DNA from: a virus
Strand: one strand, 5' to 3'
Virus record (IMG/VR): IMGVR_UViG_3300017744_000063
Location: 1 to 34,158 of that record
Length of the DNA: 34,158 nucleotides
Part shown: piece after piece, positions 1 to 34,158 of the stretch
How positions within the stretch are numbered: position 1 is the first letter of the stretch
Layout: the number at the start of each line of letters is the position of its first letter
Program-made: the position numbers and the translations under genes
Notes under the pieces: generated by a model
The model's database searches: none
What the model saw: the letters and a program-made list of their open reading frames with translations, nothing else
What the model was told of the DNA's origin: nothing

Positions 1-369
1 AAATCTAACATGCGTAAAATTTACAATAAACCTCTTATTTTAGAAAAAATGGAAAAAGAGGAAAAAATTGAACTTGTATCTTTAGCACATTTTAGAGGAA
101 GAACATTTGAAAATGCTGTTGTAATAGTTGATGAATTTCAAAATTTAACTCGTTCACAATTTAGAATGGCATTAGGTAGATTAGGAAAAAATTCAACAAT
201 GATATTTTGTGGAGATAACCAACAAATTGATTTAAAAGACACAAATTATTCAGCAATAGTTGACTTACCTAAAATTACAAGTTCTGAGTATGTTTATAAA
301 AGAGTATTATTAGATAACCACCGCCATATAGCAATAGACGAAGTATTCGAATTATTAAACGGAATGTAA
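1..369 (+). CDS. phoH: PhoH-family ATPase, C-terminal part (5' truncated)
   Basis: The frame is open from the first base of the window, so the gene begins upstream; the ATG at 10 is only an internal methionine. The visible 122 residues hold the C-terminal half of a PhoH P-loop ATPase: the LAHFRGRTFENAVVIVDEFQN stretch, split here as RGRTF followed by the Walker B-like VVIVDEFQN, then RLGKNSTMIFCGDNQQIDL, which matches the family pattern TRiG.nskmvitGDptQiDL. The Walker A motif would lie upstream of the window. PhoH-like proteins are nucleotide-binding proteins, possibly linked to RNA metabolism, and are common auxiliary genes in marine T4-like phages; their role in infection is not settled. 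The gene ends 53 bases before the neck genes, with a late-promoter-like element in between, so it probably belongs to a different transcription unit from the structural genes. Confidence 0.9.
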   Translation, partial: KSNMRKIYNKPLILEKMEKEEKIELVSLAHFRGRTFENAVVIVDEFQNLTRSQFRMALGRLGKNSTMIFCGDNQQIDLKDTNYSAIVDLPKITSSEYVYKRVLLDNHRHIAIDEVFELLNGM

Positions 370-380
370 CCTCTTCCATT

Positions 381-407
381 GTTCTTTCATATTTATACGA
401 GAACAAC
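381..407 (+). promoter_or_regulatory. Putative late promoter ahead of neck genes
   Basis: The sequence TTCTTTCATATTTATA is followed by three bases and GAACAAC. It is almost identical to 10751-10776 ahead of the tail sheath gene (TTCTTTCATATTTATA, three bases, GAACAAC). The box TATTTATA is at 390-397, 25 bases before the start codon at 423. Conservation of both the box and the downstream GAACAA argues for a promoter plus transcript start rather than chance AT-richness. The assignment is inference from repetition. Confidence 0.6.
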
Positions 408-422
408 TAAACTATATTAAAA

Positions 423-1661
423 ATGGCAGAAATCCCTATTTGGCCCGGCTCTTCATCTTTTGGATTAGTAGCTGATCCTACCCCTTTTGGTTTTTATGAT
501 TCTGATGATGAATTTAGAATTGATGCTGATAAAGTAGCACAATGGTGTGTTCAAAGATTAGGTTATCCTCTTGTAGACATTGAATTACAAGATATAAATC
601 TTTATTCTTGTTTTGAAGAAGCTACAAGTGAGTATGGAGCTCAAGTATATAATGCTACAATAATATATAATTTTGGTTCTTTAATAAGAACATCAACAGG
701 ATCTATATTAAATAATATAGTAATAGATTCAAATTATGGAGCTTCTGCAGGGGGAGGAGTAGGAAATACTCAAAATGAAATTGGTAATGCAGGAGGGTCA
801 TCAGTAAAAGGTAGAACATATTCAGGATCCATAGATATAAAACAAGGTCAACAGTGGTATGATTTATATGATCCTGACACAGGAAATTCTACAGTAGCTC
901 ATTTAGAAGATACTCTTGGTAATTATATTGCTACATCTGGTAGTATTTCTATAACAAGAATTTATCATGAAGCTCCAGCAGCAATTAATAGATATTTTGA
1001 CCCTTATGCAGGTACAGGTACAGGAATTCAATCATTAATGCAATCATTTGGATTTGGTAATTATTCACCAGGTGTAAATTTTATGTTAATGCCTTTATAT
1101 TTTGATGTTTTAAAATTACAAGCAATAGAATTTAATGATCAAATTAGAAAATCAGCATATCATTTTGAATTAGAAAATGGAAGATATTTAAAAATATGGC
1201 CTATACCTACTTCTAATTATAAATTATGGTATGATTATAAAAATTCATATAACCCAAATACAGGATTATCAGAAACTCAAGTAGAAGATTCAGAAGGAAA
1301 TTCAAAACCAACAGATTTAATAACAGATATATCTAATGCTCCTTATAAAGCACCTATTTATGCTTTTATAAATGAACCAGGAAGACAATGGATTAGAAAA
1401 TACACATTAGCTTTAGCTAAAGAAATGTTATGTTCTGTAAGAGGTAAATATCAAGTAATACCAATTCCTGGATCTGAAACAACTTTAGATCATGGACGTT
1501 TATGTAGTGAAGCACAAGCTGAAAAACTAGAATTAATAGAAAAATTAAGAGCAGATTTAGAATTAACTAGTAAAGAAAAACAATTAGAAAGAGAAGCTTC
1601 TGAAAAAGACTTTAGAAAAGCAGCAGCAGGTAATGATCCAATGTTTATTTATATAGGCTAA
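423..1661 (+). CDS. Neck / head-tail connector structural protein (gp13 position)
   Basis: The protein has 412 residues. The N-terminus (MAEIPIWPGSSSFG, then TPFGFYDSD and DADKVAQWCVQRLGYPLVDIE) is a signature I know from marine T4-like phages, where the protein is a virion neck component. Residues about 35-75 (cysteine/arginine-containing helix, then LQDINLYSCFEEATSEYG) resemble the helical start of head-tail connector proteins. The middle is Gly/Ser/Asn-rich, and residues about 365-405 form a charged Glu/Lys helix likely to make a coiled coil. It begins an overlapping set with a gp14-like and a gp15-like gene, which supports a place in the neck between portal and tail. The start at 423 has no Shine-Dalgarno sequence, only an A-rich leader. 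Equivalence to T4 gp13 rests on position and not on a clear sequence match. Confidence 0.65.
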   Translation: MAEIPIWPGSSSFGLVADPTPFGFYDSDDEFRIDADKVAQWCVQRLGYPLVDIELQDINLYSCFEEATSEYGAQVYNATIIYNFGSLIRTSTGSILNNIVIDSNYGASAGGGVGNTQNEIGNAGGSSVKGRTYSGSIDIKQGQQWYDLYDPDTGNSTVAHLEDTLGNYIATSGSISITRIYHEAPAAINRYFDPYAGTGTGIQSLMQSFGFGNYSPGVNFMLMPLYFDVLKLQAIEFNDQIRKSAYHFELENGRYLKIWPIPTSNYKLWYDYKNSYNPNTGLSETQVEDSEGNSKPTDLITDISNAPYKAPIYAFINEPGRQWIRKYTLALAKEMLCSVRGKYQVIPIPGSETTLDHGRLCSEAQAEKLELIEKLRADLELTSKEKQLEREASEKDFRKAAAGNDPMFIYIG

Positions 1662-2002
1662 TGATTAAATTAAAAAACATACTATCAGAAATTCTTAACA
1701 CATATCAAATAGAAGCTTATATGTTAACTGATCCATCATATAATATTACAGATGTATTAGATCAAATTAGAGCAATAAGAAAAATAACTATTGTAAGAAA
1801 TATTACTCCTGAAGATTATTTACAAAAACCAAATGTTGAATTTACTTTAGTGTCAATTAAATTTATAACAAGAGGAGATGCTAAACAAGATATAGAAAAA
1901 ATAAAACAAGACATAGAAACATCTGATATGTCTAAAACAGATTTAAGAGTACCAGGTGTTAAATCATTTAAATATAAAGAAGATACTTTAAGAAGATTAT
2001 AA
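1661..2002 (+). CDS. Small conserved protein in the neck operon
   Basis: The protein has 113 residues and I do not recognise a named family. The start overlaps the previous stop by one base (TAATG) and its own stop overlaps the next start the same way, so it is translationally coupled to both neck genes and probably made in similar amounts. It has an N-terminal helix (MIKLKNILSEIL), a central stretch of alternating hydrophobic residues (RKITIVRNITPEDYL, VEFTLVSIKFITRGD) that looks like a small alpha/beta fold, and a charged C-terminus. The fold pattern of helix, strand, strand and helix would suit an adaptor, but this is a guess. It is a likely minor virion protein or neck-assembly factor because of where it lies. 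Confidence 0.7.
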   Translation: MIKLKNILSEILNTYQIEAYMLTDPSYNITDVLDQIRAIRKITIVRNITPEDYLQKPNVEFTLVSIKFITRGDAKQDIEKIKQDIETSDMSKTDLRVPGVKSFKYKEDTLRRL

Positions 2003-2469
2003 TGGCTTTATTTGGAAAATCAAGAGACATAAATTTATTTCACACAATAAACAGTGAACTTTTAAAGGATATAATACAAACAGAAATTGCGTATTATAAA
2101 TTTGCTTTAGAACAAACAACGTCTAATGTTTATGGTGAAGCTATGGGTAAAAATTATTATGAGCCCATGAAAATCGCATGTTTAATTGATAGATTAGATC
2201 AATCATGGTCATCTGATGATTTTGGTTCTGATATGAATCAAGCTATTACTTTTAAATTTTTAAAAAATGAACTTAAAAATATAAATTTAACACCTGAAGT
2301 AGGAGATATATTACTTTTTAGAAATAATTTTTATGAAATAGATTCTAGAATAGAAAATCAACTTATAATGGGTAGAGATTCTGATTATGCAATATCAAGT
2401 GAAACTACAAATCATGGTGATAGTTTTTCAGTTTTAATTAGTGCTCATATATCTAGAGTAGAAAAATAA
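2002..2469 (+). CDS. gp14-like neck protein
   Basis: The protein has 155 residues. The C-terminal half contains PEVGDILLFRNNFYEIDS followed by a Gly-Arg-Asp segment, which parallels T4 gp14 ([21 protein letters not shown]..YQLGQ); T4 gp14 closes the neck together with gp13. The N-terminal part (INLFHTINSELLKDIIQTEIAYYKF) is predicted helical. It is shorter than T4 gp14 (256 residues). It overlaps the preceding gene by one base and sits directly before a gp15-like gene, which is the T4 order 13-14-15. The reading frame continues without another stop for 27 codons past the TAA at 2467-2469, so the gene may be truncated or the stop may be read through; see the separate entry at 2470-2553. Family assignment is moderately sure. 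Confidence 0.65.
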   Translation: MALFGKSRDINLFHTINSELLKDIIQTEIAYYKFALEQTTSNVYGEAMGKNYYEPMKIACLIDRLDQSWSSDDFGSDMNQAITFKFLKNELKNINLTPEVGDILLFRNNFYEIDSRIENQLIMGRDSDYAISSETTNHGDSFSVLISAHISRVEK

Positions 2470-2553
2470 AATTTAATTCCTTTAAGAAGTGGAAAATATC
2501 CAACAACAACTAAAATAGATGGTGGAAATGCAAATCAAGTAGGAAGATTATAA
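2470..2553 (+). other. In-frame coding-like extension after the gp14-like stop
   Basis: The frame of the gp14-like gene runs on from 2470 to a second TAA at 2551-2553, encoding NLIPLRSGKYPTTTK and a short Gly/Asn-rich tail ending VGRL. That second stop lies one base before the next ATG (2555), matching the 0-4 base spacing of this operon, whereas the first stop leaves an odd 85-base gap. A single-base change such as TTA to TAA would explain it. It could be a real truncation, a read error in assembly or programmed readthrough. No start codon or independent gene is evident here. Confidence 0.5.
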
Positions 2554-2554
2554 A

Positions 2555-3580
2555 ATGGCAGATAGAAAAAGAATAAATCCAAGAAGACCAATACCCGCAA
2601 GTGGATATGATCGTTTAAGAGACAACTTATCTTCAGGATTTGGTACTGATTCAGAAAAATTTCCTGAAGCTCAAGGTTTTCCTGTAAAAAAAGGATCATT
2701 TCCTAATGTAGATAATAGATCTAGTATAAATAAAGGAAGACTAACATCAAGAAAAGATGATACAGTACAAGATGTATCTATAGGTTTACAAGACCATGAT
2801 GAAGCAATAATGTATTATTTTAATAATGTTATTAAACCTTCAGTTATGGTACAAGGAAATAGAACTCCAGTACCTGTAATTTATGGAGCTCCTGAAAGAT
2901 GGAAAGGAGTTCAACAAGATGGATATTTTAGAGATAAAGAAGGCAAACTTCAAGTACCTCTTATTATGTTTAAAAGAGATAGTGTTGAAAAAAGAAGAGA
3001 TCTTGGTAATAAATTAGATGGTAATAATCCACAATTATATTATACATTTGAAGAAAAATATTCTAAAAAAAATAGATATGATAATTTTAATGTATTACAA
3101 AATATAAGGCCTCAAAAAGAATTCCATACTATTGTAATACATGATTATGTTAAATTACAATATTCTTGTATAATATGGACAGATTATGTAGCTCAAATGA
3201 ACAAATTAATTGAAATGATAAATTATTCATCAGATAGTTATTGGGGAGATAAAGAAAGATTTAAATTTAATGCAAGAATAGATACTTATAATAACACAAC
3301 AGAAATTGCACAAGGAGAAAATAGAGTTGTTAAAACTAATTTTGGTTTAACAATTCAAGGATATTTAGTACCAGATAGTTTAAATAAAGATTTAACTAAA
3401 AAACCACAAAAATTCTTTAGTAAATCTAGAGTAGTATTTAATGATGAACTTATAGTATTACCAACAGGAGAACCATTAACAAGAGAACAAGTTAGAGGAG
3501 CTTCAGTAACAACAAATATAAATCAAATAGGAGAAGGAGTAGGTTATCAAATATTAGGAGAATCAAATCAAATAGCATAA
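2555..3580 (+). CDS. gp15-like tail sheath terminator / stabiliser
   Basis: The protein has 341 residues. After a basic, disordered N-terminus (RKRINPRRPIPASGYDRLRD) the core starts near residue 80 with DEAIMYYFNNVIKPSV, then VPVIYGAPERW, PLIMFKRDSV, a FHTIVIHDYVKLQYSCIIWTDY strand pair, YWGDKERFKFNARID and FGLTIQGYLVPDSL. This order of a protein-interface helix, VPV.YG..ERW, and a final GYLvP segment is the gp15 pattern (T4 gp15: VPITYASKEHF, MIYELSIFTRYEDDMFQIVEQ, EVNGWMYP). T4 gp15 is a hexamer that caps the tail and joins it to the gp13/gp14 neck. The gene follows the gp14-like gene, as in T4. It is longer than T4 gp15 (272 residues), mostly from the N-terminal extension. The start has an AGGAAG stretch eight bases upstream, one of the few Shine-Dalgarno-like sites in the window. 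Confidence 0.75.
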   Translation: MADRKRINPRRPIPASGYDRLRDNLSSGFGTDSEKFPEAQGFPVKKGSFPNVDNRSSINKGRLTSRKDDTVQDVSIGLQDHDEAIMYYFNNVIKPSVMVQGNRTPVPVIYGAPERWKGVQQDGYFRDKEGKLQVPLIMFKRDSVEKRRDLGNKLDGNNPQLYYTFEEKYSKKNRYDNFNVLQNIRPQKEFHTIVIHDYVKLQYSCIIWTDYVAQMNKLIEMINYSSDSYWGDKERFKFNARIDTYNNTTEIAQGENRVVKTNFGLTIQGYLVPDSLNKDLTKKPQKFFSKSRVVFNDELIVLPTGEPLTREQVRGASVTTNINQIGEGVGYQILGESNQIA

Positions 3581-3581
3581 A

Positions 3582-4754
3582 ATGGCAAAAGAAAATAGAA
3601 CAACATTAAAAGGATATTTCGAAACAGGAGATATACCTAATCAATCACAATATGGAGATCTTATAGATTCAAATTTAAATTTATCAGATACAAACGCACA
3701 AGTAGCAGCATCAGAAGTAAGCGCATCCGCTTTACTATCTGAAACATTTATATCAGCTAGTGGAGACATATCAGCAAAAGGATTTGTTTCTGCTTCAGGT
3801 TTAATAGTAGGACAAAGTAATGGAAGTGCTCCTTATGTGTCTGCAAGTAATGGAAATATTTTTGTTAGTGGTACAGGTTCTTTTGGACAAATTATAGTAA
3901 ATGAATATAATGATATAAATTTAATTGGTGATATTACAGCTTCAGGTAATGTAAGTGCAAGTGGATATGTTTCTTGTTCAGCTTTAGTAATAGCAGGATC
4001 AGAAATAAGAGGAATAGGAGGTGATGTTACAGCAAGTGGAACAATTAAAGCAGCAGGTTTTGTAGGACCATTAACAACAACAGGAATTACATCCACAGGA
4101 CCAGGAGTATTTACTACATTAGACACAGGTCAAGGAGCTACTGAAGTTCATTTAATGGATCAAAATGTAAGAGAAGCTGATGCAGTTACATTTGCAACAG
4201 TAAATACAGGTCAAGGTGCAAATGAGCTGTATGCGATGAATCAAGATGTTGAAACAACTGATGCAGTTACATTTGCAACAGTAAATACAGGTCAAGGTGC
4301 AAATGAATTATACGACATGGACCAAAATGTCACTTCAACATCAGCAGTAGAATTTACAACAGTAAACACAGGTCAAGGTGCAAATGAATTGTACAAGATG
4401 AATCAAGATGTTGAAACAGATGACATAGTTACATTTGAGGGAGTAGTAGTTAATTCCACAGTAAATAATACTTCTCTTACTCCAGGATCATCAAATAGTA
4501 CTTCTAGATATAAAACACAGTTTAGAGTTGTAGTTGCACCATCATTATTAAATAGTCAAAAATCTGAAGATTTTAAAATCACAAATAGTTTTGTATTAGA
4601 TTCATCTATAGTATACTGTAATTCTAGTGCTGCTTTATCTGTAGAAGTACATTCAGTTTCAGCTGGTGTTTTCTTTTTTAATCTTCATAATACAAATGGG
4701 GGAGGAGCAACATTTAGTGCTTCAACTATAGCTGTTAATTGTATAATAATGTAG
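3582..4754 (+). CDS. Tail fibre / appendage protein with 27-residue repeats
   Basis: The protein has 390 residues and starts one base after the gp15-like stop. The N-terminus (TTLKGYFETGDIPNQSQYGDLI) is an anchor-like segment I know from Bacteroidetes and marine phage fibres. Residues about 45-165 carry SASG motifs (ISAKGFVSASG, VSASGYVSC). Residues about 178-286 hold four copies of a unit close to VNTGQGANELYxMNQDVETTDAVTF. The last 85 residues (from about 305) lack repeats, are rich in Val, Phe and Ser, and probably form a globular tip, as expected of a receptor-binding or trimerising head. Repeats of this sort build trimeric beta fibres. The location between neck and sheath genes fits either a neck whisker or a tail fibre; the sequence does not decide which. 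Confidence 0.75.
   Translation: MAKENRTTLKGYFETGDIPNQSQYGDLIDSNLNLSDTNAQVAASEVSASALLSETFISASGDISAKGFVSASGLIVGQSNGSAPYVSASNGNIFVSGTGSFGQIIVNEYNDINLIGDITASGNVSASGYVSCSALVIAGSEIRGIGGDVTASGTIKAAGFVGPLTTTGITSTGPGVFTTLDTGQGATEVHLMDQNVREADAVTFATVNTGQGANELYAMNQDVETTDAVTFATVNTGQGANELYDMDQNVTSTSAVEFTTVNTGQGANELYKMNQDVETDDIVTFEGVVVNSTVNNTSLTPGSSNSTSRYKTQFRVVVAPSLLNSQKSEDFKITNSFVLDSSIVYCNSSAALSVEVHSVSAGVFFFNLHNTNGGGATFSASTIAVNCIIM
4113..4440 (+). repeat. Four tandem 81-base units in the fibre gene
   Basis: The units encode about 27 residues each around the core TGQGANELY. The first copy is the most diverged (TGQGATEVHLMDQNV). Copies two and three share long identical DNA (for instance CAGTAAATACAGGTCAAGG and the preceding GATGCAGTTACATTTGCAA), which suggests recent duplication by unequal exchange. 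Confidence 0.85.
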
Positions 4755-4765
4755 TATTTTAATAA

Positions 4766-5065
4766 ATGGGAACAAGTAGAAAAACTCCTATAAAATGGAA
4801 TAAAGCAAATTTTTTATGGAATAATAATTCACATACTTGGGAAGATGTAGTATTAATAAAAAGAGCAGCTGGAGAAGATTGGAATACATGGGAACAAAAA
4901 GATAAACAAAAATTAGTAAAATTAATACTAAAAATACACGGCAACACAATTACAGAATCTAAAAAAAGAGAAATCAAACAATATAAAATCAAAGCAAAAG
5001 ACATAAAAATAGCAGTCAAAGAAGTATTAGGAGTTCAAATGATTGCTGAAAACATATCTATTTAA
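4766..5065 (+). CDS. Small basic protein of unknown function
   Basis: The protein has 99 residues. It is Trp-rich in its first half (KWNKANFLWNNNSHTWEDV, DWNTWEQKDKQKL) and Lys-rich and helical in its second half (ITESKKREIKQYKIKAKDIKIAVKEVLGV). I know similar short KTPIKWNK...WNN..WTWEDV proteins beside fibre genes of marine phages but no function for them. There is no membrane segment or signal peptide. Placement after a fibre gene and before other appendage genes suggests a minor structural part or fibre-assembly factor. The start at 4766 has an A/T leader without Shine-Dalgarno. Confidence 0.65.
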   Translation: MGTSRKTPIKWNKANFLWNNNSHTWEDVVLIKRAAGEDWNTWEQKDKQKLVKLILKIHGNTITESKKREIKQYKIKAKDIKIAVKEVLGVQMIAENISI

Positions 5066-5076
5066 TATTTATAAAC

Positions 5077-5637
5077 ATGTATAAATTATTTACAGACAAA
5101 TCAGAACTTTTCGAATGTAGTATATCACTACAAGGAGCAAGCTTAAAAAAATCAAAAGCACGTTTAGTAGTAGAAACTCAAGATTATTCATTATTATTTA
5201 ATGGAACTATTTCTAAAGGAGGTAAATGTGAAATTCCTATTAAAAAGTTAAAAGGTTTAATAGATGAAAATACTTCAGGTAATATTCGTTTAGAAGTTAT
5301 CGCTGAAGATACATTTTTTACACCTTGGGAAAGTGATTTTGAGGTAGAAACAAGTAAAAAAGTAACTGTTGAAGTTAAATCACAAACAACTAAAAAACCT
5401 ATTGTAGAAGCTAAAGTAGAGGTTAAAGTTAAAAATGAAAAACCAACAATTACTGAAAAAGATCATGTTGTAAATTTACTTAAATTATTAATAAAAGATG
5501 ATATAAACGTAAATAATATTTCTTATAAGCGTAATGCATTAAATAATATAGTAGCAACATATTTACAAGAAAATCACGTAGAAAACACAGGTAAAATAAT
5601 AAATGGTGTGTTAAAGGTTCTTGAAAAACAAAAATAA
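5077..5637 (+). CDS. Conserved two-domain protein of unknown function
   Basis: The protein has 186 residues. Residues 1-105 look like a beta-sandwich: MYKLFTDKSELFECSISLQG, then ARLVVETQDYSLLFNG, CEIPIKKLKGLIDENT and FFTPWESDFEVET. A Lys/Val/Glu-rich linker covers about 106-145, and the C-terminal 45 residues form helices (HVVNLLKLLIKDDINV, ALNNIVATYLQENH, KIINGVLKVLEKQ). I have seen this MYKLFTDK...F.C protein in other marine T4-like phages, often near head or fibre genes, without a proven role. The acidic/basic linker would suit a scaffold or adaptor. Its ATG lies only three bases after a TATTTATA string, too close for that string to serve as its promoter in the usual way. Confidence 0.65.
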   Translation: MYKLFTDKSELFECSISLQGASLKKSKARLVVETQDYSLLFNGTISKGGKCEIPIKKLKGLIDENTSGNIRLEVIAEDTFFTPWESDFEVETSKKVTVEVKSQTTKKPIVEAKVEVKVKNEKPTITEKDHVVNLLKLLIKDDINVNNISYKRNALNNIVATYLQENHVENTGKIINGVLKVLEKQK

Positions 5638-5648
5638 AATGGTTATAA

Positions 5649-5918
5649 ATGGCAATCGAAAACTTCGAAAACAAAAACATACAGGACACTTTTCAAAGAA
5701 TAGTCCAAACAGATGGAACTAATCAATTAGCTGATGGAACTGGTTCTATTTTTGTACCAATATCATCTTCACATGCTATAACATCATCATATGCTTTATT
5801 TGCTGTTTCTGCATCACATGAAATTACTTTTGAATTATCCTCATCTCATGCAATAAATGCTAATACAGCAAGTCTTGCAACTAGTTTTATTGGAACATTA
5901 AATGGAGGAAATTTTTAA
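5649..5918 (+). CDS. Short fibre-like protein
   Basis: The protein has 89 residues. It begins MAIENFENKNIQDTFQRIVQTDGTN, a start that recurs in marine phage fibre proteins, and continues with SSSHAITSSYA, SASHEITFELSSSHAIN and NTASLATSF, i.e. the Ser/Ala/His repeats of fibre shafts, ending GTLNGGNF. It may be a short adaptor segment for one of the longer fibres, since the neighbouring 8647 gene ends with a similar short motif (GRIEGGFF). A shortened remnant of a longer fibre gene is also possible. An ATG ten bases upstream (5639) is out of frame with it, so 5649 is the start. Confidence 0.65.
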   Translation: MAIENFENKNIQDTFQRIVQTDGTNQLADGTGSIFVPISSSHAITSSYALFAVSASHEITFELSSSHAINANTASLATSFIGTLNGGNF

Positions 5919-5938
5919 ATATTTATAATAGAATAAAA
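5918..5938 (+). promoter_or_regulatory. Putative late promoter ahead of the large fibre gene
   Basis: ATATTTATA is followed by ATAGAATAAA; the box TATTTATA is at 5920-5927, 16 bases before the ATG at 5944. The downstream bases match the GAACAA element seen at other copies except for C to T. Confidence 0.45.
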
Positions 5939-5943
5939 CAAAT

Positions 5944-8634
5944 ATGGCAAGTACAATAATATTAAAAAACGGAACAGGTTCAGCAATACCTACTACCCTA
6001 GCACAGGGAGAACCAGCAATCAATGTAGACACAGGATTATTTTATTATGGTTCTGGTTCAGCGGGAGCTGTAAAAACATTTAGTAATTTTACAGACATAA
6101 CAGCTAGTTTAAGTGCAAGTTTAGGAGGTAATATAAGTGCAAGTGGAGAAGTAACAGCTGCATCAGGTTCATTTCGTAAAGGAATTAACATTGGAATGTT
6201 AGATAATTCTATAATGAGATTATATAGAGCCGCAGTTAACCAACAACATATATCTGCATCAGGTAAATTAATATTTAATTCTAGCCATTTTCAATTTACT
6301 AATGATGCTCCAGTTCTAGGTCCAAGTTCTTTTTTTCGAGTAGTTGGTGATACTAATATTATAGGAAATGTAACATCCTCAGGTAATATAAGTGCAAGTG
6401 GAGTAGGAACACATATATTAGGGGGACCTTTAACATTAGCAACTAGTGGAGATTCAGTATTAAAAATAATGTCTAATACTACAAATAAAGTTGAACATGA
6501 ATTACATGGTAGAGGTAATGTTCATTCATTCTTATGTTCATCTTCAATTATGAATTTAGGTATAGGAAATAACAACCCAACAGAAAAATTAACAGTATCA
6601 GGTTCTATAAGTGCAAGTGGGAATTTAATTTTAGAAGGTTTTATTTCTTCAAGTACATATATAAGTACTACCCATATAACAGCCTCAAGTAATATAAGTG
6701 CAAGTGGGTTTATTTCAGCTTCATCATTTTCAGGTGATGGTAGTGGTTTATCTAATGTACCAGCTACTAATGCTACTAATGTAGTTACAACATTAAATGA
6801 AGAAGAACATGAAGATGACTTTATATCATTTGTAGATGGAACATCAGGTAATCAAGGAGTAGAAGTATCTAGAAATTTAGTATATAATCCTGCAAAACAA
6901 AGTTTTCAAGTTTTAGGAACTTCAGGAAATGGTCATATAACAGCCTCAGGTAATATAAGTGCAAGTGGGAATGTAATTGCAGCTGAAATAACAGCTTCAG
7001 GTGCTATAAAAGTAGAACATTTACATTCAACAGATGATGCCCAAATAGATGATGATTTAACTGTATCAGGTGATATAAACGCAAATGGAAATATAGTCGG
7101 TGATGGTGCAACACAACTCTCTGGATTAACACATATAACTGCAATAGGTAATATGGCATTTGGTAATCATGGATCAGATTCACACACAATTACAGGAACA
7201 ACATCACATGTAGGACCTATAACTATAAATGGTCATATATCATCTTCAGGAGATATAAGTGGAAGTAATGTAGATGCAGGTGGAAACATAAGCGCAGTAG
7301 GTCACATTACTTCAAGTGGTAGAATTCAAACATTATCCCATATAACAGCCTCAGGTAATATAAGTTCAAGTGGTTATTTATATGGTGCAAGAGTTATTAC
7401 AAACCGACTCCAACACAATAATGGTGTATCAGATATATATTTTGCTAATGGTATTCACGTTGCAGGAGGAACCCATATAACAGCCTCAGGTAATATAAGT
7501 TCAAGTGGAACTATTTCAGGTAGTAAAATACATTCAGCAGCCGATACTTCTGCTACTTTTTTCAATGCTAGAACAAAAACCACAGGATATAAATTAGGAG
7601 GAGTAAAAGTACTTTATAAGTCAGGTTCTGGTGATGTTATTGTTGGTCAAACAACTAATAAAACCATAATAACAGGTTCAAGTGTTGTTTTAGGAAACAA
7701 TGTCTTATCCCACGTAACAGCCTCAGGTAATATAAGTTCAAGTGGAAATATAACAGCAGCAAATGTTCGTCTACCAGGAGCAGGAAAAATATCTTTTGAC
7801 GATTCACTAGATGGAACAGACCAATTTATTAAAGGAGTTGATAATAATATTCTAATAGATGGAGATGATTATGTTAAAATAGCAATAGATAAAGAATTTT
7901 ATGTAGGTACAACTAGTACGTTAGCTAATTTTAAAGTAGATACGGCGGGAAATATAACCTCATCAGGAAATATTGTAATAACTGGAAGTATTAGTTCAAG
8001 TAGACTATTAGTCACTAGTGCTTCTTTTGGAACATCAACAATAGCACCTTCATCATCAGTTACTATTGAAGGAAGATTAAGCTCAAGTGGAGATATAGAA
8101 ACAGAAGGATTTGTATATTCAGAAAATCCTGAAGTATTAGTAAATGGTAGTTGGAGAGCTGCAACTTTAGCTGTTGGTGATTATGCATACCCTGGAAATC
8201 ATGGATTTATGAATACAAACTGGAGTGTAGAAAGTGGTGGAGGTCCACCTGATTATGGTAATACTCAAGTAGGGGGTATGATTATACCTTACAGTTGTTC
8301 GTTAGTAGGAGTAAGAGCAAATATAAATGCTACCGTAGGGGGATCAAACCATTCGGGATCTTTTACTATTTGGGCAGAAAAAATGTTACAAGGAATGGCA
8401 TCTACAGCACATGAACCTGATCTTATATTTGAAATGTATATGCCAACACCAGAAGGCCAAAAAAATTACCAATATTCTCAATTAACAGGAGTAACATCTT
8501 CTCAAGCTGCTAATTATTCTGTATTAACTCCAGGTCATATTCTTAATATAGCTTATAAAAATGAAGCAGGATCATCACATAATGTATTAGGTCATTACTG
8601 TATATTAATTAAAAGAATAAAAGAATTACATTAA
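5944..8634 (+). CDS. Large tail fibre protein with SASGNISASG repeats
   Basis: The protein has 896 residues. The N-terminus (STIILKNGTGSAIPTTLAQGEPAINVDTG, interrupted here only by wording) follows a widespread phage fibre start: a repeat with PT.LA.GE.AIN..TG.FYYG. Residues about 40-700 are filled with beta-repeat motifs of the types TASGNISASG and ITASGNISSSG interspersed with unrelated 40-80 residue segments. From about residue 735 (YAYPGNHGFMN) the repeats stop; the last 160 residues contain QVGGMIIPYSCSLVGVRANI and SVLTPGHILNIAYKN, which look like a jelly-roll tip domain and end in GHYCILIKRIKELH. The shaft-plus-tip layout fits host-receptor binding at the cell surface. It lies in a run of four fibre-type genes. 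Five repeat copies are nearly identical at the DNA level. Confidence 0.85.
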   Translation: MASTIILKNGTGSAIPTTLAQGEPAINVDTGLFYYGSGSAGAVKTFSNFTDITASLSASLGGNISASGEVTAASGSFRKGINIGMLDNSIMRLYRAAVNQQHISASGKLIFNSSHFQFTNDAPVLGPSSFFRVVGDTNIIGNVTSSGNISASGVGTHILGGPLTLATSGDSVLKIMSNTTNKVEHELHGRGNVHSFLCSSSIMNLGIGNNNPTEKLTVSGSISASGNLILEGFISSSTYISTTHITASSNISASGFISASSFSGDGSGLSNVPATNATNVVTTLNEEEHEDDFISFVDGTSGNQGVEVSRNLVYNPAKQSFQVLGTSGNGHITASGNISASGNVIAAEITASGAIKVEHLHSTDDAQIDDDLTVSGDINANGNIVGDGATQLSGLTHITAIGNMAFGNHGSDSHTITGTTSHVGPITINGHISSSGDISGSNVDAGGNISAVGHITSSGRIQTLSHITASGNISSSGYLYGARVITNRLQHNNGVSDIYFANGIHVAGGTHITASGNISSSGTISGSKIHSAADTSATFFNARTKTTGYKLGGVKVLYKSGSGDVIVGQTTNKTIITGSSVVLGNNVLSHVTASGNISSSGNITAANVRLPGAGKISFDDSLDGTDQFIKGVDNNILIDGDDYVKIAIDKEFYVGTTSTLANFKVDTAGNITSSGNIVITGSISSSRLLVTSASFGTSTIAPSSSVTIEGRLSSSGDIETEGFVYSENPEVLVNGSWRAATLAVGDYAYPGNHGFMNTNWSVESGGGPPDYGNTQVGGMIIPYSCSLVGVRANINATVGGSNHSGSFTIWAEKMLQGMASTAHEPDLIFEMYMPTPEGQKNYQYSQLTGVTSSQAANYSVLTPGHILNIAYKNEAGSSHNVLGHYCILIKRIKELH
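6671..7746 (+). repeat. Five dispersed ~37-base near-identical repeats in the fibre gene
   Basis: Copies lie at about 6671-6708, 6934-6969, 7337-7373, 7471-7508 and 7707-7746. All share the core CAGCCTCAGGTAATATAAGT (the first has CAAGT for CAGGT), followed by KCAAGTGG, and encode HITASGNIS[AS]SG. Synonymous positions are conserved, including a rare GCC codon for alanine, so these were copied as DNA and are not merely similar as protein. Related diverged copies occur at about 3938-3970, 6367-6405 and 10271-10290. Confidence 0.85.
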
Positions 8635-8646
8635 TAAATAAATAAT

Positions 8647-10344
8647 ATGCCAGAAGATTATGGATTAAAATTTGATAAATATGAAGTAATATCAGGTAGT
8701 GCTTTTTTATTTAGATCAGGATCTATAGCTAATTCAGCAACAGCTATATCATCTTCATTAAATCAAATTATTGCAGTAACATGCTCAGCTAATTTTAATA
8801 ATAGATTAACAAAATTAACTACTATAAATGCTAATGCCACTATTACTATAACTAGTGGTAGCTCAGATAAAGAAACCTTAGAAAATGACACTAAATTAAT
8901 ATTAAGATATTATTCTGGTTCGTCTTTAAAAAGTGAGGAACCTAAAGATAAAATCCCTTCTGCATCAGACTCAACAATAGACCATTTATTAGGGGGAATA
9001 GAAACAAATATAATTTATATAGACATACCTTTATTAAATAATGATGATTCATTTCAAGTAGCTTATAAAACAGTAAGAGCCTTAACATCTTCTATAGGAC
9101 ATAATAAATTATTTACAGCTGCTTTAGTAGATGATGGAAGTACTTTTCAATTAACTTCTTCTTTAGGAGAAAATATGAAAGTTGGTACTTCTTTTGAAAT
9201 TAGAAATTCTTCATCTTATAAGTTACCTAATGATTATTTATTAAGTTCTTCTGGATTTTTTACTATTACTAGTTTAAATAGTGGATCTGTAGCTACTCCA
9301 GATTTTTCAGGAACAGAAGTTCAAGTAGGGGGAATGCAATTAGGTACTTCATTTATGATAGGAGGAGGTAGTGGGAGTCAAGCATTTGATCATAATATAA
9401 TCCAAGAAGGTTCTGGATTTTTAAATCAAGCTTTTTTTGAAGGATTTCCAATACCACAATCAGCTTCTTTAGGACTACGGTTAGATCCAGATGATAAAAC
9501 AAGTGGAGTAATTACGGGTTCGGGAACATCTAAATTATATATGTCAAGTTCTGGTCAAGTAGGATTAGGAACAACTAACCCTAGAACAGATTTTGACATT
9601 AGAGCTGATCAATTTAGATTTCAAACAAAAGCAGCAGCAAGAGGAATTCGAATAGATGAAGAAGGAAATTTAGAATCTTTTAATGAAGAAGCTGAAAGTG
9701 CAACTACAGGAAGTGAATTAATTTTATCATACACAGCAGGGGGATCAGGATCTGTACAATTAGCAGCAATTTGTAAATTTTTATCAGCTCCTGTTGGTGA
9801 AGAAGAATGTAATAGTGTTCAAACTGCCATAAATTTATTAACCCCACCAACACCTTGGCAATATGTAACAAATGTTTATGGTGAAGATTCAAGAGCAGCA
9901 GAAAAAATATTAAATATAAATTCAGATTTAGGTGCTTCTGTTTTACCTGGAGTAAATGACACAATAGGATCATTAAGATGGATTATTCAATCATCTTCTA
10001 TTGCTGAAGGTAAAGACTTATTTAATAAAAGAACACAAGGAGGAGCAGCAAGTATTACATCAGTAATAGCATCTTCGGACAGAACAGGAGTAACAGCAGA
10101 CATGTTATTTAAAACAGCACAATCAAACACAGATGCCCCCACAGAAGTAATGAGAATATCTTCAGATGGAAAAGTAAGTATAACCGGTAGTTTATCTGTT
10201 ACACAAGCTATAACATCATCAATAGTTTCATCTTCAACAATTTTTATTCAACATGTTACCTCTTCACAAAACATAAGTGCAAGTGGAAATATAAATGTAG
10301 AAGGCACAGGTTCATTTGGAAGAATAGAAGGTGGGTTTTTCTAA
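8647..10344 (+). CDS. Tail fibre protein
   Basis: The protein has 565 residues. It begins MPEDYGLKFDKYEVISGSAF, and contains Ser/Thr-rich beta segments, a GSGSGSQ-type glycine region near residue 240, and a central part with a SSGQVGLGTTNPRTDFDIRAD motif like those in fibre shafts ahead of intramolecular domains. The stretch from about 400 to 450 (INLLTPPTPWQYVTNVYGED) is less repetitive and may be globular. The C-terminus returns to fibre repeats (SSDGKVSITGSLSVT, TSSQNISASGNINVEG) and ends GRIEGGFF. It follows the large fibre gene after 12 bases and probably assembles with it. Which of the two carries the receptor-binding tip cannot be told from sequence. Confidence 0.8.
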   Translation: MPEDYGLKFDKYEVISGSAFLFRSGSIANSATAISSSLNQIIAVTCSANFNNRLTKLTTINANATITITSGSSDKETLENDTKLILRYYSGSSLKSEEPKDKIPSASDSTIDHLLGGIETNIIYIDIPLLNNDDSFQVAYKTVRALTSSIGHNKLFTAALVDDGSTFQLTSSLGENMKVGTSFEIRNSSSYKLPNDYLLSSSGFFTITSLNSGSVATPDFSGTEVQVGGMQLGTSFMIGGGSGSQAFDHNIIQEGSGFLNQAFFEGFPIPQSASLGLRLDPDDKTSGVITGSGTSKLYMSSSGQVGLGTTNPRTDFDIRADQFRFQTKAAARGIRIDEEGNLESFNEEAESATTGSELILSYTAGGSGSVQLAAICKFLSAPVGEEECNSVQTAINLLTPPTPWQYVTNVYGEDSRAAEKILNINSDLGASVLPGVNDTIGSLRWIIQSSSIAEGKDLFNKRTQGGAASITSVIASSDRTGVTADMLFKTAQSNTDAPTEVMRISSDGKVSITGSLSVTQAITSSIVSSSTIFIQHVTSSQNISASGNINVEGTGSFGRIEGGFF

Positions 10345-10346
10345 TT

Positions 10347-10366
10347 TACATATATGTATATCCAAC
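10347..10366 (+). promoter_or_regulatory. Putative late promoter variant (TATATGTATA)
   Basis: TATATGTATA lies at 10351-10360, 20 bases before the ATG at 10381, followed by TCC and AACAATAAA. The same box occurs at 14413-14422 and 17652-17661 before other tail genes. Here it also forms the 12-base palindrome TACATATATGTA (10347-10358). Confidence 0.45.
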
Positions 10367-10380
10367 AATAAACAAAAGTT

Positions 10381-10674
10381 ATGGCAATAGACAAAAAAAT
10401 TCCATCTCCTCAAGAGATTTCAAATTCCCCAATTTCAATTCCATCTAAAGATATTGATAAAATTAAAAAATTACAAGTTGATTTAAGTAATTTAAATTCA
10501 AAATTTGGTCAATTAACTATTAATAAAATTAAGTTAGAAGAAGAAGAAGAATTATTAAAAAAAGAATTATCTTCTATATTAAAGGAAGAAGCAAATATAG
10601 CAAAAACTTTCACAAACAAATATGGAAAAGGAAGTCTTGATATAGAAACTAGAGAATTTACTCCTATAAAATAG
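10381..10674 (+). CDS. Small coiled-coil protein
   Basis: The protein has 97 residues. Residues about 20-80 form a strong coiled coil (KIKKLQVDLSNLNSKFGQL, KLEEEEELLKKELSSILKEE). The C-terminal segment FTNKYGKGSLDIETREFTP is the conserved part; I know it from small proteins of other marine T4-like phages, with no proven role. A short Pro/Ser-rich start (IPSPQEISNSPISIPSKD) precedes the coil. It is probably a dimer or trimer and could be a chaperone for the adjacent fibre or sheath proteins, but this is only context. It has its own promoter-like element upstream and a hairpin downstream. Confidence 0.65.
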   Translation: MAIDKKIPSPQEISNSPISIPSKDIDKIKKLQVDLSNLNSKFGQLTINKIKLEEEEELLKKELSSILKEEANIAKTFTNKYGKGSLDIETREFTPIK

Positions 10675-10809
10675 TCTTACAAAATCTATTTATATTTATT
10701 AGCGATTAGATTTTTATATTTAATCGCTTACTTTAGTTTGGTTTGCAGTTTTCTTTCATATTTATATAGGAACAACCAAGCAGACATAACATTATAAAAA
10801 TAATATAAA
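10675..10809 (+). promoter_or_regulatory. Sheath gene leader: hairpin plus putative late promoter
   Basis: This is the longest non-coding gap of the window. A hairpin pairs AGCGATTA (10701-10708) with TAATCGCT (10721-10728), extendable by up to three pairs inward; it lacks a good T-tract, so it is a weak terminator or a processing/stability element. It is followed by TTCTTTCATATTTATA at 10751-10766, then TAG and GAACAAC (10770-10776), the best copy of the late-promoter-like element together with 381-407. The untranslated leader after it is about 35 bases long, which is unusual here and may help the high expression needed for the sheath. Confidence 0.6.
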
Positions 10810-13800
10810 ATGGCAGAACAAATAATTTCACCAGGTGTATTTACAAGAGAAAATGATCAAACATTTTTACCTCAAGGAGTCGGCGCAATAGGTGCTGCAA
10901 TAATTGGACCTACAGTAAAAGGACCTGCATTTGTACCAACAGTAGTAAGAAGTTTCGCAGAATATGAAAGAAGATTTGGAGGATTAAGCTCAGAAACATT
11001 TATACCACAAACAGTACGAGAATATTTAAAAAACGCAGGATCAGTAACTGTAACAAGAGTATTAGCAGGGGGTGGTTACACTTATGCTACATCAACAAAT
11101 GAATTTGTAGCAGTAGCAGTTTCAGCTTCCTCAGCACCTTTATCATCAGTAAACAGAAATGTATTATTAGGAGTAATTTTCCCTTCTAAAGCAACTTCAA
11201 AACCGTCTTTAGACTCAACTACACTAAAAGGAGTTAGTGGTGCATTTGGTCGTGTAAATGAAGATTTTAGTTTAACTCTAGCAGGTACTAATGTTACTTC
11301 AACACAACTTTCTGCTTCACTTAATCCAGCTGCTTCAAATTATGTATTTAAACAATTAGGTTCTAATCCTAATAATAGTAAAAAATCAACTACCACATAT
11401 GGTGGAACAAATACATTACCTGGATACACTTATAATAATTGGAAGTCATTTACTTCTAATATGTTAGCTTCTACTATTAAAGAAGTAACAACAATAACAT
11501 TCCCAGCATTAATGGCTACTGAATCATTTGCTAATGGAATGACTGATGCAGCAATTAATGCAGCATCAAGTAGTATACTAATAACAGCAGGTGATGGTCA
11601 ACAAATACAATTATTACTTAATTCAAGTTCTGTAGGAGGTGGTCACGCAAATGTAGGTGCTATTAATGCAGGTCACAAAACAGGTTCTAATCAAGCTTTC
11701 CTTGATGGATATACAAATTTTATATATTCTAGTTCATTGTATGGAGGTGGGGCTAATAATGGAGCAACAGGAAATGATATATCAGGTTCTCATTTAGTTT
11801 CTATAATAACAGCATCTCTTGCTGCTTTCCCTGGAATTGAATTAGGAGGATCAGGTAATACTCTTACTATTTCAAATGTAGAAGCAGGATCTGCTTTAAA
11901 TGTTGAAATTAAGGGAGATCATTTAACAACTTCAGCTTCTACATCAACAACAACTTCAGGATTAGATATTGATGGATATAAAGGAATTAACGCTGATAGA
12001 TTTATAATATTAGCAGATCAAACAGCTGATATGGCATTTAATGGATTAAGTGGAACAGTAGAAAAATATTCATACGCTTCCACACCATTTATTACTTCAC
12101 AGTTTTTAGATACTAATAAAACAACTAAAGAATTATTTAGATTCCACACATTAGCTCATGGTACTTCATGTAATTCAGATTATAAAATATCAATTGCTAA
12201 TTTAAAAGAACCAGGAGATATAGATAATGAAGAACAATATTCTCAATTTTCTGTAATAATAAGAAAATATTCAGATACTGATAAAAATCCTCTTGTTATA
12301 GAACAATTTAATAATGTTACTTTAGATCCAATTTCTCCAAGATATATTTCAAGAATAATTGGAGATAGATATCCACAATACAATGACACATTAGGTAAAG
12401 TTGAATTATTAGGAAATTATCCAAATGTTTCAGAACATGTTAGAGTAGAAGTAAATGATTTAGTAACAGCTAAAGCATACTCACCAAAATTATCACCTAA
12501 AGGATTTAAAGCAGTATTAGATCCAATTGCAACATCTTCATTAAATGGCGCTTACGGTGATATTATAGTACCATCAGCTTCTTACGAAGGAGAACAAACA
12601 GTAGGAGGAAATTATAGTCCTAGAGCATATTTAGGATGGAAATTTATGGAAAAAGCATTTGATAATTACAACTGGATAAAACCAATACCATCAACTGCAG
12701 GATCTAACATATCAGGTGACTTTAATGTAGAAAATCATCATGGTCATCCAAGTTCAAGCATATATTCAGGTTCATTAAGTTCTTCACTTTCATCATCGGC
12801 AATTGAAGCTTCTCAACTTAAATTTACAGTTTGTTTCCAAGGAGGTACAGATGGTATTAGACCAGATGTTCCAATAGTTACAGGAAATGAAGCTCCAGAT
12901 GCTTTTGTAACAGGATATTCAACAGGAGCTAATTTATATGGATTTGATGTAAATGACACAGCAGCTGCTGGTTATAAAGGATACACAAAAGCAATAAATA
13001 TTCTTTCAAATCAAGACGAATATGACATTAATATGTTAGCTATGCCAGGAGTAAATTATGCGACACATCCTTTAATTGCAAATGCAGGTATTGATATGTG
13101 TGAAGAAAGAGGAGATGCATTTTTTGTAATGGATTTAAATACAATAGATTCCTCAGTAAACACAGCAATAACCAATGTACAAGGTTTAGACAGTAATTAT
13201 GCAGCAGTATATTATCCATGGGTTAAAGTGTTAGATACAGCTAGAAATGTACCAGTAATGGTTCCACCTTCAGTAATTGTACCAGGAGCAATAGCTCAAT
13301 CTGATAGAATTGCAGCAGAATGGTTTGCACCAGCAGGTTTAAATAGAGGTGTATTAGGAAATGTAATTGAAGCTAAAATAAGATTAAACCAAGCTGAAAG
13401 AGATAAATTATATGATGCTAAAATTAACCCAATTGCTACATTCCCACAAACAGGAGTTTGTATTTGGGGTCAGAAAACATTACAAGAAAGATCAACAGCT
13501 TTAGATAGAATTAATGTTAGAAGATTATTAATTACACTTAAGAAATTTATAGCAAGTTCTTCTAAATACTTAGTATTTGAACAAAATACAGATAAAACAA
13601 GAATAAGATTCTTAAATATAGTAAATCCATATTTAGAATCAGTACAACAAAAACAAGGATTATTTGCATTTAGAGTACAAATGGATGAATCAAATAATAC
13701 ACCAGATGTAATTGATAGAAATCAATTAGTAGGTGCAATTTATTTACAACCAACTAAAACAGCAGAATTTATAATACTTGACTTTAATGTATTACCAACA

Positions 13801-13821
13801 GGAGCTACATTCCCTGCATAA
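10810..13821 (+). CDS. 18: Contractile tail sheath protein (gp18)
   Basis: The protein has 1003 residues. The N-terminus (ISPGVFTRENDQTFLPQGVG, then AAIIGPTVKGPAFVPTVV and FAEYERRFGG, YLKNAGSVTVTRVLAG) is the classic T4-type sheath start, and the end (ALDRINVRRLLITLKKFI, FEQNTDKTRIRFLNIVNPYL, GLFAFRVQMD, AEFIILDFNVLPTG) is the conserved sheath C-terminal domain that interlocks neighbouring subunits. The sheath contracts on adsorption and drives the tube into the cell envelope. It is about half again as long as T4 gp18 (659 residues). The extra length lies mainly in residues about 100-400 and about 600-660, which are Ser/Gly/Ala-rich and should form outward-facing protrusion domains. It has its own leader and promoter-like element and is followed by the tube gene. 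Confidence 0.95.
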   Translation: MAEQIISPGVFTRENDQTFLPQGVGAIGAAIIGPTVKGPAFVPTVVRSFAEYERRFGGLSSETFIPQTVREYLKNAGSVTVTRVLAGGGYTYATSTNEFVAVAVSASSAPLSSVNRNVLLGVIFPSKATSKPSLDSTTLKGVSGAFGRVNEDFSLTLAGTNVTSTQLSASLNPAASNYVFKQLGSNPNNSKKSTTTYGGTNTLPGYTYNNWKSFTSNMLASTIKEVTTITFPALMATESFANGMTDAAINAASSSILITAGDGQQIQLLLNSSSVGGGHANVGAINAGHKTGSNQAFLDGYTNFIYSSSLYGGGANNGATGNDISGSHLVSIITASLAAFPGIELGGSGNTLTISNVEAGSALNVEIKGDHLTTSASTSTTTSGLDIDGYKGINADRFIILADQTADMAFNGLSGTVEKYSYASTPFITSQFLDTNKTTKELFRFHTLAHGTSCNSDYKISIANLKEPGDIDNEEQYSQFSVIIRKYSDTDKNPLVIEQFNNVTLDPISPRYISRIIGDRYPQYNDTLGKVELLGNYPNVSEHVRVEVNDLVTAKAYSPKLSPKGFKAVLDPIATSSLNGAYGDIIVPSASYEGEQTVGGNYSPRAYLGWKFMEKAFDNYNWIKPIPSTAGSNISGDFNVENHHGHPSSSIYSGSLSSSLSSSAIEASQLKFTVCFQGGTDGIRPDVPIVTGNEAPDAFVTGYSTGANLYGFDVNDTAAAGYKGYTKAINILSNQDEYDINMLAMPGVNYATHPLIANAGIDMCEERGDAFFVMDLNTIDSSVNTAITNVQGLDSNYAAVYYPWVKVLDTARNVPVMVPPSVIVPGAIAQSDRIAAEWFAPAGLNRGVLGNVIEAKIRLNQAERDKLYDAKINPIATFPQTGVCIWGQKTLQERSTALDRINVRRLLITLKKFIASSSKYLVFEQNTDKTRIRFLNIVNPYLESVQQKQGLFAFRVQMDESNNTPDVIDRNQLVGAIYLQPTKTAEFIILDFNVLPTGATFPA

Positions 13822-13835
13822 AAAAAGAAAAGAAT

Positions 13836-13856
13836 TATATTTATAATAGAACAATA
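13836..13856 (+). promoter_or_regulatory. Putative late promoter ahead of the tail tube gene
   Basis: TATATTTATA is followed by ATA and GAACAAT; the box TATTTATA is at 13838-13845, 25 bases before the ATG at 13871. The spacing from box to GAACAA (three bases) is the same as at 390 and 10759. Confidence 0.55.
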
Positions 13857-13870
13857 AAAACAAATAAAAG

Positions 13871-14356
13871 ATGGCAATAAAATCAACTAACGACATGATG
13901 TTCACAGCATTTGAACCTAAACTACAAAATAGGTTTTTAATGCTTATAGATGGAATACCTTCATACTTAATTAAAAAAATAGCAAGACCAAGTATTTCTT
14001 TTGGAGAAGTAGTTCTTGACCACATTAACGTGAAAAGAAAAATTAAAGGTAAAGCAAATTGGGATAACATTTCATGTGATTTATATGATCCAGTAACACC
14101 ATCAGGTGCTCAAGCAGTAATGGAATGGGTTCGTTTATCACACGAGTCAGTTACAGGTAGAGATGGTTATTCTGATTTTTACAAAAAAGATCTTCATATT
14201 CATACATTAGGACCAGTAGGTGATGTTGTTGAAGAATGGATTTTAAAAGGAGCATATTGCCAAAGTGCAGGTTTTGGAGATATGGATTGGACTTCAGATG
14301 CACCAGTAAATATTAGTATGACTATAGTAATGGATTACGCTATTTTAAATTACTAA
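13871..14356 (+). CDS. 19: Tail tube protein (gp19)
   Basis: The protein has 161 residues, the same size as T4 gp19 (163). It shows the tube pattern: FEPKLQNRFLMLIDGIPSYLIKKIARPSISFGE near residues 13-45, the INVKRKIKGKANWDNISCDLYDP strand pair, AVMEWVRLSHESVTGRDGY, and a C-terminal GAYCQSAGFGDMDW plus MTIVMDYAILNY. Stacked hexamers of this protein form the inner tube through which DNA leaves. It sits 49 bases after the sheath gene and is followed by a strong terminator, so sheath and tube can be expressed at high, separate levels. The beta-barrel folds of gp19, Hcp and lambda gpV are related. Confidence 0.93.
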   Translation: MAIKSTNDMMFTAFEPKLQNRFLMLIDGIPSYLIKKIARPSISFGEVVLDHINVKRKIKGKANWDNISCDLYDPVTPSGAQAVMEWVRLSHESVTGRDGYSDFYKKDLHIHTLGPVGDVVEEWILKGAYCQSAGFGDMDWTSDAPVNISMTIVMDYAILNY

Positions 14357-14377
14357 AATTTAATTTATATAAAAAAG

Positions 14378-14402
14378 AAAGCGCCTATTTTGGCGCTTTT
14401 TT
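14378..14402 (+). terminator. Intrinsic terminator after the tail tube gene
   Basis: An eight-base GC-rich stem (AAAGCGCC at 14378-14385 with GGCGCTTT at 14392-14399), a six-base loop TATTTT, and a run of six Ts (14397-14402) followed by GTTTTCTTT. It is by far the most GC-rich hairpin of the area and starts 22 bases after the tube stop codon. Confidence 0.85.
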
Positions 14403-14406
14403 GTTT

Positions 14407-14430
14407 TCTTTATATATGTATATCTGAACT
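14407..14430 (+). promoter_or_regulatory. Putative late promoter variant ahead of the chaperone gene
   Basis: TATATGTATA at 14413-14422 is followed by TCT and GAACTAG, fitting the pattern box, three bases, GAAC. It lies right after the terminator and 31 bases before the ATG at 14454. Confidence 0.5.
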
Positions 14431-14453
14431 AGTTTTAATAAATAAATAACGTT

Positions 14454-15203
14454 ATGAAAGAAACAACAAACCAATTTCCTTCTGAGGAAGTTACATTACC
14501 TTCAAAAGGTTTATTGTACCCACAAGATTCTCCCTTAAGTAAAGGAATCATTGAAATGAAATATATGACTGCTCGTGAAGAAGACATATTAACAAATCAA
14601 AATCTTATAGAAAATGGTACAGTAATAGACAAATTACTTAAATCATTAATAGTAACTTCTATAGATTATAATGATTTATTATTAGGAGATAAAAATGCTG
14701 TATTAGTTGCTGCACGTATCCTAGGATATGGTAAAGATTATACATTTAATTTTAATGGTGAAGAAAAAACAATAGACCTTACAGAAATTAAAGATTCAGA
14801 ATTAGATGAATCATTAATTAAAGAAGGTAAAAACGAATTTGATTTTGAATTACCAACATCTAAAATATCAGTTACATTTAAACTTTTAACTCATGGTGAT
14901 GAACAAGCTATTGATAGAGAAATTAAAGGTCTTAAAAGAATTAATAAAAATACATCAGCAAGTTTATCTACTAGAATGAAATATGTAATTACTTCAGTAA
15001 ATGGTGATTATGATACAAAAACTATTAGAAATTTTGTAGATAATCAATTATTAGCAAGAGATTCTAGAGAATTAAGAAATTATATAGCTAAAATTCAACC
15101 AAATGTAGATTTAACTTTTGAATATGAGAGTAAAAACGGGGATCTCAAAAAATCTACAATACCTGTTGGCCTTAACTTTTTTTGGCCTGACGCCGAGCTA
15201 TAG
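14454..15203 (+). CDS. Tail assembly chaperone / baseplate protein (gp26-like)
   Basis: The protein has 249 residues and matches the T4 baseplate (gp26-type) family: FPSEEVTLPSKGLLYPQDS, then GIIEMKYMTAREEDILTNQ, IENGTVIDKLLKSLIV, and a C-terminal NLTFEY-like strand ending in FFWPDAEL. In T4-like phages gp26 and gp51 are thought to act together as the tape-measure chaperone. Here the gene stands between tail tube and tape measure, exactly where long-tailed phages keep the chaperone pair that is often joined by a programmed frameshift. A seven-T run (15177-15183) falls on the Phe-Phe of FFWPD near the end, and the coding-like frame continues past the TAG at 15201 in the +1 frame. The start follows an AT-rich leader without Shine-Dalgarno. 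Confidence 0.8.
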   Translation: MKETTNQFPSEEVTLPSKGLLYPQDSPLSKGIIEMKYMTAREEDILTNQNLIENGTVIDKLLKSLIVTSIDYNDLLLGDKNAVLVAARILGYGKDYTFNFNGEEKTIDLTEIKDSELDESLIKEGKNEFDFELPTSKISVTFKLLTHGDEQAIDREIKGLKRINKNTSASLSTRMKYVITSVNGDYDTKTIRNFVDNQLLARDSRELRNYIAKIQPNVDLTFEYESKNGDLKKSTIPVGLNFFWPDAEL

Positions 15204-15432
15204 GAACGTATTGTTCGCTCAGATTCACGACTTAGTGTACCATGGAGGCGGTGGATTCATACACTCGGAAGTATATAATATGCCAGTTTGGTTAAGACGT
15301 TTTCACACTCATAAAATAAGTGAATGGAATACAAAACAAAATGAAGAAATTGAAAAAGCTAAAGGAAAATCAACTCCTTCTAAAAAACCAACAGGACCTA
15401 ACATAAGTCCATCATCAACATATAATTTTTAA
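15124..15432 (+). CDS. Chaperone extension (gp51-like), probably made by +1/-2 frameshift
   Basis: This frame is open from before 15118 to 15432. The part before about 15196 overlaps the gp26-like gene and has no recognisable character, whereas the part after it is clearly protein-like: YRNVLFAQIHDLVYHGGGG, FIHSEVYNMPVWLRRFHTHK and a charged Lys/Glu helix. The pattern of Q-I-H-D-L-x-Y-H-G, V-Y-N-M-P-x-W-L-R-x-F is what I expect of the second half of a T4-like chaperone. No convincing start codon exists at the junction; the nominal start given here (ATG 15124) lies inside the upstream gene. A -1 shift at the T run reaches TGA after two codons, so only +1 or -2 joins the two. Separate initiation remains possible. 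Confidence 0.6.
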   Translation: MRVKTGISKNLQYLLALTFFGLTPSYRNVLFAQIHDLVYHGGGGFIHSEVYNMPVWLRRFHTHKISEWNTKQNEEIEKAKGKSTPSKKPTGPNISPSSTYNF

Positions 15433-15433
15433 T

Positions 15434-15465
15434 CAAAGACATCATCGATGTCTTTGTTTTTTTTT
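15434..15465 (+). terminator. Intrinsic terminator after the chaperone gene
   Basis: A nine-base stem (CAAAGACAT at 15434-15442 with ATGTCTTTG at 15448-15456), loop CATCG, followed by nine Ts (15457-15465). It directly follows the stop at 15432. Confidence 0.88.
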
Positions 15466-15484
15466 ATATTTATAACCATAACAC
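15465..15484 (+). promoter_or_regulatory. Putative late promoter ahead of the tape measure gene
   Basis: TATATTTATA follows the terminator T-tract without a gap; the box TATTTATA is at 15467-15474, 21 bases before the ATG at 15496. Downstream bases are ACCATAACACC, a weaker match to GAACAA than at other copies. Confidence 0.45.
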
Positions 15485-15495
15485 CTTAATTACAA

Positions 15496-17649
15496 ATGGA
15501 CGAAGAAGATAAAATTTCAAAAGAAGATTTAGATAATCAGAAAAAATCTGAACAAAATGAATTATCTATTAAGCAGGTTTTAAATGATCAATTAAAAGCC
15601 CTTAAAGAAATAGCAGGTGCAAAAGCTGAATCTGTTGATCTTTCTAAACAAGTTCTTCGTTTCCATAGAGAAGTAGATGGATATATAGGTGAAGAATTTG
15701 ATAAAACTAAAGAAGTTGTAAGAGAACGTGATGCAATTAATAAAAATTTAAAACACACGGCTAGATTAGAAAAAGAAGTAAGAGATGAGGTTAGTCGTTT
15801 AAATGAGTTAGCTAAAGAAGGTGATGAATTAGCTGGAGATGAAGCTAATAATTTAAGAGAAAAATTAGATATTTTAAATGACATAAAAGCAGGATTAAAG
15901 GAAGAAGAAAAATCTAGAATTCAAATAAACGATAAAATGGGAATATTTGATAATGTCATTCGTGGTATTAAAGATATACCTTTTATTGGTGAATTAGGAT
16001 TAGCAGATGATTTATTAGAATCTATGCAATTAGCTGCTCAAAATGGTAAAAATGTATTTGTTGAAGGTTTTAAGTCAATAAAAGATGCTTTTTTAGAAGC
16101 TTTAGGCCCATTAATATTTGCAGCTACAATAAAATCTGTTATGGAAATTAGTAATCAGATTAGAGATGTAGGAAGAAATCTAGCAATAAGTAAAGTAGAA
16201 GCAGGTATGTTTAGGGCAGAATTAGGATTTGCATCTGCTACCTCTAATGACATATTAGCTACTTCTGAAGGTTTAATAGAAGCTAATATGCAATTAAACC
16301 AAATTAGGGGAACAGGAGTTAAATTTACTACTCAACAACTTTTAGATGTAAATAGATTACTTAAAGCTGAAGTTTTAACTGTAGAAGCAGCAGGAGAATT
16401 ATCTAGATTAGCTAGTGTAACGGGTCAAGGTATAAGAGAAGCTTACTTAAATCAAATAGATGGAGTATTAGCAGCAGAAAAGGAATCTGGAGTAAGATTA
16501 GACATTAAAACCACATTAGAAGCTACAAATAAAGTATCTGGTCAACTTAGAGCTCAATTAGGAGCTAATCCTGCATTAATAGCTGAATCAGTAGCCCAAG
16601 CCAAAGCCTTAGGAATGGAATTAGAAGATGTAGCTGCAGCAGGAAGAGCACTATTAGATTTTGAATCATCTATTACTAATGAATTAGAAGCAGAATTATT
16701 AATTGGTAAACAACTTAATTTAGAAAGAGCAAGAGCAGCAGCATTAACGGGTGATTATCAAACACTAACAGAAGAAATCAATAAAAACGTAGGTGATTTT
16801 TATGAATTTAGTAAATTAAATGTTTTACAACAAGATGCTTTAGCTAAATCTGTAGGTATGTCAACAGATGCTTTATCTGATCAATTATTACAAAAAGCAG
16901 ATTTAAATAAATTAGCACAACAAGCAAGAGACGAAGGTAGAGATGATATAGCTAAAAATTTAGAACAATTATCAGTAGGAGATAAATTAAATGCTAATAT
17001 GGACAGACTTAAATCTATATTTGGTGATATATTAGGTATTGTAACTCCTTTAGTTGAATTGTTTGGTGGAATGGTACAATTTATAAGTGAATCTACAGCA
17101 GCTATTGTTATATTATCAGGTGCATTAGGTGCAATGGCAGCTAAACAAGCATATTCAGCTGTACTTTCTATAGGAAAAGCGGTAGCAGATATATTTTCAG
17201 GAAATGCTAAATTTGGTCTTCCAGGGGTAGCAATGTCTCTAGGTGCTGTAGGAGCTATGATGGCAGCTATAGCATCTGCCAAAAGTGTAAAACTAGCAGA
17301 AGGAGGTATAATAGAACCTACACCTGGTGGTACTTTAGCTACAATTGGAGAAGCAGGGGAAGCAGAAGCTGTTATACCTTTAAGTAAATTAGAACAATTA
17401 GGTTTTGGTGCACCACCACCACCTATGCCCCCACCTGTTCCATCACCTTTAATTCCACCACCACCACCAATTATGGAATCTAAGGGAATAAATAAAGATG
17501 ATTTAATAACAGCTTTAAGAACAGTTGAAAAAGAAAAAACAAAACAAAGTTTAATAATAAGAGAAAAAGATTCAAATTATGCTGATGCAAATCCTATGAA
17601 TAATCAAGGAGATAGCTACCAGATAAAATATGAAACAAGTTTTAGTTAA
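15496..17649 (+). CDS. Tail tape measure protein
   Basis: The protein has 717 residues. It is nearly all helical: a charged coiled-coil N-terminal third (KEVRDEVSRLNELAKEGDEL), a hydrophobic segment near 202-215 (ALGPLIFAATIKSV), a long middle helix rich in Ala/Leu/Glu, and two further hydrophobic segments near 535-550 (AAIVILSGALGAMAA) and 577-595 (GVAMSLGAVGAMMAA). Then follows AEGGIIEPTPGG...IGEAGEAEAVIPL (about 600-628), a motif typical of the C-terminal end of tape measure proteins, and a poly-proline segment at about 640-659. The protein sets tail length, is threaded inside the tube, and is thought to leave with the DNA and aid passage through the inner membrane. Position after the chaperone pair agrees. 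It corresponds in role to T4 gp29 (590 residues). Confidence 0.87.
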   Translation: MDEEDKISKEDLDNQKKSEQNELSIKQVLNDQLKALKEIAGAKAESVDLSKQVLRFHREVDGYIGEEFDKTKEVVRERDAINKNLKHTARLEKEVRDEVSRLNELAKEGDELAGDEANNLREKLDILNDIKAGLKEEEKSRIQINDKMGIFDNVIRGIKDIPFIGELGLADDLLESMQLAAQNGKNVFVEGFKSIKDAFLEALGPLIFAATIKSVMEISNQIRDVGRNLAISKVEAGMFRAELGFASATSNDILATSEGLIEANMQLNQIRGTGVKFTTQQLLDVNRLLKAEVLTVEAAGELSRLASVTGQGIREAYLNQIDGVLAAEKESGVRLDIKTTLEATNKVSGQLRAQLGANPALIAESVAQAKALGMELEDVAAAGRALLDFESSITNELEAELLIGKQLNLERARAAALTGDYQTLTEEINKNVGDFYEFSKLNVLQQDALAKSVGMSTDALSDQLLQKADLNKLAQQARDEGRDDIAKNLEQLSVGDKLNANMDRLKSIFGDILGIVTPLVELFGGMVQFISESTAAIVILSGALGAMAAKQAYSAVLSIGKAVADIFSGNAKFGLPGVAMSLGAVGAMMAAIASAKSVKLAEGGIIEPTPGGTLATIGEAGEAEAVIPLSKLEQLGFGAPPPPMPPPVPSPLIPPPPPIMESKGINKDDLITALRTVEKEKTKQSLIIREKDSNYADANPMNNQGDSYQIKYETSFS

Positions 17650-17668
17650 TTTATATGTATAATAAACA
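17650..17668 (+). promoter_or_regulatory. Putative late promoter variant (TATATGTATA)
   Basis: TATATGTATA at 17652-17661, followed by ATAAACAAAAA, 21 bases before the ATG at 17683. Same box as at 10351 and 14413. Confidence 0.4.
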
Positions 17669-17682
17669 AAAATAATAAAATT

Positions 17683-18192
17683 ATGGCATTAGTAGAAATG
17701 AAATCAGTATTTGATAGACAAGTAAAAGGAGTAGAAGGAGCTAACGTAGGTGTTACTAATCCTTCTGACGGGAATTTTTACACAAATGAAGGATCAACTG
17801 ATTCTCCTTTTGATTCAGACGATCATATGGTAGATTTATTAACAAAAGATGTATTAAGTGAAAATTCAGGTGTAACTCACCAAAAATCTCCAAACCAATC
17901 AGACTTTCAAGATTTAGATGCTGTTGATGGGGGTAATGGATATTTTCATGGTGTAGCTAATCCAGGAAAGTATCAAGGTAAACAATTAGGAAACCCTGGA
18001 AAAGATTTACATGAAGCAATGTTAACCCAAGCATACACTAATAATGGAATAACAGTAGGACCATCACCTGGACCTTCAGGCTATTCAGAATTTCAAGATT
18101 TAGATAAAATTCTTCCTAGTGGAAATGAATCATTAGGACAATTTGGAGGACCTTACGCATATGGAGTAGGACCTTCAGACGGGTATTACTAA
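17683..18192 (+). CDS. Small structural protein with an EMKS N-terminus
   Basis: The protein has 169 residues and I do not recognise a family. It is rich in Gly, Pro, Asp and Ser and looks extended. Two internal copies of [D/E]FQDLD occur (SDFQDLDAVDGGNGYFHG and YSEFQDLDKILPSGN). The first residues, MALVEMKSVFDRQ, resemble those of the next gene, MGLKEMKSDLRSG, suggesting that both dock on the same partner through this peptide. The place between tape measure and baseplate genes fits a tail-tip or baseplate part. There is no catalytic motif, signal peptide or membrane segment. Function unknown. Confidence 0.65.
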   Translation: MALVEMKSVFDRQVKGVEGANVGVTNPSDGNFYTNEGSTDSPFDSDDHMVDLLTKDVLSENSGVTHQKSPNQSDFQDLDAVDGGNGYFHGVANPGKYQGKQLGNPGKDLHEAMLTQAYTNNGITVGPSPGPSGYSEFQDLDKILPSGNESLGQFGGPYAYGVGPSDGYY

Positions 18193-18207
18193 AAAACTAT
18201 ATAAATA

Positions 18208-20079
18208 ATGGGGTTAAAAGAAATGAAATCAGATCTAAGATCTGGATTAGATTATCCAGATGGAGGTGCTTGGGGGGGAGGACCTGTTCAAAGACCCCTT
18301 ATGACTAAACCCCTAATAGATTTTTCTGGAAATATAGGAAGTGCTATAGACACTGTTACAGATGGTTTTATAAGAGGAGGAGTTGCAACAGGTATAGAAA
18401 GACGTCTTACAGATGTTGCAAGAATAGGTAAATATTTAATTACTCCCCAAGGAATATCTTTTATAGCAAAACAAGTAGGCCTTCAACAATCAAATCCTAG
18501 AATGGATGGTCATACACTATCTGAGAATAAAGGAGCTGGAGGTGGTGGTTTTATTGATGGATTAAAAAATATGTTAGTAGGTTCTCCTGCTAATCAAAGA
18601 ACATACACCCCTTTAACAACATTAGCTTCAATAGGAACTGTAGGAACAGGAATATATTTTGATAGAGAAGGATTAATCCCCGGAAAACATCTAGGATACA
18701 TAGACGCAGATGGACGTACAATAGCAGGGGTAGAAACATCAAATTTATTTGCTGATTCTGTAGAGGGAAACCAAACAAATAGATTACTTCATTTTTATGA
18801 AAATAAAATACTAGCTCCTTTAAATAGTAGTCCTGCATTAGGAGGTTTTGGTGAAGAATTATATTCTTATGGTGGTGGACCAGATTCTTTTTATGGAATA
18901 GGTAAAACTACAATAAGAAGATACACAGATACAGGAGGAGCAATTAATTATAAAGATCATGATTTAAATGGCAAAACAACAGTATTAAATTTTTTACAAA
19001 CTTTAGCAAAACCTGGTTTTGATTACTCTAAAAGAACAAAAGATCAAAATAGAACATTTAATAGAGAATCAAGAATAGGTTTAGGTAATCCAGGAGCTAA
19101 ATCTATTGATGGATTTAGAGATAATTATATTAATCAAACAAATGAAGATGGTTCTTTAAATTACAATGTTTACGCTGAAGGAAAAGTAGACAAAGTAAAC
19201 ATGATGGATATTGTTGATATTAAATCAGGTGATTTTAGAGGTGATGGTTTTAGAGATATGATTCGTTTTAGATTTGAAGCTATTAAACAAGCATCCCCAA
19301 CTCAAGCAGAAGCAATGGTATTTAGAGCATTTTTAGATGATTTTAGTGATAACTATTCTGCTAATCATAATGAAATTAAATATAATGGTAGAGCAGAAAA
19401 TTTTTACACATATAATTCATTTAATCGTGATATAAGTTTAAGTTTTAAAATAGCAGCTCAATCTCGTCATGAAATGATGCCTTTATATAGAAAATTAAAT
19501 TTTTTAGCAAGTAATACTGCTCCTGAATATTCTGAAGGAGGAAGAATAATGACTCCTTATATAAGATTAACAGTAGGAAGTTATTTAAATAGAGTTCCAG
19601 GAGTATTAAAATCAATAGGAATAAAATGGCAAAAAGATTATCCTTGGGAAATTTCAATAGATAGTCCTGAAGGAGGAATGGATTCTCATATGTTAGTATT
19701 ACCACATGTTTTAGATATTAATGTTAGTTTCCAACCAATTCACAATTTCTTACCACAGAAAGGTACAAGAAACTCTCCATTTATACTTCCACATTGGGAT
19801 CAAAGAGATGGTCACTTAAAACCACTACAAAAATGGATGAATCTTACTTCAGACACTAAAGAAAAAGCAAGCAGACTTGGAGCTTCTAAACTTCATGTGC
19901 CTGAAGAAATACCAAGTAAAGAACCAACAAAACTACCTGTAGAAGAACCAGATATGACACCAATACAAGCTACAGCACCACCAACTACACCTCCTCCTCC
20001 TAAAGCATCAAATTCAGGAGCTCCAACTGATAGTAATGAAGATGCAGCAGAAGACAGACTAAGAGGAGTTAAACAATAA
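18208..20079 (+). CDS. Baseplate protein, candidate tube-initiation (gp48/gp54 role)
   Basis: The protein has 623 residues. The N-terminal part (to about 150) is Gly-rich and extended, with MGLKEMKS at its start. The C-terminal 250 residues form the conserved domain: MVFRAFLDDFSDNYSAN, then NFYTYNSFNRDISLSFKIAA, EMMPLYRKLNFLAS, LTVGSYLNRVPGVLKSIGI, YPWEISID and PIHNFLPQKG. The layout of paired strands with a PLY.KLNFLAS helix suits proteins that join the tube to the baseplate. The final 70 residues are a Pro/Thr/Ser-rich tail. I know this domain from marine phage structural proteins but cannot name a T4 orthologue; its place between tape measure and gp53-like/hub genes suggests the gp48/gp54 role. 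A virion protein is likely; the precise role is inference. Confidence 0.65.
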   Translation: MGLKEMKSDLRSGLDYPDGGAWGGGPVQRPLMTKPLIDFSGNIGSAIDTVTDGFIRGGVATGIERRLTDVARIGKYLITPQGISFIAKQVGLQQSNPRMDGHTLSENKGAGGGGFIDGLKNMLVGSPANQRTYTPLTTLASIGTVGTGIYFDREGLIPGKHLGYIDADGRTIAGVETSNLFADSVEGNQTNRLLHFYENKILAPLNSSPALGGFGEELYSYGGGPDSFYGIGKTTIRRYTDTGGAINYKDHDLNGKTTVLNFLQTLAKPGFDYSKRTKDQNRTFNRESRIGLGNPGAKSIDGFRDNYINQTNEDGSLNYNVYAEGKVDKVNMMDIVDIKSGDFRGDGFRDMIRFRFEAIKQASPTQAEAMVFRAFLDDFSDNYSANHNEIKYNGRAENFYTYNSFNRDISLSFKIAAQSRHEMMPLYRKLNFLASNTAPEYSEGGRIMTPYIRLTVGSYLNRVPGVLKSIGIKWQKDYPWEISIDSPEGGMDSHMLVLPHVLDINVSFQPIHNFLPQKGTRNSPFILPHWDQRDGHLKPLQKWMNLTSDTKEKASRLGASKLHVPEEIPSKEPTKLPVEEPDMTPIQATAPPTTPPPPKASNSGAPTDSNEDAAEDRLRGVKQ

Positions 20080-20085
20080 TAATAT

Positions 20086-20394
20086 ATGTCATATAGATCT
20101 CAAAATATAAAATTAAAATTAAACATTAAAGATAGAAAAAGATATTACTTAAATGTAAAATATCCAGAAATTCCTCTTTCTTTTGAGGATATTTATGTTA
20201 CTACTACTTCAGGAGACAGATTAGACAATTTAGCACATCAATTTTATCAAGATGTGGATTTATGGTGGGTTATTACTATAGCAAATCCAGGTGTTATAAG
20301 AAGAGATAGTTTTAATTTAAAACCTGGTATAGAAATTAGAATCCCACAAAATATAGAAAACATATTAGAAGATTTTGAAAAAATAAATAAATAA
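20086..20394 (+). CDS. gp53-like baseplate wedge protein with LysM-like domain
   Basis: The protein has 102 residues. Residues about 38-95 read TTSGDRLDNLAHQFYQDVDLWWVITIANPG and then LKPGIEIRIPQNIE. This is a LysM-like pattern (GD.L..LA..FY.....WW.I..AN....... L.PG..I.IP) and parallels T4 gp53 (PRPEELANAIYGNPQLYWVLLMCND). In contractile tails, proteins with this fold join the inner baseplate wedge to the hub and need not bind peptidoglycan. The short basic N-terminus (KLKLNIKDRKRYYLNVKYPE) probably adds an extended strand. The gene is six bases after one baseplate gene and three before the hub gene. Confidence 0.72.
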   Translation: MSYRSQNIKLKLNIKDRKRYYLNVKYPEIPLSFEDIYVTTTSGDRLDNLAHQFYQDVDLWWVITIANPGVIRRDSFNLKPGIEIRIPQNIENILEDFEKINK

Positions 20395-20397
20395 GTT

Positions 20398-23300
20398 ATG
20401 TCAATATTTCAAGAAAGCTTCCAGCCTTATGTAGATCTTCAATTAAAAATTAGAGAAGCTATATTAAAACATGGAAATACAAGAAGTAGATTTGGAAGTC
20501 CTAATTTAATAATAGGAAAAGGAGATAAATCAAAAAAAGTAAAAATAAAACAAGGTTCTTTTTACACTAACACTGTAGAACGTCAATGTACTGTTAGAAT
20601 GGCTTCTGGGGTTGATATTGATGGTTCTTCTGACACAGCTAAAACTTTTATTTTAGAAGGAGGAACTACTAAAAAAGGAGGAGGACAAAGAGATGGATTT
20701 ATGCATGGTAATAGAAAAGGAAACGCATATGGATCTCCAGAAATATTTGCAGACGCAAAAGATGATTTTGGTATAGTACCAATGCCTGGTATTGTAGATG
20801 CTAATATAAGAACAAAATCAGCCTATGGTTCACTTAGGGAAGCACAAGTTAATTTTGTTTGTCATAATAGACGTCAACTTGAAGTTTTAGAAAGATTATA
20901 TATGAGGCCAGGATTTCCTTTATTAGTAGAATGGCAATGGACTCCCTATGTTGATAATAATGGAAATATTCAAAAACGAGTTAAATCATTAAGTAGTAAT
21001 GGGGGAATGTTTTGGAATAAAACATCAACTTTTAATAAAATGCAGGATCAAATTCATAAATATAAAAGCCAAACAGGGGGTAATTATGATGGATTCATAG
21101 GAATTTGTAAAAATTTTGATTTTAAAGCTACACCAGCTGGAGGATATGAATGTACTACTGAAATAATTTCAACAGGAGAAGTAATAGATGGTTTAAAAGG
21201 AAAAAGAGACGGATATAAAATACAAACAGAAAATGATACAGAAGCAAGAGAATTAGATAATTTTGAATTTTTCTTAGAAGCTATAAAACAATACACTATT
21301 AATATAGATCAATTTGAAGAAATATCGGACATGTATGTTTCTAATTATGAAGTAAAAAATCCAGATTCTGATAAAGTTTGGAATACTAATGTTGAATTAT
21401 TTAAACATTTTCAATTATTAGCTACTACTATAGCTCCTGAATCTGCTCAAATATTTGAAGCATTAACAGTAAAACAATTAGAAGGTATTAAGAAAAAAGA
21501 AGGAGAGGCCTTAGTAGAAGAATATAGAGAAGATAATGGAAAAACAATTGATCCTAGAGATGGAAAATTAGGAATAAGACACACATTTCATGGCCGTACA
21601 GATGAAGGAAAAAAATATGAAAGTGAATTAAAAAGAATAGATTCTATTTTAAATCGTTTTATTATTAAAAAAGGAGAAACTATATCTGTACAAGCTGATA
21701 TTGAACAAGTTAAAGTTGATGATAAAGAATATGGTTCACCTAATACTTATGTTAGGTGGGATTTTCTTGCAAATTTAATTAATACACATGTTTTAGAAGA
21801 ATATAAACCAAAAGAAAATATATCAGAAATAAATTGGACACAAAAAGTTAAAGTACCAGGATTCTCAGAAGCATACAGTTATCTTGATTATACTACAACT
21901 TTAACATCTCCAGAAGTTAAAATCCCCCTAAAACAAAATGAAAAAGGGGAGGGAACAAACCACTTCCCCCTAAATAATATATTAGGTATATCTTTGGACC
22001 CAAGTAAATGTTTATTACCTCACCAAATAAATCAATTTTTAAAAGGAGAATATTTAGCTGATGGTGCTAGATGGAATGGAGATACTATTATATCTAAGGG
22101 AGATGCAGCAACAGCTGGTCCTTATAGTATTGGATTTACATATTTTAGTGTAGAATATTTATTAAAATTATATGCAAGTATGAGATATGATTCAGATGGT
22201 GCATTAAATAATAATTTTAAATTTTTAAATTTTTTAAAAAGATTATGGGAAGAAGATGTAAATAATTCTTGTGCAGGAACACATAATTTTTTAATTCATC
22301 ATGATAAAGAAAATACATCAAGTATAAGAGTAATTGATTTACTATTTCAATCAGGAACAAAACCAGATGGTTTAGGTCTACAACCAGAAGATCTTTATGA
22401 ATTTCACATTCAAGATACTAATTCTATAGTTAGAGATTTTAATTTTAATTCTACAATTCCTAGTGCTTTATCATCTACAATGGCAATAGTAGCTCAAGAT
22501 CCTAGATCTATAGGAGACGTAGAAAGTGTAACAGCTAATGCTCTTAATAAAAATCTTACTAGTAGATTTTCCGATTTTAATAATGCTTATGATTTTACTG
22601 AAGAAAATATCCAAGCAAGAAAAGATAAAGAAATTGATGTAATAAAAACAGCAAGAAAATTATTTTTTTATAATGCAAATTCTTTAACAGGAGCATATAA
22701 TAAAACAGAAAAACAACTTTCTAAAGGTGAAACTAATAATCCTGATTATTCATCTGTTCAACAAGCAATGAAAAATTATAAACAATTAAATGATTTAGTA
22801 GAATGGTTACAAACTAGATATCCTTTAACTAATGAAAAAAAGGAAGAATTTAAAATTGATGATAAAATAATGGCAGGGGCTTTAAGGAAAAATATAAAAA
22901 TAACTAAATCAGCAATAATTCCTTTACAATTTCAATGTTTATTAGATGGTATAGGAGGGGTAATAATAGGTAATGTATTTAGAGTAGATAAAAAACGACT
23001 TCCTAAAGGATACCAAGGGGATGATATAGCTTTTATAGTACATGCTGAAAGTCAAACAATAACATCAGGACAAGATTGGACAACAGAAATATCAGGACAA
23101 TTAGTATTATTAGATATACCACAATCTGAAGAATTAATGACTGGAACAATAATTTCTCCAGGTGATATTGCTATAAAAGGTAGTGATTTAGAAGGTGAAA
23201 ACTCTCCGACACCAAATGCAGATATGCTTAGAGGAGCTTTAAAACACTTTGGGTATCGTGAAAAAGATAATTTTGATTATGTTGAAGGAATACATGCACA

Positions 23301-24090
23301 AATATCTACTTTTGGAGATATAGGTGATGAGATAAGAGATGCAATTGTATCTATTTTATATAAAATTTCAAATTGTTTCCTTAAACTCCCAAAAGAACAA
23401 CGCCCTATAATAATGATAACAGGGGGTAATGATAGAAAATCTAAAACTAGACATACTTTAGGAAACGCTATTGATTTTAAAATAGATAAATTTTATGATC
23501 CAAAACAAGAAAAATTAGTAAAACTTAGACCTGCTTTTGAAGAAATTTATGGAACAATAAGTGAACAAAAGAAAATAATTCATAATAAAGATTTTGAAAA
23601 TGCAGATTTACAAAAATTAGGAGGAGGAATTTCAGCTGAAGGAAATGATTTTGAATTAAATTTTGAAGATAATGTAACTAAAAGAGCTATAGATAACACA
23701 ATAGCAACTATTGATAGTATATTAAAAGGATTTGCAGGAAATGCATCTGCAGAAGGAAGATTAAGATATCTTAACGAATATAATTACCCATCTAAACATG
23801 CTACGGGACCTCATTTTCATGTATCTGTAGGACCTCCTAATGCTTCTGAAGGGGGACCAGGTAGTTTTACTAATAGTAGTGCTCCTCAAAATTACACAGG
23901 AAGAAAACAAGAAGGTGGTTTAGATAATTTAACTTTAGCTCAGAAAACAGTTAATGAGGGGAATTTAGTTTTCTATAGAGATGAATTCCAACCAATTACA
24001 GGATATGATATTCGTACTCTTCATGGAGATTTTTATTCAGGACATTGGTTGGCAGATGAAAATGATACTGCAACTAGTCAAGGAAGATAA
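20398..24090 (+). CDS. Baseplate hub protein with C-terminal LAS-type (M15-like) peptidase domain
   Basis: The protein has 1230 residues. The N-terminal third is hub-like: FYTNTVERQCTVRMASGVDI, then VPMPGIVDANIRTKSAYGSL and EAQVNFVCHNRRQLEVLERL, MRPGFPLLVEWQW. The middle (about 430-900) is a long structural region. Near the C-terminus lies a metallopeptidase signature: RHTLGNAIDF with H1019 and D1026 (H-x6-D), and GPHFHVSVG with H1139 and H1141 (HxH), in the order expected of LAS enzymes (lysostaphin, D-Ala-D-Ala peptidase, hedgehog), which bind one zinc. The flanking MITGGNDRKSKTR...G.A.DF text is also typical of M15. The likely role is local cutting of peptidoglycan cross-links or peptides during tail penetration, in place of the T4 gp5 lysozyme. 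Metal binding and activity are inferred from motifs alone. Confidence 0.75.
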   Translation: MSIFQESFQPYVDLQLKIREAILKHGNTRSRFGSPNLIIGKGDKSKKVKIKQGSFYTNTVERQCTVRMASGVDIDGSSDTAKTFILEGGTTKKGGGQRDGFMHGNRKGNAYGSPEIFADAKDDFGIVPMPGIVDANIRTKSAYGSLREAQVNFVCHNRRQLEVLERLYMRPGFPLLVEWQWTPYVDNNGNIQKRVKSLSSNGGMFWNKTSTFNKMQDQIHKYKSQTGGNYDGFIGICKNFDFKATPAGGYECTTEIISTGEVIDGLKGKRDGYKIQTENDTEARELDNFEFFLEAIKQYTINIDQFEEISDMYVSNYEVKNPDSDKVWNTNVELFKHFQLLATTIAPESAQIFEALTVKQLEGIKKKEGEALVEEYREDNGKTIDPRDGKLGIRHTFHGRTDEGKKYESELKRIDSILNRFIIKKGETISVQADIEQVKVDDKEYGSPNTYVRWDFLANLINTHVLEEYKPKENISEINWTQKVKVPGFSEAYSYLDYTTTLTSPEVKIPLKQNEKGEGTNHFPLNNILGISLDPSKCLLPHQINQFLKGEYLADGARWNGDTIISKGDAATAGPYSIGFTYFSVEYLLKLYASMRYDSDGALNNNFKFLNFLKRLWEEDVNNSCAGTHNFLIHHDKENTSSIRVIDLLFQSGTKPDGLGLQPEDLYEFHIQDTNSIVRDFNFNSTIPSALSSTMAIVAQDPRSIGDVESVTANALNKNLTSRFSDFNNAYDFTEENIQARKDKEIDVIKTARKLFFYNANSLTGAYNKTEKQLSKGETNNPDYSSVQQAMKNYKQLNDLVEWLQTRYPLTNEKKEEFKIDDKIMAGALRKNIKITKSAIIPLQFQCLLDGIGGVIIGNVFRVDKKRLPKGYQGDDIAFIVHAESQTITSGQDWTTEISGQLVLLDIPQSEELMTGTIISPGDIAIKGSDLEGENSPTPNADMLRGALKHFGYREKDNFDYVEGIHAQISTFGDIGDEIRDAIVSILYKISNCFLKLPKEQRPIIMITGGNDRKSKTRHTLGNAIDFKIDKFYDPKQEKLVKLRPAFEEIYGTISEQKKIIHNKDFENADLQKLGGGISAEGNDFELNFEDNVTKRAIDNTIATIDSILKGFAGNASAEGRLRYLNEYNYPSKHATGPHFHVSVGPPNASEGGPGSFTNSSAPQNYTGRKQEGGLDNLTLAQKTVNEGNLVFYRDEFQPITGYDIRTLHGDFYSGHWLADENDTATSQGR

Positions 24091-24105
24091 AAATAATATT
24101 AAATT

Positions 24106-25083
24106 ATGTCATATATACCAAAATCAAAAATAATTATAAAAACAGCTGAACCTGATGCATTATCAGATAGTTTTTTTACAAAATCAAATCCTAAAATTCC
24201 TTACGCAGGTTCTTACATGGAAACAAGTGATGGAAGATATTTTATAGGAACTAGTTTTATTAATAAAGGAGAAGAATTATTTAAAGAAAATAGTATAGAA
24301 GGTAATTTTGGAGATGGAGAAGATTTTAATACTTATTTAAATCTAAAACCTTCTCCTTATAAATTTTTAAATAAAATAAAACCTATTCCTGCATTTAAAA
24401 ACCTACCAATAGAAAAAGATTACGAAAAAGGATATTATGATAGATATTTTGTTTCAAGAGTAAATCAACAATTTGGTTATAAAGAAATTAGTCCTAAAAC
24501 ATATAAATCTATTAATGAAAAACAAGGAGAATATGATCATCATTTACATGATGTAGGGGTAATTAAATGGGCTATAAAAGGAAATGTTTATAAAATAAAC
24601 CAACTAAGTGTATTACAAAAAGAAAAAGCTTTCCCTTATTTAGGTTTTTTATTTCCTATACTTAATGAATTTCATCGTCCTGATTTACAAGTACAAACAA
24701 ATTTAATCACAGAAGGAGGAGAATTATATTATAAAGATGGTACTGAATATATTGGTGCTTATCATATTCACCCAACAAAAGGACCTATGGAAGGGGCTAC
24801 ACATACTCCTTCACTTCATGCTAGATTATCTTACACTTCAAAAATTAAAGAAGAAGAATTAGAAATAGAAAAACAAAAATCGTTTAATAGATTTAAGAAA
24901 AAACAACTTTTAGAAAAGAGTAGTAAAGAAACCCTAGCAATGTCAAATACAGATAGAGGAACACCTTCTAATACACCTGCTTCTAGTGGTAGAGGAGCAT
25001 CTTCTAGTGGAGGAGCATCTTCGGGTAGAGGAGCATCTTCTGGTGGAGGAGTATCTTCTGGTGGTGGAGGAGGTGGTTATTAA
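24106..25083 (+). CDS. Baseplate/tail-tip protein with His-rich motif and Gly-Ser tail
   Basis: The protein has 325 residues. Residues about 200-245 contain LITEGGELYYKDGTEYIGAY, then YHIHPTKGPMEGATHTPSLHARL. I know this EGGELYY.DG.EYIG.YHIHP..GPM.GA.H pattern from structural proteins of marine phages; its four regularly placed histidines could bind a metal. The N-terminal part has a SYMETSDGRYFIGTSF segment, also typical. After a charged helix (EEELEIEKQKSFNRFKKK) the C-terminus is a low-complexity tail of Gly, Ser, Ala and Arg (from about residue 285). It closes the baseplate run, 15 bases after the hub gene. It could form part of the central spike or an attachment point for fibres. No enzyme family was recognised. 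Confidence 0.65.
   Translation: MSYIPKSKIIIKTAEPDALSDSFFTKSNPKIPYAGSYMETSDGRYFIGTSFINKGEELFKENSIEGNFGDGEDFNTYLNLKPSPYKFLNKIKPIPAFKNLPIEKDYEKGYYDRYFVSRVNQQFGYKEISPKTYKSINEKQGEYDHHLHDVGVIKWAIKGNVYKINQLSVLQKEKAFPYLGFLFPILNEFHRPDLQVQTNLITEGGELYYKDGTEYIGAYHIHPTKGPMEGATHTPSLHARLSYTSKIKEEELEIEKQKSFNRFKKKQLLEKSSKETLAMSNTDRGTPSNTPASSGRGASSSGGASSGRGASSGGGVSSGGGGGGY
24994..25077 (+). repeat. 18-base tandem repeats coding a Gly-Ser tail
   Basis: Four in-frame units of about 18 bases, of the form GGAGCATCTTCTGGTGGA with variations, encode GASS[SG]G. The unit length keeps the frame, so slippage would lengthen or shorten the tail without breaking the protein. Confidence 0.8.
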
Positions 25084-25109
25084 AAATACCTTTTGTACAT
25101 TGATAAGGT

Positions 25110-26393
25110 ATGTTCTATCTTATCGAAACAAAAAATCAACTAAACAAGCTAAAAGACAAATTATCTGCTAGTGAATCACCTTATCTTGAATTTATTCAGG
25201 GTAATGATAATACACATCCTGCGTTAGCAGAAATAATAGCGGTTTACCTTAATATAAACTTTAAAAGTTATATAATACCAATCAACCACACAGAATGTAT
25301 AAATTGGGACAAAGATGCTGTATTTAGTATGTTAGCAAATTATGAGTTTTGTGTTTTAGATAAAAAAGCCGCTTTACACGCGGCCCCACACATATCTTAT
25401 ACGGATATACAACATACAATAGCCCCTTTAGACCAACATACAACTCAAGCACACCAATGGTATTACCGAAAATTCCCACATACTAAGGTAAATAAAATGA
25501 TACCTATTGGAAAACACCTAGAACGCTGTGAAGCTAAGTTACGCGCTATAATCGATTATTCTCCCGAAGAAACTAATGAATATTTTAACAATATATTATT
25601 GCCTGTCTTACATGAGTTAGAGAAGAATGCATTAAAATTCAATAGCAAGTTTGATGACTATTTTACACTAAAAAATAAAAAATTCTCCATAAAAGAAGAT
25701 CATATATACGGATGGTATAACCCATACACCACAACCGGAAGACCTGTAAATAACTTCAATGGATTAAATTTTGTTGGACTAAAACACGAAAACGGAGAAC
25801 GAGATTGTTTCGAACCAGACAACAACTTTTTTGTAGAAATGGATTATGATGGCTATCATCCCCGTCTAATAGGCGATATAGTTGACTATCAATTCGAAGG
25901 CAACGTACACAACACACTCGCAGAAATTTATTTTAAATCCAAAGAAATTACACCCGAACAATATAAGAAAAGCAAAACACTTACATTTAAACAGATATAT
26001 GGGGGTATAGACAAGGCGAACTTACATCATCCTTTTTTCTTTAAAACACAACAGTTTATAGATATAATTTGGGAAGAATTTAATAAGAAAGGAGAAATCA
26101 AATGTGGTAGTTATACTATAAAAAAGAAAGACCATCCTAAAATTCATTCACAAAAATTATTTAATTATTACATACAGGCAACCGAAACAGAAACCAACAT
26201 TCGTAAGATAAAAATCATACAAGATTATTTAAAAGACAAACAAACAAAATTAGTTCTTTACATATATGATGCATTTATATTTGACGTAGCTAAATCCGAT
26301 GGTAAGGAAACACTAATCGATTTAAAAACAATACTTAATGACAAGTTTCCTGTAAAATTAAAAACAGGAAAACATTATGGTGTTTTGAGTTAA
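25110..26393 (+). CDS. DNA polymerase I-like (family A) protein with altered motifs
   Basis: The protein has 427 residues, far below a full Pol I. The C-terminal 230 residues show the family-A layout: TTTGRPVNNFNGLNF (compare TGRLSS.PNLQN), motif A VEMDYDGYHPRL with D245, motif B KTLTFKQIYGG with K289, F293 and Y297, and motif C YIYDAFIFDV with D387. Both catalytic aspartates are kept. However, the steric-gate Glu of motif A is His250, the motif B Arg four residues before Lys289 is Tyr, and HDE of motif C is YDA. The first 190 residues (YIIPINHTE, LDKKAALHAAP) vaguely resemble an inactive 3'-5' exonuclease domain. Its Arg codons are mostly CGN (6 of 7) while neighbours prefer AGA, and its start has a GATAAGG stretch. 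It may replicate or repair phage DNA; activity is uncertain. I recall similar proteins in uncultured marine phages. Confidence 0.8.
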   Translation: MFYLIETKNQLNKLKDKLSASESPYLEFIQGNDNTHPALAEIIAVYLNINFKSYIIPINHTECINWDKDAVFSMLANYEFCVLDKKAALHAAPHISYTDIQHTIAPLDQHTTQAHQWYYRKFPHTKVNKMIPIGKHLERCEAKLRAIIDYSPEETNEYFNNILLPVLHELEKNALKFNSKFDDYFTLKNKKFSIKEDHIYGWYNPYTTTGRPVNNFNGLNFVGLKHENGERDCFEPDNNFFVEMDYDGYHPRLIGDIVDYQFEGNVHNTLAEIYFKSKEITPEQYKKSKTLTFKQIYGGIDKANLHHPFFFKTQQFIDIIWEEFNKKGEIKCGSYTIKKKDHPKIHSQKLFNYYIQATETETNIRKIKIIQDYLKDKQTKLVLYIYDAFIFDVAKSDGKETLIDLKTILNDKFPVKLKTGKHYGVLS

Positions 26394-26415
26394 TTTCATA
26401 TTTATATATGGAAAC
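26393..26415 (+). promoter_or_regulatory. Putative late promoter ahead of the 26425 gene and cassette
   Basis: TTTCATATTTATA followed by TATGGAAAC; the box TATTTATA is at 26399-26406, 18 bases before the ATG at 26425. It would restart late transcription just after the polymerase-like gene. Confidence 0.5.
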
Positions 26416-26424
26416 TCATATAAT

Positions 26425-26817
26425 ATGAATAATCGATTATACTGTACATTTACAACAGTAGATGCTTATGAAGAAGTAGCTAATACTATTCAGACATCTT
26501 ATGTAATTCTTTTTAATAAACTTTTTGTATTAGAAAGTTTGGATAAAGAAAAAATTATGCTTACATATAATGTAGACATGAATAATTCTACAAAAGAATC
26601 TATGGTAGATAATACTATTTTAGTACACAGAAAAAAACAAACAAATACTTTATATACAATTAATGCACTTAATGAATTAATAAAGGAATTAAACAATGGA
26701 ATTTTAGATAAAACATTCGCTATAAATTGGAATAATTATAAAAATTGTATACTACTAATTCAAGCAGAAGGATTTAATCGTATAGATACAAAAGTAAAAG
26801 ATATAATAAACTTATAA
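26425..26817 (+). CDS. Conserved small protein of unknown function
   Basis: The protein has 130 residues. It begins MNNRLYCTFTTVDAYEEVAN, has strand-like segments YVILFNKLFVLESL and IMLTYNVDM, a conserved-looking centre HRKKQTNTLYTINALNELIKE, and FAINWNNYKNCILLI near the end. I recall the RLYCTFTT...HRKK.TNTLYTINALN pattern in other marine T4-like phages, always without a function. It reads like a small alpha/beta protein. Its stop overlaps the start of the next gene by one base (TAATG), so it is coupled to the cassette of leader-bearing proteins and shares their putative late promoter. A role in their folding or in head morphogenesis is possible but not shown. Confidence 0.7.
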   Translation: MNNRLYCTFTTVDAYEEVANTIQTSYVILFNKLFVLESLDKEKIMLTYNVDMNNSTKESMVDNTILVHRKKQTNTLYTINALNELIKELNNGILDKTFAINWNNYKNCILLIQAEGFNRIDTKVKDIINL

Positions 26818-29741
26818 TGAAAAATATAGCTAGAATATTAAAACATGCACTTAGAAAAAATGCAGAAAAGTTAATAAAACAAGAAAAAGATTTTATATTT
26901 GAAGGATCTTGGTGTGATAGATTTCAACAATCCATAAAAGATGGTACCGCCGAAGAGCTCTTTGGTTATGTAAAACCAAAAGAAAACTTAGTAGAACATA
27001 ATGCTTCTTTTACTTGTAATCCTTATCAAAATAGGGCACCAAATGATTGGTCAACTCCCGTAGGTCCTGCTGATGCTTGTGCAGCTGCTGGAAAGGCTAT
27101 TAAATGTGAAGCAATAAATCCAAATTATAATGGAAGTATACAAAATATATGCGATCCGGGTTCTGGAGGTATAATACCAGGATATCCTTTTAATGATGCA
27201 TGTCATGGTTATCCACAAACTAGAATAAAATTATATGCACCCACTCTTAATATGTGGCAGGGAGGAAATCATTGTCATGATGCATGGACACCTGTTGTAG
27301 GTGATTATATGTTATCTCATGGTGGTAGTGGAGGTGGTTGGATCCCTTGGCTTATAATAGAGTCTAATAATTTTGATGACTCTTGTAGTGGTCCTCGTAG
27401 GGGACACTTTGAATGTGGTTGGACAGCTGCTGGTTGTATGGATTCAACAGCTACAAATTATAGTCCAACTTTTCAAAATGATTGTACACAAGAACCTTCA
27501 TACCCAGCTAATTGTATAGGAGGAGCAACAGGAGCAAATTGTTGTTGTACTTATGCAGGTCCAGGTTGTACAGATCCAAATGCAGATAATACTAGTCCTG
27601 GAGCTACTTCTGATGATGGTTCTTGTCAATATGGAGGATGTACTGATCCAACAGCAACAAATTATAGTTTTCCAAATAGTAACCCCCAAGTAACCCAAAA
27701 TGGAGATCCATATGATGGAGACCCTTCAACAGGTAATGGTGGTACTGCTGTAGATGATGGATCTTGTCAAGTTCCAAATCCAGGTTGTTTAAATTGTCCT
27801 AATTGTTCTAATTATGACCCAACAGCAACATCAGACGATGGTTCTTGTTTAGGATGTACAGATAATACAGCTACAAACTATGAACCAAATGCTGATGTAG
27901 ATGATGGTTCATGTACTTATCCAGTACCAGGTTGTACGGACCCATTAGCAACTAATTACGACCCTACAGCAACTGTAGATGATGGTTCATGTCAATATGT
28001 TAATGGTTGTACAGATAATGCAGCAAGCAATTTTAACCAAAATGCAGTGGCAGATGATGGATCATGTGAATATATGGGTTGTACAGACCCATCAGCATTA
28101 AATTATAGTTTTGCAGGTAGTAATCCTCCTGTAACAGCAAATAATGATCCTTTTGATCCAACAGGTAATGGTGGTGTTGCTATAGATGATGGTTCTTGTC
28201 AATATGGAGGATGTACAGATCCAGTAGCTATTAATTATGATCCTAATGCAAATGTAGATGATGGTTCTTGTGTTTATTTAAGTTTTGATTGTGTACAAGG
28301 ACTTTGTGAAGAAAATATAGATGGAACAGGTACACATGCTTCTTTACCTGATTGTTTAGCATCTCAAGAATGTGATAGATGGGAATGTGTAGAAGAATGG
28401 GTCCCAACACCTATTGGCCCTGCTGATATACCAAAAGATAAAGCAATAGGAGAAGCAGCAACTAATATGTTAAAAGAACAAGGCCAAATAGGAATTGACC
28501 CTATATTAACAGTTGATGATTTAGCAGATAAATTTTGTGTAGAACCTCCAGGAGGTTGCCCTGCTTTACAAGCACCATGGGGATCAATCCCAACAATGTG
28601 GCAACCATATCCTATTTGTAAATGTTTAGCTCCAACTGTAAAACCTCCACCAGGATCAATAGTTAATGGTTGTTATAGATGTGATGATGGTAGATATGAT
28701 CCTATAACTAAAACATGGGATCCAGAATGTGTGTTTTTAGAGGAAGAAGAATGTGAAGAAAAATGTATACCTAAAGGTTGTACAGATCCAACTGCATTAA
28801 ATTATGATCCTAATGCACAAGTAGATGATGGGAGTTGTGAATATCCTAGTTGTGATAATCTTCCTTTATTACTTGCAAATCCAGGTCTAGGAGTATTAGG
28901 TTCAAATGCACCATATATTCAAGATGCATACGATATGGGTCAAACAAATGGTCAAATTAATGGAGTATTAGATGGAAATAGTGTATTTTGTTTAGAAGTA
29001 TGTGGTGGATTTACAGGCACTTTAAATCCCAATCTATTTCCTTGTGATTGTTGTGGTCCAAAAAATTGTGAAGAAATGGGGACTCATCCTAATGCAATAC
29101 CTGTTGATTGTATTACATGTGGAATACCTAATCCTGCTTATACAGGAACTTGTCATAACATAACTAATTGGCAAACATTATCTACATATCCACCAAATAC
29201 AATTTTTTATAATACAATGGCAGATTGTCAAGCAAATATAGGTAATGATGAATCATGTGTACCACCACCACCTAGTTGTAAAAATGATCCAACTTTTTGT
29301 TCAACGAATCCTTATTTAACACCAGGGGGAGAATGTTGGATATGTCATATGATGACTGAATGTATGCCTGTTTATGATTATTTACAATATGGTTCTGGCC
29401 CTCCAGGTTCAGTTGGTACTCAAACATTTATGATGAATTGGTTAACAAAAGTAGGAAGCACTTTCCAAACACCTCAAGGTAGTGATTTATATTGTACTGA
29501 ACAAGATTGTATGAATGCAACAGGATGTAGTGCTTATAGTGGTTATTCTCCAATAGCTAAAAAAGCAGACCCTGCTTTAGATACAGAATTGCCTATAGAT
29601 GATTTTAGTAAGGATATAGCTCAAGCAATTGAAGAACCTATAGAAGAACCTGAAAAAAGAATACAAGAAGGTGTTCAGATACGAGGAAAATTATTAAATA
29701 AATTAAGAATGTCTAAATTAGCAAATATAAAGAAAAAATAA
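26817..29741 (+). CDS. Large Cys-rich repeat protein with putative capsid-targeting leader
   Basis: The protein has 974 residues. Residues 1-29 form a basic amphipathic helix (ARILKHALRKNAEKLIKQE) ending in IFE, just before GSWCDRF; this fits a leader cut by a prohead protease after [I/L]xE. Residues about 206-485 hold nine Cys-rich repeats of the type GCTDPTATNYDPNATVDDGSC and a tenth lies at about 653-674. Their DPNANVDDG core is rich in Asp and Asn and may bind calcium. Other Cys-pair segments include CWICHMMTEC and a GGCPALQAPWGSIP...WQP module also found in the 32028 product. The C-terminus is Lys-rich. There is no hydrophobic signal peptide or T9SS C-terminal domain, although the repeats resemble Bacteroidetes secreted proteins. 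It is either a head-packaged or a surface-adhesion protein; I favour the former because of the leader shared with its neighbours. Confidence 0.7.
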   Translation: MKNIARILKHALRKNAEKLIKQEKDFIFEGSWCDRFQQSIKDGTAEELFGYVKPKENLVEHNASFTCNPYQNRAPNDWSTPVGPADACAAAGKAIKCEAINPNYNGSIQNICDPGSGGIIPGYPFNDACHGYPQTRIKLYAPTLNMWQGGNHCHDAWTPVVGDYMLSHGGSGGGWIPWLIIESNNFDDSCSGPRRGHFECGWTAAGCMDSTATNYSPTFQNDCTQEPSYPANCIGGATGANCCCTYAGPGCTDPNADNTSPGATSDDGSCQYGGCTDPTATNYSFPNSNPQVTQNGDPYDGDPSTGNGGTAVDDGSCQVPNPGCLNCPNCSNYDPTATSDDGSCLGCTDNTATNYEPNADVDDGSCTYPVPGCTDPLATNYDPTATVDDGSCQYVNGCTDNAASNFNQNAVADDGSCEYMGCTDPSALNYSFAGSNPPVTANNDPFDPTGNGGVAIDDGSCQYGGCTDPVAINYDPNANVDDGSCVYLSFDCVQGLCEENIDGTGTHASLPDCLASQECDRWECVEEWVPTPIGPADIPKDKAIGEAATNMLKEQGQIGIDPILTVDDLADKFCVEPPGGCPALQAPWGSIPTMWQPYPICKCLAPTVKPPPGSIVNGCYRCDDGRYDPITKTWDPECVFLEEEECEEKCIPKGCTDPTALNYDPNAQVDDGSCEYPSCDNLPLLLANPGLGVLGSNAPYIQDAYDMGQTNGQINGVLDGNSVFCLEVCGGFTGTLNPNLFPCDCCGPKNCEEMGTHPNAIPVDCITCGIPNPAYTGTCHNITNWQTLSTYPPNTIFYNTMADCQANIGNDESCVPPPPSCKNDPTFCSTNPYLTPGGECWICHMMTECMPVYDYLQYGSGPPGSVGTQTFMMNWLTKVGSTFQTPQGSDLYCTEQDCMNATGCSAYSGYSPIAKKADPALDTELPIDDFSKDIAQAIEEPIEEPEKRIQEGVQIRGKLLNKLRMSKLANIKKK
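27432..28838 (+). repeat. Ten GCTDP...DDGSC repeats (about 63 bases each, with longer variants)
   Basis: Nine copies fall in 27432-28272 and one at 28776-28838. The consensus unit is GCTDPxAxNYDPNAxVDDGSC. Two copies carry a similar long insertion (NYSF..SNP.VT.N.DP.D...TGNGG.A.DDGSC), which shows that a longer unit was itself duplicated. Confidence 0.9.
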
Positions 29742-31039
29742 TGAACAAATCTCAATTAAAAAAACTAATAAAAAAAACTCTTAATGAGTTACAAAAAGAA
29801 GAAATATTATCTGAAAGAAAATGGTGTTCTAGACGAAAATTAGGTAAATCTTGTGATGGTGGAGATGGACGTGGTAATGGTACATGGACAAACACAGTTA
29901 ATGGATGTCAATGTAGTTATGCGGGTATGACTCATGATTGGATGAAAGCACCACCATCAGACCCAACAGGTGCTAATGCAAAAATAACGGCAGGTGGACC
30001 TTGTTATTGTGTACATTATCAGACGCAACCAGATGGAAGTAACATATGTAAAAAATGGAGTCCTCCTGGATGTGGTGATGCTCCATTTAAAATGAGAGAT
30101 TTAGTAAGAAATATAAGAGAATCTATTAAAAAAATAATAAGTGAACAAGACGATAGTAACATTTGGCAAGGAGGTGATATAGGTTGTACTACAATGTTAT
30201 CTGCAACAGATCCAGCATGTGCTAAATGTTCTGATCATTTTGCTGCAGGAAGTCCTCCTCCTTATATAGGATTTGGAGCTAACAATTCAGGTCCTAATTG
30301 TGAATGTTGTGACATTGAAATCAACACAGGAACAGGAGATGAACCTACTATAGATTGTGAAAATAATCCAACTGATGATTGTTGGGTTTGTCATGGGGAT
30401 CCTCAAAGTGGTGGATCTTGTGTACAAATGAGTAATATTTCAGCTATGCCTGCAGGATGGTTAAATAATGTTGGAATACCTCAAGGATTCACTTTTTATA
30501 ATGATGAAGCTACATGTTTAGCAGCAGGTCCAGAATGTGGTCCTACTCAATCTCCAACAATTGATTTACCATGTAAAGATTTAATAGCTCAAGACCCAAC
30601 AGCTCATGCTAAATGTTGTAAAAATGATTGTAAAGGTAAAGGTCTTACACCAAATCATCCATGTATACCATATTGTAAATGTTGTACAAGTCCAATAAAA
30701 AAAGATCCAAAAGGAAATGTAACTACTAAAAAAGCAATAAAAGAAATGTATAAAGCTTTTAGTAAATTAAAATCATTAAATGAACAATCAAGTGGATGGC
30801 AAGCTAATTTTGCAAGAAGAACAGAACAACCTCATGGAATGCCTGGAATAACTAATTGTACATTTATAAATAATAGAATAAACCACTGGAATAATAAATT
30901 AACTACTGCGGGACTAAACCAAACAGCTGTTTTAAATAATAAATTAGATCATATAAGAACTACTCCCCGATATAATTGCTGTACAAATCAAACATGTTCC
31001 CCAGGCACTTCTTGGTGGCAAGGACAAGGAGTTATTTAA
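29741..31039 (+). CDS. Cys-rich protein with three leader-like helices (possible polyprotein)
   Basis: The protein has 432 residues and starts in a one-base overlap with the previous stop. Residues 1-25 (SQLKKLIKKTLNELQKEEILSE) form a leader ending LSE before RKWCSRR. A second similar helix occurs inside, MRDLVRNIRESIKKIISE (118-135), before QDDSNIWQGG, and a third, KEMYKAFSKLKSLNE (about 334-348), before QSSGWQANF. Each ends in [I/L]xE, so a gp21-type protease could release three Cys-containing modules. The modules contain closely spaced cysteines (CECCDIEIN, CKCCTSPIKKD) and the segment DDCWVCHGDPQSGGSC...FYNDEATCLA, resembling a segment of the preceding product. Enzymatic motifs are not seen. 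It is a candidate head-internal protein. Confidence 0.68.
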   Translation: MNKSQLKKLIKKTLNELQKEEILSERKWCSRRKLGKSCDGGDGRGNGTWTNTVNGCQCSYAGMTHDWMKAPPSDPTGANAKITAGGPCYCVHYQTQPDGSNICKKWSPPGCGDAPFKMRDLVRNIRESIKKIISEQDDSNIWQGGDIGCTTMLSATDPACAKCSDHFAAGSPPPYIGFGANNSGPNCECCDIEINTGTGDEPTIDCENNPTDDCWVCHGDPQSGGSCVQMSNISAMPAGWLNNVGIPQGFTFYNDEATCLAAGPECGPTQSPTIDLPCKDLIAQDPTAHAKCCKNDCKGKGLTPNHPCIPYCKCCTSPIKKDPKGNVTTKKAIKEMYKAFSKLKSLNEQSSGWQANFARRTEQPHGMPGITNCTFINNRINHWNNKLTTAGLNQTAVLNNKLDHIRTTPRYNCCTNQTCSPGTSWWQGQGVI

Positions 31040-31053
31040 AAGAAAAAAATGAA

Positions 31054-31458
31054 ATGAAAAAATCTGAATTAAGAAATATAATCAGAGAAATCATTATAGA
31101 GACAGTAAGTAAAGAAACTATAAATGAATGTTGGAAGGGATATGTAAAAAAAGGCATGAAAAAAAAGGGTAATAAAATGGTCCCTAATTGTGTTCCTGTA
31201 AATGAAGATGTAGATGAAAATTTAAGAAAATGGTTTAAAGATGAAGATTGGGTACGTATTGATACACAAGGTAATATAGCAGGTAAATGTGGTACAATGA
31301 AAAAAGGTAAAAAAACACAACGTTGTTTACCTAGAAAAAAAGCTCAATCACTTTCAAAGAAACAAAGAGCAGCAACATCAAGAAAAAAAACTAAGAGTAG
31401 TAAACAATATGTATCAAACACCAAAGCAGCTGGTGGACGTAAAAAAAGAAAAAAATGA
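31054..31458 (+). CDS. Small, highly basic leader-bearing protein (DUF5872-like pattern)
   Basis: The ATG at 31054 is preferred because it begins the leader MKKSELRNIIREIIIETVSK and lies 14 bases after the upstream stop; the frame is open further upstream but only within the previous gene. The product has 134 residues. The leader runs to INE (23-25), before CWKGYVKKG. The rest contains ENLRKWFKDEDWVRIDTQG, then CGTMKKGKKTQRCLPRKKAQ and SLSKKQRAATSRKKTK, a pattern I recall from a domain of unknown function in phages and some other genomes (DUF5872-like, from memory and unverified). The C-terminus is nearly all Lys and Arg. Charge suggests binding to DNA, as expected for a protein packaged beside the genome. 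It overlaps the next gene by four bases (ATGA). Confidence 0.7.
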   Translation: MKKSELRNIIREIIIETVSKETINECWKGYVKKGMKKKGNKMVPNCVPVNEDVDENLRKWFKDEDWVRIDTQGNIAGKCGTMKKGKKTQRCLPRKKAQSLSKKQRAATSRKKTKSSKQYVSNTKAAGGRKKRKK

Positions 31459-32018
31459 CAAATACAGAATTAAGAGAACTTATAAGAGAAAGTTTTAATG
31501 AAATACTTACTGAAAAACTTTGCCCAAAAGGTAAAGCATATGTTGCTAGACGTAAAGCAGCAGGTGAAAAACATGGTGCTTATTTAATGGGTAGAGCTGT
31601 TAAAGTATGTAAGGGTCAAATGAGTGGTACAAAGAAGAAGAAAAAGAAAAACGAAGAATTATATGAAGTTTATACTATAGAATCTTCAGGTGAAATTCAA
31701 ATGATTGAAGATGCTCTTAATGAAGAATATTGTCCTTCATGTGCTGCTAAAATGGAAATAGAAGAAGCTAAGAAAAAAGGTAAATGTAAACCTTCAAAAG
31801 GTAAACGTTTTGCTAAAAGAGTAAATGGTAAATGTAGATCTTTTGGTCAAAAAGGTAAAGCTAAAAAAGGAGGCGATCGTATAAGACCTGGAACAGCTAA
31901 AGGTCATGCATACTGTGCTCGTTCAGCTAAAATTAAAAAATGTAAAAATCCACCTTGTGCAAATGCATTATCTAGAAAAAAATGGAAATGTCAAGGAAGC
32001 AGATCAGTACCTGAATAA
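31455..32018 (+). CDS. Basic leader-bearing protein with two modules
   Basis: The protein has 187 residues. The leader TELRELIRESFNEILTE ends LTE (18-20) before KLCPKGKAYVARRKAAGEK. After a Lys6 run a second, acidic helix (EIQMIEDALNE, ending at 90) precedes EYCPSCAAKMEIEEA, so two modules might be released. The second module has KCKPSKGKRFAKRVNGKCRSFG and GGDRIRPGTAKGHAYCARSA, then CANALSRKKWKCQG; I recall this GDRIRPGT..G.AYCARSA...C..PPCAN.LSRKKWKC text from other marine phages, with no known role. Cysteines and strong positive charge may indicate metal-stabilised nucleic-acid binding. Coupled to the previous gene by an ATGA overlap. Confidence 0.7.
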   Translation: MTNTELRELIRESFNEILTEKLCPKGKAYVARRKAAGEKHGAYLMGRAVKVCKGQMSGTKKKKKKNEELYEVYTIESSGEIQMIEDALNEEYCPSCAAKMEIEEAKKKGKCKPSKGKRFAKRVNGKCRSFGQKGKAKKGGDRIRPGTAKGHAYCARSAKIKKCKNPPCANALSRKKWKCQGSRSVPE

Positions 32019-32027
32019 AATATTAAA

Positions 32028-33392
32028 ATGAAAAAATCAAAATTAAGAAATATAATCAGACAAGTAATTAAGGAACATATTCATCCTACATTAGGAAATT
32101 ATGCTCATCATATAGACCCTAATAATCCTTCAGCAACAGTAACTTCTCTTTATGGGGGTCCACCCCCATTACAAGGTAATGGAACTCATTTATATGATTA
32201 TAAAGCAAATATATGCCCTGCAAAATATGCTATGCATTATTTTGGAACTCCAAATGGTATACCATTAGCAGACGCAGGAAATTGGGTATGGTTAAATCAA
32301 CAATATTCTCAAGCTGGTATACAGAATGTTGTTCCAATACCTGTTCCAAATGCTCAAGGTCAAATTCCACCAAATACTCAAATGTTTGATTGTTTTCAAG
32401 TACATCCAGTAGCAGAACAATGGTATCAACCTTATATGCAACCAGCTGTTTCAAATGGTGCACCTCCATTAGGAAACGGATCTTTTGCTGATTTACCTCA
32501 AATACAAGGTCAATATTCAGCTATGCAACAAGGTGTAGCAGATGGTTGGTTATATCCAGGGGGTATTGCTCAATGTAATTCTGATTGTGCAGCTTTAGCT
32601 GTAGATTATGATGAGTGTAGTCCACCACCTGGTGGGTGTCCTCCTTTATCTACACCTAGTGGACCTATTGCGTCAATATGGCAACCATTCCCAAATTGTC
32701 GATGTCTTTCTCCTTATCCTGGAACAGGAAATACAGGAACAGGAATTCATACATTAGATCCTACTTTAACAGTAGCTACGGGAGTGCTTGCTAAGGATTT
32801 AGCATGTCAATGTTGTGATAATGGGTATCCAATAAGTATGAATCCTATTCCATTTAATACTGTAGGAGGATGTTCATCATTAAATGGAGGTAGTTTTTAT
32901 GGTTGTGCAGATTCTACAACATTTGACCCAAAAGCTTGTGAAAGAAGAAGAGGAGGTGATGATGTAATAAATTGTACATGTTGTGATGATTTAAATCCAG
33001 GAACAGGATTAAGTCCTAATCCACCAATATCAGTTGGTACCCCAGGAGGATGCTCTTCATTAAATGGTCCTTATGGAAGTACTGTACTTTCAGGATGTGA
33101 AGAATCTTCAATATGGAACGTAAGTAGTTGTGAACCTATTAATCCTTGTGATTCATGGATAGATCCTGGTTATCAAGGAAGAACTTGTTGTGAATGGTGT
33201 AATAATATAGGATGGCCATCTATAGCTCCTACAAATATATCTTGTGGAGGTACAGGAGCGGGAGGTGATCCTTCTGGAGCTAATAACTGGTTTTGTGAAT
33301 GTTGTCCAGAAGGTTTAATGATTCCTCCAACTGATGATGAAGAAATAGAAAGAATGAAAAAATTAGCGGGTATTCCTAAAAGAGAATTATAA
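32028..33392 (+). CDS. Cys/Pro-rich leader-bearing protein
   Basis: The protein has 454 residues. The leader MKKSKLRNIIRQVIKE ends IKE (14-16), before HIHPTLGNYAHH. Its DNA shares the 20 bases AATTAAGAAATATAATCAGA with the leader of the 31054 gene. The first half is rich in Pro, Gly, Gln and aromatic residues; the second half has Cys pairs (LACQCCDNG, NCTCCDD, RTCCEWCNN, FCECCPEG) and two similar GGCSSLNG segments. A module GGCPPLSTPSGPI...WQPFPNC repeats one in the 26817 product. The C-terminus DDEEIERMKKLAGIPKREL resembles a motif found at the ends of several marine phage head proteins. It is the last gene of the cassette; function unknown. Confidence 0.68.
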   Translation: MKKSKLRNIIRQVIKEHIHPTLGNYAHHIDPNNPSATVTSLYGGPPPLQGNGTHLYDYKANICPAKYAMHYFGTPNGIPLADAGNWVWLNQQYSQAGIQNVVPIPVPNAQGQIPPNTQMFDCFQVHPVAEQWYQPYMQPAVSNGAPPLGNGSFADLPQIQGQYSAMQQGVADGWLYPGGIAQCNSDCAALAVDYDECSPPPGGCPPLSTPSGPIASIWQPFPNCRCLSPYPGTGNTGTGIHTLDPTLTVATGVLAKDLACQCCDNGYPISMNPIPFNTVGGCSSLNGGSFYGCADSTTFDPKACERRRGGDDVINCTCCDDLNPGTGLSPNPPISVGTPGGCSSLNGPYGSTVLSGCEESSIWNVSSCEPINPCDSWIDPGYQGRTCCEWCNNIGWPSIAPTNISCGGTGAGGDPSGANNWFCECCPEGLMIPPTDDEEIERMKKLAGIPKREL

Positions 33393-33472
33393 AAATATTT
33401 GGTTTAGTCAAATTTCTTTCTTATATTACATCAGTAATAAAGTTAAATACAAATAATAATTAAAAAAAGGTT
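33393..33472 (+). promoter_or_regulatory. Leader of the gene 32 homologue
   Basis: This 80-base gap contains TTTCTTTCTTATATTACATCAGTAATAAAG, which shares TTTCTTTC and an AT box with the late elements at 381 and 10751 but lacks the TATTTATA box and GAACAA. It could be a different promoter class, as expected for an early/middle gene. The start is preceded by AAAAAAAGGTT, one of the few Shine-Dalgarno-like leaders here. There is no clear hairpin terminator after the cassette. Confidence 0.35.
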
Positions 33473-34158
33473 ATGGATTTAAATGAAATCAAGAAACGTT
33501 TAAACAAATTAAACAACAAAGGGGGAGGTGGCTCTAGCGACTTCAAAAACAATTTTTGGAGACCACCAGTAGGTGAAAAATCAGTAGTAAGAATAGTACC
33601 TTACACACACAACAAAGACTTTCCATTTTCGGAATTATACTTTTACTTCGGTATTGGTAAACCAAGAATGATTGCTTTGTCTAACTTTAGTGAGTCAGAT
33701 CCAATTATGGAATTTGCTACTGAATTAAAAAAATCAGGCGACAAAGAAAACGCTGAATTAGCTAAAAAATTATGGCCTAAACTTAGAGTTTTCGCTCCAG
33801 TAGTAGTAAGAGGAGAAGAAGACAAAGGAGTTAGGTTTTATGAATTTGGAAAAATGGTTTATCAAGAACTATTAGGTGTTATGGCTGACGAAGATTATGG
33901 TGATATTACAGACATTCAAAAAGGTCGTGATGTTACTGTGGAAGTAATTCCAGCAGCAGAAACAGGTAAAATGTTTAACACAACAACAATCCGTGTTAAA
34001 CCAAACCAAACACCATTGGTAGATGATGCTACAAAAGCAACATCACTTTTAGAAGATCAAAAGGATTTAGTTTCTTTATTTAAGAAATATACTTTTGAAG
34101 AAATGAAGGACGAATTACAAGGTTATTTAAAACCAGCTGAAGAAGATGGAGGTAAAGA
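33473..34158 (+). CDS. 32: gp32-like single-stranded DNA-binding protein (3' truncated)
   Basis: The frame starts at the ATG at 33473 and runs off the window after 228 codons. The product begins MDLNEIKKRLNKLNNKGGGG, a basic start suited to the cooperative self-binding role of the T4 gp32 N-terminus, then FWRPPVGEKSVVRIVPYTHN, PFSELYFYFGIGKPRMI, VRFYEFGKMVYQELLGVMAD and GRDVTVEVIPAAETG, which matches the OB-fold core of T4-like gp32 proteins. The visible C-terminal part turns acidic and helical, as in T4, where the acidic tail binds other replication proteins. No cysteine occurs in the visible sequence, so the zinc site of T4 gp32 is absent. The protein covers single-stranded DNA in replication and recombination. 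Confidence 0.8.
   Translation, partial: MDLNEIKKRLNKLNNKGGGGSSDFKNNFWRPPVGEKSVVRIVPYTHNKDFPFSELYFYFGIGKPRMIALSNFSESDPIMEFATELKKSGDKENAELAKKLWPKLRVFAPVVVRGEEDKGVRFYEFGKMVYQELLGVMADEDYGDITDIQKGRDVTVEVIPAAETGKMFNTTTIRVKPNQTPLVDDATKATSLLEDQKDLVSLFKKYTFEEMKDELQGYLKPAEEDGGK

What the first reader, a model, noticed from the sequence alone, without database searches (positions are those of the whole stretch)
15177..15432. Tail assembly chaperone likely made by +1 or -2 frameshift
The gp26-like gene and a protein-like downstream frame overlap between tail tube and tape measure, the standard place for frameshifted chaperone genes. The upstream frame has a seven-T run over FF of FFWPD and stops at TAG 15201; the downstream frame is +1. 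A -1 shift on the T run meets TGA (15188-15190) within two codons, so the common -1 mechanism cannot work; +1 or -2 can, either on the T run or near GAG-CTA-TAG. T4 keeps the two functions as separate genes.
Basis: partly seen in the sequence, partly recalled or inferred. Interest (0 to 1): 0.63.

Follow-up and report, generated by a model that had tools for sequence, protein, structure and literature searches.

The report
Phage tail chaperone by forward frameshift
This virus of bacteria very probably makes two versions of a protein that helps build its tail by having some ribosomes skip forward one letter at a run of T's, whereas several distant relatives of T4 appear to slip backward at the same place and T4 itself uses two separate genes.

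Summary
ORF 14454-15203 is a tail assembly chaperone (TAC-N; Pfam T4_baseplate, relative of T4 gp26/gp51). A second frame ending at 15432 encodes its C-terminal extension (TAC-C). In all 155 related loci with a complete overlap (59 clusters under 70% identity) the extension is in the +1 frame, entered at a near-invariant TTTTTTTGGCCT. Wobble conservation changes frame exactly there. 24 of 59 clusters have no in-frame ATG/GTG/TTG, and the records searched carry one copy of each part, so separate initiation or a second gene is unlikely. Variants TTT-CTT-TGG and TTT-CTA-TGG argue against transcriptional slippage and place the shift at or before the second Phe/Leu codon, not near GAG-CTA-TAG. Best model: +1 slip of Phe-tRNA from UUU to UUY; a -2 slip is not excluded. 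In other T4-superfamily phages the homologous extension is in the -1 frame from the same FF codons, usually T_TTT_TTY. T4 has two genes. The window clade thus appears to be a +1 variant of a known strategy. An unexplained synonymous GC-rich tract surrounds the slip site. No expression data exist; peptides would settle it.

The parts
14454..15203 (+). TAC-N: zero-frame tail assembly chaperone, 249 aa, ends NFFWPDAEL
   Evidence: Pfam T4_baseplate E=1.7e-5; phrog_150 'baseplate hub' 3e-12; AlphaFold pLDDT 90, best PDB match HK97 tail assembly chaperone Z 4.7
15177..15188 (+). Slip block TTTTTTTGGCCT (TTT TTT TGG CCT in frame 0)
   Evidence: This exact 12-mer in 135 of 155 loci; the other 20 differ by a few bases
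15177..15183 (+). Inferred slip: Phe-tRNA from UUU 15177-15179 to UUU 15178-15180, next codon read 15181-15183 (model A); or -2 slip of the tRNA at 15180-15182 to 15178-15180 (model B)
   Evidence: Inference from variants CTT/CTA at codon 2
15181..15432 (+). TAC-C: +1-frame C-terminal extension FGLTPSYRNVLFAQ...STYNF, 83 aa and stop TAA
   Evidence: Open and conserved in +1 in all relatives; Pfam DUF6760 E=1.1e-5, 25.9 bits, just under its 27-bit cut-off; profile match to -1 extensions of jumbo T4-like phages 96%
15188..15190 (+). TGA that ends a -1 shift
   Evidence: Sequence
15201..15203 (+). Zero-frame stop TAG, formed by the +1 codons TAT AGG (Tyr-Arg)
   Evidence: Sequence; stop position varies from +15 to +27 nt in relatives
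15117..15176 (+). Upstream stretch with raised synonymous GC in the clade; purine-rich GGAGG-like tract in many relatives but not in the window
13871..14356 (+). Tail tube protein, upstream neighbour
   Evidence: phrog_4542 tail tube 9.9e-27
15496..17649 (+). Probable tape measure protein, downstream neighbour (717 aa)
   Evidence: Position; the equivalent gene of Flavobacterium phage immuto is annotated tape measure; only a weak phrog_167 match, E=0.57

Best explanation
The locus encodes one tail assembly chaperone gene expressed as two proteins. Most ribosomes end at TAG 15201 and make TAC-N (249 aa, the equivalent of T4 gp26). A fraction move into the +1 frame at the U-run and make TAC-NC (about 325 aa, ...PVGLNF-FGLTPSYRNVLFAQ..., the equivalent of T4 gp51). 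Shown by comparison: the extension is conserved protein in the +1 frame, joined at this block, with no conserved alternative start and no second gene found in the clade. Inferred: the shift is a +1 slip of peptidyl-tRNA-Phe from UUU to the overlapping UUY with the next zero-frame codon (UUU, CUU or CUA) waiting in the A site. Inferred from the lambda G/GT model: many TAC-N and few TAC-NC coat the tape measure protein, and the TAC-C part brings in tail tube subunits. The ratio is unknown.
For: 155 of 155 complete loci, 59 clusters, have the extension in +1. Periodicity switches frame across TTTTTTTGGCCT, and positions 3-11 are constrained in both frames: F/L-W/Y/F-P in 0 and F/Y-G/S/T-L in +1. 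No ATG/GTG/TTG in the +1 frame in 24 of 59 clusters; in 20 of 155 loci a +1 stop lies 5 nt before the block. Single copy of TAC-N and TAC-C in eight records searched, two of them described as complete genomes, against two T4_baseplate genes in T4. The pattern TTTYT[ACG]TGGCCTGACG found 11 true homologs, all TTT-CTA-TGG giving F-Y-G-L-T in +1; none had CTC, CTG, TTA, TTG or TTC, so codon 4-6 is read as F or Y in the shifted frame. UUU to UUU, UUU to UUC and CUU to UUU re-pair well under +1 at codon 1. Distant RM378 also has TTT TTT TGG with a +1 open frame.
Against: No expression, proteomic or ribosome-profiling data. The first-codon +1 model has no obviously slow A-site codon in the majority form (TTT is common: 36.6 per 1000 in the window). 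GXN1 (TTC TTT CGT) does not fit first-codon re-pairing. No positionally conserved RNA stimulator was found. A -2 shift reaches the same frame. Most relatives are metagenomic contigs of related phages, so counts are not independent.
Confidence: 0.88

Rival explanations
1. Same two proteins, but by a -2 slip: the P-site tRNA on the second codon (UUU, CUU or CUA) moves back two bases to UUY at 15178-15180, adding one residue (NFFFGLT).
For: Also decodes codon 4-6 as F/Y, so it fits the CTA variants; re-pairing on UUU is perfect in the majority form and positions 1-2 are always T. -2 is known in phage Mu (PMC5009743). LIS04 TTT TTT AGT fits -2 as well as first-codon +1.
Against: CUU and CUA tRNAs would re-pair on UUC only with a first-position G-U, and CUA also with U-C. 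It does not explain why TTA, 59% of Leu codons in these genes, is never seen at codon 2. Most known access to the +1 frame is by +1.
Confidence: 0.22
2. The +1 frame is a separate gene with its own start (e.g. ATG 15124 or TTG 15166 in the window).
For: In the window such starts exist in the open frame; 35 of 59 clusters have some ATG/GTG/TTG; the records of immuto and Mel-JY01 list a separate hypothetical protein.
Against: 24 of 59 clusters have none. The commonest candidate, TTG at -11, is forced by Ile-Gly codons ATT GGN of frame 0. The GGAGG-like tracts do not go with starts (Fisher p 0.6). In T4, gp51 is a T4_baseplate protein with a longer C-terminus, i.e. the extension works as part of a long form.
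Confidence: 0.05
3. Transcriptional slippage on the seven-T run makes mixed mRNAs.
For: A seven-T run may be long enough in some systems (general knowledge).
Against: The run is broken in TTT-CTT-TGG (12 of 155 loci) and TTT-CTA-TGG (11 homologs of a pattern scan) with the same +1 extension.
Confidence: 0.02
4. Sequencing error or decayed gene in the window.
For: Homopolymers are error-prone.
Against: The same frame relation recurs in 155 loci from separate assemblies, including isolate genomes.
Confidence: 0.01

Closest known systems
T4 gp26 / gp51 (T4-like TAC genes; Vladimirov et al. 2022, read only through citing papers)
   Same: TAC-N part is the same Pfam family; gp51 is a long form with a C-terminal extension; C-terminal profile chain window - Kyanoviridae - gp51 (80% and 77% hhalign probability)
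   Different: T4 carries two genes; here one gene and a frameshift. The direct profile match of window TAC-C to gp51 is not significant (0.25%).
-1 frameshift TAC genes, lambda G/GT type; here an open -1 extension also seen in Kyanoviridae, PA5oct, 121Q, GAP32, Atu_ph07, XacN1
   Same: Homologous protein, homologous extension (window to jumbo phages 96%), same FF codons
   Different: Direction +1 instead of -1; base before the T-run is not T in 58 of 59 clusters, whereas 11 of 13 -1 phages have T_TTT_TTY
Phage Mu -2 and halovirus HSTV-2 probable +1 tail frameshifts (PMC5009743)
   Same: Tail chaperone isoforms made by a shift into the +1 frame
   Different: Their protein families and slip motifs were not compared here; the motif of this clade is UUU-YUW-UGG-CCU without a stop in the A site
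prfB +1 frameshift
   Same: CUU to UUU P-site slip would occur in some variants here (CTT TTT TGG)
   Different: No stop codon in the A site and no consistent Shine-Dalgarno just upstream

Membership tests
Tail assembly chaperone pair TAC-N/TAC-NC | Gene between tail tube and tape measure | tested here: met
   Tube 13871-14356 (phrog_4542); downstream ORF is tape measure by position and by immuto annotation
Tail assembly chaperone pair TAC-N/TAC-NC | TAC-N homologous to known TAC-N | tested here: met
   PF12322 over cut-off (25.1 against 24.5 bits); T4 gp26 and gp51 in the same family
Tail assembly chaperone pair TAC-N/TAC-NC | TAC fold | tested here: inconclusive
   HK97 TAC 2ob9 is the top VIA match but Z only 4.7, 92 residues aligned, rmsd 3.9
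Tail assembly chaperone pair TAC-N/TAC-NC | C-terminal extension homologous to known TAC-C | tested here: inconclusive
   hhalign 96% with the putative -1 extensions of jumbo T4-like phages, 80% with Kyanoviridae, which match gp51 at 77%; direct match to gp51 0.25%
Tail assembly chaperone pair TAC-N/TAC-NC | Two isoforms made in a fixed ratio, binding tape measure and tube | not testable with these tools
   Needs expression and binding data
Canonical -1 X_XXY_YYZ frameshift | Extension in the -1 frame | tested here: not met
   -1 frame stops at TGA 15188; extension in +1 in all relatives
prfB-type +1 frameshift | Stop codon in the A site and close upstream SD | tested here: not met
   A-site codon TTT, CTT or CTA in the preferred model; few SD-like sites within 15 nt
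Mu-type -2 frameshift | -2 movement, extra residue at the junction | tested here: inconclusive
   Not separable from +1 by sequence alone

The most novel reading that the evidence does not exclude
Within one protein family the same pair of Phe codons works as a -1 frameshift site in some lineages and as a +1 site in others, the direction following the base before the U-run. In the +1 clade, probably infecting Bacteroidota whose genes start without Shine-Dalgarno pairing, an upstream synonymous GC/purine-rich element would push ribosomes forward.
Probability: 0.35. Interest if true: 0.72.

Novelty: new variant of a known kind. Interest (0 to 1): 0.5.

Why it matters
T4 was the textbook exception to frameshifted tail chaperones. 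A large uncultured clade of T4-superfamily phages appears to make the gp26/gp51 pair by a forward shift, and other lineages by a backward shift at the same codons. That gives a natural experiment on what sets frameshift direction, explains a gene piece that annotators leave as 'hypothetical', and suggests an ancestral state from which T4's gene duplication could have come.

Tried and rejected
Shift near GAG-CTA-TAG: rejected, stops in relatives come earlier and +1 residues from FGL on are conserved. +1 slip at the second codon as the general mechanism: rejected by TTT-CTA-TGG (CUA to UAU). Transcriptional slippage, independent start, second gene: see rivals. A conserved RNA structure: RNAalifold gave no common structure in 86 sequences; only a modest excess of folding at -45..+15 (z -0.89). 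SD just upstream as in prfB: absent in most. The TAC-C model found no convincing PDB match. PDB sequence search with both profiles: none. Vladimirov et al. 2022 is not held. The TAC-C alignment could not be used to scan genomes.

Full report
What is there. The window is a virus contig of 34158 bases from a contractile-tailed phage: sheath 10810-13821, tube 13871-14356, ORF 14454-15203, then a probable tape measure gene 15496-17649. ORF 14454-15203 is a T4_baseplate protein (PF12322, 25.1 bits against a cut-off of 24.5; phrog_150). A second frame, +1 relative to it, runs from before the end of the ORF to TAA 15430-15432.

Conservation. tblastn found the pair in Flavobacterium phages immuto, Microcystis phage Mel-JY01 and a 484-kb uncultured phage, and scans of viral contigs gave two sets of 80 loci. 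In every locus with the complete overlap (155 loci, 59 clusters at under 70% identity) the extension is in +1. The block TTTTTTTGGCCT is the centre: 135 exact, 12 TTTCTTTGGCCT, 3 CTTTTTTGGCCT, 2 TTTTTTTACCCT, 3 others. Upstream the variable positions are the third positions of frame 0; downstream they are the third positions of frame +1. Between them both frames are constrained: F/L, W/Y/F, P in frame 0 and F/Y, G/S/T, L in +1. After CCT frame 0 is free and ends within a few codons, its TAG often made by the +1 codons TAT AGN.

Why not a separate gene. In 24 of 59 clusters the +1 frame holds no ATG, GTG or TTG between its upstream stop and the block; in 20 of 155 loci that stop is 5 nt before the block. 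Genes checked in the window start with ATG after A/T-rich leaders without SD, unlike the candidate TTGs; but ATG 15124 means the window alone could not exclude a start. The eight records searched hold one TAC-N and one TAC-C each, adjacent, while T4 holds two T4_baseplate genes.

Where and how. The open windows of all relatives leave only TTT TTT TGG CCT NNN. CTA changes the +1 codon at positions 4-6 from TTT (Phe) to TAT (Tyr). C or G at that position, which would give Ser or Cys, was not seen in homologs. So this codon seems to be decoded in the shifted frame, and the shift happens before it: either +1 with Phe-tRNA moving from UUU to UUY, or -2 with the second tRNA moving back to the same place. 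I prefer +1, because its re-pairing is good in every variant of the clade and because TTA, 59% of Leu codons, is never seen at codon 2, as if a fast A-site codon were avoided. That last point is an inference.

Comparison. The T4 superfamily as surveyed here shows three arrangements. The extension lies in the -1 frame in 13 phages (Kyanoviridae S-H25 and Melnitz, P-HM1, Milchi, SeKF_64, Vibrio D506, PA5oct, Atu_ph07, Phosso, 121Q, GAP32, XacN1, LR756511), 11 of them with T_TTT_TTY at the same FF codons. It lies in +1 in the window clade, Rhodothermus phage RM378, Bacillus phage SP-15, Listeria phage LIS04, Streptococcus phage GXN1 and one contig. T4 has two genes. The extensions are homologous by profile: window to jumbo -1 phages 96%, to the Firmicute +1 phages 96%, to Kyanoviridae-type phages 80%; those to the T4 gp51 tail 77%; but RM378 and the direct gp51 comparison are not significant. 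The base before the T-run is not T in 58 of 59 +1 clusters. A Fisher test (p 1e-10) overstates this because of shared ancestry. On a tree of TAC-N neither direction forms one group and the labels need five changes in the best tree, but deep branches are long and only a few changes are forced by well-supported forks.

Structure. TAC-N folds with pLDDT 90; the best PDB match is the HK97 tail assembly chaperone, Z 4.7, weak but top of the list. TAC-C is a small helical piece without a convincing PDB match.

An unexplained signature. Third-position GC is about 0.13-0.21 through most of the gene, then 0.32, 0.46 and 0.40 in the 30-nt bins at -60, -30 and 0, and stays raised to about +120. GAG is 55% of Glu codons near the site against 14% far from it. 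GGAGG-like motifs at -45..-15 occur in 28 of 59 clusters against 10 expected from far codon usage (18 with local usage). They do not go with +1-frame starts, and the window itself lacks one. A fold excess peaks at -45..+15 but no common structure was found. It may be a stimulator; that is untested.

Known or new. Frameshifted tail chaperones with -1, -2 or +1 are known, with T4 the exception (PMC5009743). Short and long separate genes in T4-like phages are known from Vladimirov et al. 2022, which I could read only through citing papers; one of these says that poly-T -1 signals in T4-like TAC genes were also described there (PMC12846349). I found no paper on a +1 case in this family, but the library lacks most subscription journals. 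I therefore call it a new variant of a known kind.

Noticed in passing
15117-15296: Local GC of 43-45% around the overlap in a 31% GC contig; clade-wide rise of synonymous GC around the slip site and a purine-rich tract before it in many relatives, cause unknown.
   Followed up: partly
15434-15456 and 14375-14402: Terminator-like hairpins followed by T-runs between TAC and tape measure, and between tube and TAC-N.
   Followed up: no
26817-29741: 974-aa Cys-rich protein with many repeats of the type GCTDPxATNYDPxAxVDDGSC.
   Followed up: no
3582-10344: Tail-fibre-like ORFs rich in the repeat HITASGNISSSG.
   Followed up: no
10810-13821: Tail sheath of 1003 aa, larger than the sheath profile it matches best (496 positions); that match covers mostly the C-terminal half.
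   Followed up: no
L001, L002: Public records annotate the extension as a separate or truncated hypothetical protein, and miss the joined product.
   Followed up: partly
L306-L311: Contigs binned into Bacteroidota MAGs (Winogradskyella, Flavobacteriaceae, Flavobacteriales), and one in a Woesearchaeota MAG, carry the same slip block; probably co-binned phage contigs, hinting at Bacteroidota hosts.
   Followed up: partly

Follow-up and report, generated by a model that had tools for sequence, protein, structure and literature searches.

Why should five consecutive phage genes, whose products differ in the cargo that follows, all begin with a short charged amphipathic helix ending in [I/L]xE? The genes lie in a 34,158-base virus record from a collection of the IMG/VR type, analysed here over its full length (the window). 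A preliminary description had read the shared N-termini as leaders, removed by a gp21-type protease, that load a set of Cys-rich and strongly basic proteins into the phage head. The window encodes PhoH, a head-tail adaptor, tail sheath, tube, baseplate hub, a polA-like protein and SSB, and one of its proteins is 52% identical to a protein of Flavobacterium phage immuto over 73% of its length. This gene content, together with the immuto match, places the phage, a marine relative of immuto, among T4-like myoviruses. The cassette quite probably encodes accessory internal head proteins resembling those of T4, in which a scaffold-like tail and a multi-domain cargo separable by the protease would be new.

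The five open reading frames, their leaders and their [I/L]xE positions were all recovered at the places first described, in a compact + strand run with ATG starts and gene ends that overlap or nearly do so. Gene 1 (26817..29741; 974 aa, Cys-rich, acidic) opens with a leader of residues 1-29 ending in IFE (26817..26903) and contains 10 GC[T/M/L]x units of the kind GCTDPxAxNYxPxAxxDDGSC, starting at residues 206-654; we know of no T4 counterpart of these Cys-rich repeats. Its C-terminal tail, GVQIRGKLLNKLRMSKLANIKKK (29670..29738), follows IQE and resembles the scaffold tail (RMQKLANI). Gene 2 (29741..31039; 432 aa, Cys-rich) has its leader at 29741..29815 and two internal leader-like segments recognised by eye, one ending in ISE (residues 116-135; 30086..30145) and one in LNE (residues 330-348; 30728..30784). 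Gene 3 (31054..31458; 134 aa) consists of a leader ending in INE (31054..31128), a CWxGY domain ending in VNE (31129..31206), an LRxWFKxEDW domain (31222..31389) and a basic end. Gene 4 (31455..32018; 187 aa) comprises a leader ending in LTE (31455..31514), a KLCxxGKxY domain (31515..31628), an internal LNE linker (31689..31724) and a CARS...WKC domain (31905..31997). Gene 5 (32028..33392; 454 aa, Cys-rich, acidic) carries a leader ending in IKE (32028..32075) and a C-terminal tail, DDEEIERMKKLAGIPKREL (33333..33389), like that of the scaffold; the Mel-JY01 scaffold ends in VVERMKKLAGIVK. Neither the scaffold-like tails of genes 1 and 5 nor the internal leader-like segments of genes 2 and 4 had been noted before. 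Isoelectric points of the products of genes 1-5 are 4.1, 8.2, 10.3, 9.9 and 4.7, and Cys contents are 7.1, 7.4, 3.0, 5.3 and 6.2%. Thus, the characterisation of the cargo as Cys-rich and strongly basic holds only in part, three of the five proteins (pI 4.1, 8.2 and 4.7) not being strongly basic. Genes 1 and 5 also share a segment (28575-28634 and 32655-32714; BLASTP E 1.7e-4, 55% over 20 residues), and the two tail-bearing proteins therefore have a piece of cargo in common.

The leader is common to otherwise unrelated proteins, as are T4-type capsid-targeting sequences (CTS). An N-terminal pattern based on the leaders, and shaped partly on the window's own rows, matched 44 of 1581 distinct ORFs and none after one shuffle per N-terminus. 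Widened by one residue to fit the 26817 leader, it found four cassette ORFs and no others among 21 + strand window ORFs, a set that excludes those already encountered at other loci; 31054 escaped detection because its start was called too far upstream. With a slightly looser pattern, leaders of the window's type (class A) exceeded the shuffle mean in immuto (4 vs 0.65), G002 (7 vs 0.35) and G009 (2 vs 0.25), and numbered 0 in each of G007, G014 and G018, three of the six genomes or contigs examined thus showing no enrichment. A class A leader is also present on immuto gp114 (L002:21526-21945), encoded beside baseplate genes, and on a similar-looking ORF of G009 (L217:15682-16026); leaders of the gp114 type either have another role or belong to a head protein that is oddly placed. 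In all, the leader-type proteins of immuto comprise gp003, gp072, gp076, gp080, gp092, gp094 and gp114.

[I/L]xE is present in all five leaders, the point on which the argument for cleavage was originally built, but taken alone this is weak. After shuffling, residues 9-32 would contain one or more [I/L]xE with a probability of 0.41, 0.69, 0.69, 0.50 and 0.23 for genes 1-5, respectively (product ~0.02), and the leaders of 29741, 31054 and 31455 each hold two or three candidate sites. Among 61 non-redundant class A matches, some of which are chance matches (terminase N-termini, lipoprotein signals), 25 had [I/L]xE in the 12 residues after the core, a number that none of 1000 shuffles reached, compared with 13.2 after shuffling. 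The mirror motif Ex[I/L] was observed in 16 of the same 61 and E fell at helix-spaced registers (-2, +2, +6), indicating that helix periodicity explains part of the excess. In AlphaFold models of low to middling confidence (mean pLDDT 71.6 for gene 3 and 63.6 for gene 4), the gene 4 leader is predicted as a helix over residues 3-20 that ends at the predicted site, and the gene 3 leader as a helix over residues 3-33 that continues beyond it.

Placement of the motif at the boundaries of cargo domains was also examined. In distinct contexts, [ILMV]xE stands directly before the domain start in 18 of 25 for KLCxxGKxY, 22 of 25 for GLKYHI, 6 of 6 for KFASK and 40 of 46 for LRxWFK, where the preceding E could be part of the domain, against a baseline of 2.2%; the contexts are related and the counts are therefore not independent. 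CPxATQ domains have no immediate site (0 of 18), with one lying within four further residues in 10 of the 18, and CWxGY has a site in one of its two contexts. Sixteen rows of the gene 4 alignment share an invariant junction E, which in 14 of them stands immediately before [K/E]LC, and the sequence upstream mostly changes. The proposal that [I/L]xE marks the cut fares differently from gene to gene: LTE/KLCP of 31455, whose junction is conserved in relatives, is a well-supported candidate cut site, IFE/G (26817) and INE/C (31054) are candidates with moderate support from relatives, and the sites predicted in 29741 and 32028 are read from the motif itself.

The tails provide a link to the prohead scaffold. 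The core of the scaffold tail, [MWF]x[KRQ]LA[GN][IL], is found at the end of 42 of 43 scaffolds of the group, themselves found by an N-terminal motif. It also occurs at the C-terminus of 13 further ORFs, at least three of which are scaffolds overlooked by the filter; the frequency of the core inside ORFs predicts 0.8 per 2635 ORFs. The 13 include genes 1 and 5, the only cassette members with this tail, and a gene 1 homologue in the same hotspot (L040:1087-2472), which has a similar leader ending in LQE, and LNE followed by the tail GLQLKGKLLNTSRMTKLANIKKK. The AIADAK-type N-terminal region of the scaffold is absent from genes 1 and 5. Leader and tail tend to occur together, as among non-scaffold ORFs five have both, 125 the leader only, 8 the tail only and 2945 neither (Fisher P 1.2e-4); after removal of the window, the gene 1 homologues and two missed scaffolds, the association is thin (2, 121, 6 and 2905, respectively; P 0.039). 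In RB14, S-PRM1 and P-SSM3, gp22 has different C-terminal residues, yet an E is present shortly before the last ~20. The tail core [F/M/L]QKLAGI was also seen in the first 45 residues of three ORFs (L001:1676-2140, L133:6353-6853 and L106:5774-6394), about the number expected by chance (2.0).

The preliminary description had called for a gp21-type protease, and for the same leader on head proteins, elsewhere in the genome. A Peptidase_S77 search of the 34-kb window record gave no match, nor did the control genomes, which leaves this negative uninformative. The head genes fall just beyond the window and are present, upstream of PhoH, in contig L120, whose neck protein is 100% identical to that of the window over 412 residues. 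Pfam matches in L120 comprise Peptidase_S77, the gp21 type (E 4e-29), Gp23 (2.7e-79) and T4 portal (2.1e-44), and a scaffold is also present; the expected protease thus exists in the same lineage, outside the window. With the L120 protease as query, tblastn matched 2532 phage records, and the majority of the 40 matches listed were annotated as prohead or head maturation protease. The Gp23 capsid protein of L120 carries QLVNE/ANTTG close to the N-terminus; in RB14 gp23 this region contains SFLTE/AEIGG. The leader, too, was found in the head module, on an ORF (MTKEQLRELIKGVIQE...) that adjoins the protease and lies between it and the scaffold. Genes at the gp67/gp68 position have N-termini consisting of a helix and [ILMV]xE, with one of I, L, M or V at P3 in 26 of 27 contexts of the family beside the protease (E being part of the search).

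A comparison with virion composition is possible for the T4-like Synechococcus phage S-CREM2, which has a gp21-type protease and for which 52 virion proteins are reported from mass spectrometry (PMC10665884), some virion-associated proteins being, according to the authors, possible purification leftovers (PMC10665884). One virion protein, ORF160 (7 unique peptides, 13.1% coverage; PMC10665884 Table 3), has a CWxGY stretch that matches gene 3 (pairwise BLASTP E 4e-6) and overlaps part of phrog_10346, and a WFK stretch that matches the gene 3 WFK profile (hhalign E 6.5e-5, probability 64). LSE, LEE and ISE precede its WFK, CWxGY and last domains, respectively. The relation is distant, since tblastn of gene 3 against 50,697 phage records gave nothing at 1e-5, and S-CREM2 differs from the window phage in belonging to the Kyanoviridae and in its leader type and domain order. 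Among 250 S-CREM2 ORFs called, which recovered 49 of the 52 virion ORFs, a T4-CTS-like leader was carried by five, and four of these are virion proteins compared with 45 of the 245 others (P 0.006); the pattern was written after the virion N-termini had been seen, so that this enrichment is support and not a blind test. Among the reported virion proteins (PMC10665884), SAM hydrolase, cytidylyltransferase, ORF13 and ORF136 have M-x-x-[F/L]-x-x-F-[L/F]-x-E leaders. The portions of that paper available to us make no mention of leaders, targeting, internal proteins or cleavage (PMC10665884).

Further features of S-CREM2 (L374-L383) were observed. A stretch of the form [F/L]..F[L/M/F].E is located at the N-terminus, or close to it, in virion ORFs 6, 12, 13, 14, 136 and 154, which comprise a SAM hydrolase, a Cas9-like nuclease, a kinase-like protein, a cytidylyltransferase and two of unknown type; the stretch lies ~18 residues into the Cas9-like protein, and the kinase-like ORF has a GTG start. 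Residues 17-70 of ORF160 (L381:2342-3235) match phrog_696 'major head protein' (E 4.8e-10), as if a region of a capsid protein had been reused. Comparison of the gene 4 profile with ORF160 was not significant (probability 1.1) and that of gene 4 with ORF137 was marginal (E 0.004), and neither was used. A link to ORF137 through PHROGs that also match gene 3 was dropped, as the families are multi-domain and the matched parts barely overlap.

The cassette occupies a variable accessory locus. To its left are a polA-like gene (25110..26393, +), which matches DNA polymerase A in part (Pfam E 1e-7, a little below the curated cut-off), and, immediately adjacent, a gene of 130 aa (26425..26817, +); to its right is a gp32-like SSB gene (33473..34156, +) truncated at the end of the window. 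Among 26 loci that extend from the 130-aa gene to SSB, 18 are empty, with a gap of 53-87 bases, and 8 are occupied, and all 8 occupied loci contain one or more leader genes. These amount to about five separate cases, because a single gene recurs in L010, L011 and L026, and L022 and L089 represent a single contig. In L005 the polA-like gene is 93% identical and the hotspot is empty. In this respect the locus resembles the accessory internal-protein loci reported for T-even phages (PMC12373910, PMC9026906). The polA-like gene of the window is short (427 aa); at this position immuto has a polymerase A gene of 441 aa, and it has a larger one elsewhere. In L040 (4020-4924), and in matching ORFs of L038 and L039, two short leaderless ORFs, one with a lipoprotein-like N-terminus, separate the cargo genes from SSB.

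A second leader, class B (MDNFDL[K/R]KYLAEG), was found on at least 146 ORFs in at least 120 stretches and at least 71 cargo clusters, with conservation extending to about residue 18 and then ending. It is unlike class A in sequence and like it in being a fixed N-terminal tag on many cargoes, often side by side. Five class B genes with unrelated cargo are clustered in L072 (two groups), and three or four in each of L075, L239, L276, L283 and L313. An S77 protease was detected in 17 of 29 class B records searched, mostly the longer ones (4 of 5 over 100 kb), and at 11 of 24 gene 3-relative loci searched out of 80 (5 of 5 over 100 kb). One record is common to both sets. Of the nine distinct records longer than 100 kb, all of them selected because they hold gene 3 relatives or the class B leader, eight matched the protease and one, G025 (124 kb and perhaps a fragment), did not. 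At Pfam E <=1e-5, 103 leader proteins (two of 105 having been dropped for lipoprotein-like N-termini) matched two families, DUF5661 and WYL_2. The 103 control ORFs from the same loci, which include at least one gene 3-type protein missed by the leader pattern (L114:7986-8273), matched 16 families, among them thymidylate synthase, primase, nuclease, amidase, portal and protease. Similar tags appear to be carried by many other unknown proteins of related phages.

In the mechanism that we propose, the N-terminal amphipathic leader would tether each protein to the scaffold or the shell as the prohead forms, with the C-terminal scaffold-like tail of genes 1 and 5 as a possible second attachment. 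The gp21-type protease would then cut after [I/L/V/M]xE at the junction of leader and cargo, in the linkers between domains and before the tail of gene 1, and the small Cys-rich or basic domains would stay in the head with the DNA. By analogy with the T4 internal proteins, the cargo would probably be ejected into the host with the DNA and may act early against host defence or on host functions; packaging, cutting, ejection and effector role in the window phage are all steps that we infer. Counter-defence is our leading guess for the role of the cargo, after T4 Ip1-3 (PMC12373910), which are reported to have only the leader in common and each to block its own GmrSD restriction enzyme (PMC9026906, PMC12373910). 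The original head-loading reading finds support in the S77 protease of the lineage, the leader in the head module, [ILMV]xE at domain starts and the virion relative ORF160, and needs amending with regard to the three proteins that are not strongly basic. Genes 1, 3 and 4 are the best supported; the case for gene 5 (leader and tail) is fair, and that for gene 2 is the weakest.

The likeness to T4 IPI-IPIII and Alt lies in a short leader on unrelated accessory proteins, [L/I]xE, an S77 protease and a variable locus. The cassette differs in its leader sequence, mostly K/R-rich and amphipathic, in its apparently unrelated cargo sequences, in large Cys-rich multi-domain cargo and in the scaffold-like C-terminal tail on two members, and delivery is here a prediction. 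In T4 the targeting signal is described as N-terminal, and Alt as trimmed at its C-terminus too (PMC9026906). The ejection proteins of SPN3US and phiKZ are likewise head proteins with N-terminal propeptides removed by a protease, but the reported cleavage motifs are AxE and SxE and the propeptides are mostly long (PMC5694885, PMC10052503).

Other explanations of the shared N-termini were considered. If the proteins were extra, scaffold-like subunits of the prohead core, they would be chopped up and lost from the head and nothing would be delivered. The helix and [ILMV]xE N-termini of genes at the gp67/gp68 position, a tail that is the scaffold's own and several internal sites suit such subunits, and T4 core proteins are reported to be cut and mostly removed (PMC9026906). 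We nevertheless consider this unlikely, as the cargo is Cys-rich or basic with domains in varying combinations, ORF160 peptides were present in purified S-CREM2 virions and 18 of 26 hotspot loci lack any gene, indicating that no gene is needed there for head assembly. An uncut helix for docking to the tail, baseplate or neck would account for the leader on immuto gp114, adjoining baseplate genes; the scaffold tail, the leader protein of the head module and [ILMV]xE at domain starts accord instead with the head and its protease, making a docking role very improbable.

Near-identical N-termini on unrelated proteins in variable loci, with class B on its at least 146 ORFs and 71 cargo clusters, could also represent a recombination seam of accessory genes whose products are made in the host cytoplasm and never packaged. 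We give this little credence, because leader sequence and cargo vary whereas the junction residues and the scaffold tail are found repeatedly, and because of the virion enrichment of CTS-like leaders in S-CREM2, post hoc as that pattern was. The weakness of [I/L]xE by itself (P ~0.02) would allow E/L/K-rich N-termini to be alike by chance, an explanation whose probability becomes almost negligible against the 44 pattern matches compared with 0 after shuffling and the junction and tail tests.

If the reading as packaged accessory head proteins is correct, leaders and tails readable from sequence would pick out unknown genes of T4-like phages whose products travel in the particle, would turn phage-carried proteins into a list testable by mass spectrometry and would offer tags for head loading. 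The scaffold-like tail would constitute a second packaging signal beside the N-terminal one described for T4 (PMC9026906). A broader proposal, that leader and scaffold-tail copy form a two-tag loading code on protease-split multi-domain proteins and mark very many undescribed packaged families in aquatic phages, is advanced tentatively, its chances falling just short of even. A literature search, in which few subscription papers were covered, found no title or abstract describing these leaders or the scaffold-tail copy.

The cargo itself gave few matches. No relatives of gene 2 were detected in a scan of viral contigs, nor of gene 5 in searches that included such a scan. The five proteins matched nothing in Pfam and PADLOC, and in NCBIfam gave only two matches, both far under the cut-offs. 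A PDB sequence search returned nothing for gene 1 and, with the gene 3 profile, three rows at E 0.44-0.61; Foldseek with the gene 3 model gave no useful match (best E 2.5). A cellular origin of the gene 3 domain was considered and rejected, as the six relatives on genome contigs all lie on MAG contigs of 5-29 kb. In 11 phage records (Vibrio and Roseobacter; 40-58 kb), unannotated proteins contain parts that show 50-71% identity to the C-terminal portion of gene 4 (31842-32009, residues about 130-185); this domain is therefore not confined to T4-like phages and moves between very different phages.
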